Below are positions 1 to 64,000 of a stretch of 64,000 nucleotides of DNA, piece after piece. Source of the DNA: Nesterenkonia salmonea (lineage in GTDB: Bacteria > Actinomycetota > Actinomycetes > Actinomycetales > Micrococcaceae); NCBI RefSeq assembly GCF_005771525.1, contig NZ_VAVZ01000002.1, positions 1 through 64,000 on the forward strand, given 5' to 3'. A program made the position numbers and the translations under genes. The notes below the pieces were generated by a model. That model was not told the DNA's origin. It ran no database searches and saw nothing but the letters and a program-made list of their open reading frames with translations. Position 1 is the stretch's first letter. Each line of letters opens with the position of its first letter.

Positions 1-119
1 CCACCTTCCACGCACCTGCTGTTCAGGATTTCAGCAGCACTTCAGAGGCCGCGTCGGTGGATCGAGGCTAAAGCACGGCTGCAGCTGCCAGGGGCCGACA
101 AAAGAGCGTGAGGGCGGGT

Positions 120-782
120 TCAGTCCTCCCAGTTCGCCTCGTGAGCCTCATGCATGCTTGGGTGATCAGAATGACGGGTCGAAAAGCTAGCTGCAATTTC
201 CGCATCAGGATTCGACTGCTCAATCCTGAAAATACGCCCGCTGTCGTCCGCCCCACCAGTCACATCGAGAGGAGTACGCCGATCAGGATCATATGTGGTG
301 GGCTGTTCTCCATTCGGTGTCAACCCGATCTCCTCTAACACCGCCAGCGCCTTCTCTTGGGTCTCCTGATTCGCTTCCACACCAGAGAAATCGAAATCGA
401 CTTCATAGTAGTAATGACCAGACGCCCGATGACTGGGATACGGATACCCCTTTAAACCCGCGAATCCCTCCAAGGTCCAGTTCTCAGCGCGCATAATATC
501 TTCACCGAAATGCTCCTGCATCACCGAGACCACAAACTCAATTTCAGCCAACTGCTCTTCCTGAGTCAACCCTTCATCCCAGTCCACCACTGCTTCATCG
601 CCACCTTCCTGCTGAGCCTGATCACTCTGTTGTTGTGTCTCACCACCGGAACCTTCATCAGTTACAGACTCCGACCCTGCGTCAGAGCAGGCCGCCAACA
701 ACCCAACCGTCAACACCAGAGTCGCCGCCCTGGCCAAGCAGGTATACGACCGAGTGGTAAACTTCTGCGCCTTACTGCCCAC
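120..782 (-). CDS. Putative lipoprotein
   Basis: A 220-residue protein with a basic N-terminus, a hydrophobic stretch and a lipobox ending LLAAC at about residue 32, so it should be lipidated on that Cys and anchored outside the membrane. A low-complexity Ser/Glu/Gln linker follows, then a globular part of about 140 residues that I do not recognise as an enzyme. It lies 33 bases downstream of the DUF1023 hydrolase on the same strand, so the two are probably co-transcribed. Hydrolase-lipoprotein pairs of this kind are common in actinobacteria and are often hypothetical. The function is unknown. The lipoprotein call is firm; anything more would be a guess. Confidence 0.75.
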   Translation of the reverse strand: MGSKAQKFTTRSYTCLARAATLVLTVGLLAACSDAGSESVTDEGSGGETQQQSDQAQQEGGDEAVVDWDEGLTQEEQLAEIEFVVSVMQEHFGEDIMRAENWTLEGFAGLKGYPYPSHRASGHYYYEVDFDFSGVEANQETQEKALAVLEEIGLTPNGEQPTTYDPDRRTPLDVTGGADDSGRIFRIEQSNPDAEIAASFSTRHSDHPSMHEAHEANWED

Positions 783-815
783 TTGAACGCCTATGGGGAT
801 TACGCAGCATCTCGC

Positions 816-2033
816 TCATCGATTCAGACCCTCCGCGTACTCTTCTGTGGTCAACACTCTCTCGTAATCGCCGACCCCAATGTGAAGCAAGTTCCTGTAG
901 TGAACCGTCCCCGGGTCCAGGTAGCCAGCTTCATCCGGCTTGTCCCCTTCTCTGTAGTGTCCGGTCACATCAGCCAAGTTGGTGGCATCGCCATCGTGGG
1001 GGTGGCCGGAATAGTGTTCATGGGCTCCGAACTCCTCAGCAGTGGGATCTGTCCGGCTGCCGCCCCACACGAAAGCCGTCCTACCCTTCCCTGCTGTGCT
1101 GTCCTGGTCGCTTTCCGATGCGAACAGCATCGGCTTACCCTCATCATCGGTAGCAATCTTGTCAAAGTCACCGGCGTGCTCAACCACACTCTCGGGTATA
1201 CCGGAAGATCCATACCACGCCACAGCATCTATCTCATGCTCCACCCGGGTCAAGGCGTGCGCACTCATGTTCGTCCCATAGGAGTGAGCAAAGACATTGA
1301 CCGTGAAGTTGCTGCGATTATTTCCTTCTGCCATCCGGGTCTCCTGGAATCCGTCCAACGCGTAGGCGAAATCCCAACCGCCAGTGCTTGCACGATCGTT
1401 TCTCAACACTGACGTTGGGTTATCAAAAAGAGACAATTCGGGAGGCGGATCGTAGCCCAACCAGGACACCACAGCATGCGAACCGTCATCCCTGCGTTCA
1501 AGGTCGCGGTGTAACCGTTCCGAAGTTCTGACCTCATTTTGCATTTGGTGTGTTCCGCTCGACATACCTGAAACGCCAAACGTGGTGGTATCAGCGGTAT
1601 CTGGATCACCAACAGAGATCGCTGCCAACGGTTGGCGATCCCAACCACCTGAACTTGACGCTGCTCCCGGCCCGAACCCGCTCGAATCCTCACGCTTGCC
1701 GATATCTAAAGATAACAACATCCTCGGAGGCTCATCGGATTCAGCATTGCCACCGTCCATGTCTTCCTCCGACTCGCCTTTCAACGACCTCTCTATCTCG
1801 GTGAGGTTTTTATCCCACCCTTGGTACTCGTCGTTATTTTTCAGCCTAGTAAGCGCGTCCCGATTGGCGGCGTCGCGTACGTAATTCGGCAGTCCCGCGA
1901 CGTTTCCAACCAGCAACGGCAAAGACTCCGCCACGGTGTCTTGGAGACCGCGATCTTCCAGGTCAGACCACCATTTGTGCCCGTCCGTGCCGGAGGGCCA
2001 CGCCTCGTATTCCTCTTCATTGCGCAGGCCCAT
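816..2033 (-). CDS. DUF1023-family alpha/beta hydrolase
   Basis: 405 residues matching the actinobacterial DUF1023 hydrolases. A segment near residues 37-58 (LPLLVGNVAGLPNYVRDAAN) is typical of the family entry. A nucleophile elbow AHSYGT at about residue 250 supplies the candidate catalytic Ser, and a late His-rich section (HIGVGDYERV) fits the C-terminal His of the triad. Many family members carry a longer N-terminal helical WXG100-like part. Here only about 35 residues precede the conserved block, and the divergent methyltransferase begins about 50 bases upstream, so the 5' end may have been lost. Substrate unknown; probably in one transcript with the lipoprotein gene downstream. Confidence 0.75.
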   Translation of the reverse strand: MGLRNEEEYEAWPSGTDGHKWWSDLEDRGLQDTVAESLPLLVGNVAGLPNYVRDAANRDALTRLKNNDEYQGWDKNLTEIERSLKGESEEDMDGGNAESDEPPRMLLSLDIGKREDSSGFGPGAASSSGGWDRQPLAAISVGDPDTADTTTFGVSGMSSGTHQMQNEVRTSERLHRDLERRDDGSHAVVSWLGYDPPPELSLFDNPTSVLRNDRASTGGWDFAYALDGFQETRMAEGNNRSNFTVNVFAHSYGTNMSAHALTRVEHEIDAVAWYGSSGIPESVVEHAGDFDKIATDDEGKPMLFASESDQDSTAGKGRTAFVWGGSRTDPTAEEFGAHEHYSGHPHDGDATNLADVTGHYREGDKPDEAGYLDPGTVHYRNLLHIGVGDYERVLTTEEYAEGLNR

Positions 2034-2081
2034 GTCCGTCCCACCACATCACGCGGCACGGGGGTAACTAGACTCGAGCGC

Positions 2082-2852
2082 GTGACGAAGAGCGGATACG
2101 ACAAGCCACATGTTGCCCAGGTCTATGACGCCGAGAACAGCGGGCGCTGGGACCTCGACTTCTACCTCGCTCTTGCCGAGGAACTGAGCCAGGGGATTGA
2201 CGACTTCGCAGTGCTCGACATCGGCTGTGGCACCGGGGCGCTCGGGGTCGAACTCGCCCAGGCCGGATATCAAGTGATCGGGGTCGACCCGGCTGAAGCG
2301 ATGCTTGAGACCGCCCAGACTCGTCCGGGAGGTCACCTGGCAACCTGGATCCACGGATACGCCAACGATGTCCCCGATGCCATCGCCGACCTGGTGATCA
2401 TGACCGGGCACGTTGCCCAGTACTTCATCACCGATGACGCATGGGATGAAGTTCTACAAAACGCTCACCGGGCACTTCGCCCCGGTGGCCGGATCGCTTT
2501 CGAGAGCCGCAACCCGGGCAACCGCGCCTGGGAGCGCTGGACTCACGACAACACCTTAGGCACATACCCCCACCCCGACGGTGGTGAGTTCACCAGCTGG
2601 GTCGAGTCGCTTCAGGTCAACGAAGAGGCACCTGAAGGTGTCATCGAGACACACCGTGGCATCACCGTGTACCCCGACGGCACCCGCTCCGGCGACGACA
2701 CCTCCGAGACACTCATCTTCCGCCCAATCGATCGCCTGACCAGCAGCCTTGAGGGCGCCGGCTTCACGATCGAGCACGCTTACGGCGACTGGTCACGCGG
2801 TCCTGTCACTGAGACTGGTGTCGAGCACATCCTCATCGCCCGGCGCGACTAG
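2082..2852 (+). CDS. SAM-dependent class I methyltransferase
   Basis: From the GTG at 2082 the product is 256 residues. The SAM-binding motif I, VLDIGCGTGALGVELA, lies at about residues 42-57 and is followed by the acidic motif II VIGVDPAEAML. The later LRPGGRIAFES block is typical of the Methyltransf_11/25 fold. The reading frame extends further upstream, but that stretch lies antisense inside the DUF1023 gene and has no family similarity, so I chose the GTG just before the conserved N-terminus. The gene is divergent from the hydrolase. The substrate cannot be read from the sequence. A hairpin follows 17 bases after the stop. Confidence 0.85.
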   Translation: MTKSGYDKPHVAQVYDAENSGRWDLDFYLALAEELSQGIDDFAVLDIGCGTGALGVELAQAGYQVIGVDPAEAMLETAQTRPGGHLATWIHGYANDVPDAIADLVIMTGHVAQYFITDDAWDEVLQNAHRALRPGGRIAFESRNPGNRAWERWTHDNTLGTYPHPDGGEFTSWVESLQVNEEAPEGVIETHRGITVYPDGTRSGDDTSETLIFRPIDRLTSSLEGAGFTIEHAYGDWSRGPVTETGVEHILIARRD

Positions 2853-2869
2853 CCCAAAGGAACAACTCA

Positions 2870-2903
2870 CCTCAGCCCGGATCCGTGCAGATCGAGGCTG
2901 AGG
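2870..2903 (+). terminator. Candidate terminator hairpin
   Basis: Perfect 8-bp arms CCTCAGCC (2870-2877) and GGCTGAGG (2896-2903) lie just after the methyltransferase stop. There is no U-tract, which is usual in high-GC actinobacteria. Confidence 0.5.
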
Positions 2904-3177
2904 ATGACTGAGCGTTCACCATGTCGGACCGCTCAGGAGACTTGGTTGACATCAATAACTCCGTGAGAGGGCAGCAGAGAACAATGCGCCGCGCGTAGCC
3001 GCTCCAGTGTCATGACGGTAGGTCTGCCACCGCTCCTCATGTTCTGCTCCGTACCCATTTCCGGTGGTGTCACAAGCGGTTCGCGTGACCTCGTGACACG
3101 CCCCTGGGTTCGAAACAGGTTTTGACTACGGCCACGTCGGCGTTTTGGCGGCAGTTATTGCGCCAGGCTCAGCTTGT
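2904..3177. other. Intergenic region without a recognisable gene
   Basis: No ORF here looks coding. The only structure I see is an inverted repeat, GTGTCAC at 3067-3073 and GTGACAC at 3093-3099. It could be a weak terminator or operator for the convergent genes on either side. Confidence 0.4.
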
Positions 3178-3807
3178 TCAAAAGCGACCGATGATGACGA
3201 TGGCCAATGTGTAGGAAGAGAAGACTGCGATGAGCATGATCGCTGTCCCTGCTTTGGATATCTGCCACATAGCTGAGAAATCACCTGCAGGTGCTCCTCT
3301 TCGTCGGGTAAGGAACACATCGCCGAGCACATACACCAACGTTATGGCCGCACTCGTTCCGACGAGAATCAGCGCCATTATCACTAGACCGAAAGCCACA
3401 AGCACCGCAGCGGCAACAACTACCAATAACAATCCCCCTACAGTGCCAGCGGCGACATACGCCCAAGCCCACCCCACTCGCGGCTGGTACCCACAGAAAG
3501 TATCGACATAGCGCCTGTGATCAGGGCTCAACCATTCCTGACCGTCATGCAAAGCCACATGAGGCGGATGGGGACGCATCCGCACTCGAATGCACTGCGA
3601 AGGCACCCCGGCCAATCGACCCGCTACATAGTGACTCCATTCGTGAGTCACCAACGAATACCAGGAAGAGCCCAAGACAGCCATAACACTTGCGACAACA
3701 CCCGATATGACCCCCATAACACTCCACACTATTACCCGCCAACGCTGAAGCTGTCCGCACCGCGACTCGGAGCATGGTCGAATAGTCTCAGCTCGCAGCG
3801 CCCTCAA
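3178..3807 (-). CDS. M50-like HExxH integral membrane protein
   Basis: About 209 residues with a TM helix near residues 27-47, directly followed by THEWSHYVAGRLAGV. That contains an HExxH zinc-binding signature (HEWSH) placed as in intramembrane site-2-protease/M50 proteins. Two or three further TM segments lie in the C-terminal half (about 115-160 and 185-208). A second zinc ligand such as the NPDG-type motif of classical site-2 proteases is not obvious, so it may be a small divergent metallopeptidase or a non-catalytic relative. The first 25 residues are Arg/Cys-rich and the real start may be further in. Nothing nearby suggests a substrate, and base composition looks less GC-rich than the core genes. 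Confidence 0.55.
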   Translation of the reverse strand: MRALRAETIRPCSESRCGQLQRWRVIVWSVMGVISGVVASVMAVLGSSWYSLVTHEWSHYVAGRLAGVPSQCIRVRMRPHPPHVALHDGQEWLSPDHRRYVDTFCGYQPRVGWAWAYVAAGTVGGLLLVVVAAAVLVAFGLVIMALILVGTSAAITLVYVLGDVFLTRRRGAPAGDFSAMWQISKAGTAIMLIAVFSSYTLAIVIIGRF

Positions 3808-4253
3808 GACCTAGATACAGGGAAGGGACGCACGCGGAATGGAACCCACTTTGAAGATGGCATTCGAGAGAAGTCTTCTGACAAAAGTCATTAACCACCG
3901 ATTTCGGGACTATGTGGATTTCAGTGATCTGCATCTACTGGACGCCACCGCTTGACTCTGCCGTAACGTCAACCGGAATGCTTGAGAACATGACAAAGAA
4001 GACAACACCGGCCATTGACCGGTCGATCTACCCAATGCCCATGTTCATCAACCTCGTCGTCAATGACCTTGCCGCTGCGGAGGCGCTCTACGCCAAGGCC
4101 GGGTTCGTGACTCTCGCAACGATCCCCGGACCCGACGGTCTTCCCTCGCTGGTCCACCTTCGACGAGAGAAATATCAGGACATATTGATGATGAAAGGAA
4201 CCCCGGAACGCGGCACAGCCTCGGCGTCATTCGCCGCTGGCGACGTCGATCTA

Positions 4254-5405
4254 GTGGTGTGTCTCGCAAATAAGTGAGTACTTTGGTTGTAGAATGAGGT
4301 ATGGCTCGTTCTGCTGCTGAACCATTGTCAATTGATCCTGGGAATTGGGAGGTCTTGGAGAAGATCGCCCGGTCTTCTGCTGCTGCTCATCGTCAGGTCC
4401 AGCGGGCCAAAGTGCTCCTGGCTGCTGCTGAGGGAGTAGCGAATACGGTCAATGCCGATCGGCATCAGGTCAGTGTGAACACGGTGCGCGCCTGGCGGGC
4501 TGAGTACGAGCACCGGGGCCTGGAGGGTTTCGGGAAGGTCAAACCTGGCCGGGGCCGTAAGCCCTCGATCCCGGAAGAGAAGATCGCGGAGATCATCCAC
4601 CGGACCAACAACACCAAGCCTGAAGGCAAGACGCACTGGAGCTGCCGGGAGATGGCCCAAGAGATCGGGGTCTCACACTCCACAGTCCAGCGGGTCTGGG
4701 ACGAGGTGGGGATCAAGCCTCACCGGGTAGAAACGTTCAAGGTCAGCAACGACCCGGACTTTGAGCAGAAGCTCATCGATGTGGTGGGCCTGTATCTGAA
4801 CCCGCCCCAGAAGGCGATGGTGCTGTGCATGGATGAGAAATCCTCCATCCAGGCACTGGACCGCACTCAGGCTTCACTGCCGATGGTCCCTGGCCGGGGT
4901 GAGACGATGACTCATGACTATAAGCGCAACGGCACCACCACGCTATTCGCAGCCCTGGATGTGCTCACCGGCAAGGTCATTGGCCAATGCCTGCCCAAGC
5001 ACCGGCATACCGAGTTCTTGAAGTTTCTGAAGACCATCGACACCGAGGTGCCCCAGGGTCTGGATGTGCATCTGATCCTGGATAACTACTCCACCCACAA
5101 GCACGCTGAGGTGAAGAAATGGCTCAAGCGCAATCCGCGGTTCCATCTGCATTTCACTCCGACCTCAGCCTCCTGGCTCAACCAGGTCGAACGTTGGTTC
5201 CGGGACCTGACCGATAAAAACCTGCGCCGCGGAGTCTTCACCAGCGTCGATGAGCTGATCACCAGTATCGAGGACTACCTCGCCGCCCACAACCAGGACC
5301 CCAAGCCCTACACCTGGACCGCCACCGCAGAATCCATCCTGGCCAAAACCCGCCGAGCACGAGCGAAACTCAACGAAGTAACAAGCTAAATCAGAGACGC
5401 ACCAC
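4254..5405 (+). mobile_element. IS630-family insertion sequence, complete
   Basis: A 1152-bp element bounded by TA dinucleotides at 4252-4253 and 5406-5407, the target duplication expected for IS630/Tc1-mariner transposition. The left end begins GTGGTGTGTCTC; the reverse complement of the right end begins GTGGTGCGTCTC, and similarity continues imperfectly for about 30 bases. One intact transposase ORF fills the interior. The element sits inside a VOC gene whose frame is recovered by removing it. Confidence 0.9.
4301..5389 (+). CDS. IS630-family transposase
   Basis: 362 residues, full length for the family. The N-terminal half holds a helix-turn-helix (about residues 35-75, including VSVNTVRAWRAEYEHRGL) and a second winged-helix segment around IGVSHSTVQRVWDEVGI. 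The catalytic DDE triad is visible: Asp in VLCMDEKS (about residue 178), Asp in LILDNYSTH (about 259) and Glu in SWLNQVERWF (about 295). No stop or frameshift is seen, so the element may still be active. It is transcribed in the same direction as the interrupted VOC gene. Confidence 0.95.
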   Translation: MARSAAEPLSIDPGNWEVLEKIARSSAAAHRQVQRAKVLLAAAEGVANTVNADRHQVSVNTVRAWRAEYEHRGLEGFGKVKPGRGRKPSIPEEKIAEIIHRTNNTKPEGKTHWSCREMAQEIGVSHSTVQRVWDEVGIKPHRVETFKVSNDPDFEQKLIDVVGLYLNPPQKAMVLCMDEKSSIQALDRTQASLPMVPGRGETMTHDYKRNGTTTLFAALDVLTGKVIGQCLPKHRHTEFLKFLKTIDTEVPQGLDVHLILDNYSTHKHAEVKKWLKRNPRFHLHFTPTSASWLNQVERWFRDLTDKNLRRGVFTSVDELITSIEDYLAAHNQDPKPYTWTATAESILAKTRRARAKLNEVTS

Positions 5406-5650
5406 TAGGGCAAGTTGCCGATAACCTCCGGTCGGCGGCTGTTGACGTCATCGGCCCCACCGACACACCCTGGTTCTCGACCGACGTTTCTTTCTCGGAC
5501 GCGGACGGCAACACAATCACTCTGACCAAACCTCGTAGAGCTGAACAGGCGCAGGCCCGGACCTGGGTGAACGACAACGTTTCTGGAAACTTCGATACTT
5601 CGGCTACGACATCGCTCGCCCGAAAACCCCGGTAACAGCAAGGAGCTGCC

Positions 5651-6400
5651 ATGCAGGATTGGCCGATCAAGGAGGTCGCCCGGGCGACTGGCCTCACTAG
5701 TCGGACACTCAGACACTACGAGCAGATCGGATTGCTTCACCCGTCAAGAGTGGCGAACAACGGATACCGATTCTACGGAGAAGCAGAGTTGTCGAGGCTC
5801 TACAGAATTCTGTCCCTACGGGCATTAGAACTACCACTCTCCACGATCCAAATCGCCCTCAATGATGACAGGTCGCTAGCGGAAGCCATGCAGTCACACC
5901 TGGCGCTCCTGGAGGAGCGAAGAGACCAGACTAATCAGCAGATCACCCGCGTGAGGCAAACACTGGACGCGGTAAAGGAAGGACAGAAGTTGAGCATCGA
6001 ACAGATCTTCGCTGACTTTGATCACGGTCAACACGAAATCGAAGTGCGGCAACGCTGGGGAGACACCGCCTGGGAGCACAGCCTGCAACGCCGCAACCAG
6101 ATGACTGGTCATGAGCGCGAAGCTGACACCAACCTCGCATTGGACGTCAATGCTGCCCTTCGCCAAGCTGCGGAAGCGAACACGGACCCCACGTCAGAAG
6201 AATTCCAGAATCTCATCACGAGCCACTACGAATGGGTTGCGAAGCACTGGAATGAGAAAAAGCCCGATAGGAACGCATACTCGGGCCTTTCACACCTGTA
6301 CGCTACCGACCCACGCTTCGCTGCAGCATACGGTGGCCAGGCCAACGCCGAAGTTATCCGCAGCGCGATCCAGGTCTGGATCCAAGCGAACCTCCCCTAA
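5651..6400 (+). CDS. MerR-family regulator with TipAS ligand-binding domain
   Basis: 249 residues. Residues 4-70 form a MerR winged helix (IKEVARATGLTSRTLRHYEQ, then GYRFYGEAEL), a dimerisation coiled coil follows to about residue 115, and the C-terminal 120 residues match the TipAS fold (EVRQRWGDTAWEHS, later LYATDPRFAAAYGG). Family members are activators whose TipAS domain binds thiopeptides or other hydrophobic drugs. It follows the broken VOC gene by 15 bases with AGGAGC before the ATG, so it was probably translated from the same message. A VOC protein beside a drug-sensing activator suggests a drug-binding or resistance pair, now disturbed by the IS insertion. Confidence 0.9.
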   Translation: MQDWPIKEVARATGLTSRTLRHYEQIGLLHPSRVANNGYRFYGEAELSRLYRILSLRALELPLSTIQIALNDDRSLAEAMQSHLALLEERRDQTNQQITRVRQTLDAVKEGQKLSIEQIFADFDHGQHEIEVRQRWGDTAWEHSLQRRNQMTGHEREADTNLALDVNAALRQAAEANTDPTSEEFQNLITSHYEWVAKHWNEKKPDRNAYSGLSHLYATDPRFAAAYGGQANAEVIRSAIQVWIQANLP

Positions 6401-6659
6401 AGCATCTTTGGACACTGTGATGAAGCAAGGGGCGCGCTGATGCCAGACCCGGCTCTGATAATGAGACTTTGGAGACGGCTTCTGACTACTGTCTGAAACC
6501 ACCGTATCCGAGCACGCTTCGTCAAACTGCTTGTCGTGCCCAGATATCCATTACCCAACGTGTGCCACATAGCATCCCGACGGTGGACACGCTGGTCAGA
6601 AAAAAGCGGCCTGGTAAAGAGTCGAGGGAATCGCGCGGATCCAACCGTCACTGCGCCAC
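6401..6659. other. Gap between MerR and HNH-like genes
   Basis: Convergent intergenic DNA. Short frames occur on both strands but none resembles a protein I recognise. I see no strong hairpin. Confidence 0.3.
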
Positions 6660-7358
6660 TCAGCGAAGGCAGTCGAGGACCTCGACCAACAGCGCCTCAT
6701 CATAACGGGACTCGACGATCTCTTTCGGGGCCCCCGCTTCGCGCAACGCCTGCATCAGGGCCGCTGCGATGCGACGTCGACCTTCAAGCGTCTTTAAACC
6801 TGCGTAACCGACGTAGCCCATTGCCTTGGCTAGCGAGTACAGCGTTGCCATCCGTGTTTGCTTAGTTCTGGGACCCTGACTGTGGTTCTTAGCCGTCATC
6901 TGCTTCTCGAATGTTCCAGCACTGACGTTCGATCGTTTCGGAATTGCCAGCAGACGGACGTGTGATAGTCCACCAAGCACGGCCGGTTCTTTCGGAAATA
7001 AATGGTCGACGTGGTGAGGCGCGTCGTCGATGTTGCTTCCTGGCCAATAGCCCTCTATGAACCGTGCGTACACGGAGCGATAGTCGCGACGAGTGGGCGA
7101 AATCCACAGTTCGGGTGCCCATGAAGTCTTCTCAGGCTTCCAGACAAACACCTCGTTTTCGGGATCATCCCCCAGAAGAGCGACCTGACCGTCCCGCCGT
7201 AGCGTCCGCGTTCCGTTCCGGCCGAGAATGTTGTCCACGCTAGCGACGCCAATCCACGCCGAGTTCGCAGGCTGATCAACCAATTGCTCCATGAAGGTAC
7301 GGTGTTGGTCTTTCATCCACGTGGGCCAGGAAGAGAACGGCAGTGCATCGTCGGGCAT
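6660..7358 (-). CDS. Hypothetical protein with HNH-nuclease-like His/Asp motif
   Basis: 232 residues with no signal peptide or TM segment. A central HHVDHLFPKE block followed by HVRLLAIPKRSNVSAG resembles the beta-beta-alpha core of HNH endonucleases (His, Asp and a downstream Asn), though I cannot place all metal ligands. The C-terminal third is helical. No partner gene (restriction methylase, immunity protein) is adjacent. Function uncertain: a small nuclease or effector is one possibility, and a DNA-binding hypothetical is another. The long frame without stops and a reasonable N-terminus support a real gene. Confidence 0.5.
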   Translation of the reverse strand: MPDDALPFSSWPTWMKDQHRTFMEQLVDQPANSAWIGVASVDNILGRNGTRTLRRDGQVALLGDDPENEVFVWKPEKTSWAPELWISPTRRDYRSVYARFIEGYWPGSNIDDAPHHVDHLFPKEPAVLGGLSHVRLLAIPKRSNVSAGTFEKQMTAKNHSQGPRTKQTRMATLYSLAKAMGYVGYAGLKTLEGRRRIAAALMQALREAGAPKEIVESRYDEALLVEVLDCLR

Positions 7359-7464
7359 GCACGAACATTAGTTGAAGGAGACAGTCGGTACCGGCAAATG
7401 CGCCGTACTCGTCGCGCATGGTTCGTCACGGGCTCTCTGGGCGCCTTCCTCGCCGGAGCCATGG

Positions 7465-7914
7465 CTAATCTTCCGGATCAGGCACTGTGGCGCTGCACTC
7501 CACGCCCTCACCAGGAGCACTTGATTCCGATTCCGCCAACGTCTGGTCATCAACAACAACCACGCAACGCAGCACGGCGTCGGGAACCCCGGCAATAGAG
7601 ACCGACACTTCATCATCGACTCGACCGAGCGTCTCAAACCGTGCTGGACCAGAGCCGTTCGTCACCGTGGATCCCTCTGTCTCCTGCCCACTCAGTCCGG
7701 ATTCACGTCCCAGGTACTCAACACGTAAGTTTTCCGCATCGGCACCGTCGGATAATGCCTCGACCTCGTAGGTCACAGCGCGTGATTCCTCAAAAAATCC
7801 ACACCCACTGAGGCCCAGCCCGAGTGCCAATCCAACCGCGCTGAGCGACATCGCGCGATGGGCTTTCCTGGGGGTTTCCTGACCGCGCTTCCCGTGGACA
7901 TTTACCTCAGTCAT
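7465..7914 (-). CDS. MmpS-like lipoprotein
   Basis: 149 residues with an N-terminal hydrophobic segment and a lipobox LGLSGC at about residue 38. The mature part reads VTYEVEALSDG, then RVEYLGRES, SVSIAGVPDAVLRCVVVVDDQT and a final ECSATV. This pattern of a beta-sandwich with a pair of Cys matches actinobacterial MmpS-family proteins, which in mycobacteria act as accessory partners of MmpL transporters. No MmpL gene is in the window, so a transport partnership is unproven. GGAG-type ribosome-binding sequence precedes the start. Confidence 0.65.
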   Translation of the reverse strand: MTEVNVHGKRGQETPRKAHRAMSLSAVGLALGLGLSGCGFFEESRAVTYEVEALSDGADAENLRVEYLGRESGLSGQETEGSTVTNGSGPARFETLGRVDDEVSVSIAGVPDAVLRCVVVVDDQTLAESESSAPGEGVECSATVPDPED

Positions 7915-8002
7915 CTCATTCTCCTTAACTCCCGTTCAGGGGCCTTACGAACACTTACCGCATCGAGAATATGAGGCGCACAACTGCGTAGGAACAGTCC
8001 TC

Positions 8003-8074
8003 AGTAGGAGTTTTTTCGGAGATTCTCAGGTGACTGAGTCTTCAGAGGTAGACCTTCTCCTACTGGAGTAGGAG
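8003..8074. promoter_or_regulatory. Repeated AGTAGGAG half-sites with an 18-bp palindrome
   Basis: CTCCTACT (8057-8064), GG, AGTAGGAG (8067-8074) is a perfect palindrome, and a further AGTAGGAG half-site sits at 8003-8010. The preceding GACCTT and the two-base-centred dyad resemble MerR-type operators. It lies between the divergent MmpS-like gene and the AbgT gene, so either could be the target. The cognate regulator is unknown. Confidence 0.45.
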
Positions 8075-8200
8075 ATCGACGCCCGATTCAAGGACGCGCT
8101 CTATACGAGAACCCAGACCGCTGGTACCTGGCTGGCCTCATACCTCCCTGACGTGCGTCTTCTTCGGGTTAAGGCTGTTCATCCTCCGGTGGAAATGTCT

Positions 8201-8224
8201 AAACTTGCTCGAGGCAACAAGTTT
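8201..8224. promoter_or_regulatory. Palindrome upstream of AbgT gene
   Basis: Perfect 7-bp arms AAACTTG (8201-8207) and CAAGTTT (8218-8224) are separated by 10 bases. The shape suits a dimeric repressor operator in the leader of the AbgT/M20 operon, and its position argues for a translation start downstream of it. Confidence 0.4.
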
Positions 8225-8323
8225 GAGGTGGGTTTCAGGCGCGATCGTGACACACACGGTTGCTCGGTAGGCGGACGAGCGGGAGGAACGGGTATCTCAC
8301 AGGAGAGGGCATCCACGGAGCAG

Positions 8324-9958
8324 GTGCCAGGCGAAGCTGAGGAGCACAACGGTGTCTTTGTGCGATTTCTCAGAGGGGTTGAGAAGGTAGGGAATCTCCT
8401 GCCGCACCCCTTCTGGCTCTTCGTCATCCTGGGGGTCATCATCGTGGGGCTCTCCGCGGTACTCGAACTCTTTGGCGTGGAATCAGAGAATCCGGCCGAC
8501 GGCGAGCTGGTAGAAGTCCAGAGTCTTATGACGCCGGAGGGCTTCCAGCGGATGGTGACAGATGCCGTTGATAACTTTGTGAACTTTCCCCCATTGGGGC
8601 TGATCATCATTGTGATGCTCGGTGTTGCCGTGGCCGAGGGATCCGGCATGATCGGCGCCACGATCCGGATCGTGGTGTCGCGGGTTTCGCGCCGGTGGCT
8701 GACTTTCACCATTGCGCTGGCCGGTGTCACCGGCTCAGTGGCCTCCGATGCCATCTACGTCATCTTGATTCCGTTGGCGGCAGCTGCGTTCAAGGCAGCA
8801 GGGCGTTCCGCCGTCCTCGGGGCGATCGTGGCTTTCGGTGCGGCTTCCGCGGGCTACAACGCCTCACTGGTCATCACTGCCTCGGACCCGCTGTTCGCCG
8901 GCATCTCCACCGCCGCAGCGCAGCTGATAGACGAGGACTATGTGGTGTCCCCGATTGCTAACTACTTCTTCGCCGCAGCCTCGGCAGTGGTGCTCGCATT
9001 GATGATCACCCTCGTGACTGAGCTTCTGCTGGTGAAAATGACGGACCCCATGCGGCGCGCTGAGGACAGGGAAGGCGGCGCTGCGGCCGCGGCCCTGTCC
9101 GTGGGACGCAACAACGGCAGTTCAGAGCAAACCCACGGAACAGACGACGAGGCCGGGGCCAGTGGGTCTGAGCTGACTGACGGTGACGAATTGCTGAGCT
9201 ACTCACCTAAAGAGGTGCGTGCGCTGCTATTGAGCCTCGTGTCCTTGGCGGGGTTCCTGGCGATCTACTTCGGTTTGCTGTTCACCCCCGGTTCACCGTT
9301 CCAGGGTGAGGACGGCTCTGCTCTGGAGTCTGCGCTGGTCACCGATGTGGCAGTGCCGATCGCGTTGGCATTCATTGTGGTGGGCGTGACATACGGTGTC
9401 ATCGCGGGAACCATCACCAGCCCGAGCGACCTCCCGGAGATGATGGCGCGCTCCATCAAGGAACTCTCCGGAGTCATTGTCATCTTCTTCGCCGCAGCCC
9501 AATTCATCGCGTACTTCGACTGGTCGAACATCGGTACAGTGCTAGCCATCGAAGGGGCTCGAACCCTGGAGCAGTGGGACTTGCCGGTGTTCGTGCTGTT
9601 CGGCGGTGTGGTGCTCCTGGTGGCACTGTTCAACTTCTTCATCACCTCCGGATCCGCTCAGTACACTCTCATGGCTCCGGTGCTGGTGCCGATGCTGATG
9701 TTGGTGGGCATCAGCCCTGAGGTCACCCAGATGCTCTTCCGGATGGGTGACTCACCGACGAACATCATCTCGCCGATGAGCCCGTACTTTGCGCTGGCAT
9801 TGGGTTACCTCCAGCGGTACTACCCTCGCGCCGGCGTCGGAACCCTACTGTCCCTGACGCTGCCGATCTCTATCACGCTGCTGATCAGCTGGTTCCTGTT
9901 CTTCATGCTCTGGTACCTGATCGGTATTCCGCTAGGCCCCGGAGTTCCGGTGAACTGA
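8324..9958 (+). CDS. AbgT-family transporter (p-aminobenzoyl-glutamate type)
   Basis: About 544 residues from GTG 8324. The N-terminal VEKVGNLLPHPFWLF, the NPADG after the first TM helix, GTGSVASDAIYVILIP-like and SAGYNASLVITASDPLFAGIST segments match E. coli AbgT, a membrane importer of p-aminobenzoyl-glutamate. Other AbgT members export sulfonamides. About 12 TM segments are seen, with a hydrophilic insert of about 55 residues in the middle. The open frame begins at 8153, with ATG 8195 and GTG 8228 as other candidates. I prefer 8324 because family similarity starts directly after it and a palindrome lies upstream. The M20 hydrolase follows two bases after the stop. Confidence 0.85.
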   Translation: MPGEAEEHNGVFVRFLRGVEKVGNLLPHPFWLFVILGVIIVGLSAVLELFGVESENPADGELVEVQSLMTPEGFQRMVTDAVDNFVNFPPLGLIIIVMLGVAVAEGSGMIGATIRIVVSRVSRRWLTFTIALAGVTGSVASDAIYVILIPLAAAAFKAAGRSAVLGAIVAFGAASAGYNASLVITASDPLFAGISTAAAQLIDEDYVVSPIANYFFAAASAVVLALMITLVTELLLVKMTDPMRRAEDREGGAAAAALSVGRNNGSSEQTHGTDDEAGASGSELTDGDELLSYSPKEVRALLLSLVSLAGFLAIYFGLLFTPGSPFQGEDGSALESALVTDVAVPIALAFIVVGVTYGVIAGTITSPSDLPEMMARSIKELSGVIVIFFAAAQFIAYFDWSNIGTVLAIEGARTLEQWDLPVFVLFGGVVLLVALFNFFITSGSAQYTLMAPVLVPMLMLVGISPEVTQMLFRMGDSPTNIISPMSPYFALALGYLQRYYPRAGVGTLLSLTLPISITLLISWFLFFMLWYLIGIPLGPGVPVN

Positions 9959-9960
9959 CC

Positions 9961-11169
9961 GTGAGTCTGCCAACCATTACCGAGGCTCGAGACCTCCTTC
10001 CCCAGCTGCGCGATCTGCGCAGGAGCCTCCACCAGAACCCGGAGACCGGGCTCGATCTCACCTGGACTCAGGCCAGAGTTGAACAAGCCATCGAAGACCT
10101 GGATGTTGAGGTCACGCGGGGCGCTGCTCTGCGTTCCCTCGCGGTGGTGCTACGCGGCGGCCGACGCCCCCACGCAGGCGCTCAGGCTGTGCTTCTGCGT
10201 GCCGATATGGATGCGCTGCCGGTAGCGGAGGCCACGGGATTCGAGTTTGCTGCCACCAACGGGAAGATGCACGCCTGCGGTCACGATCTCCACACGGCTG
10301 GCCTGGTCGGGGCGCTGCGCCTGCTGCACCCGCACCGGGAGCAGCTCGCCGGCGACGTCGTCTTCATGTTCCAGCCGGGTGAGGAACAGGGCAACGGCGC
10401 GGAGCTTATGCTCAACGAAGGTGTGCTTGAGATCGCAGGTTCGGAGGTGATCGCCGCCTACGGTGTGCATGTGTCGCCGGATCAGGAGCTGGGCCACCTC
10501 TACTCCAAACCGGGGTCCTATATGGCATCCTTCGGCCGAATGTTAATCAGCGTACGCGGCAAGGGCGGCCATGCGTCGCGTCCCCACACGGCGCGGGATC
10601 CGATTCAGGTTGGCGCTGCTATGGTCGGCCACCTTCAGGAATACGTGACGCGGCGATTCGACATCTTTGACCCCGTTGTGGTGACGGTGGGCCAGTTCAA
10701 CGCTGGCACCGCCCCGAACGTGATTCCTGACCGCGCGGAGTTGGCGGTGGGGGTGCGTACCTTCTCCGAGCCCACAGCGGCACGGGTGGAGAAAGAGCTG
10801 CCTGAGCTGGTCAGAGGTATCGCAGCAGCGCACGGGCTCACCGCCGAGGTCAGGTATGAGACGCTGCTGCCGCCCACAGTGAACGACGACGCCGAGAATG
10901 ACTTCTACCGAGAGACCTTCAGTGATCTCTTCGGTGAAGACCGGGTGTCCCTCGTCCTGAATCCAAAGGCTGGATCCGAGGATTTCGCGCATGTGCTGCG
11001 TGCGGTGCCCGGGTCGTACGGACATCTCGGTGTCGCGATGCCGGATACCGTGCCGGAGGAGCAGGAGTCGAATCACTCACCCCGCGCTCGGCACAATGAC
11101 GACGCTCTCGCCGACCATGCGCTGTTCCTGGCGCACCTGGCAGCCAGGCGTCTGGAGAAGGCGCAGTAG
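9961..11169 (+). CDS. M20D-family amidohydrolase (AbgA/AbgB-like)
   Basis: 402 residues starting at GTG. Zinc ligands of the M20 family are visible: ADMDALP (about residue 83), MHACGHDLHTA (about 105) and the QPGEEQGNGAE Glu pair (about 140). A Gly/His-rich dimerisation lid segment reads GKGGHASRPH. The M20D subfamily includes aminobenzoyl-glutamate hydrolases, N-acyl amino acid hydrolases and IAA-amino acid hydrolases. Because it begins two bases after an AbgT transporter, cleavage of imported p-aminobenzoyl-glutamate to p-aminobenzoate and glutamate is the most likely role. E. coli uses two subunits (AbgA/AbgB), while here there is one gene. Confidence 0.85.
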   Translation: MSLPTITEARDLLPQLRDLRRSLHQNPETGLDLTWTQARVEQAIEDLDVEVTRGAALRSLAVVLRGGRRPHAGAQAVLLRADMDALPVAEATGFEFAATNGKMHACGHDLHTAGLVGALRLLHPHREQLAGDVVFMFQPGEEQGNGAELMLNEGVLEIAGSEVIAAYGVHVSPDQELGHLYSKPGSYMASFGRMLISVRGKGGHASRPHTARDPIQVGAAMVGHLQEYVTRRFDIFDPVVVTVGQFNAGTAPNVIPDRAELAVGVRTFSEPTAARVEKELPELVRGIAAAHGLTAEVRYETLLPPTVNDDAENDFYRETFSDLFGEDRVSLVLNPKAGSEDFAHVLRAVPGSYGHLGVAMPDTVPEEQESNHSPRARHNDDALADHALFLAHLAARRLEKAQ

Positions 11170-11194
11170 TCCGCGATCACTCTGTGAGGCGTCC

Positions 11195-11208
11195 GCCACC
11201 GGGGTGGC
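11195..11208 (+). terminator. Candidate terminator of the AbgT-M20 operon
   Basis: GCCACC, GG, GGTGGC forms a tight GC hairpin 26 bases after the M20 stop. It has no U-tract, so the call is tentative. Confidence 0.35.
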
Positions 11209-11232
11209 TGAGGCGGTGGTGTGTGACCCGTC

Positions 11233-11343
11233 TACCACCGGCCGTTGCGGGGGCGGGGTTGGCAGACCGGGCACCAGTAGGAGGAACGGCCCATGAACTT
11301 CGCCCGCTGGATCACTCCGGCGCTGCGGCCAGCCACCGCACAG
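11233..11343 (-). repeat. Detached copy of the mutM 3' end
   Basis: 111 bases match 12920-13030, the 3' end of mutM, in the same orientation with 5 mismatches by eye. It encodes the zinc-finger tail (AVAGRSAGVIQRAKFMGRSS, then WCPVC) and has the same stop, but the first finger Cys is missing and similarity fades beyond about 11345. It is a gene remnant, not a working copy. Together with intact mutM it brackets a lipoprotein gene and a toxin-antitoxin pair. Confidence 0.85.
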
Positions 11344-11441
11344 GGGCCATTGCGCCAGCTTGTAGGGTGACCAGCAGGTGACCTTCGCGAGGACTTCAAC
11401 TTCGCAAGACCTCGCGTCTCATGTGATGTAAGGGGAGCAAG

Positions 11442-12077
11442 GTGCAATTCGGAAAGCGGACGATCGTCGTCATGCTGGCTGCCGGCCTTGGTGTCGGGGC
11501 CGCGGCTGGGTGTGCGGAGTCGGAACCCGGCACCGGTGCTGAGCCGACTGCTGATGCCGACCCTTCTGATTCTGAGAGCCCTGCAGCCGATGGGGTACAG
11601 CCGTTGGCCAAGGTCGAAGGATGGCGCAGCGACGCCGACATGCAACAGATGCCCTTCGCGGTGGTGGAGGTCGCAGCCGATGCAGACACCGCAGAACAAG
11701 CATGGCAGGAAAACGTGCCCGAGGACCTGGGCGAAGGTGACAGCGACGTGGGCGAGCCCGGTGTCTATGGGTCCCCGGACGACGTCGATTTCGACGATCA
11801 GGTAGTCGTCGTCTGGCACTCAGGCGAATCAGGCTCCTGCCCAACGTGGTTGGCGGACATCGATACTGTTGACGGCTCAGTCACCATCGAACGCGACCAA
11901 TACTCACCAGACGATGTCTGCACTGATGACTACAACCCCTACCGGATGGTGCTCGCCGTGGACCAAGACAGGCTGCCTGAGCTGGACCAGTTGCCCACCG
12001 AGGACATCAGCATCGACGAGGCGATCATCGACCAGGGGCGCGTGGTCACCTACCCGGATGCGGTCCTAGACGGCTGA
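11442..12077 (+). CDS. Acidic lipoprotein of unknown function
   Basis: 211 residues from GTG 11442, with AGGGGAGC ahead of it. A Lys/Arg start, a hydrophobic core and GAAAGC lipobox at about residue 24 indicate a lipoprotein. Residues 27-50 are Asp/Glu/Ser/Pro-rich, and the remaining 160 residues form a strongly acidic domain with two Cys (SGSCPTW and DDVCTDD) that could pair outside the cell. I do not recognise the family. It sits with FitAB between the two mutM 3' ends, which hints that it arrived or was rearranged together with them. Confidence 0.7.
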   Translation: MQFGKRTIVVMLAAGLGVGAAAGCAESEPGTGAEPTADADPSDSESPAADGVQPLAKVEGWRSDADMQQMPFAVVEVAADADTAEQAWQENVPEDLGEGDSDVGEPGVYGSPDDVDFDDQVVVVWHSGESGSCPTWLADIDTVDGSVTIERDQYSPDDVCTDDYNPYRMVLAVDQDRLPELDQLPTEDISIDEAIIDQGRVVTYPDAVLDG

Positions 12078-12137
12078 GTGGGTGGATTCCTTTCCCAATT
12101 ACCGACGTGACGATGGGAATAACCAGGCCCCAACGCA

Positions 12138-12161
12138 TTTGATATCATTGGTGATATCAAA
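12138..12161. promoter_or_regulatory. FitAB operator palindrome
   Basis: Perfect 9-bp arms TTTGATATC (12138-12146) and GATATCAAA (12153-12161) lie around a 6-base centre, directly before the AGGAGG of the antitoxin gene. Ribbon-helix-helix antitoxins autorepress through such inverted repeats, so this is very likely the FitA/FitB operator. Confidence 0.75.
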
Positions 12162-12177
12162 CTAGGAGGTGGCTTCA

Positions 12178-12411
12178 ATGGCATCGCTCGTCGTACGCGG
12201 ACTCGAAAAATCCGTCAAGGAGCAACTCGCCGCTCAGGCTAAGGAACACGGGCGTTCCATGGAGGCTGAGGTCCGCCACATCCTCACCCAGGCCACGCAC
12301 CGCCCGCATGTCGGACTGGCCCTGATGCGCGCAGCACAGGAAGCCGGTGGAGTCGAAGATCTCCCGGTGCCGCAGCGTGCTGATCCTGCCCGATCGGCAG
12401 ACTTCGGGTGA
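12178..12411 (+). CDS. FitA-like ribbon-helix-helix antitoxin
   Basis: 77 residues from ATG 12178, which has AGGAGG 8 bases upstream; GTG 12169 overlaps that ribosome-binding site and is unlikely. The N-terminal strand-helix-helix (MASLVVRGLEKSVKEQLAAQ, then GRSMEAEVRHIL) matches the FitA/Phd-type Arc-like fold used for DNA binding. The C-terminal tail should wrap the PIN toxin. Its stop overlaps the toxin start (GTGA), typical of coupled antitoxin-toxin translation. Expected role: neutralise the toxin and repress the operon at the palindrome 17-40 bases upstream. Confidence 0.85.
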   Translation: MASLVVRGLEKSVKEQLAAQAKEHGRSMEAEVRHILTQATHRPHVGLALMRAAQEAGGVEDLPVPQRADPARSADFG

Positions 12412-12827
12412 TTGTTCTCGACACGAATGTGGTCTCGGAAGTGTTCCGTCCGCGGCCAAACCCTGGCGTAGTCACCTGGTTGGAGAGCCTTACGGGGCAT
12501 GTAGCGATCACTGCCGTGACGCTTGCAGAACTGCGCGCTGGCATTGAGCGCCTGGCTGACGGCAAGCGCAAATCCGCACTCACCACTGCACTCAACGCAG
12601 TCCTGGAACAGTACCGTGCGACGCAGGCGATCCTGCCGTTCGATGACGCTGCGGCCGAAGAGTACGCAGCAGTCCTTCTCGTCCGTGAGCGTGCAGGGAA
12701 GCCCATCCACACCGCCGATGCCCAGATCGCCGCGATCTGCCGAGCCCACCGGGCCACTTGCGCGACACGGAACATCAACGACTTTGTCGACACCGGGATA
12801 GAGCTGGTCGACCCCTGGAACGCATGA
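12408..12827 (+). CDS. FitB/VapC-type PIN-domain toxin
   Basis: 139 residues from GTG 12408, overlapping the antitoxin stop by four bases. PIN-domain acidic residues are in place: Asp5 in MIVLDTN, Glu41 in LAELRAG, Asp104 in HTADAQIA, with Asn122/Asp125 in RNINDF. FitB/VapC toxins are Mg2+-dependent ribonucleases that cut tRNA or rRNA and are held inactive by their antitoxin. All catalytic positions are present, so the module looks functional. It lies between the detached mutM fragment and intact mutM. Confidence 0.9.
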   Translation: MIVLDTNVVSEVFRPRPNPGVVTWLESLTGHVAITAVTLAELRAGIERLADGKRKSALTTALNAVLEQYRATQAILPFDDAAAEEYAAVLLVRERAGKPIHTADAQIAAICRAHRATCATRNINDFVDTGIELVDPWNA

Positions 12828-12918
12828 ACACACTCCCAGTTGAGAGAGCAACTCGACTATGCACGTGGGAACGGACGTGCCGAGTAGTCATAACCTCGCG
12901 ATTTTTGTCCATCTGGTC

Positions 12919-13869
12919 CTACCACCGGCCGTTGCGGGGGCGGGGTTGGCAGACCGGGCACCAATAGGAGGAACGGCCCATGAACCTCGCCCGCTGGATC
13001 ACCCCGGCGCTGCGGCCAGCCACAGCGCAGCGGGAACATTCCCTGCCAGCCTGCCCATAGGCCTGCAGAGACCGGTCAAAGTAGCCGGACGCCCCATTGA
13101 CGTTGACGTAGAGCGCATCGAAGCTCGTACCCCCAGCCTCCAATGCCGCGGCCATCACCTCTTGGAGTGCGGTCAGCAGCCGGGCCGCCTCCGCACGGGT
13201 GACAGTCTCCGCCCTGCGCGCGTAATGCATGCGCGCCCGCCACAAAGCCTCATCGGCATAGATATTGCCCACCCCGGAGATCACCGTCTGATCCAACAGC
13301 GCGCGCTTAATCCCAGTACGACGACGCCGCAGCGCGGTGAACATCCACTCTCCGGTGACAGCCGGCTCCAGTGGGTCCGGAGCAATATGCGTTGCCGACT
13401 GTGGGATCAGCCGCTGGGAGGTGCGGGTCACTACGTCCGGGATCAGCGGAGAAAGGTGCATGCCGCCGAAGATGCGCTGGTCCACAAAGCGCAACTGGTT
13501 CGGTGGGGCGTGTCCCTGTTCAGCGGCCTCGGCCTGCGGCTTGTCCCCCAGTGCCAGGGTGATTTTGAGGTGTTTCTCTGCCGGGGCGTCGTCGTTCTCC
13601 ACGAGTACCTGCCCACTCATGCCCAAGTGAATCACCAACGCGGTGGGCTGCGGCGTGTGTTCGCTGGCGAGCGGGATCCACAGGAACTTCCCGCGCCGCT
13701 GCGGAGCCCCTAGTGTCCGGCCGGTCAGCTGGTCACGGAAAGCTGCGGGGCCTTCTGCGTAGCGGCGGAGGCTGCGTTCGTCATGGACGGTGACCTCCTC
13801 CACGGTCCGGTGCGCCGCCCACCGGTCCACCCCGCGGCGGACCACCTCAACCTCTGGCAACTCAGGCAT
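12919..13869 (-). CDS. mutM: Formamidopyrimidine-DNA glycosylase (Fpg/MutM)
   Basis: 316 residues starting MPELPEVEVVRR; after Met removal Pro is the catalytic amine and the following Glu is essential. Further family blocks are GKFLWIPL (Lys), HLGMSGQ, GIKRALLDQTVISGVGNIYADE for the helix-two-turn-helix, and a C-terminal zinc finger with ECSRC and WCPVC. The enzyme removes oxidised purines such as 8-oxoguanine and nicks the abasic site. It is longer than the usual 270-290 residues through loop insertions. Its last 111 bases are duplicated at 11233-11343. Confidence 0.95.
   Translation of the reverse strand: MPELPEVEVVRRGVDRWAAHRTVEEVTVHDERSLRRYAEGPAAFRDQLTGRTLGAPQRRGKFLWIPLASEHTPQPTALVIHLGMSGQVLVENDDAPAEKHLKITLALGDKPQAEAAEQGHAPPNQLRFVDQRIFGGMHLSPLIPDVVTRTSQRLIPQSATHIAPDPLEPAVTGEWMFTALRRRRTGIKRALLDQTVISGVGNIYADEALWRARMHYARRAETVTRAEAARLLTALQEVMAAALEAGGTSFDALYVNVNGASGYFDRSLQAYGQAGRECSRCAVAGRSAGVIQRARFMGRSSYWCPVCQPRPRNGRW
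12920..13030 (-). repeat. 3' end of mutM, partner of the repeat at 11233
   Basis: This is the intact gene's copy of the 111-base direct repeat. Between the two copies lie the acidic lipoprotein gene and FitAB, about 1.6 kb. Confidence 0.85.
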
Positions 13870-13907
13870 AGCACCTCAGTGTGCCAGAACCATCTCAGGC
13901 CTGGGTG

Positions 13908-14780
13908 TCAGCCGGAGATGGCGTTCAACTCCTCCAGGTCAGCATCGGAGAGTTCGAGTCCGGCGCCGGTGATGTTCTCCCGCAGGTGTGCAGCAGAGGA
14001 CGTGCCCGCGATGAGAAGGATGTTCGGGGATCGGCGCAGCAACCATGCCAAGGCGACTGCCATGGGTGTCGACTTCTGCCGTGCCGCGACCGATGACAAC
14101 GCGGCGGACTGCAACGGGGGGAACCCGCCGAGGGGGAAGAACGGGATGTAAGCCACCTCCTCAGCTGCGAGTTGGTCGATCAGCTCGTCATCCTGGCGGA
14201 TGGCGAGGTTGTACATGTTCTGCACCGAGACGATCGGCGCGATCGATTGGGCTTCCCTGACCTGTTCGGCAGTAGCGTTGCTGACGCCGAGGTGCCGAAT
14301 CACACCCTGTTCCTGCAGATCCACCAGCGTCTGGAAGGCCTCACCGATGCGTTCCGGAACAGGCCCGCTCGCGTCGCCAAGGCGCAGGTGCACCAGGTCC
14401 AGGACATCTACTCCGAGGGTTTCCAGGTTGTCGTCAATCTGCTGGCGGAGTTCATCGGAATTCCGGGCACTGGGCCAGCCGCCTTCAGCGTCCCGACGGC
14501 CGCCGGCCTTGGTGGCAATGAGGAGCTTCTCCCCATAGGGGTGCAGGGCCTCACGGATTAAGTCATTGACTACCCGAGGCCCATACGTTTCAGCAGTGTC
14601 GATATGGTTGATGCCCTGGGCGGCCGCCTCTCTGAGGACTGCGAGCGCAGCGTCACGATCAGCGGGTTCTCCGAGAACCCACGGGCCGGTGAGCTGCATG
14701 GCCCCGTACCCGAACCGAGAGACAGTGGCGTCACCGAGTGTCCAGGTGCCGCCCGGAAGAGTGAGTGTTGGGGTTTTCAT
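13908..14780 (-). CDS. Aldo/keto reductase
   Basis: 290 residues from ATG 14780, preceded by GGAAGG. An NADPH-dependent oxidoreductase with a TIM-barrel fold. Catalytic residues are recognisable: Asp and Tyr in HIDTAETYG, Lys in IATKAGG, and His in DLVHLRLGD. The NADPH-binding end reads AGTSSAAHLRENI. The longer upstream frame extends across the intergenic region and was not used. It is divergent from an HxlR regulator, 110 bases away, and most likely under its control. The substrate is not evident; family members reduce aldehydes and quinone-like compounds. Confidence 0.9.
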   Translation of the reverse strand: MKTPTLTLPGGTWTLGDATVSRFGYGAMQLTGPWVLGEPADRDAALAVLREAAAQGINHIDTAETYGPRVVNDLIREALHPYGEKLLIATKAGGRRDAEGGWPSARNSDELRQQIDDNLETLGVDVLDLVHLRLGDASGPVPERIGEAFQTLVDLQEQGVIRHLGVSNATAEQVREAQSIAPIVSVQNMYNLAIRQDDELIDQLAAEEVAYIPFFPLGGFPPLQSAALSSVAARQKSTPMAVALAWLLRRSPNILLIAGTSSAAHLRENITGAGLELSDADLEELNAISG

Positions 14781-14855
14781 AGGTACCTTCCGGTGGTTTG
14801 AGTGACATGTTGTCCTGCACCACTCTGAATGCTGCGCTACCTTTAAGGAAGTAAT

Positions 14856-14883
14856 TACCCGAAAGTGCGTTGATACCCGAAAG
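14856..14883. promoter_or_regulatory. Direct repeat TACCCGAAAG, candidate HxlR sites
   Basis: TACCCGAAAG occurs at 14856-14865 and 14874-14883, 18 bases apart from start to start, in the divergent promoter region and just before the ribosome-binding site of the regulator gene. This is a plausible paired site for autoregulation and control of the reductase. Confidence 0.45.
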
Positions 14884-14890
14884 GTGGAAG

Positions 14891-15313
14891 ATGGCGACGA
14901 TGACCGCGGCCCAGAAGCGGGCTGAAGCGAAGACGCAGTACAACGCGTTCCTGGCGGCATGCCCGAGCCAGCAGCTCCTTGCACGGGTCTCAGGCAAGTG
15001 GGTGACCCTTGTGTTGTCGGCACTGGGCAGCGGACCGGACTGCACGGGCGAGCCCCGCCCCATGCGGTACTCCGAGCTCGCCCGAGTCCTGGCAGGCATC
15101 AGCCCAAAGATGCTCTCCCAGACCCTAAAATCACTGGAAAGAGACGGTCTCATCTCGCGGACGGCGATGCCCACCGTGCCGGTGACGGTCTCCTACGAGC
15201 TCACCGGTCTGGGCCTTTCCCTGCACCAGACCGTGCGTCAGATCAAGCTCTGGTCGGAAGCACACCGGGATGAAGTCACCGAGAACCAGGCCCGGTTCGA
15301 CGGCGCAGGTTGA
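14891..15313 (+). CDS. HxlR-family winged-helix regulator
   Basis: 140 residues from ATG 14891, which has AAGGTGGAAG before it. The HxlR/DUF24 pattern is clear: a Cys near the N-terminus (AACPSQQLL), SGKWVTLVLSALGSGP, RYSELARVLAGISPKMLSQT, then LERDGLISR and VSYELTGLG. Several family members sense aldehydes or quinones through that N-terminal Cys and control a neighbouring detoxification enzyme. Divergent pairing with an aldo/keto reductase fits this model, which remains an inference. Confidence 0.9.
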   Translation: MATMTAAQKRAEAKTQYNAFLAACPSQQLLARVSGKWVTLVLSALGSGPDCTGEPRPMRYSELARVLAGISPKMLSQTLKSLERDGLISRTAMPTVPVTVSYELTGLGLSLHQTVRQIKLWSEAHRDEVTENQARFDGAG

Positions 15314-15322
15314 GCTCGGAGC

Positions 15323-15841
15323 TTACTGCGGGCCTCGGACCATGCGGATTTCCACGATTCCTTTGAGCGCGCCGGAGCCTTGATCCTCGCCGAGGTCGAT
15401 TTCCTCACCGTCTGGTTCGAATCCGTGTTTGCGGTAGAAGGCCTGCGCGCGGGGGTTGTCTTTGAGTACCCACAGGGAAGCAGCTTTGTTGTTGAGGAGC
15501 TCCTCCAGCATGGCGGAGGAGGCACCGCTGCCCTGGTGGTCCTCAAGGAGGTAAATCATGTAGAGCTCATGGTCGACGTCAATATCCTCTTCCCGCGGAG
15601 GGCCGATCTGCGCGATCCCTACCACCGAGCCGTCAACCTCCGTCACCCGGGTGCGGGCCCGGTGTGCTTGGTCGGCGAGCATCTGCCGCCAGGAGTTCAC
15701 CCGGCGCTTATAGGACTCCTCATTCCAGAACTGATCCGGCAGGACCCCTGCGTAGGCTTCTTCCCATGAGGCGATGTGCACACTGGCTATACTTTCGGCC
15801 TCGTGTAACTGGGGGTGCCGGATGGTGAAGTCCGCGCTCAT
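15323..15841 (-). CDS. GNAT N-acetyltransferase
   Basis: 172 residues. The acetyl-CoA binding motif A is YLLEDHQGSGASSAML at about residues 94-109, and the later NPRAQAFYRKHGFEPDGE is motif B. The N-terminal SVHIASWEEAYAGVLP is seen in many small-molecule GNATs. Substrate unknown. Its start overlaps the stop of the next GNAT gene by four bases (ATGA), so the two are translationally coupled; both end alike (ALKGIVEIRMV versus NLPKIRMVW), pointing to an old tandem duplication. Confidence 0.85.
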   Translation of the reverse strand: MSADFTIRHPQLHEAESIASVHIASWEEAYAGVLPDQFWNEESYKRRVNSWRQMLADQAHRARTRVTEVDGSVVGIAQIGPPREEDIDVDHELYMIYLLEDHQGSGASSAMLEELLNNKAASLWVLKDNPRAQAFYRKHGFEPDGEEIDLGEDQGSGALKGIVEIRMVRGPQ

Positions 15842-16365
15842 ATTGTGCTCACTTTCGGGGTCCAGACCATGCGGATTTTGGGGAGGTTAGCGATGTCGGT
15901 CAGGTGCTGTACGGCGCCGTCGGGTTGGTACCCGCGTTTGCGGTAGTAGGCGATCGCCCGGGTGTTCTCCTCCATCACCCAGAGGTAGTGGTCGGTATTT
16001 TCCGGGATTAGCTCGGCCAGCAGCCGGTCGGAAAGCCCAGTGCCATAGGCAGCAGAAAGCACATACAGCCGGTGCAGTTCCAGCGGCAGCGGGGCGTCGT
16101 GGTCCCGGGCAGTACCGAAGATCCCGAAACCAACCACCTGCTCACCGACTTCAGCAATCAGCATCCCGCGCTGATGACCCTCAGGGAGGGGTTCGGCGAG
16201 CAGTTCGGTCCACTGTTCGGTGCGCCGGGCAGGAGTGTTGCGCTGAAGCATCCAATCGTGCGGAAAGTAGTGCCCGTAGGCCTCATCTGCGGCGATGGAG
16301 TGGGCTAACCCAATCCTGGCGGCGTCGCGCAGCTCCGGCTCCCTGATCAGAATCTGTTCCAACAC
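15838..16365 (-). CDS. GNAT N-acetyltransferase, paralogue
   Basis: 175 residues, first gene of the two-gene GNAT operon. Motif A is LYVLSAAYGTGLSDRLL at about residue 97, and motif B is ENTRAIAYYRKRGYQPDG. It resembles its neighbour in length and motif spacing but is clearly diverged. The substrate cannot be told. A rearranged binding loop (AAYGTGLS instead of HQGSGAS) suggests different acceptors for the two enzymes. Confidence 0.85.
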   Translation of the reverse strand: MLEQILIREPELRDAARIGLAHSIAADEAYGHYFPHDWMLQRNTPARRTEQWTELLAEPLPEGHQRGMLIAEVGEQVVGFGIFGTARDHDAPLPLELHRLYVLSAAYGTGLSDRLLAELIPENTDHYLWVMEENTRAIAYYRKRGYQPDGAVQHLTDIANLPKIRMVWTPKVSTI

Positions 16366-16466
16366 TCACTTAGGATAAGTGGTCCCGCGTAGTGGTGTCT
16401 CAGGCCTGTCGCCGAGGGAACATCCAGGTTAGCGGCGGCGCAGCGGCCCCCGTATAGTCGGCGACT

Positions 16467-17363
16467 GTGAACGCGTTTCATGAAGATGCCGGAGGTGGCG
16501 AGAAGGAACCTCGCCGCCACGCCCCCGAACCTGCTCCGGAGAAGCCTCCACGCCCTTCGGTGCCGCAGACCCTGGCGGGGATGCTGACGGCGATCACCGT
16601 GACCTACCTGATGTCCTTCCTTGGGGTCGCTGGCACGGTGATAGGCGTGGGACTGGTGAGTGTCCTCACCGTGTTGGGCAACTTCATGTACTCCTCTGCG
16701 ATCTTCAGCGCTAAGGAAAAGGTGAAGAAGGTTCAGCCAATGAAGCGGGGCCGACCCAAGGCGAAGACCCGATCACAACGTTCGGAGTCGCTGGATGAGA
16801 ATGTGACCGAATTCGGCTACTCCGCTGCGGCTCACACCGGGCCCGGCGCAGATACCTCTGAGTCCTTTGGCTCTGAGTTCCTGGGCTCAGATTCGCGTGA
16901 GCAAGAGACAGTTGATGCAGGGCGGGATGAACAGACCCTTGCCACTGCCGAAAGCGAGGCCGAGTCATCCCCAGGCCGGTTGCGCCAGGCCTGGAAAGTG
17001 ACCATGGAACGCTACGGGCCCAAGAGAATCTTCGGATCGATCGCGCTGGTGTTTGTGCTTCTGGCAGGAACAGTGACGGTGATTGAGCTCTCCGCAGGTC
17101 AGCCTCTGTCTGGCATTGTGCGCAATGAGGACAGCAGCGGCACCTCCTTCTTTGGGGGTTCACGAGGCACCAGCGGTCCGGGCGACGAAGGGGAGGACAC
17201 GGAGATCGAAGAAGACGACACCGGTGAGCTTCCCCCGCCTGAACAGGAGGACATCCAGGAGGAGCCCCCGGCACCCGAGGCTCCCCAGGAAGAAGAAGCC
17301 CCAGTTGAGGAACCCCAGCAGGAACAGCAGCCAGCGCCTAAGGAAGGCGCTCCCGAGGAGTAA
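16467..17363 (+). CDS. Membrane protein with acidic Pro/Glu-rich extracytoplasmic tail
   Basis: 298 residues from GTG 16467. There are hydrophobic segments at about residues 37-75 (one or two helices) and 190-208, with a basic stretch (AKEKVKKVQPMKRGRPKAK) and a Ser/Glu-rich region between. After the last helix come a Gly/Ser stretch and about 60 residues dominated by Glu and Pro. No enzymatic motif is visible. The topology suggests a basic intracellular loop and an exposed acidic stalk. I do not recognise a named family. Confidence 0.65.
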   Translation: MNAFHEDAGGGEKEPRRHAPEPAPEKPPRPSVPQTLAGMLTAITVTYLMSFLGVAGTVIGVGLVSVLTVLGNFMYSSAIFSAKEKVKKVQPMKRGRPKAKTRSQRSESLDENVTEFGYSAAAHTGPGADTSESFGSEFLGSDSREQETVDAGRDEQTLATAESEAESSPGRLRQAWKVTMERYGPKRIFGSIALVFVLLAGTVTVIELSAGQPLSGIVRNEDSSGTSFFGGSRGTSGPGDEGEDTEIEEDDTGELPPPEQEDIQEEPPAPEAPQEEEAPVEEPQQEQQPAPKEGAPEE

Positions 17364-17414
17364 CCACCGGGCTTGATTCTGCCGCTCGGGGAAAATGTTC
17401 CGGGGTAGGGACCC

Positions 17415-19145
17415 TCAGAGTTCCCCAGTGATCTTCTTGTAGGCGGTCGATCGTCCTGAGCCGACTCGTTCCACTGAGAGGCCCTCGAGCTCATTCAGTA
17501 CCTTTTGGGCAGTATTGCGGGAAACTCCGCCCAATTCGGCGAGGTCTTTGGTGCTCATGCTCGAATGAGAGGCCAACCATTCGTCCACAGTCTTTCGCAG
17601 ATCTTGCGGATCCGTGGAGCCGTACCGAAAGAACTTTCGTATCGGGTCGACCATTTTGAGATGAGCGACTAACTCACGCGCAGTAGGACTGAGCACCCAG
17701 ACATCGTCGTAGGGAACCAGAAGAGAAGCCCCATTGACACTTGTCTGAGTTGCTACACGCAAGGCTACCTCGGCACCTTGAGGATCTCTGTGCAGAATTC
17801 GGCCAGCCCTAGGCACGTCTATGAAAGCGTGGTGAAAAAGATGGTCCAGGATCCACGCAAGTCTGGGGTCCCGCTGCCGTTCTGTGGGCCGGATAGCATC
17901 AACGAATTCCACGACGCTGCGGACCGGTTCGCCACCAACCAAAGTGGTCTCCACGTGTGGTCCGGCGGTCTCCACGATGTGAGGAATTCGGTGACCCAGG
18001 ACAATCATGGCCTGGTACATGCGGTCTACCCCTAGCCCCTCTTTTTCCACCAAGCCCAACGCGCGGAAGGCGTCAGCCAGAGCGGGATAGCGTGCGTGGC
18101 GTTCGGCCAAGATGTTCTCTGACGTCACTCCCCCCGTAAAGGCACCTGGGCTTCGCACCTCGAGCATGCTGTCCAGATCGAACCATCGAACCTCGGTGGG
18201 CTCTTGACTGTCCCAATCACGGTGGATCAAGCCATTGAGGATGGCTTCTCTAGCGGCGCTGCGCGGGACCCTGCGGATACTGCGATGCGTGAAGCCTTGC
18301 TCCAAAGTCATGTGATCGTTAGCGATATCCAAGGCGGTTTGTATGGTCTCCAGCTGATCCAGCAGACTCTGGTCGGCGTCCGGCAGCAGCCGGTTAGTGA
18401 CCTGTCCGCCTGGAAGGTCGAAAGTGGTCAGCTCCACCAATGTTCTTCCTGCCGGAGTCAGCAGCAGCTCTCCGGCGATAGAGAGGTACTCTCCACGCAA
18501 TACTCCGAGGCGTTGCAGCGCCTGACGCTCGTCAAGAGGTTCACCGTCTTTGGCGAACTGGTCCTTAAGAATCTTCCACGAGCCGGAGGTAATCGCCGAT
18601 GGCATAGTTGAAGACTCGGCTGCCATGACATCCACGTTGAGTGCTTCCTGCCGATGAATCCACCATTCTGAGCGGTCTACCGGAACGCAGCGATCGGCTA
18701 CTCGCCATCGAATCCGATCGCTGGTGTCTTCAACGACAGTAGGAGACTCAGCCACATAGATCGCCAGCACTCGTTGACCACCGACAGTGTGTGCGGCAAT
18801 AGAAGGTGCGACGTCCACCGCCTTATGAACAGCCTGTCTAAGCCATTCCTCATCAAGTGCTGTTCCCAATATGCGGCCCGTTTTGTCCTCCACTCCGAGA
18901 ATCAGCACTCCTCCGCCCTTGGTGTTGGCGAAACAAGCGACTTCATCAGCAAGCTTCGTAGCTGCTACTTGATTCTGCGACTGCCCGGGTTCCAGTTGTC
19001 CACGGATCCGACGACCTGCTTCTTCCTTGAAATCGAGGCCCTCCTTCTCTTGGATCTGAGGTAGGTAGCCGTCTTGTTCCGCTGCGAGCAGTCCCCTCAC
19101 CATGTCTTGCAATTCGCGTCGACGTTGCAGTCCGCTGGCTGGCAT
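17415..19145 (-). CDS. Schlafen/AlbA-domain ATP-binding protein with C-terminal HTH
   Basis: 576 residues from ATG 19145; an upstream GTG at 19175 would add 10 residues but overlaps a repeated promoter-region motif. The N-terminal GLDFKEEAG, LADEVACFANTKGGGVLILG and GVEDKTGRILG blocks are the Schlafen AlbA_2 divergent ATPase domain. The middle has SAAREAILNGLIHRDW and GLGVDRM, as in AlbA-associated GHKL-like regions, and the end (TKDLAELGGVSRNTAQKVLNEL) is a winged helix. Proteins of this layout are regulators or defence-associated factors of mostly unknown function. No clear partner gene lies beside it. The array of GTGAGAGAAA motifs upstream may be its own operator. Confidence 0.8.
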   Translation of the reverse strand: MPASGLQRRRELQDMVRGLLAAEQDGYLPQIQEKEGLDFKEEAGRRIRGQLEPGQSQNQVAATKLADEVACFANTKGGGVLILGVEDKTGRILGTALDEEWLRQAVHKAVDVAPSIAAHTVGGQRVLAIYVAESPTVVEDTSDRIRWRVADRCVPVDRSEWWIHRQEALNVDVMAAESSTMPSAITSGSWKILKDQFAKDGEPLDERQALQRLGVLRGEYLSIAGELLLTPAGRTLVELTTFDLPGGQVTNRLLPDADQSLLDQLETIQTALDIANDHMTLEQGFTHRSIRRVPRSAAREAILNGLIHRDWDSQEPTEVRWFDLDSMLEVRSPGAFTGGVTSENILAERHARYPALADAFRALGLVEKEGLGVDRMYQAMIVLGHRIPHIVETAGPHVETTLVGGEPVRSVVEFVDAIRPTERQRDPRLAWILDHLFHHAFIDVPRAGRILHRDPQGAEVALRVATQTSVNGASLLVPYDDVWVLSPTARELVAHLKMVDPIRKFFRYGSTDPQDLRKTVDEWLASHSSMSTKDLAELGGVSRNTAQKVLNELEGLSVERVGSGRSTAYKKITGEL

Positions 19146-19155
19146 AGTGCATCTC

Positions 19156-19306
19156 GTTTCTCTCACAGAACTCACCCAAAGTGGAGGCCTTGCGAGAAAG
19201 GGTACCCCTTTTCTCGCAAGAATGGCGCCTTTTGAGAGAAACGTGAGAGAGAACGGTGTGCTTTTCTCTCACTGAAGCCTCAGTTGGGCGCGAACGTGAG
19301 AGAAAA
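19156..19306. promoter_or_regulatory. Array of GTGAGAGAAA motifs upstream of the Schlafen-type gene
   Basis: GTGAGAGAAA-like motifs occur at 19156-19166 (reverse), 19233-19242, 19243-19254, 19262-19272 (reverse) and 19296-19306. The last two form an 11-bp perfect inverted repeat. Between them, 19189-19220 is a near-perfect palindrome with arms CTTGCGAGAAA and TTTCTCGCAAG. Such density within 150 bases suggests a multi-site operator. Confidence 0.6.
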
Positions 19307-19341
19307 AGTCCACATGTGCCCTACTGGGGCTTCACGCACAC

Positions 19342-19382
19342 AGAGAACCCCCAGTGGATATCTCATACACCAGGGGTTCTCT
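19342..19382. terminator. Hairpin after the permease gene
   Basis: Perfect 10-bp arms AGAGAACCCC (19342-19351) and GGGGTTCTCT (19373-19382) with a 21-base loop, about 55 bases beyond the permease stop. It probably ends that transcript. Confidence 0.5.
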
Positions 19383-19436
19383 TCATACCTGCCTACTCAA
19401 GGTGAGCAGGCGGCGTCGTACTCCTCTTGAATGTTC

Positions 19437-22120
19437 CTACTGGGCGGAGAGCCCCGCCGCAGGTGGGGTGCGGGACAAGGCGCGTGCCGGGAGGAACGAG
19501 GCCAGGGCAGCAGCCACAAGAGTCGCTGCCCAGATCAAGCCCATGCGGTCCCACGGGACACTCAGCGTCATAGTGATGCCCTCCGCAGCCACCAGGGAAC
19601 TGACACCGCCCCAGGCAAAGAACGCCCCCAGACCACTGCCCAGCACCAGCGCAACGCCCGCCATCAGCAGCGCCTCCAGAGTGACCAGTGCGCCGACGGA
19701 TCCGCGCGTCATCCCCATGGCACGCAGCAGGGCGGCCTCACGGCGACGTTCCAGAACGGACAGGGCCAGGGTGTTGCTCACACCCACCACCGACACCAGG
19801 ACTGAGGCGGCAAGCAGCACCAGCACGATCACCAAGACAGTGTCGATGACCTGGGCGTACACCGCTCGCTCCGTGGCAGCGTCCAGAGAGACCTCCCCGG
19901 CGAACGCTTCCGCCTCACTGCCCAACCGGTTGATGTCGCCCATGCTGGCCGACTCGGCGGTACGCATCACTGTGATGCCCGCACTGTCTTCGAAGGCCCA
20001 GGATTCACCGGCTTCAACCATGGCCTCAGGCAGCACCACGGTATCCGCCGGAACCCACGACGCCGGGACAGCCCGCACCGTGGTGCCCGCCTCCGATGAT
20101 CCGTTCGCAGCATTGCCACCGGGTGTGAGCGTGACCTCCGCGGACTCCACCATCCGGTCCTGGATCAGGTCAGTGGCGATCAGTGCGAAAGTTTCTCCGC
20201 TGTTTTGGTCCTGGAACACCGACTCGCTCCGGGCGACCTCACTGATCACCGAATCTTCCGCGAAGACGACCCGACCCTCCACAGAATTTCCATCCAGCTC
20301 TGCCGCGTCAATGCTCGCTTCCGCACCGGGAAGCACCTGGTGCCTCTCCACGATGGATGAGTCCTCCGCCATCTGCTCCACCGATTCAGATGCGACGTCC
20401 AGACTCGCGTCGATAGGGTTCCGCTCCGCCAGTTCCTCGCTCAGTGAATGCTGAGCGGTCATCGCGCCCATGGTCATCGTGGACACCAGAGTGACCCCGA
20501 TCAACAATGCGGAGGTGGTGACCGCGGTACGGCCTGGCATGGCGCGCGCATTCTGACCGGCCAAGCGGCCCGGTACCTTCAGACCCGGCACTCGGGAAGC
20601 GAGCTGCCCCAGGAGGGCAACGGCACGTGGAACCAGGAACCGGCCCATGAGCAGAACCCCAGTGAATCCGATGAGGGCACCTGCGGCACCCAACAACGGC
20701 TATGGATGAGCGCCGAAAGTAGCACCCCACCGAGACCACCCGCGGCAAGAAGCACACCCAAAACGGTGCGCACCCAGGGGATCCGTTTGGGACCAGCGGA
20801 GATCTCAACCGGTCGTAGAGCCTCCATGGGGGATGTCCGCCCGGCCTTCAGCGCCGGCATTACCGCCGCCAGCACGGTCACCGCAACACCCAGTAGCAGT
20901 CCGGTGACGACGGCGAGCACACTGAGTTGCGCTGAGGAGAAGCTCTCCAGCCAGAATCGCTGCGCGACAGTGGCGATGCCCACCGCGGCCGACCATCCCA
21001 GCAGGACGCCGAGCACGCCACCGCCCACACCAAGCAGCGCACCTTCGGCCACAGTGGCTCGGCGGAGCTGACCCGCCGTGGCCCCCACAGCCCTCAGCAG
21101 CGCCATCGTCCGGGAGCGAGAAGCGACCAGCACCTGGAACGTATTGGAGATGACGAGACTGGCGACGAACACTGCGATCGCGCCGAAACCCAGTCCAATA
21201 CTCAGCAGCGCCGTCGACTGTCCTGTCAGATCAGCGACCCAGGCGTCAATGATCTGCTGCTGGGTGCGGATGTCAACCCCAGCGACGACGAGGCTGCCGT
21301 CGGGCTGTGTGAAAATCTGGGCGGCGTCGTCATCACTGCCGGTATCAGTGGGGAGTTCCCCGTTGTCGATCATGGCTGCGACGACGTCAGCGATCTGCTG
21401 CTGCAGCTCCTCCTGTGCTTGCGTATCGCCGTGATCCTCCCCTGTCATCGCGACCCGGAGGGAGGTCGGGGTCTGGTCGGCATCCAGAGACTCAAGACCT
21501 TCGGAGCTCACGTAGCCACTGACTGTCCGGTGGTAGCCGGACGCGAGGCCCGAGACCGTGAGCTCTGCGGAGCCCTCTTCCACATTGCCTGATTCTGCGT
21601 TGAAACGCTCAGTGGCGACCTGCATGGTGTCACCGACGCCGAGATTGTTCGCCTCGGCGAAGTCTGTGACCAGGAGGATCTGGTCATCCTGCTCGGGTAG
21701 GGACCCTTCGGCGACGTCCATAGTGCGCGTTTCCGGCAGATCCCCCGCGAGCAGCATGCTGTCCACGCCTGAGCTTTCGCCCTGGAGGAACACAAAGCTG
21801 AGCGCCTCCGCCTCAGCGACGGCATCAAGCTCGCTGATGGCATCAGCCAGCTGCTGGTCAGGACGGTCACCAGATGAGGTCTCTGATGTTCCCGCTTCCT
21901 CGGCCGCGTTCTGCGCCCAGGTGAGCGCCTCAGCGTTGACCACCAGGTCCGCACCCTCGGCATCGGCCACAGCCTGAGCCTCCATAGTGCGGTTAAAGGA
22001 GCCGAGCAGAATCAAGGCCGTGACGACGAACGCCACGGAGATCACGACGGCGGCACCGGCGGCCCACAGCCGCTTCCCGCCTGAGCGCAGATTGGTGCGC
22101 AGTACTGGGCTGCCGATCAT
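19437..22120 (-). pseudogene. FtsX-type ABC transporter permease with frameshift
   Basis: Two frames together make one MacB/FtsX-like permease of about 895 residues with two FtsX blocks. The upstream frame (22120 to 20579) has the first TM helix, a large extracytoplasmic domain and four-helix block, and reads through GVLLSALIHS before leaving the family pattern near 20700. The downstream frame (from about 20699 to 19437) resumes with LLGAAGALIGFTGVLLMG and carries the second FtsX block. Adding one C in the run at 20698-20699 would give IHSPLLGAAG, an uninterrupted protein. This is either a genuine one-base deletion or an assembly error. The ATPase gene overlaps the start by one base. Confidence 0.85.
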
Positions 22121-22932
22121 CAGGAGACACCCCCGTCGGTGGCCTGCCCTGCAGCTGGTGCGCCAACAACAGATCCGGCGTGGAGCATAGCCGCGGCGAG
22201 CTCTTCAGCTGAGGGTTCTTCCCGTGTCTGCACTACGCGACCATCGGCCAGCAGCACGGTGCTGTCGGCAACTGCGGCCGCGGCGGCGTCGTGCGTGACC
22301 ATAATGACTGTCTGCCCGAACTCATCCACCGCAGTGCGCAGCAGATCCAACACCTCCGCCCCGGAGGCCTGGTCCAAGTTTCCGGTGGGCTCATCTGCAA
22401 AGACCACGCTGGGCCGGGCGACCAGCGCCCGCGCCACAGCAACCCGCTGCTGCTGACCCCCTGAGAGTTCAAAGGGCCGGTGGTGCAACCGATCTGTGAG
22501 CCCCAAACGGTCCACCACGTGGCGGAAGAACGTCTTGTCGACTTGGGCACGGCCACCCAGGGAGGACGGAAGAACAATATTCTCCTCAGCCGTCATGGCG
22601 GGGATGAGGTTATAGGCCTGGAAGATGAACCCGATGCTGTCGCGCCGGACCCTGGTGAGTTGTTTTTCCGTCAGGCCAGTCAAGCTGATGGGCCCACGGT
22701 CAGTGGCCAGGGTGATATCCCCGCCATCCGGTGTGTCCAACCCCGCCAACACGTGCATCAGTGTGGACTTACCTGACCCGGAAGGCCCCATGACCGCTGT
22801 GAAACGGCCAGCGGGGAAGCTGACGGTGAGGTTCTGCAGGGGCCGGACCGCGGCATTGCCTGCCCCGTAAGTCTTGGTGAGAGCCTCGGCGCGCACTGCT
22901 GCCTGGACTGTTGTTTTCGCTAGTGTGGTCAT
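22120..22932 (-). CDS. ABC transporter ATP-binding protein (MacB/LolD type)
   Basis: 270 residues from ATG 22932; a longer frame adds 12 residues. Walker A GPSGSGKST, Q-loop FIFQAYNLIP, signature LSGGQQQRVAVARAL, Walker B VVFADEPTGNLD and H-loop MVTHD are all intact. The class normally partners with FtsX-like permeases that extrude peptides, antibiotics or lipids. Its stop overlaps the start of the permease gene downstream. Since that permease is frameshifted, the ATPase may currently lack a functional partner. Confidence 0.93.
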   Translation of the reverse strand: MTTLAKTTVQAAVRAEALTKTYGAGNAAVRPLQNLTVSFPAGRFTAVMGPSGSGKSTLMHVLAGLDTPDGGDITLATDRGPISLTGLTEKQLTRVRRDSIGFIFQAYNLIPAMTAEENIVLPSSLGGRAQVDKTFFRHVVDRLGLTDRLHHRPFELSGGQQQRVAVARALVARPSVVFADEPTGNLDQASGAEVLDLLRTAVDEFGQTVIMVTHDAAAAAVADSTVLLADGRVVQTREEPSAEELAAAMLHAGSVVGAPAAGQATDGGVS

Positions 22933-23070
22933 GGTCTCCACGCTACGAACGCGGGCCGTGCCAGACATCGGATCAGAGGATGGTTCTCATCTCATCCTGA
23001 GGTAGGAGCTCATGGACGTGGGCAGCCTGGACTCTCGAGTACCGCGAGTAGCCTAGGCCCTCTGAGCAGC

Positions 23071-23110
23071 AGAAGACCCCGGCGCGAAACCTGCTGCACC
23101 GGGGTCTTCT
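23071..23110 (-). terminator. Terminator of yceI
   Basis: Perfect 12-bp arms AGAAGACCCCGG (23071-23082) and CCGGGGTCTTCT (23099-23110) with a 16-base loop, 53 bases past the yceI stop. A strong hairpin. Confidence 0.75.
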
Positions 23111-23162
23111 TGGAAGCCGCCAGCCAAGGGGAAAGCTGGCGGCGGCGTCGTGCTCTAGGGAA

Positions 23163-23702
23163 TTACTCGCCCTGGTGGACGAAGGCAACATCAAGGTCGA
23201 GCTTGACCTTGTCACTGACCAGGACACCGCCGGCCTCGAGGGCTGCGTTCCAGGTCAGGCCGAACTCCTTGCGGGAGATGGTGGTGGTGGCGGAGAAACC
23301 GGCGCGCGTCATGCCGAAGGGGTCCACAGCCTGGCCGCCGAACTCGACCTCAAAGGTCACGGTCTTGGACACGCCGCGGATGGTCAGCTCGCCGGTGAGG
23401 TCGAATACCTCGCCGGAAGGCTTCACGCTGGTGGCCACGAACGTCAGCTCGGGGTACTTCTCGGCGTGCAGGAAGTCCTCACCCTTGACGTGGCCGTCGC
23501 GGTTTTCGTCCTTGGAGTTGAAGGAGTCAGCGCGGACCACGGCGTTGACGTCGGCTGAGCCGTCTTCGCTGACCTGCAGAGTGCCGGTGGACTCTTCGAA
23601 AATGGCGCGCACACGGGAGATGCCGGCGTGGCGGACGCTGAGGCCGATCTCAGAGTGGGAACCGTCCAGGGTCCAGGTGCCAGGGGTCAGAGTGATTGCC
23701 AT
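23163..23702 (-). CDS. YceI-family lipid-binding-like protein
   Basis: 179 residues from ATG 23702, with AAGGAGA ahead of it. It begins TPGTWTLDGSHSEIGLSVRH, then SFNSKDENRDGHVKGEDFL, FDLTGELTIRGVSKTV and FGMTRAGFSATTTISRKEFG, all hallmarks of the YceI lipocalin-like barrel. No signal peptide is seen, so it is probably cytoplasmic. Family members bind long-chain isoprenoids or amides; some respond to stress. Transcription is probably monocistronic, bounded by a strong terminator and a palindromic upstream site. Confidence 0.92.
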   Translation of the reverse strand: MAITLTPGTWTLDGSHSEIGLSVRHAGISRVRAIFEESTGTLQVSEDGSADVNAVVRADSFNSKDENRDGHVKGEDFLHAEKYPELTFVATSVKPSGEVFDLTGELTIRGVSKTVTFEVEFGGQAVDPFGMTRAGFSATTTISRKEFGLTWNAALEAGGVLVSDKVKLDLDVAFVHQGE

Positions 23703-23809
23703 GGTGATGATCTCCTTCTTTTGGGTTTTGGGGTGACTACTGCTCGCGCGGAGCTGCCCGCAGGTGTTCCGCGGTTCGTTGGGTGACAACTCACCCCAAG
23801 CCGATTTTA

Positions 23810-23823
23810 TTTCAAAATTGAAA
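23810..23823. promoter_or_regulatory. MarR-like palindrome upstream of yceI
   Basis: TTTCAAAATTGAAA is a perfect 14-bp palindrome in an AT-rich stretch about 108 bases before the yceI start. It looks like the site of a MarR-type dimer. No MarR gene is in the window. Confidence 0.45.
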
Positions 23824-24055
23824 AAGTTTACGTGGAGTTCACGATCTGGTTGCCATGCGGGGTCGGGCTCTTGCGGCGCCCCTGGCGCGGAATAGCGTCT
23901 CTAGATATGGGAAACTAGGCGCGTTTTCGGCGTCGTTTCCCACATCCCGAGACATTCTGTGGGGTGGCGGCCCCAGGCGGCGGGCCGAGCGGCCAGCGCG
24001 GTGCCGGGCCGGGCCGGGCCGGGCCGGGCCGGGCCGGGCCGGGCCGGGCGGGAGG
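23824..24055. other. GC-rich spacer with hairpin
   Basis: No gene is seen. TGGGAAAC at 23908-23915 and GTTTCCCA at 23935-23942 form an 8-bp inverted repeat that could end the lacI-type transcript, and the (GGGCC) repeat follows towards the regulator gene. Confidence 0.4.
24006..24045. repeat. Pentanucleotide tandem repeat (GGGCC)x8
   Basis: Eight perfect GGGCC units, then GGGCG, end 10 bases before the LacI-type stop codon on the opposite strand. The tract is self-complementary in part and could slip or fold. Confidence 0.95.
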
Positions 24056-25060
24056 TTACGCGGAGTCGCGCGGGATGAGTTCCGTGGGGAGGATGACGTG
24101 CTCCACCTGCTGGCCCTTCAGCAGCGTCAGCAGCATCTCCACCGCCGTGCTGGCCATGCCGGAAGTGGTGCTGAGCACCGTAGTCAGCGGAGGTCTGGTC
24201 AGTTTGGCCATCTGGGAATCGTCGAAACCCACCACCGCCACATCTTCCGGCACCGAAATGCCGCGCCCTTGCAGTTCCTGAATGACGGAGACCGCCATGA
24301 GGTCACTGGCGGCGAAGACACCATCGAGGTTGGGTTCGCGCTCTAACAACCGCAGCATCTTCTCACCACCGCTGGCGGCCGTGAAGTCTCCGTACTCCAC
24401 CAGATCATCTGCAAGACCGGCGTGGGTCATCGCGCGGCGCCACCCGGTGAGTCGGTCATAACCGGAAGCCATGTCCTGCGGGCCAGCTACGGTGCCGATC
24501 CGGCGCCGGCCACCGTCGATCAACCGCTGGGCGGCGAGCATCCCTCCAGTCACATTGTCCACATCCACATAGGGCAGGCCCACGTCCCCGGCGTGGGGCC
24601 GGCCGATGTAGACCGCCGGAAGCTGGATCTCACGTAGGACATCAGTGATGCCGTCATCACGGTGGTGCGAAACCACAATGGCCCCATCGGTGTACCCACC
24701 GCGGAGGTACCGGTCAATCTTGTCTCGCTTGCCTGGCGGCGCCACGGCCAGCAGCACCTGGACGGGAGAATCAGCCAGCTTGGTGTAGATCGCACCCAAA
24801 ATGGCTGAGAAGAACGGATCGGAGAACACCCTCTCCTCCGCCTCCGGGACGACGACGGCAATGGAGTCAGCATCCGGGCGCACCAATGACCGGGCCGCAC
24901 GGTTGGGCCGGTAGCCAAGGTCCCGGATGGAGGCCTGGACTGCCTCGCGGGCGGCCTGCCCCACACGGGGGTCCGCATTGACGACCCGGGACGCCGTGGC
25001 GCGTGAGACTCCGGCGCGGGCGGCAACATCCTCCAAAGTGGGCAGGCGCTTAGCGGGCAC
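24056..25060 (-). CDS. LacI-family regulator, CebR-like
   Basis: 334 residues from GTG 25060, which has GGAAAGGA before it; the longer frame adds 22 basic residues without family similarity. The LacI helix-turn-helix is LEDVAARAGVSRATASRVVN at about residues 8-27, and the hinge region is GYRPNRAARSL. The periplasmic-binding-protein-like effector domain follows (SDLMAVSVIQ, VVGFDDSQMAKLTRPPLTTV). It closes a cluster of sugar ABC transporter and GH1 glucosidase genes, the order seen with CebR-type cellobiose repressors. The matching operator palindrome lies upstream of the binding-protein gene. Confidence 0.9.
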   Translation of the reverse strand: MPAKRLPTLEDVAARAGVSRATASRVVNADPRVGQAAREAVQASIRDLGYRPNRAARSLVRPDADSIAVVVPEAEERVFSDPFFSAILGAIYTKLADSPVQVLLAVAPPGKRDKIDRYLRGGYTDGAIVVSHHRDDGITDVLREIQLPAVYIGRPHAGDVGLPYVDVDNVTGGMLAAQRLIDGGRRRIGTVAGPQDMASGYDRLTGWRRAMTHAGLADDLVEYGDFTAASGGEKMLRLLEREPNLDGVFAASDLMAVSVIQELQGRGISVPEDVAVVGFDDSQMAKLTRPPLTTVLSTTSGMASTAVEMLLTLLKGQQVEHVILPTELIPRDSA

Positions 25061-25137
25061 AGTTTCCTTTCCGGCAGCGCGCACGTGCCGCGCTCGCCTC
25101 TGAGGCCGGCTAGCGCCGACCTTCACACCTTAGGGCC

Positions 25138-26583
25138 CTAGTCCACCACACCGGTTCGCGCTATGTGCGCATACCAATGAGCGGAGGCTTTGGGTGTCCG
25201 CTCCAGGGTTTGGTAGTCCACCCGCACAATGCCGAACCGCTTCGCGTAACCGAAGGCCCACTCAAAGTTGTCTAAGAGGGACCACACAAAGTATCCGCGC
25301 ACATCGGCCCCGGAATCCATAGCCTCATGCACCGCGTGCAGGTGCTGGCGGATGTAGTCCTGGCGCTCGGTGTCCCGGATCGACCCGTCAGGTTCGACGA
25401 CGTCGTCATAGGCTGCGCCGTTTTCTGTCACGTAGAGCGCCACCTGAGCTTCAGAGGTGTAGTCGGTGTGCAGCCGGAGCAGGAGGTCGCGCAGCGCCTG
25501 CGGGTAGACCTCCCAGCCCATTGCCGTCTGCGGAAGGCCGCGGCGGACTGAGGAGACGTGTTCTGAGCCCACGTTCGGGTTCGGCTCTCCCTCGGCCCGG
25601 GCGGTGGCCGCGGCGTCAGAAGCCTCAGCTGGATCCGCCCCGGTGAGCAGCTCGCCGGTGTAGAAGTTCACCCCGAGGACATTAATGGGAGTGGAAATGG
25701 CCTCCAAGTCACCGTCACGCACCAGATCCTCAGGCCAGAGCCCGGCCTGATCCTCCAGCACATCCTGAGGGTAGGCCCCGCGGAAGATCGGGTCTGCGAA
25801 GAACCGGTTGAAGGACCCGTCCAGACGGCGTGCGGCGTCCACATCCCCGGGAGAGGACGGATCTGCTGGCCGGTAGTCGGTGAAGTTCAGGGTCAGGCCC
25901 AGCTCCAGCTCCGGGTCACGTTCGCGCAGACTACGCACCGCGAGCCCATGGCCCAGCAACAAGTGGTGAGCGGCGGCCAATGCGGCGGAGGGCTCGGTGC
26001 GTCCGGGGGCGTGGTGACCGTTGGCGTAGCCCAGAAACGCTGAGCACCACGGCTCGTTCAGCGTGGTCCACTGCCGAACCTTGCCACCGAGTGCCTCATG
26101 GAGCACCACCGCGTAGTTTTCAAACGCATAGGCCGTTTCCCGATTGGCCCAACCGCCGGCATCTTCCAGCACCTGGGGCAGGTCCCAGTGGTACTGCGTC
26201 AGCCAAGGGATGATCCCGGCGGCCAGGAGTTCATCCACCAGTTCGGTGTAGAACCGCAGTCCCTCAGGGTTCACATTGACGCCATCGGGCATGACCCGTG
26301 ACCAGCTCACCGAGAACCGGTAGACCTTCAGGTTGAGCCGTTTCATCAGCGCAACGTCTTCGCGGAAGCGGTGATAGTGATCGCAGGCCACATCCCCGGT
26401 GTCCCCGGCGTGGACCTTGCCGGGGGTCTTGGAAAAGGTGTCCCAGATGCTGGGAGTCCTTCCGGCGGAATCGAATCCGCCCTCCACCTGGTAGGCCGCA
26501 GTGGCGGAGCCCCAGAGGAAAGACGAGGGAAAAGTTACCGAAGTGCCGGTGGAGACAGCTTCGGACGGCGTCACGATGGTCAT
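25138..26583 (-). CDS. Family GH1 beta-glucosidase
   Basis: 481 residues, the standard GH1 length. It opens FPSSFLWGSATAAYQVEG, has the acid/base Glu in WTTLNEPWCSAFLGYA (about residue 175) and the nucleophile Glu in LYVTENGAAYDD (about 375), and ends with the FVWSLLDNFEWAFGY signature. No signal peptide: the enzyme should be cytoplasmic and hydrolyse imported cellobiose or aryl/alkyl beta-glucosides. Its start overlaps the upstream permease stop by four bases, so it belongs to the transporter operon (bglC-like position in ceb operons). Confidence 0.95.
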   Translation of the reverse strand: MTIVTPSEAVSTGTSVTFPSSFLWGSATAAYQVEGGFDSAGRTPSIWDTFSKTPGKVHAGDTGDVACDHYHRFREDVALMKRLNLKVYRFSVSWSRVMPDGVNVNPEGLRFYTELVDELLAAGIIPWLTQYHWDLPQVLEDAGGWANRETAYAFENYAVVLHEALGGKVRQWTTLNEPWCSAFLGYANGHHAPGRTEPSAALAAAHHLLLGHGLAVRSLRERDPELELGLTLNFTDYRPADPSSPGDVDAARRLDGSFNRFFADPIFRGAYPQDVLEDQAGLWPEDLVRDGDLEAISTPINVLGVNFYTGELLTGADPAEASDAAATARAEGEPNPNVGSEHVSSVRRGLPQTAMGWEVYPQALRDLLLRLHTDYTSEAQVALYVTENGAAYDDVVEPDGSIRDTERQDYIRQHLHAVHEAMDSGADVRGYFVWSLLDNFEWAFGYAKRFGIVRVDYQTLERTPKASAHWYAHIARTGVVD

Positions 26584-27488
26584 GCTTTAACAGCTCCTTG
26601 CATAATTCCGGACACCAGTTGGCGTCCGGCGAAGACGAAGAGGATCAACAGCGGCACAGTGGCCAGGGTGGCCCCGGTGAGCACCAGCGAGTAGTCCACG
26701 AAGTGGGCAGCTTGGAGCTGCTGCAGAGCCACTGGAAGTGTGGGGTTCTGCGGACCGAGCACAATGAACGGCCAGAAGAAGTTCGTCCAATTCAGAACGA
26801 ACGTGAACAGGAACAGCATGGCCGCCGCGGGGCGCGCCGCTGGCAGGCACACGTGATAGAAGGTGCGGATCATGGAGCATCCGTCCATGGTGGCCGCCTC
26901 GATCAGCTCATCCGGAATGGCCTGGCGCAGGTATTGGGTCATCCAGAACACGCCGAAGGCCGTCACCAGGGCAGGGACGATGACCGCAGTCAGCTCACCG
27001 GTCCAGCCCAGGGCAGCCATGACTTGGTAGAGCGGCACGACGCCGAGCTGAGTGGGCACTGCCATGGTGGCAATGACGAACACCAGCAGTGGACCTGAGC
27101 CCTTAAACCGCAGCTTGGCGAAGGCATAGCCGGCCAACGTGGAGAAGAAGACCACAGAGACCGCCGTGGTGGTGGAGACGATGATGGAGTTCATCGTCGC
27201 CCGCCAGAACGGCACCGTATCCATGACTGTGGCGGCATTGGCGAGGAAGTTCCCACCTGGCCACCACGGGAAACTGGTCCGGGAAAGAATCGTCGAGTCG
27301 TGGGATCCGATCAGGAAGCTCCACCACAGGGGGAACATCCCGCCCACCACGACCGCAACCAGGCAGCCGTACACAATGAACCCCGGTCTGCGGTTCTGGC
27401 CTCCCGGTGCGGAACGACGACGCCGGCCCAGAGTCCGGCCCGATTTGGCTTCCGGATCAACAGGTGCCAATGGTGCGCTGGTTGTCAT
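26580..27488 (-). CDS. Sugar ABC transporter permease (CebG/MalG type)
   Basis: 302 residues with a basic cytoplasmic N-terminus of about 30 residues and six TM helices. The EAA loop reads EAATMDGCSMIRTFYHVCLP at about residue 200, the contact site for the ATPase. It overlaps both neighbours by four bases. No ATPase gene is in the operon; in Streptomyces-type sugar importers the shared MsiK ATPase, encoded elsewhere, energises several transporters, and that probably applies here. Confidence 0.93.
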   Translation of the reverse strand: MTTSAPLAPVDPEAKSGRTLGRRRRSAPGGQNRRPGFIVYGCLVAVVVGGMFPLWWSFLIGSHDSTILSRTSFPWWPGGNFLANAATVMDTVPFWRATMNSIIVSTTTAVSVVFFSTLAGYAFAKLRFKGSGPLLVFVIATMAVPTQLGVVPLYQVMAALGWTGELTAVIVPALVTAFGVFWMTQYLRQAIPDELIEAATMDGCSMIRTFYHVCLPAARPAAAMLFLFTFVLNWTNFFWPFIVLGPQNPTLPVALQQLQAAHFVDYSLVLTGATLATVPLLILFVFAGRQLVSGIMQGAVKA

Positions 27489-28450
27489 GACCTGGCTCCC
27501 TTCTTAAGGCGACGCTGCTGTGTGGTGCTCTTGCGCCCCTCACCGTTGGCTATGCGCCGAGTGATGGTGAAGTTGATGATGCCGATCGCCACGATCAGCA
27601 GGAACAGCAGCACTGCCACTGCTGAGGCCAAACCGAAGTCCGAGCGTGTCCAGCCGAGTTCGTAGAGGTAGATGGTCATGGTCTGCCACTGACCATCTGT
27701 GCCGCCGCGGCCGTACTGGTCGTAGAGCCGGGGCTCATCGAAAATCTGCAGGCCACCGATAGTGGAGGTGATGACCACGAAGATGATGGTGGGCCGCAGC
27801 ATGGGCACGGTGACTGAGATGAATTGGCGGACTTTGCCAGCGCCGTCGATCTCAGCCTGTTCATAGAGGTCCCGCGGCACCGCTTGCATGGCTGCCAGGA
27901 AGATCAGGGCGTTGTAGCCGGTCCAGCGGAAGTTGACCATGGAGGCGATAGCCAGGTGGCTGGGTAGGACGTCAGACTGCCAGCCGATGGCGTCGATACC
28001 GATGGTGTCCAGCACCGAGTTCACCAGGCCGAAGCGCTGGGAGAAGAAGTTGGAGAAGATCAGCGCCACGGCCACTGGGGTGACCACATAGGGCAGCAGC
28101 ACACCCATTCGCCAGAAGGTTCTGGCGCGCAGGTGGCTGTCGAGCATGTAGGCGATGATGATCGCGGCGACCACCTGAGGTCCTGTGGAGAGGATGAAAA
28201 TGCTCAGCGTGTTCCGCAGAGCGATCCAGAAGGCCCTCTGGCCCACCACATGAGCGAAGTTGTCGAGTCCAACGAACTCTCCCTGCCCCATGATGAGGTC
28301 CCAGTCGTGGGCGGCCACCCAGATGGTGTAGACCAGCGGGAAGAGCCCCACGATGGCGAAGAGAATGAAGAACGGGCTGATGTAAAGGTAGGGCGAATAC
28401 TTCCGGTCCCAGGCCGAAGCCCGGGACCGGAGGTGTTTGCGTGGAGCCAT
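27485..28450 (-). CDS. Sugar ABC transporter permease (CebF/MalF type)
   Basis: 321 residues with about six TM helices. The N-terminus is YSPYLYISPFFILFAIVGLFP, and the EAA-like loop is EQAEIDGAGKVRQFISVTVP at about residue 200. It pairs with the next permease to form the membrane channel for an imported beta-glucoside. It begins three bases after the binding-protein stop and overlaps the next start. Confidence 0.93.
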   Translation of the reverse strand: MAPRKHLRSRASAWDRKYSPYLYISPFFILFAIVGLFPLVYTIWVAAHDWDLIMGQGEFVGLDNFAHVVGQRAFWIALRNTLSIFILSTGPQVVAAIIIAYMLDSHLRARTFWRMGVLLPYVVTPVAVALIFSNFFSQRFGLVNSVLDTIGIDAIGWQSDVLPSHLAIASMVNFRWTGYNALIFLAAMQAVPRDLYEQAEIDGAGKVRQFISVTVPMLRPTIIFVVITSTIGGLQIFDEPRLYDQYGRGGTDGQWQTMTIYLYELGWTRSDFGLASAVAVLLFLLIVAIGIINFTITRRIANGEGRKSTTQQRRLKKGARS

Positions 28451-28453
28451 GGG

Positions 28454-29764
28454 TTACTTCATAGCCTCTACGTCATTGACGAACTTGTCCCAGGACTCAT
28501 CGGCGTCGTCGATACCGTCGACATCAACACGGTTGAGTGCGTCTTGGATGGCGACGTTGATCAGCAGGTAGTTCGGGCCCTTGAAGGGCTGAACCTCGAT
28601 AGCTTCGGCGCGGTTGGCGAGGATTTCACCGACTGGAGCGTCGTTGAAGAACTCGTCGGTGGCCGACTGGATCTCCTCTGACTCCAGAGCCTCCACAGTG
28701 GAGGGGAAAGCACCGATGGCCTCGAACGCCTTGATCTGCTGTTCGGGAGCGGTCAGCCAGGCTGCCAAATCCTTGGCAGCTTCGACGTTCTCACCCTGGG
28801 TGGGAACCGTCAGGTAGGAACCGCCCCAGTTGCCGCCGCCCCCTGGGAAGACGTCAGCGACGTCCCAGCCGTCCACGCCGTCAGCGTTGCCTTCAACGAC
28901 TCCCAGCATCCACCCTGGGCAGAGCATGGTGGCGAAGCCATCCCGCTGGAAGGCGTCGGACCAGTCACCGGACCACTGGGAGAGGCCTGCGGAGAGTTCA
29001 TCCTCCACGCTGGCCTCGAGCAGCTCATCGTAGAGATCCTTCACATCGGGGTTGGTGTCGGCAATGATCTCGCCGTCTTCGGATTCGAAGGGCACCTCAA
29101 CCTGGTTGATCATTCCCTGCCAGACGTTGTCTGAACCTGAGTACCAGGCGGACTCCGACTCGGCCACGAACTCGCGTCCGGTGTCGAAGTAGTTGCCCCA
29201 GTCGCCGTCCAGGAGTTCAGCGACCTCCTCGCGGTCAGTAGGCAGACCGGCTTCTTCGAACAGATCAGCCCGGTAGCACAAGGCTTGAGGGCCGATGTCG
29301 GTTCCGTAGCCGATCTGGCGTCCTTCTTCGTCGACGGCGTCCTCATACTTCCAGTCGAGCCAGCGGCCTTCGACCTCCGGGTCCGCGAGGTCCTCAAAAC
29401 GGTCGGAGTACTGCATGAACTCCACAAGCCAGTCCAGCTCCACGGCTTCAATGTCTGAAGCACCGGAGCCGGCTCCGAGGCTGTTGCGCAGCGAGTCGCG
29501 AGCGTTTTCTGCGGTGTCGACCTTGTTGTGCTCGATGCTGATGCCGGTCTGCTCTTCATATTCTTCGAAGAGCTCCTCGTAACCGAACTCGTTGAAGGTG
29601 GTCACGCTGAGGCTATCGGGTGCTTCGGCTTCGCTGTCGCCATTTTCGGAGTCAGCGCCAGCGTCTCCTCCACAGGCGGAGAGAGCCAGGGTCGCTGCAG
29701 CGCCCAGGGCTACGGCCTGGGACAGTCGGCGACGCCGGGGGTGTGTGAAATCTGTAGTGCTCAC
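28454..29764 (-). CDS. Sugar-binding lipoprotein of ABC transporter (CebE-like)
   Basis: 436 residues. A signal with two Arg-rich turns ends in lipobox LALSACGG (about residue 30), giving a lipoprotein outside the membrane. The mature domain fits carbohydrate family-1 solute-binding proteins (DSLSVTTFNEFGYEELFEEY, later TQGENVEAAKDLAAWLTAPE and GAFPS). Asp/Glu content is high, as in halotolerant actinobacteria. It is the first gene of the operon and is followed by two permeases, a GH1 glucosidase and the regulator, so cellobiose or another beta-glucoside is the expected ligand. Confidence 0.92.
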   Translation of the reverse strand: MSTTDFTHPRRRRLSQAVALGAAATLALSACGGDAGADSENGDSEAEAPDSLSVTTFNEFGYEELFEEYEEQTGISIEHNKVDTAENARDSLRNSLGAGSGASDIEAVELDWLVEFMQYSDRFEDLADPEVEGRWLDWKYEDAVDEEGRQIGYGTDIGPQALCYRADLFEEAGLPTDREEVAELLDGDWGNYFDTGREFVAESESAWYSGSDNVWQGMINQVEVPFESEDGEIIADTNPDVKDLYDELLEASVEDELSAGLSQWSGDWSDAFQRDGFATMLCPGWMLGVVEGNADGVDGWDVADVFPGGGGNWGGSYLTVPTQGENVEAAKDLAAWLTAPEQQIKAFEAIGAFPSTVEALESEEIQSATDEFFNDAPVGEILANRAEAIEVQPFKGPNYLLINVAIQDALNRVDVDGIDDADESWDKFVNDVEAMK

Positions 29765-29838
29765 AATTCCTCCTCAAGGTGTCTGATGCGAGCAGTGGAG
29801 TTGTGGTTCCACTACATGTCGCAGATGCTCTCTCGTCT

Positions 29839-29854
29839 GTGAGAGCGCTCTCAC
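29839..29854. promoter_or_regulatory. LacI/CebR-type operator
   Basis: GTGAGAGCGCTCTCAC is a perfect 16-bp palindrome, 75 bases before the binding-protein start. It keeps the GAGCGCTC core of the CebR site known from Streptomyces (TGGGAGCGCTCCCA). The LacI-type protein ending this cluster is the likely binder. Confidence 0.8.
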
Positions 29855-30216
29855 GATGTGATGACAGTAACACCATGCCGCCCAATGTGACAAGACTCAC
29901 GGTCCAATTGCTTTCGCGGATACCCCTGTCAGCCCCATCTGGTCTTGACAACAGGCCCTTGCGAGCGCTGACCACTCGATAACGTCCACAGAAACTGGAC
30001 ATCATGCGGAACGCATCACAGCGCGGAATTCACCGCGTTGAAGCTGAACAGTACAGCAGCAAATATGACAAGGATCACCCACTTTCTCTATGGGCTTGAG
30101 GGTTTGGGTGCGATTCCTCAAGGGTGAGACAGTAGACTCTGCGCCAGACTGCCCACCGTGTGTCCGCCTGCCAAACAGAGGACACACCCAAGACCAAAAC
30201 CCTGTAGGAGGTGCCC
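29855..30216. other. Divergent intergenic region before fhaA
   Basis: No gene is recognised. It should hold the fhaA promoter. CTTGAGG (30095-30101) and CCTCAAG (30116-30122) form a perfect 7-bp inverted repeat, followed by a possible -10 TAGACT at 30133-30138. AGGAGG at 30206-30211 is the fhaA ribosome-binding site. Confidence 0.4.
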
Positions 30217-30996
30217 ATGGGACTGCTCGACACCTTAGAACGCAGTATCGAGAAAGTCGTCCGTGGCGCCTTCTCCGGACGCGGAGGGAGCGTCGGCCCC
30301 GTGGAGATTGCTACAGCAGTACGCCGCCACATGGATCGCGAGACGTCCACGCCCCAACGTGGGGTCGCGCTGGTACCCAACCTCTACAAGATCCGGCTCT
30401 CAGAGCACGACTTCACTGAGGCCAAGAAATACGGCACCGCCCTGGCTGAGGAACTGTGCGAGGAGATCATCCGGCACGCAGACTCCCAGGGCTACACGCT
30501 TCAGGGCCCGGTGAAGGCCACCTTCGTGAAGAACACAGAACTCCGGCGCGGACAGATGAGCATTGAGACTCAGACTGACCCGACTGTGAGCTCATCCCCG
30601 GCGGCCGCTCAGTCAGGAGTCCCGCGCCCACCACATGCTCCAGCCGCCGGGCCAGCAGCCACCGCCGCGCTTCCAGCACGAATGCACCGCAACACCGCCG
30701 CACCGGCTCGCAAAACTGTGGGAACGCTGGAGCACGACGGCCGGTCCTACCAGCTGGAAGACCGTTCCACCGTGATCGGGCGGTCCTCCTCAGCGGATAT
30801 CACCATCTCCGACACCGGAGTCTCCCGCAAGCACTTAGAAGTGGCGCAGTCAGGTTCCCGCTGGATCGCTCGCGATCTGGGATCCACCAACGGTGCTTAT
30901 GTGGACGGTCAGGAGCTGCGCAGCACCGAGGCCGAACTCTATGACGGCGCCGTCATCACCCTGGGCAATGCGCGAATGCGCTTCCGGCTCGGCTAA
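30217..30996 (+). CDS. fhaA: FHA-domain protein FhaA (DUF3662 + FHA)
   Basis: 259 residues from ATG 30217, 5 bases after AGGAGG. The N-terminal MGLLDTLERSIEKVVRGAFS and following 115 residues are the DUF3662 domain. A Pro/Ala-rich linker (about 120-170) leads to a C-terminal FHA domain with VIGRSSSADITI, GVSRKHLEV and LGSTNGAYVDG. FhaA binds phosphothreonine on kinase substrates; in mycobacteria it links PknA/PknB signalling to the peptidoglycan machinery, including MviN. First gene of a seven-gene co-directional cluster. Confidence 0.95.
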   Translation: MGLLDTLERSIEKVVRGAFSGRGGSVGPVEIATAVRRHMDRETSTPQRGVALVPNLYKIRLSEHDFTEAKKYGTALAEELCEEIIRHADSQGYTLQGPVKATFVKNTELRRGQMSIETQTDPTVSSSPAAAQSGVPRPPHAPAAGPAATAALPARMHRNTAAPARKTVGTLEHDGRSYQLEDRSTVIGRSSSADITISDTGVSRKHLEVAQSGSRWIARDLGSTNGAYVDGQELRSTEAELYDGAVITLGNARMRFRLG

Positions 30997-31011
30997 AGGC
31001 GGCTCCTACAT

Positions 31012-31512
31012 ATGAGCGAACTCGCGATCACAGTCCTCCAATTCGGCCTGCTGCTGCTGCTGTGGATCCTGATTCTCTCCATCATTGCCGCCCAGGGGCG
31101 CGACATGATGGTCTCCAAGCGGGCCCGCACCCGCGCCCCCCGGAATGATGCCCCCGCTTCCGCCCCCGAGGCTGAGAGCACACCGGCTACGGTTCACCAT
31201 TCCGGTAAGACCCCCCGCCCCCGCCCCAGGCGTCTGGTGATCTCGGAAGGCCCCCTGGTGGGCACTGAGATCGAACTGGGGTCCATCCCGATCATGCTGG
31301 GCCGGGCCCAGGAGTGCACTGTGGTGCTCGATGACGACTACTCCTCCGGAAAGCACGCCCGGCTCTTCCCCCAGGGGTCGCGCTGGTTCCTGGAGGATCT
31401 CGGGTCCACCAACGGAACGTGGTTGGGCGATGAACAGCTCACCCGCGCCTCCACCGTGGAGCCCGGAGACCGTATCCGCATCGGCAAGACCGTCCTGGAA
31501 CTGAGGACCTGA
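31012..31512 (+). CDS. fhaB: FHA-domain membrane protein FhaB/FipA
   Basis: 166 residues with one TM helix at about 8-27 and a cytoplasmic FHA domain at about 75-163 (IMLGRAQECTVVLDDDY, SSGKHARLF, LGSTNGTWLGD). The Gly-Arg, Ser-x-x-His and Thr-Asn phosphothreonine-contact residues are present. FhaB orthologues take part in septal complex formation together with FtsZ and FtsQ. It starts 15 bases after fhaA and is followed by the phosphatase gene after 7 bases. Confidence 0.95.
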   Translation: MSELAITVLQFGLLLLLWILILSIIAAQGRDMMVSKRARTRAPRNDAPASAPEAESTPATVHHSGKTPRPRPRRLVISEGPLVGTEIELGSIPIMLGRAQECTVVLDDDYSSGKHARLFPQGSRWFLEDLGSTNGTWLGDEQLTRASTVEPGDRIRIGKTVLELRT

Positions 31513-31519
31513 GACTGCG

Positions 31520-33082
31520 ATGAGCCTGGTCTTCCGCTTCGCAGCCCGCTCCGACGCCGGCACCGTTCGCAGTAAGAACGATGACTCCGGTTACGCCGGG
31601 CGGTACTTTGCCGTGGTCGCTGACGGTATGGGCGGTCACGCCGGCGGCGATGTGGCCTCGGCCTCCACTGTTCTGGACCTGGCACACCTGGACACCCGGG
31701 GCTTCGCCGAGCCGGACACTGTGCTGCCTGATGAGATTCAGACGGCGAATGCCTTCCTCAACAAGCTGGTGAAGACCAATCCCAAGCTTGCGGGAATGGG
31801 CACCACGATCACCGCCTGCCTGGTCACCGAGGACAAGCTGCAGTTCGCCCATATTGGCGACTCCCGCGCATACCGGTTGAAGAAGCGCCGATTCCGTCAG
31901 GTCAGCCACGATCACACCTTCGTTCAACGTCTGGTCGATGAGGGCCGGTTGGACCCCGCGGCCGCCGAGTACCACCCCCACAAGAACGTCCTGATGCGCG
32001 TGCTCGGTGATGTGGACGCCTCCCCAGAGCTCGACATCACAAGCTTCCCCCTGGAGGCCGGCGAGCGCTGGCTCCTCTGCTCCGACGGACTCAACGCCGT
32101 GGTCTCGGACCGCCTCATCGAACAGAAGATGCGCAGCTCTGACTCTTTGGAGAAGATCGTTGACGATCTCGTCAACCTCACCCTGGAGGGTGGGGCCCCG
32201 GATAATGTCACCGTCATCGCCCTCGATGTGGTCAAGGCCGAGGAAGAGCACCTGGCCAGTTCCGACTCCGTTCCCCTGAGCGCGCAGGCGGTGGCCTCCG
32301 CCGGGCAGTTCGGCGACGACGGCCACCACACTATGGAGCTCGACGTCATCCCCGTGGTCAACCGTGACGCCCTGGAGGGTCTCTCCCCCAAGGAGGGCGA
32401 ACTCTCACCACTCTCTGCGGCCATGGTGGAACGCACCCTGGGGGTCCGACCGCACACGCTGGTCGGGGCTGCAGTTGCGGCTGCTGAGACCGGCACGATC
32501 CCTGTGGTGCCGCGCAATGTCGATGAACACCCCATGGCCGCACTCCTGACGGGTCAGCCGCTGAAGCCAGTGCGCCACACGTATTCGGAGATGCTGGGCG
32601 AAGCCCCCGCAGAGCAGCCGCCTGAGAACGACGCCGCCGCGGCAGAGATCACCGAACCAGCCACTGAGCCATCCACCGATCACAGCCCAGAGATCGACGA
32701 GGAGGATGAGGACGAATACGTCCTCGACGACGAGGAGATTGCCGCCGTCCAGGCGACCCGACGGCGTCGTCGTTGGTTCCTGCCCACCTTTGTGGCGCTT
32801 CTGGTGGTGCTTATCGGAATTGTCACGTTCCTCGGATACGTCTGGACTCAGACCCAGTACTTTGTGGGTGAGGATGATGGTGAGGTGGCCATCTTCACGG
32901 GAGTCTCACAGTCCCTGGGGCCGATCACGCTCGCCGAAGTGGATGAGCACATGGGGATCAGCGTGGAGAATCTGCCGCGTTATGACCGCAACCGGGTGGA
33001 ATCGGGAATCTTCGCCGAAAACCGCACCCATGCCGAACAGATTGTGGAGAACCTGGAGCAGAGCACCGGGGGTGAGCAGTGA
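31520..33082 (+). CDS. pstP: PP2C-family Ser/Thr phosphatase PstP
   Basis: 520 residues. The PP2C domain (about 1-240) shows VRSKNDDSG, VVADGMGGHAGGDVAS, ITACLV, HIGDSRAYRL and GAPDNVTVI, the metal-binding Asp set. A long linker of about 175 residues, rich in Glu and Pro, leads to a TM helix at about 420-443 and a short external tail. It reverses PknA/PknB phosphorylation. The final four bases overlap rodA. The extended juxtamembrane linker is longer than in mycobacterial PstP. Confidence 0.95.
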   Translation: MSLVFRFAARSDAGTVRSKNDDSGYAGRYFAVVADGMGGHAGGDVASASTVLDLAHLDTRGFAEPDTVLPDEIQTANAFLNKLVKTNPKLAGMGTTITACLVTEDKLQFAHIGDSRAYRLKKRRFRQVSHDHTFVQRLVDEGRLDPAAAEYHPHKNVLMRVLGDVDASPELDITSFPLEAGERWLLCSDGLNAVVSDRLIEQKMRSSDSLEKIVDDLVNLTLEGGAPDNVTVIALDVVKAEEEHLASSDSVPLSAQAVASAGQFGDDGHHTMELDVIPVVNRDALEGLSPKEGELSPLSAAMVERTLGVRPHTLVGAAVAAAETGTIPVVPRNVDEHPMAALLTGQPLKPVRHTYSEMLGEAPAEQPPENDAAAAEITEPATEPSTDHSPEIDEEDEDEYVLDDEEIAAVQATRRRRRWFLPTFVALLVVLIGIVTFLGYVWTQTQYFVGEDDGEVAIFTGVSQSLGPITLAEVDEHMGISVENLPRYDRNRVESGIFAENRTHAEQIVENLEQSTGGEQ

Positions 33083-34548
33083 AGTCGCAAGATCACGAGG
33101 CGCATCCTAAGCCGCGGCGCAATGTTGAGCTGCTGCTGCTGCTGATCGCGCTCACCATAGGGATCGGTGCTCAGGTCCTGGTGGGCCTGAACCTCGAGGA
33201 CACGATCGACCAGCGCTACTGGACAGAGGGCGGCGTGCAGGTTGGATTGGCGCTGGCGTTCCACATTGCGCTGCGCCTCAGAGCAAAATACGCCGACCCC
33301 TTCATCCTTCCGATTGTGGTGACCCTCAACGGGCTGGGCATCGCCATGATCCACCGCCTTGACTTCACGAACCAGTACGACGGCGTCGCCGACCGTCAGC
33401 TGATGTGGACCGCTGTGTCTATGGTGGCGGCAATCGCTCTGCTGGTCCTGCTGCGGGACCACCGCCGCCTGCGCCAGTTCTCATACATCTCACTGGCGGT
33501 CAGCGTTCTGTTGCTATTCCTGCCGATCGTTCCGGGGCTGGGGCAGGACATCCAAGGTGCCCAGGTATGGGTCAGCATCGGCGGCATGAGCTTCCAGCCG
33601 GGCGAACTGGCCAAGATCACCCTGGCCATATTCTTCGCAGGTTTCCTGGCCAACAACCGTGACCTCATCCTTCTTGCCGGCAGGAAAGTGGGGCCCCTGA
33701 CTTTCCCCCGACTTCAGGATCTGGGGCCGCTCTTCTTGGCCTGGCTGATAGCTCTGGGTGTGCTCATCGTCCAGAACGACCTCGGCAACGCGCTGATGTT
33801 CTTCGGTCTGTTCGTCGCCGTGATCTACGTGGCGACCTCCCGCATCTCCTGGGTCGCCATCGGTGTCGCGTTCGTCGCCGTCGGCGCTGTCCTGGCGTAC
33901 CAGTTCGTCTGGCACGCCAGAAACCGCTTTGATATCTGGCTCAACCCTTTCGACCCCGAAATCTATGACCAGGCCTTCGGCTCCCACCAGTTGGTTCAAG
34001 GGCTCTTCGGCCTCGCCCACGGCGGACTCACCGGAACAGGACTCGGCTCGGGCTCACCCCAGGTCGTGGCACTGGCCAATTCGGACATGATCATTGTGGC
34101 CTTCGGTGAGGAACTCGGATTCCTGGGTCTCTCAGCCATGCTTGTGCTATACCTGATCCTTTTCTCACGCTATATGCGTGCCGGCCTCGGCACACGGGAC
34201 CACTTCGGCAAGCTGCTGGCAGTAGGCCTGGCCATGGTGCTTGTCCTGCAGGTGTTCGTAGTCGTCGGCGGCATCACCCGAGTGATCCCCATGTCCGGCC
34301 TGGTCAGCCCGTTCCTGGCTGCTGGAGGCTCCGCACTGCTGGCCAATTGGCTGATCGTCGCCATTGTGCTGCTGATCAGTCACGCCGCTCGCCGGCCCAT
34401 CGTGGTCGGTCCCATGCTCAACACCACTGGCAAAGGGGCCTCCGGCACCGAGGACCCGCTGCGTGGTCGCAACACCGGCGAGCAGCAGCCCGTGAGCGAG
34501 TCCCAGGGCTCGGCGACGGCACCGGCGCTGAAGGAAGGAGACTCCTAG
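33079..34548 (+). CDS. rodA: SEDS-family glycosyltransferase RodA/FtsW
   Basis: 489 residues, multi-pass, with the SEDS signatures VWVSIGGMSFQPGELAKI (catalytic Asp-region neighbourhood), GLFGLAHGGLTGTGLGSG and IVAFGEELGFLG, and the end PMSGLVSPFLAAGGSALLANW. SEDS proteins polymerise lipid II and work with a class B penicillin-binding protein. Here the partner gene pbpA follows directly, so this pair should serve lateral or septal wall synthesis under kinase control. It starts by overlapping pstP. Confidence 0.95.
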   Translation: MKSQDHEAHPKPRRNVELLLLLIALTIGIGAQVLVGLNLEDTIDQRYWTEGGVQVGLALAFHIALRLRAKYADPFILPIVVTLNGLGIAMIHRLDFTNQYDGVADRQLMWTAVSMVAAIALLVLLRDHRRLRQFSYISLAVSVLLLFLPIVPGLGQDIQGAQVWVSIGGMSFQPGELAKITLAIFFAGFLANNRDLILLAGRKVGPLTFPRLQDLGPLFLAWLIALGVLIVQNDLGNALMFFGLFVAVIYVATSRISWVAIGVAFVAVGAVLAYQFVWHARNRFDIWLNPFDPEIYDQAFGSHQLVQGLFGLAHGGLTGTGLGSGSPQVVALANSDMIIVAFGEELGFLGLSAMLVLYLILFSRYMRAGLGTRDHFGKLLAVGLAMVLVLQVFVVVGGITRVIPMSGLVSPFLAAGGSALLANWLIVAIVLLISHAARRPIVVGPMLNTTGKGASGTEDPLRGRNTGEQQPVSESQGSATAPALKEGDS

Positions 34549-36009
34549 GTGAACAACGCCATCCGTCACACCTGGGTCGTCTCCGTGGCCCTGTTCGTCT
34601 CACTCTTCGCCGCCCTGTCTCTGATCCAGGTGGTCTTCTCCGACGACCTTAACTCCGACTCACGGAATTCACGCCAGACCATCGCTGACGCTGGTGCCCC
34701 CCGCGGGCCCATCACAGTTGACGGAACGCCCATTGCAGAATCGGTGCCCAGCGACACGACCCAGTATGACTATCAGCGGGTCTACAACGAACCGGAACTC
34801 TACAGCCACCTCACCGGCTACTTCTCCGTGGTTCAAGGCCGCGCTTCCGAGGCGGGAATTGAGGGGGCTCTCAATGAGGAGATCTCCGGGCACTCCGACT
34901 CCCAATTCTTTGACCGGATCACTGCCCTCTTCACCGGAGAAACGGTCATGGGGGCGCAGGTGGAACTGACCATCGACCCTGAGCTGCAGCGGCTTGCCTA
35001 TGACCAGATTCCCAATGATCAGCGCGGGACCATCATTGTCACCGACCTCCGCAATGGGGAGATCAAGGCCATGATGTCCAAGCCCAGCTATGACACCAAT
35101 GAGCTCGCCGTTCATTCCAGTACCGAGTACCAGGAGAACATGGAGCGGCTCGATGAGCAGGAAGGCCTCCACGTAAACTACAACGTGGCCGTAGGGCGCC
35201 CCATCTTCCCCGGGTCGTCGTTCAAGCTGATCACTGCCCTGGCCATGCTGGAATCCGGTGACTATGAGCTGGACACGGAACTGGACAACCCCTCCAGCAT
35301 CGATCTGCCGCAGTCTGACCGAACACTTCCGAACTTCGCTGGCGGCAACTGTGCCCAACGCAGTCAGGCCGAACTGAACTGGATCTTCGCTCAGTCCTGC
35401 AACACGCCCTTCGCTGAGGCCGCAATGGAACTTGGTGAGGAATCCATCCAGGAGGCGGCGGAGGCCTATGGCTGGAATGAGGCGATGCGCATTCCTGTCT
35501 ACGTCCAGCCGTCCCGCTTCCCCGAAACAACATCCGACGCCGAACTGGCGCTTTCCTCGATCGGTCAAGCGAGCGTGACAGCCACCCCGCTGCAGATGAA
35601 TATGGCAGCAGCAGCAATCGGCAACGGCGGCACCCTGATGAAACCTCAGCTAGTGGACACTGTTCGGGGCTCTGACCTTCAGATCCTCTCCAACCCTGAA
35701 CCAGAAGTGCTCAATGATGTGATGGATGAGTCCACCGCCGGTGAGCTCAACGAGATGATGGTCGGCGTCGTCGAAGAGGGAACCGGCTGGCGCGCCGACT
35801 CCGGGCGTTTCCAGGTCGCTGCCAAGACCGGAACAGCCGAGCGCGGCGACGATACCGGGACCTACAACTCATGGATCACTGGCTTCGCACCGGCTGATGA
35901 CCCCCAGTACGCCGTGACCGTCGTCTACGAGGGCATCGACCTCGGCACGGGTACTGATCTCACCGGACGCCAGATGCTTACTATGCTGGAGGCGGTGATT
36001 GACGAATGA
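34549..36009 (+). CDS. pbpA: Class B penicillin-binding protein PbpA
   Basis: 486 residues starting with GTG right after rodA. One N-terminal TM helix (about 10-30), a dimerisation domain, then the transpeptidase domain with the SxxK motif in [12 protein letters not shown], SxN as SCNTPF and KTG in [10 protein letters not shown]. It cross-links peptidoglycan together with the RodA polymerase. It is the expected phosphorylation target of PknB in mycobacteria. The end overlaps pknA by four bases. Confidence 0.95.
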
Positions 36010-37850
36010 GACCCGCGGTCGGACTCACGATGGGTGACCGCTATAAACTCACCGAACGTATCGCCATCGGCGGTATGGGTGAGGTGTGGAAGGCCGACGA
36101 CATAGTCCTCGGCCGCACAGTCGCGATCAAAATCCTCAAAGAGGAGTACACCGGCGATGAGGCATTCCTCCGCCGTTTCCGAGCCGAGGCCCGCCACACC
36201 GCCCTGCTGAACCACCCAGGCATCGCCGACATCTACGACTACGGCGAACAGGCCGGTTCCGGCTACCTGGTGATGGAGCTGGTACCAGGCAGGCCACTGA
36301 GCGTGATCTTGGAACGAGACAAGACGCTCCCGTGGGAGAAAGTGCTCTCCATCATGGCTCAGACCGGACGGGCTCTCCAGGTCGCCCATGATCAGGGTCT
36401 GGTGCACCGTGATGTGAAGCCGGGAAACCTGCTGGTCACACCCACCCGCCGGGTGAAGATCACGGACTTCGGCATCGCGCGGCTCGCCGATCAGGTGCCG
36501 CTGACAGCGACCGGTCAGGTGATGGGCACTGTCCAGTACCTCTCCCCTGAACAGGCCACCGGCCAGCACGCCACTGGCTCTTCGGATATCTACGCCCTCG
36601 GGGTCATCGGCTACGAGGCGCTGGTGGGCCACCGGCCCTTCACGGGTGAGTCGCAGATCGCGATTGCGCTGAAGCAGGTCAATGATCCACCTCCGCCGCT
36701 GCCCGATGACGTCCCGGCCCAGGTCCGTGCGCTCATCATGTGCATGCTGGCCAAGGACTCAGATCAGCGCCCACCCAACGCCAGCAAAATGGCAGACGCC
36801 GCAGAGGCTCTTCTGCGTCACGACACCGCTGCAGCCTTGGCGGCAGTTCCTGCGATGAGGAACCACCTGCGTGGCACCGGGGACGACGACGATACCCAGC
36901 TGCTGCCCACCGCGGACGCCGCTGGCAGTGGTCAGCCTGTTGGGGAGGATGTCACGGCCGCACTCTCCGCCACGACCCCTGAACAGCCCGTGCCAGCACA
37001 GACCTCCCTGCCGGCCACCGCGCAGGCCCAGGCTGCCGGGCTGCCGAGCCCGGACACTCAGCAGAGCCCGGCGGCGGAACAGAAGGAGTCCACCATCGGG
37101 TCCCGGTGGCGCTGGCCCACCATCACGCTGATCGTTCTGGTGCTCCTTGCCGTCTTCGGCGCCTGGGTTCTGCCTTTGATGGCGGCCAACGATCACTCTG
37201 AGGACGATTCCGACGCAGCCCCGACGCAGTATGTGACTGAATACGCCACTGAAACCGCGACGGCGGAGCCCGAGCTGGTCGCAGTCGATGAGGACGAGTT
37301 GCTCGGCCGCAATGTCGACGAGGTCCAGGTTCTTCTCGAGGAAGAAGGCCTCCAGGTGGAAGCCGAAGAGGTGACCTCCACTCAGGAAGCCAGAACCGTC
37401 ACTGGGGTCACTCCCGCAGGCAGCCTTCCGCTCGGTGCGACCGTCACACTGTTCTACTCGGCCGGTCCTCCCCCACCACCGGCGACTACCCAGGAACCAC
37501 CACCACCGCCACCGGCAACCACGGAGGCACCGCCTCCACCGCCGCCGAGCCCCACTCCGACTGAGGCTGAAACCACCGAACCGGAACCGGAACCTGAGCC
37601 AGAACCGGAACCCGAACCCACGCCGAGTCCTGAGCCGGAACCGGAGCCAGAACCGGAGCCAGAACCCACAGACACTGAGACCGATGCGGCCGGGACGCCG
37701 GGCACCCCCAGCAGTATTCCCACATCGACCAGTACCGAATCCAGCTCAACCAGCATCACGCTGGTCGGGAACTCCCCGGCCACTACCCCGCAGTCCAGCG
37801 CGGGCGGGCCGTCGCAATACAACTACTTCGCCTCAGGAGGTGACCGATGA
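36006..37850 (+). CDS. pknA: Ser/Thr protein kinase PknA with one PASTA-like domain
   Basis: 614 residues. The kinase domain (about 10-275) has the Gly-loop [10 protein letters not shown], Lys in [26 protein letters not shown] and an activation loop with [12 protein letters not shown] helix follows at about 370-391. Outside the membrane there is a PASTA-like module (about 427-484; [36 protein letters not shown]) and then a Pro-run and Glu-Pro-repeat tail to residue 600. Mycobacterial PknA lacks PASTA, so this copy is unusual, though such domains do occur elsewhere in actinobacteria. It overlaps pbpA and pknB. Confidence 0.95.
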
Positions 37851-40024
37851 CCGAGCGAGTGCTCAACGGCCGCTACCGGATCGAGGCGCTAATCGGCCGC
37901 GGTGGCATGGCAGATGTCTACCGCAGCTACGATTTGTCCCTGGAGCGAGACGTCGCAGTGAAGATGCTGCGGCCCGACTTGGCCCGTGACCCCATGTTCC
38001 AGACCCGGTTCAAACGGGAGGCGCAGTCCTCGGCCTCGTTAAACCATCCCAATGTTGTGGGGGTCTACGACACTGGTTCCACCCAGGTCAGCGAAAACGG
38101 TGGGGACACCAAGACGCCCTACATCGTCATGGAGTTCGTCCGGGGGGTCACCCTGCGGCACATCTTGCACGGCAGCCGCGGGGAAGCATCACAGGAGGGC
38201 ACTGACTCCCCTCCGCTGCCACCTCAGCCGGCAGAATCCACGGGAGGAGCCGCCCGCACCGACTCTGATGTCCTCGGTGTCACCGACCCTGACGCCACAC
38301 AGGTCGTCTCACAGGTGACCCAGCCGCTGGACAAGAAGATTGACACTGCTCTGAACAGGCCCCTGAGCGATCAGGAGGCCGCCCGGTACATGTCCGGGAT
38401 CCTGGCCGCGTTGAGCTACTCCCACACCCGTGGCATCGTGCACCGGGACATCAAGCCCTCCAATGTGATGGTGTCCCAAAGCGGGGATGTGAAGGTCATG
38501 GACTTCGGCATTGCCCGAGCTCTGGCCGACTCCGCGCAGACCATGACCCAGACCTCTGCTGTGGTCGGCACCGCCCAGTATCTTTCCCCGGAGCAGGCCC
38601 GCGGCGAGGTGGTCGATCACCGCAGCGATCTCTACTCCGCAGGCTGTGTGCTGTTCGAGCTGCTGACCAATCGTCCGCCGTTCACTGGGGAGTCCCCGGT
38701 GTCGGTGGCCTATCAGCATGTGCGTGAGCAGCCCCCGGCCGTCTCAGACTTCAACCCTCATGTCTCCCCTGCCATGGAATCAGTGGTGACGAAGGCGCTG
38801 ATCAAGGATCCGGCTCTGCGCTTCCAGACGGCAGACGAGTTTGAGGCCGCTTTGGCAGACGCCCTGCACGGCATCCCTGTGGACGAGGGCGCCACCACGC
38901 AGCTCGCCGCGGTGGGCGCCACCGGTTTCGACGACGTGGTCTCACCTGCTGGGGCCGTCCCTATGTCAGCCCGCACCCCTGAAGATCCGGACTACAACGA
39001 CTACCAGGAGTACGGCCAGCCCAGACGCCGACCCAACCGCACCGGGCTCTATATCCTGCTGGTGATTTTGGCGCTGGCTCTGCTGGCCGGCACCACTTTT
39101 GTGCTCTCGCAGATGCTCGGTGACTCAGACGGCGTCGAGGCAGAGATGGTCGAGGTTCCTGCTGTGGCCGGCATGCCGGAGGACGAGGCCGTCCAGGAAC
39201 TCACCGACGCCGGACTCAGCCCTGAGACCGTCACCGAGACCAGCTCGGAGGTGGAGGCTGATTTTGCGATCCGCACTGACCCTGACTCAGGGACTGAGGT
39301 GGAAAGCGGAAGCGATATCACTCTCTACATCTCCGAAGGCGATGGCGAGGTCGAAATCCCTGAGGGCCTAGTGGGTCAGCCGGAGGACACGGTCCGCGGG
39401 ATCTTGGAAGAAGCTGGGCTCGAGGTCGGAACGGTCACCGAAGAGGACGATCCGGATGCCCCCGAGGGTGAGGTCATCAGCACCGACCCTGAATCCGGTA
39501 CCTCTGTAGAATCCGGCTCAGAGGTCAACCTGGTCATTTCTACCGGAGAAGTCCAGCTGCCATCCGGTCTCGAAGGATACGTCGGCCAGCACCGCAGCTT
39601 CGGTGAGGAGTTCCTGGTCTCAGAAGGGTTCCAACTGACACCTCAGCCGCGGTGGGTGGAGACATCCGATATCGACGGCAGCGGGGAACTTCTCGGCTAC
39701 GAGGTCAACGGCCAGGCGGTATCCAGTGGCGACTCCGTTCCGAACGACGCCGTCATCCAGATCGTCGCGGGAACCCTCCCTCAAACCCAGGAGGACGACT
39801 CTCCGTCTGAGGATGAGGACGACGATGAGGAGGAAGAGGACTCCCCCGGCAATAACGAAGATGAAGACGACAATGGGGACGAGGAGGACTCCGGCAACGA
39901 CGAGGAAGAAGAGGAAGAGGGCGACTCCCCCGGGAACGGCAACAACGGCAATGGCAATGGCAACGGAAACAACGGCAACGGGAATGGCAACCAGGACGAG
40001 AACGAGGAAGAGGACGAGGAGTAG
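37847..40024 (+). CDS. pknB: Ser/Thr protein kinase PknB with PASTA domains
   Basis: 725 residues. Kinase domain about 8-290: Gly-loop [33 protein letters not shown], activation-loop Thr-rich [20 protein letters not shown]. An insert of about 58 residues (about 108-165), Pro/Ser/Asp-rich, sits in the hinge-to-helix region. A TM helix is at about 400-421. Two clear PASTA repeats (about 430-495 and 497-562) and a degenerate third (to about 640) should bind muropeptides or lipid II. The last 80 residues are poly-Asp/Glu and Asn-Gly repeats. The kinase senses wall status and phosphorylates division and wall enzymes. Confidence 0.95.
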
Positions 40025-40027
40025 TCT

Positions 40028-41326
40028 TTGGCGATGATCCGTCTGCGCCCACCCCGACCGGCGACCATTGTTCTGGGCAAGGCAGCCCGTGCGCTGACCA
40101 GACTGCGCGGCGGTTCAGGTTCAGCATTCCCCGGGCTTGTTGTTGAGCGACTCGACCCCAGTTTTCTTGCTGGGGTGCTCGCCCAGTTGCCCCGCGGCGT
40201 CGTCGTAGTTTCAGGGACCAATGGCAAGACCACCACCACCAAGATGGTGGTGGAGCTGTTGCGCGGCCAAGGACTCCGGGTTTTCACGAACCGTTCGGGC
40301 TCCAACTTCACCCGCGGAGTGGTCGCGTCCATGCTCGGCGAGATTGGCCCCACCGGCAGACTCAACGCAGATATTGCTGTTCTGGAGCTCGATGAGGCTC
40401 ATGCGGTGCACTTTGTGCGGGCCGTGAATCCGCAGTACTCCCTGTTGTTGAACGTGATGCGCGATCAGCTCGACCGGTTCGGCGAAATCGACACCACCGC
40501 CGGACTGCTGCGGACCATCGCCGAACACACCACTGAGGGTGTGGTGCTCAACCGCGAAGACTCCCGGGTCGCTGCGATCGCCGACTCGCTCAGCACGCAG
40601 CAGGTCAAGTACTTTGGGCTGGCCCCGGAGCTGCGTTCCCATTTTCCTTCCGACGATGAGCTCCACGGGGCAGGTTCCGGGGTAGTGAGTCAGCAGCCTG
40701 AGGCTGATGTGCTGCTGACCGGGCTGGGCACCCAACAGGGAACCTTCCGGATGGGTGCCGAAGAGATCAGCAGCGAGCTGACCGTCAACGGGGCGTACAA
40801 CATTTACAACGCTGCCGCCGCGCTGGCTCTGGTCCGGCTGGTGCTCGGCGATGACACTGACCGTGGTGCACTCCTGGCGTCACTGCGCAGAGCGTCACCG
40901 GCCTTTGGGCGTGGAGAGTCCCTCACCGTGGGGGGCCAGCCCGTAGACCTGGTGCTGGTGAAGAACCCGTCAGGTTTCCGGCTGGGGCTTTCGAGCTTCC
41001 CAGCTGAGGGGGTGGCGACCATGATCGCCATCAATGACAACTACGCCGACGGGCGCGATATGAGCTGGCTATGGGATGTCGGCTTCGAATCCTTGGCCCA
41101 CAAAGGTGTCGCGATGGTCTCCGGGGTCCGCACCTATGACATGGCGCTGCGGCTGAGCTATGACGGAGTGAGCATCGCTGCCCACGAACCCGATCTTGGG
41201 AAGGCCCTGGACGATTTTTTGGCAGCTCACCCGGACGTCCCCAAGCGCATCTTCTGCACCTACACCGCAATGCTTGCCCTGCGTAAACGCCTGGGCACCT
41301 ACACCGAGGTGGAGGCCTTCAACTGA
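40028..41326 (+). CDS. murT: Lipid II isoglutaminyl synthase, MurT subunit
   Basis: 432 residues. A Mur-ligase fold with P-loop VVSGTNGKTTTTKMVVELL, NRSGSNFTRG, ELDEAHAV and the C-terminal MurT domain (IAINDNYADGRDMSWLWDV). MurT activates the D-Glu carboxylate of lipid II for amidation by GatD, encoded next with a one-base overlap. The Cys4 zinc-ribbon insert reported in MurT of Firmicutes is absent: the only Cys is in RIFCTYT near the end. The gene follows pknB by 3 bases, so amidation is embedded in the kinase/wall operon. Confidence 0.93.
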   Translation: MAMIRLRPPRPATIVLGKAARALTRLRGGSGSAFPGLVVERLDPSFLAGVLAQLPRGVVVVSGTNGKTTTTKMVVELLRGQGLRVFTNRSGSNFTRGVVASMLGEIGPTGRLNADIAVLELDEAHAVHFVRAVNPQYSLLLNVMRDQLDRFGEIDTTAGLLRTIAEHTTEGVVLNREDSRVAAIADSLSTQQVKYFGLAPELRSHFPSDDELHGAGSGVVSQQPEADVLLTGLGTQQGTFRMGAEEISSELTVNGAYNIYNAAAALALVRLVLGDDTDRGALLASLRRASPAFGRGESLTVGGQPVDLVLVKNPSGFRLGLSSFPAEGVATMIAINDNYADGRDMSWLWDVGFESLAHKGVAMVSGVRTYDMALRLSYDGVSIAAHEPDLGKALDDFLAAHPDVPKRIFCTYTAMLALRKRLGTYTEVEAFN

Positions 41327-42102
41327 TGACTGTGCCCGTTCCCTCTGAGCCCACAGCTTCCGATCAGCAGATTCGTGTCCTTCAGCTGTATCCGCGGGAT
41401 ATGAATATTTACGGTGACTACGGCAACGCCCTGGTGCTGATGCGGCGTATCCAGTGGTACGGCTTCACTCCGGTGATGCTCTCCTACAACCCAGGGGACG
41501 AGTTCCCTGAGGATGTGGACATGCTCATCGGAGGAGGGGGCCAGGACTCCGGGCAGGACCGGATACAGCAGGACCTTCTGGGCATCGGCGACCGGCTGCG
41601 CGGCTTGGCCGAACAGGACACTCCGATGCTCATGATCTGTGGGCTCTACCAACTGTTCGGGCACTTCTTCGAAACACGCGACGGTTCACGCATCTCAGGG
41701 GTCGGTGTCCTGGATGTCGAGACCTACGGCACGGACAATCGGCTGATCGGCAACGTGGTTTCAGAATCCGCGGATTTCGGTCAGATCATCGGTTATGAGA
41801 ACCACTCCGGGCAGACATACTTGGGGCCCACAGCTGAACCGTTGGCGCAGGTCGTTGTCGGCGAAGGAAACAACCAGCGGGACCCCCACGAGGGCGCCAG
41901 GTACCGCAATGTGCTCGGCAGCTACCTCCACGGGGCCCTTCTGCCCAAGAACCCTGCGATCGCGGACTTCCTGATCGGCACCGCCGTGCGGCAGAAGTTT
42001 GAGCAGGAACTTCCTGCGTTTGAGGCACCACAGTCAGCTCCGGTGAGCTTACAAACTCTTACCGAACACGCCAGGGAAGCTGCTGCCGCCAGACCCCGCT
42101 GA
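41326..42102 (+). CDS. gatD: Lipid II isoglutaminyl synthase, GatD subunit
   Basis: 258 residues with a class I glutamine-amidotransferase-like fold of the CobB/CobQ type. The catalytic Cys lies in LMICGLYQLFGHFF (about residue 105), and the His in GSYLHGALLPKNP (about 205). GatD releases ammonia from glutamine and passes it to MurT. The two together convert the D-Glu of lipid II to D-isoglutamine, which aids cross-linking. It ends one base from the convergent PabA/TrpG gene, with no visible terminator between. Confidence 0.93.
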   Translation: MTVPVPSEPTASDQQIRVLQLYPRDMNIYGDYGNALVLMRRIQWYGFTPVMLSYNPGDEFPEDVDMLIGGGGQDSGQDRIQQDLLGIGDRLRGLAEQDTPMLMICGLYQLFGHFFETRDGSRISGVGVLDVETYGTDNRLIGNVVSESADFGQIIGYENHSGQTYLGPTAEPLAQVVVGEGNNQRDPHEGARYRNVLGSYLHGALLPKNPAIADFLIGTAVRQKFEQELPAFEAPQSAPVSLQTLTEHAREAAAARPR

Positions 42103-42103
42103 T

Positions 42104-42733
42104 TCAGCGGATGGGGTTGAGGTCGGCAGCCTTCACAGCTGCCCCTTCCATCCCGAGGGACTCCAACCAGTTGCCCAGCATCCGGTAACCTCCCTCAGTC
42201 AGCACGGACTCTGGGTGGTACTGCAACCCCCACAGGGGGGCGCTGCGATGCGCCAGCGCCATGATCACTCCATCGGCGGTGGTGGCGGTGACCTCAAGGA
42301 CATCCGGGACCGTGTTCGGCTGCACAGCAAGCGAGTGGTAGCGCGTAGCCTCGAATGTCTCTGGAAGTCCAGCGAAGGACTCGTGCCCGGTGTGCGTCAC
42401 CGGTGATGTCTTGCCGTGCATCAGCTGGTCAGCGTGCGTCACGGTGGCACCGAATGCCTCACCGAGGCCCTGATGGCCCAAACAGACTCCCAGCATCGGG
42501 GACCGAGCTTCTGCGCACCAGCGGATCAAGTCCACGGAGATTCCTGCGTTCGCGGGAGTTCCTGGGCCCGGGGAGATCAGCACACCATCGTGTTCCGCGG
42601 CGAGCTCGGTGACTTCTTCCAGGCTCAGGTCATCATTGCGGATCACTGTGGTCTCAGCGCCGAGCTCACGCAGGTACCCCACCAGCGTGTAGACAAAACT
42701 GTCATAGTTGTCGACGACGAGAATACGAGTCAT
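42104..42733 (-). CDS. PabA/TrpG-type glutamine amidotransferase
   Basis: 209 residues from ATG 42733 (a TTG at 42742 is less likely). Class I amidotransferase triad: Cys in GVCLGHQGLGEAFG, and His/Glu in LQYHPESVLTEGG. Early VVDNYDSFVYTLVGYL and ISPGPGTP are classical. It supplies ammonia to a PabB/TrpE synthase for p-aminobenzoate or anthranilate. No synthase gene is adjacent. In many actinobacteria this gene sits beside pknB/sortase and is annotated as pabA or trpG; I cannot tell which. Confidence 0.9.
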   Translation of the reverse strand: MTRILVVDNYDSFVYTLVGYLRELGAETTVIRNDDLSLEEVTELAAEHDGVLISPGPGTPANAGISVDLIRWCAEARSPMLGVCLGHQGLGEAFGATVTHADQLMHGKTSPVTHTGHESFAGLPETFEATRYHSLAVQPNTVPDVLEVTATTADGVIMALAHRSAPLWGLQYHPESVLTEGGYRMLGNWLESLGMEGAAVKAADLNPIR

Positions 42734-42742
42734 AGCGGTCAA

Positions 42743-42907
42743 TTATCCGTCATCAAGGGTCACATCACCCAATGGGCTGTATTCGCTCAGCCAGGGGAAG
42801 ACAAATTCCATGAGGCCGTAGACCGCTGCCGCCAGCAAAACCAGTGTGGTGAGGATCCGAATCCACAGCGGACCAGGTAGGACATCGTTGAAGAACCAGG
42901 CGTACAT
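42743..42907 (-). CDS. 54-residue membrane protein between sortase and PabA
   Basis: Reads MYAWFFNDVLPGPLWIRILT, a hydrophobic helix through VLLAAAVYGLMEFVFPWLS, and a short acidic end, with TAA at 42743. The start overlaps the sortase stop by one base (TGATG), so translation is probably coupled. One or two TM segments. Small proteins with a PGP-W-R-L pattern at this place are found in other actinobacteria next to class E sortase, which supports a real gene. Function unknown; a role in envelope assembly with the sortase is possible. Confidence 0.8.
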   Translation of the reverse strand: MYAWFFNDVLPGPLWIRILTTLVLLAAAVYGLMEFVFPWLSEYSPLGDVTLDDG

Positions 42908-43779
42908 CAGTCGGCACCTCTGGCGTAAAACATCTCAGAGATCGGCTCATGGTGCACCAGCTCTTCCGGCGCCTCACCACCCAGCGGCACAAAGTCCACA
43001 ATCTCAGCGTGGTGGATCAGCCGTTCCCGGTTGGAGTACAACGGGTGGCAGGTGGTGAAGGTCAACACGCCGAACTCGGCCTCTGCCTCCGGGTCACTCG
43101 GCACTGCTGAGAGCACTTCGGCCTGGCTGGGAAGAACAACCTGACGCTCTTGGACCTCGTAGATGTAGATCCCGTCATAGGAGACCACATAGATCGGGTC
43201 GCCTATCTGCAGGTTGTCCTGATTGCCGAGCATGGACGCATTGGTGTTGCGGTGACCGGCCAGGGCAAAGTTTCCCGGCTCATCCGGCCACTGTGTCTCT
43301 GTGTAGTGCCCCACGCCTCCGCGGTCGATCTGCGCCGCGCTGGTGCCGTGTCTGATCGGTGCCGCCCACTGATCACCCAGTCGCGGGGCGTAGACCGTAC
43401 CCATGATGTCCTCCGACCCGGTCTGACTGCGCATGTGGTCCGCGCACCCGATCTCAGTGCCGTCCTCCAGGGTGTAGCAGACGTCGAAATCGACCGGGGA
43501 CGGTCCCCCGTCGTCGCCGTCTCCGGCCGGCTCAGCCCGGTCCGGCATTCCGGCGTAGAACTCATTGAGCGAGTCCTGCCTATCCGACTCAGCCTCAATT
43601 CCGGTCCACCACAGTTCCCAAACCACAAAAAGCAGCCCCAGCACACCGAGCGTGATGAGGATTTCTCCGAACCAGCCGACCATCCGAGAACCGAACGAAC
43701 GGCGACGCCGCCGTGGTGGTGAAGTTACTCGAGCCGCCCGCTGTGCCGGGTCTGCGTGTCGAGGTGGTGCTAGCGTCAT
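42907..43779 (-). CDS. Class E sortase
   Basis: 290 residues from ATG 43779. A basic N-terminus and one TM helix (about 35-52) place the catalytic domain outside. Sortase residues are visible: His in FALAGHRNTNA, Cys in LTFTTCHPLYS, and Arg in SNRERLIHHA. Class E sortases of high-GC actinobacteria recognise LAxTG-type sorting signals. Between TM and barrel there is an acidic spacer with a CYTL/IGC pair of Cys. It heads an operon with the 54-aa protein and PabA/TrpG and is divergent from crgA. Confidence 0.92.
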   Translation of the reverse strand: MTLAPPRHADPAQRAARVTSPPRRRRRSFGSRMVGWFGEILITLGVLGLLFVVWELWWTGIEAESDRQDSLNEFYAGMPDRAEPAGDGDDGGPSPVDFDVCYTLEDGTEIGCADHMRSQTGSEDIMGTVYAPRLGDQWAAPIRHGTSAAQIDRGGVGHYTETQWPDEPGNFALAGHRNTNASMLGNQDNLQIGDPIYVVSYDGIYIYEVQERQVVLPSQAEVLSAVPSDPEAEAEFGVLTFTTCHPLYSNRERLIHHAEIVDFVPLGGEAPEELVHHEPISEMFYARGAD

Positions 43780-43860
43780 CGTAGTCAGTGGCTCGCTTTG
43801 CGTAGAATGGCGCGGAAGAAGTCCGACGACCATAGAATACCCAATATTCAGGAGTCACCC

Positions 43861-44160
43861 GTGCCAGAATCCCGACGCCGGAAGAACCGCAATGCCGGCG
43901 ATCAGCAGCAGAATGATCCGAAATCCCCGCTGAGCGGCGCTGAACAGTTCAGCATGGACGGCCTGGACGGGGAGGACGAGTCGCTGCCCACGTGGTACCG
44001 GGTGACCATGTTCGGGCTGATGATCATCGGTCTGCTCTGGCTGATCACCTGGTATGTCACCTCCGGGGCACTACCGATCAGCACCCTCGGAGGCTGGAAC
44101 ATCATTGTCGGGTTCTCCATCGCGATGGTCGGCTTCTTTATGACCATGCGCTGGAAATAG
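43861..44160 (+). CDS. crgA: Cell division protein CrgA
   Basis: 99 residues from GTG 43861, six bases after an AGGAG. It begins PESRRRKNRN, as CrgA proteins do, and ends with two TM helices (VTMFGLMIIGLLWLITWYV and WNIIVGFSIAMVGFFMTMRW). CrgA interacts with FtsZ, FtsQ, FtsI and FtsW at the septum. The frame extends upstream to 43798, but that part overlaps the divergent promoter region and has no similarity. Convergent with the tricorn-type gene, 3 bases apart. Confidence 0.93.
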   Translation: MPESRRRKNRNAGDQQQNDPKSPLSGAEQFSMDGLDGEDESLPTWYRVTMFGLMIIGLLWLITWYVTSGALPISTLGGWNIIVGFSIAMVGFFMTMRWK

Positions 44161-44163
44161 GGT

Positions 44164-47100
44164 TCAGAGCTTCACTTTCGGATCGGGAAGGCCCGGAGGT
44201 GAAGCCGCTGGAGTCTCCTCCAACCGCGCGTAGGCCTCATCGATAGCCCGATCCAGTTGAGGATCATCTGACCGGAACAGCTGGCCCGGCTGATGCACTA
44301 CCTCAATGTCTGGGTCCACTCCGTAGTTCTCTACTCCCCAGTCTTTGCCTTCAATCCAGAAGGCGTACTTGGGTTGAGTGACGGTGGTGCCGTCGATCAG
44401 ATCGAACCGACCGTCGATGCCGATGACCCCTCCCCAGGTGCGAGTACCAATCACAGGACCGACTTTTAGGGCCTGCGCCACGGCGTTGACGATATCGCCG
44501 TCGGAACCGGAGTTTTCGTTGGCCACGAGCACCACGGGACCGCGCGGGGCACCGTCAGGGTACGGCATAGGTTCCACCTCATGCCGGGCTGTCGCCCAGG
44601 CGACCACCCGCTGAGCCAGTCGAGCGATCACCAGCTGAGAGGTGTGCCCACCGCCGTTGTAACGCACATCTGCGATGAGCCCTTCGGCCTGTGTTGCCAA
44701 CCGGAGGTCTCGGTGCAGCTGAGCCCACCCCGTGGCGACCATATCCGGCACGTGCAGGTAACCGAGCTTTCCTTGAGTCTTCTCCGCGACGTACTCGCGG
44801 CGGGAGCGCACCCAGTCCTGATACCGCAGCTCTGCCTCATCTGCGAGGGGAAGCACGACCACTCGCCGGCTGCTGTCACCGCGTGTCAGGGTCAGCTCCA
44901 CGGGCTTATTCGCCGATCCGGTGAGGTGTTTGGCCGGGCCGATGATGGGGTCCACCGGCTGGCCGTCGACTGCTGTGATGAGGTCACCGGGTTGGGCGTC
45001 GACACCAGCGGCATGAAGCGGCGAGCGCGCCTGGGGCTCAGAGGATTCGTTCGGCAGGATCCGGTCGATCCGCCAGCCATGCTCAGCCGGGGAAAGGTCG
45101 GCACCCAGCAGACCAAGCTTTTGGTCTTGTCCTGGGGCTGATCCCTGATCCATCACATAGGCATGCGAGGTGTTGAGCTCACCGACGGTCTCCCAGAGGA
45201 TGTCGATCACATCGTCTTTGCTGCGTGCTGTTTGCACCAGGGGGCGGTAGCGTTCGACCACCGCATCCCAGTGGACACCATCCATATCCGAGCGCCAGAA
45301 CTGCTGGGACATCAGACGGCAGGTCTCGTCGAACATCTGTGTCCATTCGGCCTGCTGGTCGACCTGGAAGCGGAGGCGAGTGAGGTCAACGGTGACTTTA
45401 TCGGCGTCGTCGTCTTCAACCTTCTTGGTGGAGGGCTGAACCGTGACCGTGTCCTGGTGACGGACCACAATCCGTTCACCGTCTCCGGAGACCGCATAGT
45501 CGGTGAGCTTATCCACAATGACTGTGGTCTTCCGCTGCTGGAAGTCCCAGCGGACCAACTGTTCGGCCGGCTTGTCCCCGGGAACTCCTGCGCGGCGGGC
45601 GCCGAGCTCGCCGGTGTCCTGGGGGACGGTGACCCATAGCAGGGCACCCTTGGCCGCGTGCAGCCTGCGGTACTCGGCGGAGGGGACGGGGAACGCCACA
45701 ATCCGCTCTTCGGCGCGTGCGATGTCCACATCTGGGCTGTCGGGGGCCTTCTTGGCCGCCGAGGCCTCGGAAGCCTCACCATTGGAGTCGTTTTCAGCTG
45801 GTGAGAGCCTCCACCCTTCTGCGCTTGGCCCGAACGGCGGCGGTTCCGACGCGGAGAGCGGGATCAGCCATGGCCGGGTTGCTCCGGAGAAAGACAGGGC
45901 GAATTCGTAGGTGTCGTAGTGCGGGTCAAACGTCCGGTTCGATAAGAAAGCAATGTACTTGCCGTCGCTTGTGAACGTGGGGGAGAAATCGTGGAACCTG
46001 TTGTCGGTCAGCGCCTCAGGCTCATGGTCTCCGTGGGTGTCCAGCAGCATCAGCTGGTGGATCTGGCTCTCTCCGGTGGTCGGGTGCGACCAGAGCATGT
46101 AGCGTCCGTCTGGGGAGAAGGAAGGCGATTTCGGCTCCCCGCAGGTCGACCGCATGATGTCGCGCACTTTCGGTGCCGGTGCACGCAGCTTCCGCTTGGA
46201 GTCAAGGGTGATCAGGCGGATCCACCCATCGTGGGAGAGAACGGCGAGCCGTTCCCCGGCAGGGTCTGCGGCCACGTGCAGAATCCGGCCCAGCTCGCCG
46301 GTCAGGAGTCGCTCCGGAGCCGCTGATCCGTCGAGGGTGTGGATTTCGAGGCTGTCTTCGCCCTCAGCGTCAGTGACCAGCGCGGCTCGGCCTGTGGTGC
46401 CCAGCAAGACCGGTTCGCGGGTGCGGACACCTGACTCTGCCGCGAGCGCCCGGCTTGGGCCCTCTCGGTGCGTGAGCCAGAACGTTTTGCCCCGCCAGGA
46501 GACCAGGCTGGCATCTGCACCCTGATCGGGGACCATGAGGTCCAGGTTGTCGGTGGGCTTCAGCGTCAACGGCGCCGGAGTCGTCCCGGGCAGCGTGACT
46601 TCGAGTCTCCGGGCCGCGGAACTCACACTGTCCTTGATCCAAATGGTGCCGCGGCTGTGCCAGGTGATTCGGGCGCCGTCGCTGGTGGCATCACGGACGT
46701 ATCCGGTGGTCTCATCCTGGAAGGTGAGCTGCTTGAGACTCTTGTGCTTATTGGCGGCAGGTTTCTCCCAGATCCACAGGTTGGCCTGCTCGTTTGCCTT
46801 CTTGGGGAAGCTGGCTGAGCGGTCGGAGACGAAGAGCAGGGCGTCATCGATCCACATGGGGTCCACGATTGCCGCGGTCTCGTCGGCGAGAAGCTGGGTC
46901 CAGCTGCCCTTGCCCTTGGCGTCCAACCACAGTTTGGGGGCTGTACCGCCGCGATACCGCTTCCAGTGCGCAGGGGTGCGGTACTCCGGTGTGGTCAGAG
47001 CTGCAGCGCCGGAGGCTGAGACGGCCAGGCCGGTGGCCGATCCGTAGTGCAGACGCTCCCACTGTCCGTCGAGCGACAGTGCCCGGACCACCTGGTCGCG

Positions 47101-47433
47101 GTGCACTTCCTGCGCGTTGGTGGACACCAGGAGGCGGCCATCCTGGGCCCACCCCAGGATGGTGGTGCGCCGATTGCCCCACCAGGTGAGGCGACGCACC
47201 TCGCCGGAATCGATGCCCACCGCGTAGACCTCATGGTCGCCATCATGTGTGGAGATAAACGCCACCTCGGTGCCGTCTGGGGATATGCGCGGGTGCTTGA
47301 CGCCGGCAGCGTCGCGAGTCAGCCGCCATGCCCTGCCCCCAGCGGCAGGTGCGAGCCAGACCTCGTCAGCGGCAGTGAATGTGATGTGGTCACCATGCAG
47401 ATGTGGGTATCGCAGATACGCTCCGGAGCTCAT
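44164..47433 (-). CDS. Tricorn-type S41 protease
   Basis: 1089 residues. The N-terminal half is built of beta-propeller repeats (RLTRDAAGVKHPRISPDGTE, later SFSPDGRYMLWSHP and TFTSDGKYIAFLSN). A helical bundle, a PDZ domain (GDLITAVDGQPVDPI) and a C-terminal S41 domain with the nucleophile Ser in ANENSGSDGDIVNA follow. This is the domain order of tricorn protease, which breaks proteasome or other peptide products into shorter pieces. The molecule has an unusual Ser/Ala/Glu-rich stretch (about 555-575) between propeller parts. No signal peptide: it is cytoplasmic. Confidence 0.93.
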   Translation of the reverse strand: MSSGAYLRYPHLHGDHITFTAADEVWLAPAAGGRAWRLTRDAAGVKHPRISPDGTEVAFISTHDGDHEVYAVGIDSGEVRRLTWWGNRRTTILGWAQDGRLLVSTNAQEVHRDQVVRALSLDGQWERLHYGSATGLAVSASGAAALTTPEYRTPAHWKRYRGGTAPKLWLDAKGKGSWTQLLADETAAIVDPMWIDDALLFVSDRSASFPKKANEQANLWIWEKPAANKHKSLKQLTFQDETTGYVRDATSDGARITWHSRGTIWIKDSVSSAARRLEVTLPGTTPAPLTLKPTDNLDLMVPDQGADASLVSWRGKTFWLTHREGPSRALAAESGVRTREPVLLGTTGRAALVTDAEGEDSLEIHTLDGSAAPERLLTGELGRILHVAADPAGERLAVLSHDGWIRLITLDSKRKLRAPAPKVRDIMRSTCGEPKSPSFSPDGRYMLWSHPTTGESQIHQLMLLDTHGDHEPEALTDNRFHDFSPTFTSDGKYIAFLSNRTFDPHYDTYEFALSFSGATRPWLIPLSASEPPPFGPSAEGWRLSPAENDSNGEASEASAAKKAPDSPDVDIARAEERIVAFPVPSAEYRRLHAAKGALLWVTVPQDTGELGARRAGVPGDKPAEQLVRWDFQQRKTTVIVDKLTDYAVSGDGERIVVRHQDTVTVQPSTKKVEDDDADKVTVDLTRLRFQVDQQAEWTQMFDETCRLMSQQFWRSDMDGVHWDAVVERYRPLVQTARSKDDVIDILWETVGELNTSHAYVMDQGSAPGQDQKLGLLGADLSPAEHGWRIDRILPNESSEPQARSPLHAAGVDAQPGDLITAVDGQPVDPIIGPAKHLTGSANKPVELTLTRGDSSRRVVVLPLADEAELRYQDWVRSRREYVAEKTQGKLGYLHVPDMVATGWAQLHRDLRLATQAEGLIADVRYNGGGHTSQLVIARLAQRVVAWATARHEVEPMPYPDGAPRGPVVLVANENSGSDGDIVNAVAQALKVGPVIGTRTWGGVIGIDGRFDLIDGTTVTQPKYAFWIEGKDWGVENYGVDPDIEVVHQPGQLFRSDDPQLDRAIDEAYARLEETPAASPPGLPDPKVKL

Positions 47434-47504
47434 CCACTCACCCTACACAGCGTCAGCTCGGAGAATCCTGGGCACTGCCGTGCACCTCGCCCTACACCCG
47501 GAAA

Positions 47505-47564
47505 TCAGGCTCCTGTTGGGTTGTCAGATGCCTATAGGACACTGACAACCCAACATGCGCCTGA
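47505..47564. repeat. 60-nt palindromic element A, 3' of DUF559-type gene
   Basis: Layout: TCAGG (47505-47509), 5-nt spacer, 13-bp stem arm GTTGGGTTGTCAG (47515-47527), 14-nt loop containing CCTATAGG, arm CTGACAACCCAAC (47542-47554), 5-nt spacer, CCTGA (47560-47564). It ends 10 bases past the DUF559-type stop. It has the same length and design as the element at 48776-48835, with a different but fully paired stem. Confidence 0.9.
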
Positions 47565-47573
47565 AGCTCCAGT

Positions 47574-48674
47574 TCAGAGTAGCCCTACGTGGCTGAGCCT
47601 TGCGCGGAGCATCCGGGGGTCCCGGAACTCGTCCTTCCCCCAGCGGACAACGCGCCAACCCTGTCCTTCCAGGGCTTCACGGCGTTGCTTCTCCCGGTAA
47701 TGCAGCTCCGCGGGGTCTATTCCATGGGTGTACTGCTGGTGGAAGTACTTCACCTTTCCATCCACCTCTCCCACCACTCGCTCACGTTCCCAACAGAAGT
47801 CTGTCCGGAAGGCCCCCGCTGGGGTTCTGATGACTTTCTGCAGTGTCGGGGCGGGGCACTTGATCTGGTCGATCAGCACTCGCGATTCTGACTCCAGGGC
47901 TGACTCAGCTCGCCCATCCGCGAAGTCCCAGGCCCGCTGCCAGCGTTCTCGCTGGCGTTGGGATCGTAGATACTGCAACCACTTGTCCACATCGACGTCG
48001 TTCCTGGCTTTGACCGCGTCCAAAACCACCACCGCCTCAGTGAAGGACATACGGCTGACAGTATCGATCACCGCCAGGCTCAGCGGTTCACTGCGATACC
48101 CGGCTTTGGGTCCTACAACTGCCTGGAGAGCGCCGGCATCACGTCGGACCTCAGGGGACCGATACGTGCCGGCACGGACACACTGACGCAGCTCAGAGCG
48201 TGAGGTCCCGGCTGGGCATGCGGCTTCCAAGAGCTTGACGGAGATACCGCTCAGCCTCGCCTGATGCAGCGCCCCGTCAGCGTAGGTGGCGTCATAGCGG
48301 CGCCGGAACTGTTGCGGCGGCACTTTGCCGGTCAAGGGAGGGGGCGCGAACTGCTTGGCCGATCCTGGGTCGGAGGTTCGCCCATACACAGCAGGTGGAG
48401 TCTTCAGCAACGGAAGGCCATGCAGCAGGAGAGTCGTCTCCCGGCAGAACAGGGGCGCCCTGCTGATGGCTACAGCGGCGACGGTGATCTCATACTGCGT
48501 CCAGGGCGGGGCCTCGACCCATGCTTGGGCTGGGACATAGATCCCGCGGCGGACACGGAGCACCTCGCCTCGACGGAGCATTTCGGTCAGTCTTTCGCTG
48601 GTGTGAGAACCATCTGCTTGGCGTTCCGCTTTCAGCAGCTCAACAGGCGTGGTGCCCTCTAGTGTGCTCCGCAT
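47574..48674 (-). CDS. AbiEi/DUF559-like protein with VSR-type endonuclease fold
   Basis: 366 residues. The N-terminal 60-80 residues (SERLTEMLRRGEVLRVRRGIYVP) resemble the winged helix of AbiEi-type antitoxins and regulators. The middle part is a helical domain of the AbiEi C-terminal kind. The C-terminal 100 residues (FRTDFCWERERVVGEVDGKVKY, EKQRREALEGQGWRVVRWGK; longer blocks in between) fit the DUF559/VSR-like nuclease core with Asp, Glu and Lys of the PD-(D/E)xK type. It is flanked on both sides by related 60-nt palindromes, which suggests a mobile or self-contained unit. Actual activity is unknown. Confidence 0.7.
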   Translation of the reverse strand: MRSTLEGTTPVELLKAERQADGSHTSERLTEMLRRGEVLRVRRGIYVPAQAWVEAPPWTQYEITVAAVAISRAPLFCRETTLLLHGLPLLKTPPAVYGRTSDPGSAKQFAPPPLTGKVPPQQFRRRYDATYADGALHQARLSGISVKLLEAACPAGTSRSELRQCVRAGTYRSPEVRRDAGALQAVVGPKAGYRSEPLSLAVIDTVSRMSFTEAVVVLDAVKARNDVDVDKWLQYLRSQRQRERWQRAWDFADGRAESALESESRVLIDQIKCPAPTLQKVIRTPAGAFRTDFCWERERVVGEVDGKVKYFHQQYTHGIDPAELHYREKQRREALEGQGWRVVRWGKDEFRDPRMLRARLSHVGLL

Positions 48675-48775
48675 GCCAATAGCCTGGCGTAGGAGTCTAA
48701 CGCCCCGCTAGGCGCAGCGCTCACCTGTGGAAAAGCGGCGTGTCACCGCCTCCCGCCTGCTCCCCCACCCCCATA

Positions 48776-48835
48776 TCAGGGAGTTGTTGAGAGTTCAGGC
48801 TCCTACAGGATGCTGAACTCTCAACAACTGCCTGA
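48776..48835. repeat. 60-nt palindromic element B, 5' of DUF559-type gene
   Basis: TCAGG (48776-48780), 2-nt spacer, 16-bp arm GTTGTTGAGAGTTCAG (48783-48798), 14-nt loop with CCTACAGG, arm CTGAACTCTCAACAAC (48813-48828), 2-nt spacer, CCTGA (48831-48835). Total length, end pentamers, loop length and loop core equal those of element A; the stem bases differ but stay paired. It lies 101 bases before the DUF559-type start. Confidence 0.9.
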
Positions 48836-48878
48836 AATCCCGGGCCAGACTGGGACAAGCACCCCCACACACACGAAA

Positions 48879-48910
48879 GAGGGTCCCACACCGTTCGGTG
48901 CAGGACCCTC
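48879..48910 (-). terminator. Terminator after the 257-aa protein gene
   Basis: GAGGGTCC (48879-48886) and GGACCCTC (48903-48910) with an inner partly paired CACACCG/CGGTGCA. A strong hairpin 26 bases past the stop at 48936. Confidence 0.7.
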
Positions 48911-48935
48911 CAACAGAGGTGAACTCTGTAAAGCC

Positions 48936-49709
48936 TTAGGCGGCGGGCTTAGGTGATGGAACCTCAGCGCCTGCGGGCTTCGCATCCGTGTTGGTCTCCG
49001 CCTGAGCCGCCGGCTTGGGCGAATCAGCTGGAACCTTGGATGAGGAGACCGGCTCTGGCTTCTTCCAGGGGTCTTCCACCGGCTTGGACGCCCTCCAGGC
49101 GGCCACCCCGGCAGTCACGCCTGCGGCGACCACACCGAAGACGAGGAGGCCCTTCTTCCGGGACTTCGCCTTCTGCTGCTTCTTCAACTCTTTGGCCGCA
49201 GCTTTGGCGGCCTTCTCAGAGTTCTTCCGCAGCTTCTTGACGATCTTCTTATCCCCGGTGGCCTTGATCAGCGCCGATTCCACCCGTGGGTCGAGCTCAG
49301 CCTTGTGGATCAGCTTGGCGGTCTGATCCGCATAGCCTCCCAGTTTGGCTGAAGCCGCGGGCAGGGTGTTCTTGGTGAAGTCAGTCTTGGCGTCGTCGTA
49401 CTTGGCGACGACCCTTTGGATCTCTTTCTTGGCCTTTGGCGGCAGCTTGTCATACTGAGCAGCTATGCCGTCACCAGCCTGGGATGAAAATTCCTTAATT
49501 TTGGAACCAGCCACAGCCGCACCGTCATTCACCGCGTGAAGAGCTTTTGCCGAGGCATCCTGTACCTTCGGAGCACTCTTGCGGTAGGTGTCTTCTGCCC
49601 AGTCAGCAGCCGTACCAACTTTTGGTGCGGCCCATTCCTGAGCAGTTTCGAGTCCGGCGAGCACAGTGTGCCCCCAGGTGTGGCTCGGTTTCTTTTTCTT
49701 ACCGAACAT
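48936..49709 (-). CDS. Coiled-coil membrane protein of unknown function
   Basis: 257 residues. Residues 1-185 are hydrophilic and helical with amphipathic Ala/Lys repeats (KNSEKAAKAAAKELKKQQKAK), followed by one TM helix (GLLVFGVVAAGVTAGVAAW) at about 190-209 and a Pro/Lys/Ser-rich tail outside. Proteins of this layout occur widely in Micrococcales near ppiA, annotated as hypothetical. No enzymatic motif. Divergent from ppiA. Role unknown; a structural envelope factor is possible. Confidence 0.75.
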   Translation of the reverse strand: MFGKKKKPSHTWGHTVLAGLETAQEWAAPKVGTAADWAEDTYRKSAPKVQDASAKALHAVNDGAAVAGSKIKEFSSQAGDGIAAQYDKLPPKAKKEIQRVVAKYDDAKTDFTKNTLPAASAKLGGYADQTAKLIHKAELDPRVESALIKATGDKKIVKKLRKNSEKAAKAAAKELKKQQKAKSRKKGLLVFGVVAAGVTAGVAAWRASKPVEDPWKKPEPVSSSKVPADSPKPAAQAETNTDAKPAGAEVPSPKPAA

Positions 49710-49768
49710 GCATGTCCTCCGAATCAGGATCGGTTGCTCTACTTAGCCTACATGGAACAATAGCCCTT

Positions 49769-50314
49769 ATGACTGCAATAGCTACCCATAAAGCGACCAT
49801 CAAGACCAACGCCGGCAACATTGTTGTCGAACTCTTCGGTCACCACGCTCCGGTGACTGTGGAGAACTTCGTGGGGCTGGCCACCGGTGATAAGCCGTGG
49901 AAGCACCCAGAGACCGGTGAAGACAAGACGGGCACCCCGCTCTACGACGGTACGGTATTCCACCGGATCATCAAAGACTTTATGATCCAGGGCGGCGACC
50001 CGCTGGGCCTGGGTGTGGGCGGACCGGGTTACCAGTTCGACGACGAGATCCACCCAGAGCTGGACTTCACCGAGCCGTACAAACTGGCTATGGCTAACGC
50101 CGGTACCCAGAACGGCAAAGGCACCAACGGCTCCCAGTTCTTCATCACCTCAGTGGCCACCACCTGGCTGCAGGGCAAGCACAGCATCTTTGGCGAAGTC
50201 CGTGACGCGGAAAGCCGGAAGATTGTGGATGACCTCAACGCCGTGTCCACCGATATGCGCGACCGTCCCAAAGAGGACGTCGTGATCGAGTCCATCGAAG
50301 TAGACAAACTCTGA
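49769..50314 (+). CDS. ppiA: Cyclophilin-type peptidyl-prolyl isomerase
   Basis: 181 residues from ATG 49769. The long upstream frame is antisense to the neighbour and was not used. Cyclophilin blocks: FHRIIKDFMIQGGDP (catalytic Arg), GTQNGKGTNGSQFFIT and LQGKHSIFGEV. It catalyses cis/trans isomerisation of Xaa-Pro bonds. No signal peptide, so it is cytoplasmic. The stop TGA overlaps an in-frame CTG that could start the rhomboid gene. Confidence 0.95.
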   Translation: MTAIATHKATIKTNAGNIVVELFGHHAPVTVENFVGLATGDKPWKHPETGEDKTGTPLYDGTVFHRIIKDFMIQGGDPLGLGVGGPGYQFDDEIHPELDFTEPYKLAMANAGTQNGKGTNGSQFFITSVATTWLQGKHSIFGEVRDAESRKIVDDLNAVSTDMRDRPKEDVVIESIEVDKL

Positions 50315-50349
50315 ACACCTGTTTTCAGCATCAGGGCAAAGAGGCCTAT

Positions 50350-51180
50350 GTGGCGTGCCAGCGCTGCGATAGGCCTCTTTGTTCTGCGTGCATGGTGGAG
50401 GCCCCGGTGGGTTTTCAGTGCCCAGTCTGTATTGATGAGGCACGACGCCGCCTGCCCACCCAGAGAACCGCGTTCGGGGCTCGTGCCGGGTCGGGGAGAC
50501 CAACTGTCACCTACTCGGTGATCGCCATCTGTGTGGTGGTCTACATCATCCAGATCCTGCCGGTCTCTGCCGGTCAGCTGCTCAGTCCGCTCCCCGATCT
50601 GACCGAGCTGTGGGCCTACGCGCCAGCGTACACCTCAGCCTGGTACCCGGTGTTCGAGCCCTGGCGGATGCTGACCTCCGCGGTTTTGCATCATCCCGGC
50701 AACGCCATGCATATCGCGTTCAATATGCTCGCCCTGTGGTTCGTGGGCCGATCGATGGAACCTGAGATTGGCCGGTCACGTTTCATTGCGCTGCTGGTGC
50801 TCTCCGCCTGGGGTGGTTCCCTGGCGATCCTGCTCAGCTCCGTCGTCGGGCTGTCCAGTCCCTTCGGTCCAACAGTAGGAGCCTCAGGGGCAGTATTCGG
50901 TCTGTTTGGTGCGCTGTTCATCCTGATGCGATCCTCGGGTTCCGAGACCGGAGGAATCGTCGCGTTGGTAGTGATCAACATGGCGGTCAGCTTCCTGGTG
51001 CCGAACATCTCGTGGCAGGGCCACCTGGGTGGACTCATCACCGGTGTGCTGGTGGCACTGATTATTGCTAAGTCACCGCGCCGCAATAGGGTGCTTTGGA
51101 CCTCAGTGGGCTTCTCGGGACTCATCCTGGGGCTTTTGGGACTCACCCTTGCCGGTATCCAGCTGGTGCCTCTGCCCTAA
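50350..51180 (+). CDS. Rhomboid-family intramembrane serine protease with N-terminal zinc ribbon
   Basis: 276 residues from GTG 50350. It starts CQRCDRPLCSACMVEAPVGF and CPVC, a zinc-ribbon of the kind that opens many actinobacterial rhomboids. Six TM helices follow; the catalytic Ser is in TVGASGAVFGLFG and the His in ISWQGHLGGL. In-frame codons upstream, without a stop, read TCFQHQGKEAYVA and would supply the usual first Cys-x2-His pair of the ribbon. A CTG at 50311 overlapping the ppiA stop is the most likely start if they are used. Substrates unknown. Confidence 0.9.
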   Translation: MACQRCDRPLCSACMVEAPVGFQCPVCIDEARRRLPTQRTAFGARAGSGRPTVTYSVIAICVVVYIIQILPVSAGQLLSPLPDLTELWAYAPAYTSAWYPVFEPWRMLTSAVLHHPGNAMHIAFNMLALWFVGRSMEPEIGRSRFIALLVLSAWGGSLAILLSSVVGLSSPFGPTVGASGAVFGLFGALFILMRSSGSETGGIVALVVINMAVSFLVPNISWQGHLGGLITGVLVALIIAKSPRRNRVLWTSVGFSGLILGLLGLTLAGIQLVPLP

Positions 51181-51237
51181 CCCGGCCTCACTCTGTCCGG
51201 CGGCGGGCGGTCTCATTCCCCAGATTCCACAAGATCC

Positions 51238-51365
51238 TGTGGATAACCTCTGTTAAATGCTGCTCAAGACCGCTGTGTCCTGTCGTAGGGCGAATGTTTG
51301 GGTGCGCAACGCAAGGAGTTACACGTGTGTAGTTTATCCACACTGTGGATAACTGCTGTGGATAA
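51238..51365. promoter_or_regulatory. Cluster of four consensus DnaA boxes
   Basis: TGTGGATAA at 51238-51246, TTATCCACA at 51334-51342, TGTGGATAA at 51344-51352 and at 51357-51365, all perfect matches to the TTATCCACA consensus. Boxes 2 and 3 form the palindrome TTATCCACACTGTGGATAA. The cluster lies between the rhomboid gene and the SDR gene, ending 31 bases before that start. Confidence 0.85.
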
Positions 51366-51396
51366 CTCGTTCAGCGTGACGGTCTAGTCTTGATCC

Positions 51397-52260
51397 ATGT
51401 CTTCGGCTCCTTCTCCGCACCGTTCCTCATCCACCTCAGGCCCCCACCACGTGCTGCTGGCAGGGTGTGGTGATTTAGGCTCCCATGTGGGACAACTGCT
51501 GCATCGCTCCGGCCATCAAGTCACCGGAGTCCGCCGGAACGCTGAGGCCGCTGAGGTTCCGTTCCCGGTGGTCAGCATGGATTTAGCAGACCCTGGAACA
51601 GTGCAGTTACCTGAGGCGGACGCAGTGGTCATCGCGCTGACTGCCGATAGCTATGATGCTGCCGGTTATGAGCGGGCCTACCGCAGCACACTTCGCGGGC
51701 TGGCCAAAGCTCTACCCACGGTGCCGCAGCGCGTAGTACTGGTGTCCTCCACCGGCGCGCTTGGCGATCATGAGGGTGAGGTCATCACGGAGGACTCCGA
51801 ACCACTCCCAGACAGGGAGACCGGCAAGGTGCTTCTCGCCTCGGAGCAGGATGCGCAGGAGCTCTTCGACTCAGTGACGATTCTGCGGGCGGCTGGGATC
51901 TATGGACCAGGCCGGACTCGGACGATCGACCAGGTGCTGCGCGGCAATCCAATGGACCATGGACGCATCACCAACCGTATTCACCGCGATGACTTATCCG
52001 CTGCCATCGCGCGGCTGGTTGCCGTTAACAACCCTCCCGCGCTGCTCCATGGGGTGGACAGAGAACCGGCGCCACTTGGCCGGGTGGTGGAGTTCGTTGC
52101 TGGTCTGCTGAATGTGCCCGTACCGGAGGATTCTGGTTCCGGCCGACCGCACGGCAAGACCCTGGACGGCACCGCTCTGCACCGGTTCATGGGTGAGTCC
52201 GGACTGCAATATCCAACATTCCGTGAGGGGTACAGCGCCTTAGTGGAAGCTCGCGCTTAA
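51397..52260 (+). CDS. NAD(P)-dependent SDR/epimerase-like protein
   Basis: 287 residues. The Rossmann Gly-motif is LLAGCGDLGSHVGQLL at about residues 21-36. Later VVLVSSTGALGDHEGEVITE holds the catalytic-type Ser, and RAAGIYGPGRT is typical of extended SDRs of the YeeZ type. The Tyr-x-x-x-Lys is not in the usual position, which is common in this atypical group. Substrate unknown. The DnaA-box cluster sits directly before its start, so transcription may respond to DnaA. Confidence 0.82.
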   Translation: MSSAPSPHRSSSTSGPHHVLLAGCGDLGSHVGQLLHRSGHQVTGVRRNAEAAEVPFPVVSMDLADPGTVQLPEADAVVIALTADSYDAAGYERAYRSTLRGLAKALPTVPQRVVLVSSTGALGDHEGEVITEDSEPLPDRETGKVLLASEQDAQELFDSVTILRAAGIYGPGRTRTIDQVLRGNPMDHGRITNRIHRDDLSAAIARLVAVNNPPALLHGVDREPAPLGRVVEFVAGLLNVPVPEDSGSGRPHGKTLDGTALHRFMGESGLQYPTFREGYSALVEARA

Positions 52261-52280
52261 ACCATCCACTGCTGGTGGCC

Positions 52281-53675
52281 TCAGGTGTTCTTCCCAGTAA
52301 TAGTGTCGTAATCAGCGAGCGCATTGCGCCGAGTTTCTTTCAGGTCAACTAGAGGATCAGGGTATTTCTCGGTGCCGTATTCGGGGACCCAGGTTCTGAC
52401 GTATCTCATGTCGGGATCGAACCGGTCCTGCTGGCGCTCGGGGTTGAATATTCTGAAATAGGGTGCGGCGTCTGCTCCGGAGCCGGCAACCCACTGCCAG
52501 TTCACAGGGTTAGACGCGGCGTCGGCGTCGACTAGTGTGTCCCAAAACCAGGCTTCCCCCTCACGCCAGTCAATGCCCAGGTTCTTGACCAGCAGACTTG
52601 CGGTGACCATACGGACCCGGTTGTGCATATGCCCGGTGCCCCAGAGTTCGCGCATCCCGGCATCCACCAAGCCGAACCCAGTGAGTCCGGCTGTCCATGC
52701 CTGGAAGGTGTCTGGGTCTTCTTGCGCTGACTTCCATGGGTAGTTGTCGAATTCGGAGCGCATGTTCACGTCGGGAATCTGCGGGAAGTGGTAGAGCAGG
52801 TGCCAGGCAAAATCGCGCCACCCAAGTTCGGTGCGGAACCGAGTCTTGCTTTGGCTATCTTTGATGCTTCCGGCGGCTTCCCAGACCTGGTGGGGACTGA
52901 TTTGGCCGAAACGGAGAAACGGAGAGAGGCGCGACGTCGCCTCGGCGGCGGGCTCTTGCCCATGGGAGTGATAGCGGTCGGCGTCGTCGTCAATAAATGT
53001 TCTCAGCTGCTGGTGACCACCGGATTCCGTCGGATCCCAGATCTCATGCCATCCTTTGGCCCAGTTCGGCGATCGTGGCAGAAGGTCGAGGCCCTCAAGG
53101 CTCCCGAGCTCGATTCCTGATCCGGTGAGACGTGCGGTGGCGTTGCTGATATCCCCTAGGGGCGCCGGTGCCGGTTCTGGCATGGCGATGTCCCGGGCAC
53201 TGAGCGCTTTCCAGAATGGGGTGAAGACCTTGTATGGCCCGCCAGTGGTGGTTTGTAGTTTCCAGGGTTCTTCCAGCATGGTGGCTGCGAAGCTTTCTAC
53301 CGTGACGCCTTTATCCGGCAAATCAGCTTTGATCGCGGCGTCGAGCTCCCTTTCTGGGCCGCCATAGCGGCGCGACCAGTGCACCCTGTCAGCACCGCTC
53401 GCCTCGGCAAGTTCGAGGAGTATCCGTTGGGGGTCTCCGGCTCGGATCAGCAGGGGGATGCCGAGCTGTTGAAGGTCTTTATGCAGGGATTCCAGCGCGT
53501 GATGTAACCACCATTTGGCCGCGCCACCGAGAGGACGGATACCGGGGGTGTGCTCATCGAGAACGTAGAGCCCGACGACGTCGCCAGGCGCTTCGGCATG
53601 TTCGCACGCGGCTATCAGGCCGGGGTTGTCCTCTACCCGGAGGTCATCTCGGTACCAGTGGATCGTCCTGCTCAT
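52281..53675 (-). CDS. Deoxyribodipyrimidine photolyase
   Basis: 464 residues. The N-terminal photolyase domain opens TIHWYRDDLRVEDNPGL. The FAD-binding C-terminal half shows SRLSPFLRFGQISPHQVWEA, FQAWTAGLTGFGLVDAGMRE (longer motif cut) and DADAASNPVNWQWVAGSGAD, the class I CPD photolyase pattern, including Trp residues of the electron-transfer chain. It repairs UV-induced cyclobutane dimers with blue light. Its start overlaps the SDR/DUF2867 gene stop by four bases. Confidence 0.95.
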   Translation of the reverse strand: MSRTIHWYRDDLRVEDNPGLIAACEHAEAPGDVVGLYVLDEHTPGIRPLGGAAKWWLHHALESLHKDLQQLGIPLLIRAGDPQRILLELAEASGADRVHWSRRYGGPERELDAAIKADLPDKGVTVESFAATMLEEPWKLQTTTGGPYKVFTPFWKALSARDIAMPEPAPAPLGDISNATARLTGSGIELGSLEGLDLLPRSPNWAKGWHEIWDPTESGGHQQLRTFIDDDADRYHSHGQEPAAEATSRLSPFLRFGQISPHQVWEAAGSIKDSQSKTRFRTELGWRDFAWHLLYHFPQIPDVNMRSEFDNYPWKSAQEDPDTFQAWTAGLTGFGLVDAGMRELWGTGHMHNRVRMVTASLLVKNLGIDWREGEAWFWDTLVDADAASNPVNWQWVAGSGADAAPYFRIFNPERQQDRFDPDMRYVRTWVPEYGTEKYPDPLVDLKETRRNALADYDTITGKNT

Positions 53676-55249
53676 CGAGCTCCCTCTGCCTCTGCGGAGG
53701 TTTCGCGGTGTTCGTTGAGGCGGGCCGTTTCGATGATGTTCTCCAGCATGGTGGGGAAGATGGATCGGTGGAAGGGTGCCATGGACATCCAGTAAAGGGT
53801 TCCACGGATGCTCTTTGCATAGAACAGCGCCCGCTGCTTGAGTTGGACGGTCCCGCCTTCAAGTTCGTCGATGCTGAACTCCAGCCAGGCATAGCCGGAG
53901 ACTTTCATCTCAGCTCGGAGCAGCAGCCGGTGTCCGGGTTCCATTCTCTCCACTCGCCACCAGTCCACGGGGTCTCCGACCCTGAGGCTGTCTGGCAGAC
54001 GGCGCCCACGGTTCAAACCGGCGCCGCCGACGAGTTTGTCCCAGAGGCCGCGAACTTTCCAGGCCAGCGGCCAGGAGTGCCATCCGTTGCTTCCCCCGAT
54101 GCCTTCAATGACTTTCCATACGGCATCGCTGCTGACATTATCGGCTTCTATAGTGCGCACATCTTCGTAGCGGCGCAGACCAGCCCAGTCTGGGTCGGAG
54201 GGCAGCGCACCAGCTGAGTGTTCCAGGGGACCGATATCAGCATCCCAGGTGGTGTCGATCGAACCTTCTTCTTCGCGCCGTAGGGCCAGGGAGACGGCTT
54301 CGCTGTAGTTCAGCAGTCCTGCTGCCGGTGGTGGGAAGTAATCATCTACGTCTCTGTTGTTGGTCACGGCGTCGTTCTGCAAAGACCTAACCAGAGGAAT
54401 GGTGAGTGTCATGGGCAACGGTGTCACCATGCCCACCCAGATTCCGGACAGGGTGGCGGCTGGCAGGGGCAGTGGGAGCACTTTGCGGGGCTTGAGTCCC
54501 GCCATGGAGGAGAACTCCTCCATGACTTTGGAGTAGGACTTGACCTCCCCTGAGCCGATGTCGAGGATGCGGTTGATCTGTCCGGAGTACTCTGTGGCCG
54601 CCAGCAGGTAATGCAGCACGTCGCGGATGGCGATCGGTTCGACGTTGTTCTTCACCCAGTCTGGTGCTGGCATGAGACGAAGTTTGAGGGCCAGGTGGCG
54701 AATCATCTCGAAGGATGCTGAGCCTGAGCCAATGATGATTCCTGCTTGGAACGCGACAGTGTTCACCGGGCTTTCCAGGAGGATTCGGGCGACCTCTGCG
54801 CGGGAGCGCATATGAGGGGAAAGCTTCACACCTTCGGGGTGGAGTCCACCGAGGTAGACGATGCGTGAGACGCCTTCACGTTCAGCGGTGGCCGCGATCC
54901 GGCGGGCGGATTCGGCTTCGCGTTCTTCGAAGTCACCCCCGCCACCCATGGCGTGGACGAGGAGGTAGACCACGTCGACGCCGCGCATGGCTTCATCCAG
55001 GCCCTCGTGGTCCTCGAGGTCCACGTGGTGAATCTCCACCTGGTCTCGCCAGGGCGCGTTCTCCAGTTTCGTCACCGAACGTGCTGCGGCGCGAACTTCG
55101 TGCCCAGCTTGCAGAAGGCGCGGAACCAGCCGTCCGCCGATGTATCCGGTCGCTCCCAGGACTAGGACCTTCTGTGGGTGTTCGCTGGGTGTGATCTTCT
55201 CTCTGCCCAGTCGATCCTCAGATGTGTGGTCTTGTGATGAATCGTCCAC
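53672..55249 (-). CDS. SDR protein with DUF2867 domain (YbjT-like)
   Basis: 525 residues from GTG 55249, which is preceded by GGAGG. The N-terminal half is an atypical SDR (VLVLGATGYIGGRLVPRLLQ, then VDVVYLLVHAM). A C-terminal DUF2867 domain of about 170 residues follows (GWHSWPLAWKVRG, DWWRVERMEPGHRLLLRAEM). Such proteins are often co-transcribed with photolyases or cryptochromes in bacteria, as here with a four-base overlap, but their reaction is unknown. The upstream ATG at 55285 is not preferred. Confidence 0.85.
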   Translation of the reverse strand: MDDSSQDHTSEDRLGREKITPSEHPQKVLVLGATGYIGGRLVPRLLQAGHEVRAAARSVTKLENAPWRDQVEIHHVDLEDHEGLDEAMRGVDVVYLLVHAMGGGGDFEEREAESARRIAATAEREGVSRIVYLGGLHPEGVKLSPHMRSRAEVARILLESPVNTVAFQAGIIIGSGSASFEMIRHLALKLRLMPAPDWVKNNVEPIAIRDVLHYLLAATEYSGQINRILDIGSGEVKSYSKVMEEFSSMAGLKPRKVLPLPLPAATLSGIWVGMVTPLPMTLTIPLVRSLQNDAVTNNRDVDDYFPPPAAGLLNYSEAVSLALRREEEGSIDTTWDADIGPLEHSAGALPSDPDWAGLRRYEDVRTIEADNVSSDAVWKVIEGIGGSNGWHSWPLAWKVRGLWDKLVGGAGLNRGRRLPDSLRVGDPVDWWRVERMEPGHRLLLRAEMKVSGYAWLEFSIDELEGGTVQLKQRALFYAKSIRGTLYWMSMAPFHRSIFPTMLENIIETARLNEHRETSAEAEGAR

Positions 55250-55329
55250 TGCGAGCCTCCAACACGTTTGTGCCCGTAGGCGCAAGCGCCACCAGATGAG
55301 TGTTGCTGTGAGTCAGTTCAGAGAACATT

Positions 55330-55374
55330 TTCAGCCTACGGAACGGTCTGCTTATGGTCTCATAGCAGGCTGAA
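55330..55374. promoter_or_regulatory. Inverted repeat upstream of the SDR/photolyase operon
   Basis: TTCAGCCT (55330-55337) and AGGCTGAA (55367-55374) are perfect 8-bp arms in the divergent gap between the SDR operon and the XRE-like gene. It may be an operator or a transcript-end hairpin; nothing decides between them. Confidence 0.3.
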
Positions 55375-55486
55375 CAGTCAGCGGCTGCGGATAGCACTGT
55401 GGAATTAATGCCCGCTGCCCGCCCTGCGGTCGGAAGTCAGGCCAGGAGATGTTCCGGTGTGGTGCGGAGTTTGGCAGACTGAAGCG

Positions 55487-55804
55487 ATGAAACCACTTCA
55501 TGCCCAGCTCACGCCGGATCTGGCTCGGGCGGCTCGCGCGCTCACCCAAGTGTCGGTTGATGTGATCGGCGAGGCAGCTGCTATTGAACCTGCGCGGGTG
55601 CGCGACTTCGAGCATCGCGGCATCGCCTTGGACCGTGCGGACAACAACACGCTTCGTGCCGCATTGGAAGAGTACGGCGCGGCGTTCTTCGCCGAAGATG
55701 ACGAAGGGGGTTACGGAGTGCGGCGCAAGCACAATGCGTCGAAAATTCGCCAGCTCACCCGCTGGGAGGGCGAGGGCGGCCCCACCTACGAGGACGACCT
55801 CTGA
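55487..55804 (+). CDS. Small XRE-like DNA-binding protein
   Basis: 105 residues from ATG 55487. The pattern LTPDLARAARALTQVSVDVI, AAAIEPARVRDFEHRG and LRAALEEYGAAFFAEDDEGG follows the short XRE helix-turn-helix proteins widespread in proteobacteria and actinobacteria. The recognition helix is degenerate. The conserved AL-E-GA-F stretch is typical. Its role is unknown; it ends 8 bases before the amidohydrolase start, so the two are likely co-transcribed. Confidence 0.7.
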   Translation: MKPLHAQLTPDLARAARALTQVSVDVIGEAAAIEPARVRDFEHRGIALDRADNNTLRAALEEYGAAFFAEDDEGGYGVRRKHNASKIRQLTRWEGEGGPTYEDDL

Positions 55805-55811
55805 GGAGGCA

Positions 55812-56753
55812 GTGGAGAACCTGAGCAGCAGAACCGGCGACGACGCCGCGCCTAAGTTCAGTAGAGAAGCTGAAGCGGTCCGTGCCCGTTGGCAAGAGCT
55901 GGGGTTGCCGGGCCTGGTGGATATCCATACTCACTTCATGCCGGACAGGGTCCTCCGTAAGGTCTGGGCACACTTTGATGAAGTAGGCCCGCAGTTGGGG
56001 CAGGAATGGCCCATCACCTACCGCCGCTCAGAGAACGAGCGGATCGCCATCCTGCGGGCCTTTGGACTGCAGACCTTCACGACGCTGAATTACGCCCATC
56101 GCCCAGATATGGCGGCCTGGCTCAACGACTACTCACAGCGCTTGGCAGCCCGGGTGCCCGAGGCGGCGCTGAGCGCCACGTTCTACCCGGAGCCGTCAGC
56201 ACCGGATTATGTGGCTGAGGCGGTCGCTGCCGGTGTCCGGGTGTTCAAAGTCCACGTGCAGGTGGGTGGTTTCGATCCCGCTGACGAACGTCTCGGCCCA
56301 GTGTGGGAGCTGCTGTCGGCGGCGGGGATCCCAGTGGTGATCCACTGCGGGTCCGGGCCGAATCCAGGTGAGTTCACCGGCCCTTGCCGGATCGAGCGGC
56401 TGTTGGGGCAGTTCCCGGGTCTGCGTCTGGTGATCGCTCACTTGGGCATGCCCGAGTATGCGGAGTTCATGGATCTGGCTGAGCGCTTCGACGGCGTGCA
56501 TCTGGACACGACTATGGCGTTTACGGACTTTATCGAGCGTCTGCACCCGTTCCCCCGGGAGCGGCTGGGCCAGCTCAGCGATTTGCAGGACCGCATTGTT
56601 CTGGGCACCGACTTCCCCAACATTCCCTACCATTACACTCATTCGCTGGACGCGTTGATCGACCTGGACATGGGCGACGCATGGCTACGGGCGGTGCTCT
56701 ATGAAAACGGGGCTCGACTTCTCGGGTCCGCTGAGCCTGCACCGCGCGACTAG
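55812..56753 (+). CDS. Amidohydrolase (Amidohydro_2/ACMSD family)
   Basis: 313 residues from GTG 55812, which has GAGGAGG ahead. The metal site reads VDIHTHFMPDRVL, later VIHCGSGP, LVIAHLGMPEY and the Asp in VLGTDFPNIPY. This TIM-barrel family includes decarboxylases and lactonases. The substrate is not evident. The longer frame starting at 55584 lies over the XRE-like gene in another reading frame and was not used. Confidence 0.88.
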   Translation: MENLSSRTGDDAAPKFSREAEAVRARWQELGLPGLVDIHTHFMPDRVLRKVWAHFDEVGPQLGQEWPITYRRSENERIAILRAFGLQTFTTLNYAHRPDMAAWLNDYSQRLAARVPEAALSATFYPEPSAPDYVAEAVAAGVRVFKVHVQVGGFDPADERLGPVWELLSAAGIPVVIHCGSGPNPGEFTGPCRIERLLGQFPGLRLVIAHLGMPEYAEFMDLAERFDGVHLDTTMAFTDFIERLHPFPRERLGQLSDLQDRIVLGTDFPNIPYHYTHSLDALIDLDMGDAWLRAVLYENGARLLGSAEPAPRD

Positions 56754-56777
56754 CTCCCGACGTCCTGGGTGTTCTGG

Positions 56778-58178
56778 TTAGCCGCTCTCGGTCTTCTCGC
56801 CGCCCTTCGCCGTGTCTTTGGTGCCCGACTCGGACATCGCTTCACCGATGGCAGAGCCTTGAACCTTCGCTTGAAGAATCGACCCCAGATCGATGCCGGT
56901 GGCGGCCTCAACCCGCTTGAACACCCCGGCCAGGGCCACCGAGGACTCGCCGTCAAAGTGCTGGGATGCTCCTGATTCGCCGGTTCCGCCGATCAGCGTC
57001 ATCGATCCGATGTTGGAGTAGCCGGCAGCGAAGGAGTCCATCAGCTGCGGCAGGACTGCAAGTGCTTCGCGGGCCAGCACGGCCTCTTGGTTCTCGCGCA
57101 GTGCTTCGGCCTCTGCGCGGATGGCGGCGGCCTTGGCCTCACCTTGTTCGCGAATGGCCGTGGCCTCAGCCTCAGAGCGCTGCAGGCGGGCGCGAGCCTC
57201 GGACTCGGCGACCAGTGCCTCGGCTTCGGCGGCCTTGGTGCGTTCGTAGGCCTCCGCGTCGGCGCGCTTCTGCTGCTTGTAGAGATCAGCATCGGCAACG
57301 CGTTTGACCTCGGCGTCGAGTTCAGCCTGTCGGTTCTCGGCTCGCTGGCCGAGCACTTCCTGGCGTGCCTTTTCGCCGGCGAGCGCTTCAGCCTGTTCAG
57401 CTTCGGCTCGTGCTTGGCCGACTCGAGAGGTCGCTGCGGCCTGGTTCGAGTCGTACTCAGTCTCCTCGATCAGGTTCTGCTCGCTGTTGGAGATGCGCTC
57501 TTTGGCGATCGCGCGCTCGGCATTGGTGGCGGCGATCTCGGCGGCTTGGCGTTTGGCCTCGATCTCCGGAGCACCCAAGGAGGCGATGTATCCCGAGTCG
57601 TCGGTGATTTCGCGGATCTGGAAGGAGTCCAGCAGCAGGCCCTGGGTCAGCAGTTCTGGAGAGATCGATTCGGAGATTTCATCGGAGAACTTCTGCCGGT
57701 CCCGCATCAGCTGGATGACTGTCTGCTGGGCCATCAGACCGCGCAGTGCGCCCTCCAGCTGGTCTTGGGTGTACTCGACCACGGCGTCGTCCTGGGAGGC
57801 GAAGCGCTCGGAGGCCGCTTTGACGTCCTCGACCGTACTGCCGATTTTCACCAGTGCGACTGCCTCGGCGTTGATGGTCACATTGTCGTGGCTCTGCGCG
57901 GTGACCGTCATCAAGACTTGCCGGGAGCGCAGAGAGATGATCTCATGCCGCTGCCGAATCGGGTTGACGATCGCGCGTCCATTGACGATGACCTGTTTGG
58001 GTCGTGAACCGGGGGTGTCGGAACGCGCGGACTTACCGGTGACCACCAGCGCCTCATCCGCGCGGGCCACCTTGGTCCAGGCACGCATGATGATCAGCCC
58101 GATGACACCGGCCAGCAGTGCCACAACGATCAGGACGACCACGATGGCCAACGTGCCGCCTGTTGTCAGAATGTCCAT
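56778..58178 (-). CDS. Flotillin/SPFH-family membrane protein
   Basis: 466 residues. One N-terminal TM helix (about 8-32), an SPFH domain (about 40-220; VNGRAIVNPIRQRHEIISL, NVTINAEAVALVKIG) and a long coiled coil (about 225-390) rich in Ala-Glu repeats, typical of flotillins. A Gly-rich end carries the oligomerisation part. Flotillins organise functional membrane microdomains. No NfeD-type partner is next to it here. A start at 58178 fits the family well. Confidence 0.92.
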   Translation of the reverse strand: MDILTTGGTLAIVVVLIVVALLAGVIGLIIMRAWTKVARADEALVVTGKSARSDTPGSRPKQVIVNGRAIVNPIRQRHEIISLRSRQVLMTVTAQSHDNVTINAEAVALVKIGSTVEDVKAASERFASQDDAVVEYTQDQLEGALRGLMAQQTVIQLMRDRQKFSDEISESISPELLTQGLLLDSFQIREITDDSGYIASLGAPEIEAKRQAAEIAATNAERAIAKERISNSEQNLIEETEYDSNQAAATSRVGQARAEAEQAEALAGEKARQEVLGQRAENRQAELDAEVKRVADADLYKQQKRADAEAYERTKAAEAEALVAESEARARLQRSEAEATAIREQGEAKAAAIRAEAEALRENQEAVLAREALAVLPQLMDSFAAGYSNIGSMTLIGGTGESGASQHFDGESSVALAGVFKRVEAATGIDLGSILQAKVQGSAIGEAMSESGTKDTAKGGEKTESG

Positions 58179-58486
58179 GTGGTCCTGCCTCCAGTCGCTT
58201 TAGCGCTTACGTAGAACTGCTAGATCCTCAGCTCTCTCCTGTTGTCACCCTACCTACGACCCAGGAGGCTTGTCCGCAGATTGCGCAAGGAGACTTTCGG
58301 TGAAGCGACCTGTCTATAGCAGCAAGAAGTTGACTGCTGAGCACGAAGCTTAGAAGTTGCCCAACAGATCCACTGGTGCCCCACGAGGAATTTCTCAGAG
58401 CCGAGGGACTCCACGGCCGTGGAAGCGACAATACGAGGCAGTCGAGAATTGTCTGATGAGACGGGTGGTTAGAGGGCGGCGGGAGA
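58179..58486. other. Gap between flotillin and flavin reductase genes
   Basis: No gene seen. TCCACGGCCGTGGA at 58410-58423 is a perfect 14-bp palindrome and could be a hairpin terminator for the flavin-reductase gene. Confidence 0.35.
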
Positions 58487-59032
58487 TCAGGCCGCTACCG
58501 GAGTCTCCAATTCACGGAATCCGGAAGCTTGGAAGACCAGAGGCTCGATCCCGTCCTGTGCGCTCACACTCTTGACCTCCATGACGACCACAGTGTGGTC
58601 CCCGGCCATATGCTCACCAACCACCTCACAGTCCAACCACACTGGAGAACCGTCAATGAGCACGGCTCCAGTCTCGGCAGTCGTGGTGGACAGCCCAGCG
58701 AATCGATCGCCTCCTTTTGAAGCAAGTTGCATGCAGGCAGCCGCGTGGTTATTGCTCAGGATGGAAATCCCTATATTTGGGGCATCCTTCAGGACAGGCC
58801 ACGTCGTAGAGCTGTTCTGTACAGCAAACATGACCATCGGTGGATAGAAGGAGACTCCCACAGTGAAAGAAGACGCTGCGATACCGATCAGCTCACCGTC
58901 TATCTGCGCACAAAGTGCGGCAACCCCGGAGGGGAAGGCGGCGAATGCTTCTTTGACGATCTGCCCACCCTCACCCACAGACTCCAGAGTGCGCTCGCCA
59001 GTATCGGTGATCTCGTTTTCTAAGAAGTTCAT
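58487..59032 (-). CDS. Flavin reductase of two-component monooxygenase
   Basis: 181 residues from ATG 59032, preceded by GGGAGAG. DIM6/NTAB-family motifs: FPSGVAALCA, GIAASSFTVGVSFYPPMVMFAV, SILSNNHAAACMQLA and DRFAGLSTT. It reduces FMN or FAD with NAD(P)H and feeds reduced flavin to a monooxygenase. The partner is plausibly the LLM-class enzyme 3.8 kb away in the same cluster. Divergent from the FCD regulator gene, with a shared 222-base promoter region. Confidence 0.9.
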   Translation of the reverse strand: MNFLENEITDTGERTLESVGEGGQIVKEAFAAFPSGVAALCAQIDGELIGIAASSFTVGVSFYPPMVMFAVQNSSTTWPVLKDAPNIGISILSNNHAAACMQLASKGGDRFAGLSTTTAETGAVLIDGSPVWLDCEVVGEHMAGDHTVVVMEVKSVSAQDGIEPLVFQASGFRELETPVAA

Positions 59033-59066
59033 CGGTTCTCTCCCACAAGTCGTGAATATCCAATGC

Positions 59067-59078
59067 ATCTACGTAGAT
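59067..59078. promoter_or_regulatory. Operator candidate in divergent promoter region
   Basis: ATCTACGTAGAT is a perfect 12-bp palindrome; nearby ATGCAT (59064-59069) recurs as ATGCAT at 59095-59100. It lies 35 bases before the flavin-reductase start and may be bound by the FCD regulator. The rest of the 222-base gap shows no other clear element. Confidence 0.4.
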
Positions 59079-59254
59079 CAGAAATGAGGAACGTATGCAT
59101 GTTTCAAGAATATACGCCAGGCATGAGTCGCGAAATTGACGAGCCTGTTACTGTAGTGTTTCTTTTACTGCACTTTCGAATGCCGTGGTGCTATCTTGGA
59201 GAATGCGTGCAGAATGATGTTGGCCTGTCATAACAGCAGATACAAGGAGAACCG

Positions 59255-60046
59255 ATGACCGCGGTGGCGCCAGAGAGTCGGAAGGCTGACTACACGCATC
59301 TCACTCCTGAGGAATTCCGGCTCATTCGAATCCTCAGCGAATTTGAGACCCCCACCGGTGCACGAGTCGTCACCCGGCAAGCTTTGGACGAGGGCGTTGA
59401 GCTCAGCGAAGCCACTGTTTCCCGTATTCTCCTTCGGTTAGACCGGATGGGACTGACTACGCGCGTTGAGCGTAAGGGGCGTCTGGTCACCGAGGAAGGT
59501 CGCCAGCTTGTTGACGACACTCAGCAGAGCCGACTGATCCACGATGAGCTCCGCCACGCGCTGAACATCACGGACGTGAGTCAGCTGGTAGATCTGTTGC
59601 GTGCACGCCGCGGCTTGGAGCAAGAGGCGGCTCTCCTGGCGGCCCAGCACGCGACCGCTGAAGATCTGGAAGAGCTCAGGGCCAACGTGGAGCTCTACCG
59701 GCGAACAGTCGGAACGCCTGACGGCATCCGCCCTGGCATGGAGTTCCACCGGTTACTCATCCGGGCGGCTCGCAGCCCCCTGCTGGAGGCGATCGCGCGC
59801 ACCATCTTGTACGACCCGGTAGAGAAATTTGAGCCTGCGCTCTCAGCCATAGTCGGCGAACACGGAGATCTCGACCAGGCGGTGGCTCAGCACGTCGAGA
59901 TCGTTGACGCCGTGGAGGCCGGCGACGCCGATCGCGCACGCCGCCTAGTCCACGCTCACCTCAGCGATTTCTTAGAAGAGGCTGATCTTTTTACCAAGCA
60001 CGCTAATCCATCTGTGGTACGTCGGCTGCTCGCACTCATCCTCTGA
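59255..60046 (+). CDS. FCD-domain transcriptional regulator
   Basis: 263 residues. The N-terminal winged helix (LTPEEFRLIRILSEFE, then VVTRQALDEGVELSEATVSR) is followed by the all-helical FCD ligand-binding domain (LLRARRGLEQEAALLAAQHA, MEFHRLLIRAARSPLLEAI, HVEIVDAVEAGDADRARRLV, HAHLSDFLEEA). The FCD metal-binding Asp/His positions look present. The HTH is not a classical GntR start, so it is a divergent FCD regulator. Likely controls the neighbouring catabolic genes. It is convergent with the amidohydrolase gene. Confidence 0.88.
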   Translation: MTAVAPESRKADYTHLTPEEFRLIRILSEFETPTGARVVTRQALDEGVELSEATVSRILLRLDRMGLTTRVERKGRLVTEEGRQLVDDTQQSRLIHDELRHALNITDVSQLVDLLRARRGLEQEAALLAAQHATAEDLEELRANVELYRRTVGTPDGIRPGMEFHRLLIRAARSPLLEAIARTILYDPVEKFEPALSAIVGEHGDLDQAVAQHVEIVDAVEAGDADRARRLVHAHLSDFLEEADLFTKHANPSVVRRLLALIL

Positions 60047-60056
60047 GGCTTCCGCT

Positions 60057-61493
60057 CTAGAAGCGGGGGTAGGAGAGCGGGAAATGCTCCTCCACCCCAC
60101 GCCCAGCCCAATCATGCTGGGGCCAACGCTCCCAGATCCGTTCGGAAGCGTCCTGGACCGCTGCAGCAGATTTCTTCACGTCAATAGTGGGCACCGCGCC
60201 ATCGTCGACCACGACCTTCCCGTCCACCAGGACAGTCTCTACGTCGGTGGGCTGAGCGTAGTAGACGATATTGCGGATCGGATCGCGCAACGGCTGCATG
60301 GAGAGGGTGTCTGTCCGCCAGAATACAAGGTCCGCCTTGGCCTGCTCGCAGATGCGCCCAAGGTCGGTCCGCCCCAGGGCTTCAGCCCCTTCTATGGTAG
60401 CGGCGGCGAAGACCTCGCCAGCGGTCACAGCGTGTGAATGCTTCTCGATGATCTTCCCGATAACGGAGGTCCACCGACAGGATTCGATCATCGACTGAGC
60501 CACCGTGTCGGTGCCCAATGAGATTCGGACTCCCCGGTCTCGATACTTCTTGAAGGACTCCAAGGCTATCCCGTTGCGAGCGAAGACCCAGGCGTTGTAG
60601 GCCACCGTAGCTCCGGTCTCGGCCAACAAGCCCAAGTCGTCACCGGGGAAGTTCACCCAAGAGTTCCCTGTCGTGAATATCACGTGACCTAGGACTGGCT
60701 TATGTGCCAGGAACCCGATGTCATACAGCCACTCCACGGGGGTGCGGCCATGTCTTTGGGTCATTTCCTGGAATTCAAAGACGCTTTGCGCGGCATGGGT
60801 GGTCACCGGCAATCCACGCTCCGTAGCCGCCTCAGCACTAGCCATCAGCAAGTCCTCAGTACAGGTGTCTACCTGGGCCGGGTAGAAAGCGCCCTGAATC
60901 CGGCCATTGTCTAGATTCACCGAGTCAGCCAGATCCACCGCGTGCTGAAAGCCCTCCCAGCCGGCTCGCTCATCCCACTCGTACTCAACTCTTTTGCCAT
61001 CACGCGTCAACCAACGCCCGGAGCGGTAGCTGTGTCCCACGTAAGCCCGAATCCCGTGACGCTCGGCTTGCTCAGCGAAGAACTCCGCCTCGCTTCCCAT
61101 TTGCAGCACAGTTGTACAGCCAGACAGCAGCAATTCTGCAATGGAGAACGTCACCGACGCGTGCTGGCCCTGGACATCCAAGGCCATTGCCTTTGGGGGG
61201 AGTATGTCCGCCAAAGTGCTGGAGTAGAACTGCCGGCGCTCGGAATCTTCCGCCAAGGACTTGTCCACTGGAGATTCCTGCAGATGCGCGTGAGTGGAGA
61301 CAAACCCCGGGGCAATCACCGACTCGGTGTTGACCGTAGCGTCCACGTGACCGTTGAATTCTTGGCCCACATAGAGAATTCGGTCATCTTGTACGACCAC
61401 ACAGCCGTCCCGAAGGAGACGGTGGCCGCCATCTTGTCCGTCAACTGCAGATTTGTAGGCAATGATCCATGGGGCGTTGTAACGAGTAATCAT
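60057..61493 (-). CDS. Deaminase-type amidohydrolase (TrzA/AtzA/cytosine deaminase-like)
   Basis: 478 residues from ATG 61493. Metal ligands: FVSTHAHLQESPVDKSL (HxH), VTTHAAQSVFEF, VLGHVIFTTGNS and LGTDTVAQSM. The family hydrolyses C-N or C-Cl bonds on heterocycles (chlorohydrolases, guanine and 8-oxoguanine deaminases, SAH deaminase). Substrate unknown. It follows the amidase by 7 bases and belongs to the operon amidase-amidohydrolase after the LLM gene. The longer upstream frame lies within the amidase gene. Confidence 0.9.
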   Translation of the reverse strand: MITRYNAPWIIAYKSAVDGQDGGHRLLRDGCVVVQDDRILYVGQEFNGHVDATVNTESVIAPGFVSTHAHLQESPVDKSLAEDSERRQFYSSTLADILPPKAMALDVQGQHASVTFSIAELLLSGCTTVLQMGSEAEFFAEQAERHGIRAYVGHSYRSGRWLTRDGKRVEYEWDERAGWEGFQHAVDLADSVNLDNGRIQGAFYPAQVDTCTEDLLMASAEAATERGLPVTTHAAQSVFEFQEMTQRHGRTPVEWLYDIGFLAHKPVLGHVIFTTGNSWVNFPGDDLGLLAETGATVAYNAWVFARNGIALESFKKYRDRGVRISLGTDTVAQSMIESCRWTSVIGKIIEKHSHAVTAGEVFAAATIEGAEALGRTDLGRICEQAKADLVFWRTDTLSMQPLRDPIRNIVYYAQPTDVETVLVDGKVVVDDGAVPTIDVKKSAAAVQDASERIWERWPQHDWAGRGVEEHFPLSYPRF

Positions 61494-61500
61494 GTTTTCC

Positions 61501-62823
61501 CTACACCGGATACAGAGAGAGTAGTTTTTCGGCCAGGCGGAAAAGTGTGCGCTCCTGGCCGGGCCGGGCCACCAGCTGGACGCCAAAGTGCCGACCATCG
61601 GGGTAGCGACGCACCGGCACGGATAGGGCGGGATATCCCATAAGATTCACCCACGCCATGAAGGCACTGATAGCGCCAGGCACTGCAGGCTGACCCGCCA
61701 CCGTGGCAGGTGACCCAGCATCAGCGGCCCATGCTGCGGTCGGAATCACCGGCATCATGTAGACATCGGCATCCCCCCAGGCCGCGGAAATGCTACGTCG
61801 AACTGCAGAGACCTGATTCACCGCGTTGCCGTAGTCAGCTGAGGAGATCTCTTCAGCGCCACCAGAGAGGATTCTGACCCCCTCGCTGAGCTCAGCATTC
61901 TGGTCATGGGCATGACGCAGGGCCGAGGCGGAGCCTACTGCTGTCAGAATTCCCCACAGCCGTCGAATCTCATCGATCTCGTAAGGCGCATGTCCAGGAG
62001 CGAGAACAACATCCTCTGCTTGGGAAAGTTGCTCGGATGCCTCATCCAAGCGCTCCAGAGCCTCGGGATCAACCGGCTCTCCATTCACACCTCGCACCAG
62101 GGCAACCTTCACCTGCGAACGCGGAATATACCCGGGAACCAGAAGCGAAGCAGGGTCGCGGACGTCGGGGCCGGCCACCAACTCAAAGTACTGCTTAAGC
62201 TTGGCCAGTGTCTTGGCCAATAGGCCTATGACCTGAAAGTCCAGGGCCATAGGAGGGAAGCCGTAGGCACGTGGAACTGCTCCGTTGGTGGGGCGCAACC
62301 CATAGATACCGGTCAGCGACGCTGGAGCGCGGATCGAGCCGCCGGAATCGGTACCTACCGCGAATTCTGTAATTCCTGCTGCCACAGAAGCCGATGCGCC
62401 GCCGCTGGAACCTCCTGGTGTCAATCCCATGTCCTGAGGGTTACGAGTGACACCGAAGATCAAGTTGTCAGTGTTCGCGCTCATCGCGAACTCCGGAGTG
62501 TTTGTTTTTCCCAGGATCACCGCCCCAGCAGCGCGGAGACGTTCCACTACTATGTCGTCCGCCTGCGGAACGAATCCCACCCACTTCTTGGAGCCCCAGG
62601 TCGCGGGCATCCCACCCACAAAGAGGTTGTCCTTAATAGAGATAGGCGTGCCGTCGATGGCAGAGAACGGCACCCCGGCGGCCCATCGTTTGTCCGACGC
62701 CGCCGCGGCCCGATGTGCGCCTTCGGGGTCGACGTGGCAGAAAGTGTTGAGCTCGGCATAGGTCTCCAGAGCCGCGAGCGCCTGATCAACTTGCTGCGCC
62801 GAGGTCGGCTTAGCCCCAGTCAT
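61501..62823 (-). CDS. Amidase-signature family amidase
   Basis: 440 residues. Ser-Ser-Lys triad: Lys in TPISIKDNLFVGG, Ser in PGGSSGGASASVAAG (cis-Ser region) and Ser in GTDSGGSIRAPASL. The fold is typical of the GatA-like signature group, which hydrolyses amides to acid and ammonia. The start overlaps the LLM gene end by 14 bases, and the downstream gene is an amidohydrolase, which suggests successive breakage of a nitrogen compound. Not GatA itself: no GatB/GatC nearby. Confidence 0.9.
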   Translation of the reverse strand: MTGAKPTSAQQVDQALAALETYAELNTFCHVDPEGAHRAAAASDKRWAAGVPFSAIDGTPISIKDNLFVGGMPATWGSKKWVGFVPQADDIVVERLRAAGAVILGKTNTPEFAMSANTDNLIFGVTRNPQDMGLTPGGSSGGASASVAAGITEFAVGTDSGGSIRAPASLTGIYGLRPTNGAVPRAYGFPPMALDFQVIGLLAKTLAKLKQYFELVAGPDVRDPASLLVPGYIPRSQVKVALVRGVNGEPVDPEALERLDEASEQLSQAEDVVLAPGHAPYEIDEIRRLWGILTAVGSASALRHAHDQNAELSEGVRILSGGAEEISSADYGNAVNQVSAVRRSISAAWGDADVYMMPVIPTAAWAADAGSPATVAGQPAVPGAISAFMAWVNLMGYPALSVPVRRYPDGRHFGVQLVARPGQERTLFRLAEKLLSLYPV

Positions 62824-64000
62824 TGAGATTCTCCCGGAACGTACCCTTCTTGTACGTGTCGCGAATGTAACCCTTCTTCTTCAGCGAGCCGCACAACCCG
62901 TCCGTGACCTCGGCAAGATTCTTCCGTGTGAGCTCGTCTTCAGTTCCATATATAAGGAACCCGTCGGGCCCGTCGGTGGACTCGATGGCGTCGTTCATCT
63001 TGTCAGCCACGGTGTCGGGTGACCCAACGAACTCCAGGCCCTGCATCTGGCCCTTCTCCGTGATGACCTCCCGCAAAGTCTTCTCCTCAGCGCCCTCAGC
63101 GACGTGCTTCATGGTGGAGACCTGGCCATTTCCCAGTTCCTTGGGAAACGGAGCGTCGAGGTCATACTTGCCGTAGTCGATCTCACCACCGGAGAAATAG
63201 GAGAGCATCCACAGCTGCGTGTCGATCCACGCCTTGCTGTGCTTGGCAGCTTCGGCAGCTTCTTTTCGTCCCTGAGCTTCACGGTCGTCGAAGCCCAATA
63301 TCGGCTTGCACATGAAGAAGATGTGAAAGTCTTCCGGGTTGCGGCCATAGGACTTCAGTCGTTTGTTCATATCGGTCCGAAGCTCAGCCATTTGTTCAGG
63401 GGACTTAGCTATGGACAGCATTGAGTCGGCATGCTCAGCCGCTAGCTCGCGTCCCGCAGGAGAGCTGCCTGCCTGAGTGATGACCGGGCGACGCTGCGGG
63501 CCCGGAGGATTGTTGAGCGGTCCCCGGGTCTTGTAGTGCTGACCATCGAAATTCACAGGATGGACTTTGGTGTGGTCTGCGAACCGGGGTTCCTCCATGT
63601 CAAGGAGCAGTGCGCCGTCTTCCCAGGAATTCCACAGCGCGGTGCACGCATCCATCCACTCGTGAGCCATGGCGTAGCGCTCTTCGTGGTCAAGCATTTT
63701 TTCCATCCCAAAGTTTTGGGCAACCCGGTGGCTTACCGAGGTCACTACGTTAAAGCCGATTCGGCCTTCCGTGAGATGGTCCAAGGTTGTACCCAGTCGG
63801 GCCGCTAGGTAGGGGTGGTACTGAAGGGTAGAGATTGTGGACACCACACCAATATGGTTGGTGGCTTGAGCCAGCAATGGCATCAGTGGCATGGGGTCGT
63901 TCTTGGGAGCCTCCAGGCCGTACTTCAGTGGAGCTTCCATCGTGCCGTTGTAGGTGTCGTCGATCATGGAAGTGTCCTCCATGAACAGCATGTCGAAGCC
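62810..64000 (-). CDS. LLM-class flavin-dependent monooxygenase (NtaA/SnaA/DszA type), 5' end missing
   Basis: At least 397 residues; the frame continues past the window edge (reads GFDMLFMEDTS before the first internal Met), and the usual N-terminal 45-60 residues are outside. Family blocks: APKNDPMPLMPLLAQATNHI, PYLAARLGTTLDHLTEGRIG, FNVVTSVSHRVAQNFGM, and RPVITQAGSSPAGRELAAEH. Such enzymes use reduced FMN from a separate reductase to oxidise nitrilotriacetate, EDTA, dibenzothiophene sulfone, pyrimidines and similar. The flavin-reductase gene in this cluster is the likely partner. Confidence 0.92.
   Translation of the reverse strand, partial: GFDMLFMEDTSMIDDTYNGTMEAPLKYGLEAPKNDPMPLMPLLAQATNHIGVVSTISTLQYHPYLAARLGTTLDHLTEGRIGFNVVTSVSHRVAQNFGMEKMLDHEERYAMAHEWMDACTALWNSWEDGALLLDMEEPRFADHTKVHPVNFDGQHYKTRGPLNNPPGPQRRPVITQAGSSPAGRELAAEHADSMLSIAKSPEQMAELRTDMNKRLKSYGRNPEDFHIFFMCKPILGFDDREAQGRKEAAEAAKHSKAWIDTQLWMLSYFSGGEIDYGKYDLDAPFPKELGNGQVSTMKHVAEGAEEKTLREVITEKGQMQGLEFVGSPDTVADKMNDAIESTDGPDGFLIYGTEDELTRKNLAEVTDGLCGSLKKKGYIRDTYKKGTFRENLNDWG

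Follow-up and report, generated by a model that had tools for sequence, protein, structure and literature searches.

A conserved composite of DnaA boxes and a McdR/ResR-like operator beside the rhomboid gene of Nesterenkonia, a putative replication-control site

What do four perfect DnaA boxes do at a place outside a dnaA-dnaN locus? The question was raised by a 64,000-nucleotide stretch of the Nesterenkonia salmonea genome, which was analysed as a whole and is called the window here. The boxes (TTATCCACA) lie within 128 bp (51238-51365), and boxes 2 and 3 form the 19-bp palindrome TTATCCACACTGTGGATAA (51334-51352). The initial annotation had described the four boxes, the palindrome and an SDR gene whose ORF starts 31 bases past the last box, and its coordinates agreed with ours. 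An 18-bp inverted repeat, which directly precedes box 2 and abuts the box triplet, had been overlooked (Table 1). The sequence offers an operator-matching repeat and then, at near-constant distance, three boxes, one of which faces the other two. The element is probably a conserved composite, a putative DnaA/McdR site that controls replication and a new variant of the oriC-proximal DnaA-box cluster. No Hda, SeqA or YabA system is known in actinomycetes, and the timing of initiation in these bacteria is poorly understood. A conserved non-coding site in which DnaA boxes adjoin the putative operator of an essential regulator of cell division would offer a concrete handle on this timing, one that can be deleted.

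Table 1. Features of the element and its surroundings (positions in the window)
Feature	Position	Strand	Basis or remark
crgA	43798..44160	+	PF06781, E 4e-22; about 7 kb from the element
Cyclophilin-type peptidyl-prolyl isomerase gene (ppiA-like), conserved neighbour	49547..50314	+	PF00160, E 1e-41; real start probably further inside
Rhomboid protease gene, conserved neighbour of the element	50350..51180	+	PF01694, E 8e-28
Intergenic region rhomboid-SDR, entire element inside	51181..51396	.	ORF coordinates and sequence; 216 bp
DnaA box 1, perfect TTATCCACA	51238..51246	-	Sequence match
McdR/ResR-like operator AGTTACACGTGTGTAGTT	51317..51334	.	2 mismatches in 14 specified bases against AATnACAnnnnTGTnATT
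DnaA box 2, perfect	51334..51342	+	Faces boxes 3 and 4; one base in common with the operator
DnaA box 3, perfect	51344..51352	-	Sequence match
DnaA box 4, perfect	51357..51365	-	Starts 13 bp after the start of box 3; gap of 4 bp
NAD(P)-binding SDR/epimerase-like gene, neighbour only locally	51397..52260	+	PF13460, PF01370

The stretch 31520-44160 of the window holds genes for a PP2C phosphatase, an FtsW/RodA protein, a penicillin-binding transpeptidase, two kinases, a MurT-like protein, two proteins with amidotransferase domains and a class E sortase, followed by crgA. The distance between crgA and the rhomboid gene is about 6-7 kb.

Perfect boxes had been called rare by chance, and the counts bore this out. 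The window contained 13 matches with at most one mismatch compared with 5.71 +/- 2.35 expected, and 0 of 100 shuffles reached as high a number. Genome-wide, 27 perfect boxes were found in 3.28 Mb versus 9 with the reversed-pattern control, and the element was the densest group among these 27. The fifth perfect box of the 64-kb window, at 45509, stood alone within a tricorn-protease-like ORF. Chance clustering was ruled out by the shuffles and the genome-wide count, together with the conservation and the composite-scan controls described below.

The element has several high-affinity boxes outside oriC, as is characteristic of an oriC-proximal DnaA-box cluster. The dnaA-dnaN neighbourhood by which a chromosomal oriC is recognised was not found around it. 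The single dnaA of the genome is located at G000:C63:36041-37426, the window belongs to contig C53, and the dnaA-dnaN gap on C63 holds three perfect boxes of its own. Since the sole dnaA and its box-bearing gap sit on a different contig, the element was ruled out as oriC, and the earlier argument that a stretch without dnaA or dnaN is no textbook origin held. A second pair of perfect boxes, 54 bp apart, was seen at G000:C63:9581 and 9635, on the dnaA contig some 26 kb ahead of that gene.

Conservation in relatives had been proposed as a check. The rhomboid gene was present in 27 of 30 genomes of the genus, the three without a match being 65, 79 and 82% complete. In all 27 Nesterenkonia rhomboid loci, which were chosen on the rhomboid alone, the composite motif followed the gene; the boxes were kept in close relatives, so that the half of the case against them which expected their loss failed. 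The box cluster lay no more than 600 bases past the rhomboid in 25 of the 27 loci, and in L045 and L063 the element was found about 1.3 kb downstream of it. The rhomboid locus of the window was 87.5% identical over 3.8 kb to that of Nesterenkonia haasae, and two further relatives had loci that match those of N. haasae and N. massiliensis without a difference. The exact inverted pair TTATCCACANTGTGGATAA occurred in 4 of 58 relatives searched, all four among the 30 genus genomes. It is a looser form of this pair that is conserved, in which the boxes drift by 1-2 bases and the layout stays constant. In the alignment of 25 genus elements the ACA-N4-TGT core just before box 2 never varied and was as well conserved as the boxes. 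A box with at most two mismatches stood exactly 41 bp before box 2 in 19 of the 27 loci. The step from box 1 to box 2 was 96 bp in N. salmonea and G009 and 92 bp in G005, and a lengthening of 51-55 bp between box 1 and the operator (51247-51316 in the window) was common to these three genomes. Of the sequence sets referred to here, A2 comprises 25 genus sites and A4 comprises 37 hand-chosen sequences; A1 leaves out L038-L040, with their 51-55 bp insertion, and both A1 and A2 leave out L045 and L063, whose element is situated farther away than the 600 bases covered by the scan.

The inverted repeat resembles the operator of McdR (Rv1830, ResR). In mycobacteria this member of the MerR family represses the division gene whiB2, and its published operator is AATnACAnnnnTGTnATT, according to the available text of PMC9040748. 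The same text reports that McdR binds the motif upstream of whiB2 and that altering the repeat or the length of the spacer abolishes binding. The accessible part of PMC10336103 describes McdR as conserved throughout the actinobacteria and confined to them, and as able to tolerate a few mismatches. In the 64-kb window the repeat of the element was the only match to the motif with two or fewer mismatches. No copy of the element's operator had more than two mismatches in A4 (37 of 37 sequences), A2 (25 of 25) or the class loci (20 of 20, 10 of them perfect). Among the genus sites of A2 there was no perfect match, and the site of N. salmonea itself has two mismatches. The inverted repeat was also compared with the FtsR motif and with the MtrA direct repeat, neither of which fits. 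BldD and parS were discounted as well.

The operator palindrome TTACACNNGTGTAA was rare, occurring at 9 places in 24 genomes, 6 of which were the element; of the others, two precede WhiB-family genes and one precedes an nrdR gene. Because of the matches upstream of WhiB-family genes, whiB-type promoters were examined over the 450 bp that precede the matched stretch. Of 30 genomes, 29 had the McdR motif there with at most two mismatches, 6 of them in perfect form, compared with 5 of 1500 shuffles. The 30 genomes had been chosen by hand, with G102 and G214, the source of the lead, among them; without these two the count was 27 of 28. The whiB-type gene of N. salmonea carried the upstream motif with one mismatch. 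The label whiB2 rests on similarity among the genes and on the McdR papers, and the Pfam WhiB domain was confirmed at three loci. A DnaA box (at most one mismatch) within 75 bp of the motif was present in 1 of the 30 whiB-type promoters; the corresponding figure of 96 out of 96 for copies of the element follows from the scoring, whereas that for whiB does not. As so few of the whiB-type promoters have a near box, the pairing of box and operator is special to the oriC-proximal copy. A McdR-like palindrome together with a DnaA-box-like sequence, judged by eye, was noticed upstream of an nrdR gene in G586 (L335, about position 3053).

McdR-like sites were found in the dnaA-dnaN gap too. An exact ACA-N4-TGT core with three or fewer mismatches was present in 16 of 17 Nesterenkonia loci, in 14 of these 16 about 54-124 bp after dnaA. 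The gap of N. salmonea contains TCTCACACTGATGTAGTT, McdR-like with three mismatches (G000:C63:37400-37900; L002 7400-7900). Outside the genus such a site was seen in 2 of 20 gaps, giving a total of 18 of 37 against 0.54 expected from shuffles; these loci are related and therefore not independent. Of the five DIP-seq peaks mentioned in PMC9040748, three are named in the available text, and the rhomboid/crgA site may be among the remaining ones.

The reach of the element was followed through the class with three sequence-only models. R1 (E <= 0.01) had matches in 291 of 295 genomes of the family, R2 (E <= 1e-4) in 95 of 248 genomes of the order, 19 of which belong to the own family, and R3 (E <= 1e-3) in 255 of 394 genomes of the class, partial matches being possible in each case; at this threshold 139 of the 394 class genomes gave no match with R3. 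From the matches listed for R1-R3, a wide set of 100 mostly high-ranking loci was picked by hand (L117-L156, L196-L235, L286-L305; one genome, G389, is counted twice). All three models contained the palindrome and the boxes, so that the wide set was to some extent bound to show them, which does not apply to the neighbour genes. These were counted anywhere in the stretch (5.5-10 kb in most loci, 3 kb in two), and a rhomboid or ppiA gene was found in 88 and crgA in 65 of the 100 loci. In one class member PpiA was nearly identical to chain 1w74_A, a mycobacterial PpiA, and by this protein the member is taken to be a mycobacterium.

The composite scan was positive in 97 of the 100 wide loci versus 0 of 100 reversed and 0 of 100 2-mer-shuffled sequences (96 or 97 loci were scored under slightly different rules). 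The step from operator start to box 3 was 26-29 bp in 96 of 96 loci, and 27 bp in 57 of them, where 20-33 bp was allowed; the step from box 3 to box 4 was fixed at 12 or 13 bp by the scan. Box 2 was weak in many of the loci: at its best offset it was perfect in 3 and had one mismatch in 40, two in 46 and three in 7. The element lay within 1 kb downstream of the rhomboid or ppiA gene in 80 of 87 scored loci. Two composite-like copies about 210-410 bp apart were observed in the family loci L118, L123, L124, L128, L129, L130, L137, L140, L141, L142, L145, L149 and L150.

The surroundings of the element bear on whether it regulates a neighbouring gene. The element might control transcription of the SDR gene, crgA or the rhomboid gene, or of dnaA in the family f3, by DnaA, McdR or both, and this would agree with the known action of McdR as a transcription repressor (PMC9040748, in the portion available), with the 31 bp that separate the element from the SDR start in the window and with its location just upstream of dnaA in some f3 genomes. 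However, the best composite lay between convergent rhomboid/ppiA and crgA genes in 61 of the 100 wide loci (one of these, L234, fell short of the composite score), and among the 87 scored loci its orientation relative to rhomboid/ppiA was inverted in 63 and the same in 24. Within Nesterenkonia, too, both the sequence and the gene downstream of the element differ between species, and 6 of the 25 loci with the element directly after the rhomboid have it inverted. In G002 and G019 the 19-bp palindrome lies by the rhomboid, away from the best SDR match. Regulation of the SDR gene, as proposed at the outset, is unlikely in view of this variation of neighbours and orientation, and we regard a role in transcription in general as distinctly unlikely.

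The convergent 3' ends at these 61 loci could also be taken to indicate a roadblock or terminator, formed by box-bound DnaA or by a hairpin. The 19-bp palindrome could fold in this way, and 88.3% of the cells paired compared with 33-61% for slid versions. Against this, no covariation was found (0 pairs changed on both sides), and the paired share was the same as that of shuffled columns (88.4%). An RNA hairpin was therefore rejected; pairing without covariation is what would be expected of two box halves that are each conserved in their own right. The position upstream of dnaA in f3 does not fit a terminator either, and we judge this explanation very improbable.

The preferred reading, a site that controls replication initiation, leads to the position of the element relative to dnaA. 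In the 14 Nesterenkonia genomes that have both on one contig, the distance was 10-45 kb, with 8 of them at 12.6-13.6 kb, and in G030 the element was about 108 kb from dnaA. Further distances came from 13 genomes with dnaA at the start of the contig (G096 and G214, in which no dnaA was found there, were removed from this list). They were about 17.4 kb in G112, 16.9 in G220, 16.6 in G258, 16.2 and 16.5 in G173, 17.7 in G247, 20.1 in G323, 14.8 in G842, 15.9 in G808, 14.9 in G766, 10.8 in G657, 10.4 in G755, 22.6 in G337 and 33.3 in G647. Where measured, the element is usually 10-25 kb from dnaA. In some genomes of f3, another family, it was located upstream of dnaA, on the same contig in G037 and, with a weaker operator, in G490, and across the contig end, circular chromosomes being assumed, in G377, G390 and G500. 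For the f3 genomes with this arrangement a transcription role is just as likely.

A relocated part of the origin had been suggested for the cluster, and a displaced origin half or a second origin that loads replisomes would indeed be box-rich and usually close to oriC. The proximity to dnaA in most genomes measured agrees with this part of the suggestion, and so do the copies that precede dnaA, on the contig itself in G037 and beyond the contig end in G377, G390 and G500. The box-bearing dnaA-dnaN region is nevertheless intact elsewhere in the genome, and inspection of the element by eye showed no AT-rich unwinding stretch. Of the alternatives, we consider an additional or displaced origin the least probable.

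Several boxes near oriC could also serve merely to soak up DnaA, the operator palindrome having no part in replication. Outside oriC, Streptomyces coelicolor and Bacillus subtilis have DnaA-box clusters that are said to repress untimely initiation in the available text of PMC5742627, PMC10950094 and PMC5295017. In eight genomes of family f37 only the box half was matched and the palindrome half gave no match, and in all eight this box half lay between the rhomboid and crgA genes of its locus, as titration alone would allow. A pure sink, however, needs neither an operator core that stays the same in all 25 aligned elements of the genus nor its constant 26-29 bp step to box 3 in 96 of 96 wide loci, and titration alone is in our view unlikely. 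Of the three options first offered, that of a datA-like site fits best if it is taken in the broad sense of a site that regulates DnaA.

On balance, we lean towards reading the element as a composite site close to oriC that controls replication initiation and is predicted to be gated by McdR and to link initiation to division. DnaA would bind the boxes and McdR the abutting operator, and at box 2 McdR might then decide by contact, bending or exclusion whether or how a DnaA complex forms. Such a complex near oriC could hold (or recharge) DnaA, which would shift the initiation threshold and tune the DnaA available to oriC, and the division loop of McdR and WhiB2 would thereby extend to replication. 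Between negative control, by titration or inactivation, and DARS-like reactivation, the negative role seems somewhat likelier, because the Streptomyces and B. subtilis clusters outside oriC are said to restrain initiation. The element would give McdR/ResR a target in replication; the portions of PMC9040748 and PMC10336103 available to us discuss whiB2, DNA repair and translation. A bolder form of the idea, to which we give less than even credence, is an element common to the actinomycete class, on which McdR/ResR and DnaA assemble at one site with DARS-like head-to-head boxes and McdR switches the activity of DnaA. If so, the McdR-DnaA site would couple the state of division directly to replication initiation, and in mycobacteria antibiotic resilience would be coupled to initiation as well. 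In the available literature on crgA/rhomboid with DnaA boxes, on TTACAC/GTGTAA with DnaA and on Rv1830/ResR/McdR with oriC, the element was not found reported.

Among known DnaA-control sites, the core of E. coli DARS consists of three boxes, of which box I points the other way from II and III, and adjoins a region for accessory factors (PMC5742627, as far as its text was available). Boxes 2, 3 and 4 of the element (51334 +, 51344 - and 51357 -) face in the same way as those of DARS1 and DARS2. The start-to-start steps, however, are 10 and 13 bp here, compared with 14 and 12 bp in DARS1 and DARS2 alike (our own assignment of the E. coli boxes), and because of this difference the element was not filed as a DARS. 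The accessory site is McdR-like here and IHF/Fis in DARS. According to the available text of PMC11317965, DnaA in E. coli ChIP prefers boxes 2-3 bp apart and suffers a large loss with one added base; by this preference the 4-bp gap between boxes 3 and 4 argues against easy pairing of DnaA. With E. coli datA the element shares a non-coding DnaA-box cluster outside oriC and a site for an accessory protein whose spacing matters (PMC4585315, in the part accessible), whereas its arrangement is unlike that of datA. The oriC-proximal clusters of S. coelicolor and B. subtilis likewise lie outside oriC and differ in that the text available on them mentions no McdR-type operator. One of those in S. coelicolor, H69, may be situated in the crgA region. 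With the McdR/ResR operator the element agrees in sequence and symmetry (AATnACAnnnnTGTnATT), the motif being also found upstream of whiB-type genes here. The known sites named in the available text are promoters, whereas the copy in the element abuts DnaA boxes by the rhomboid gene.
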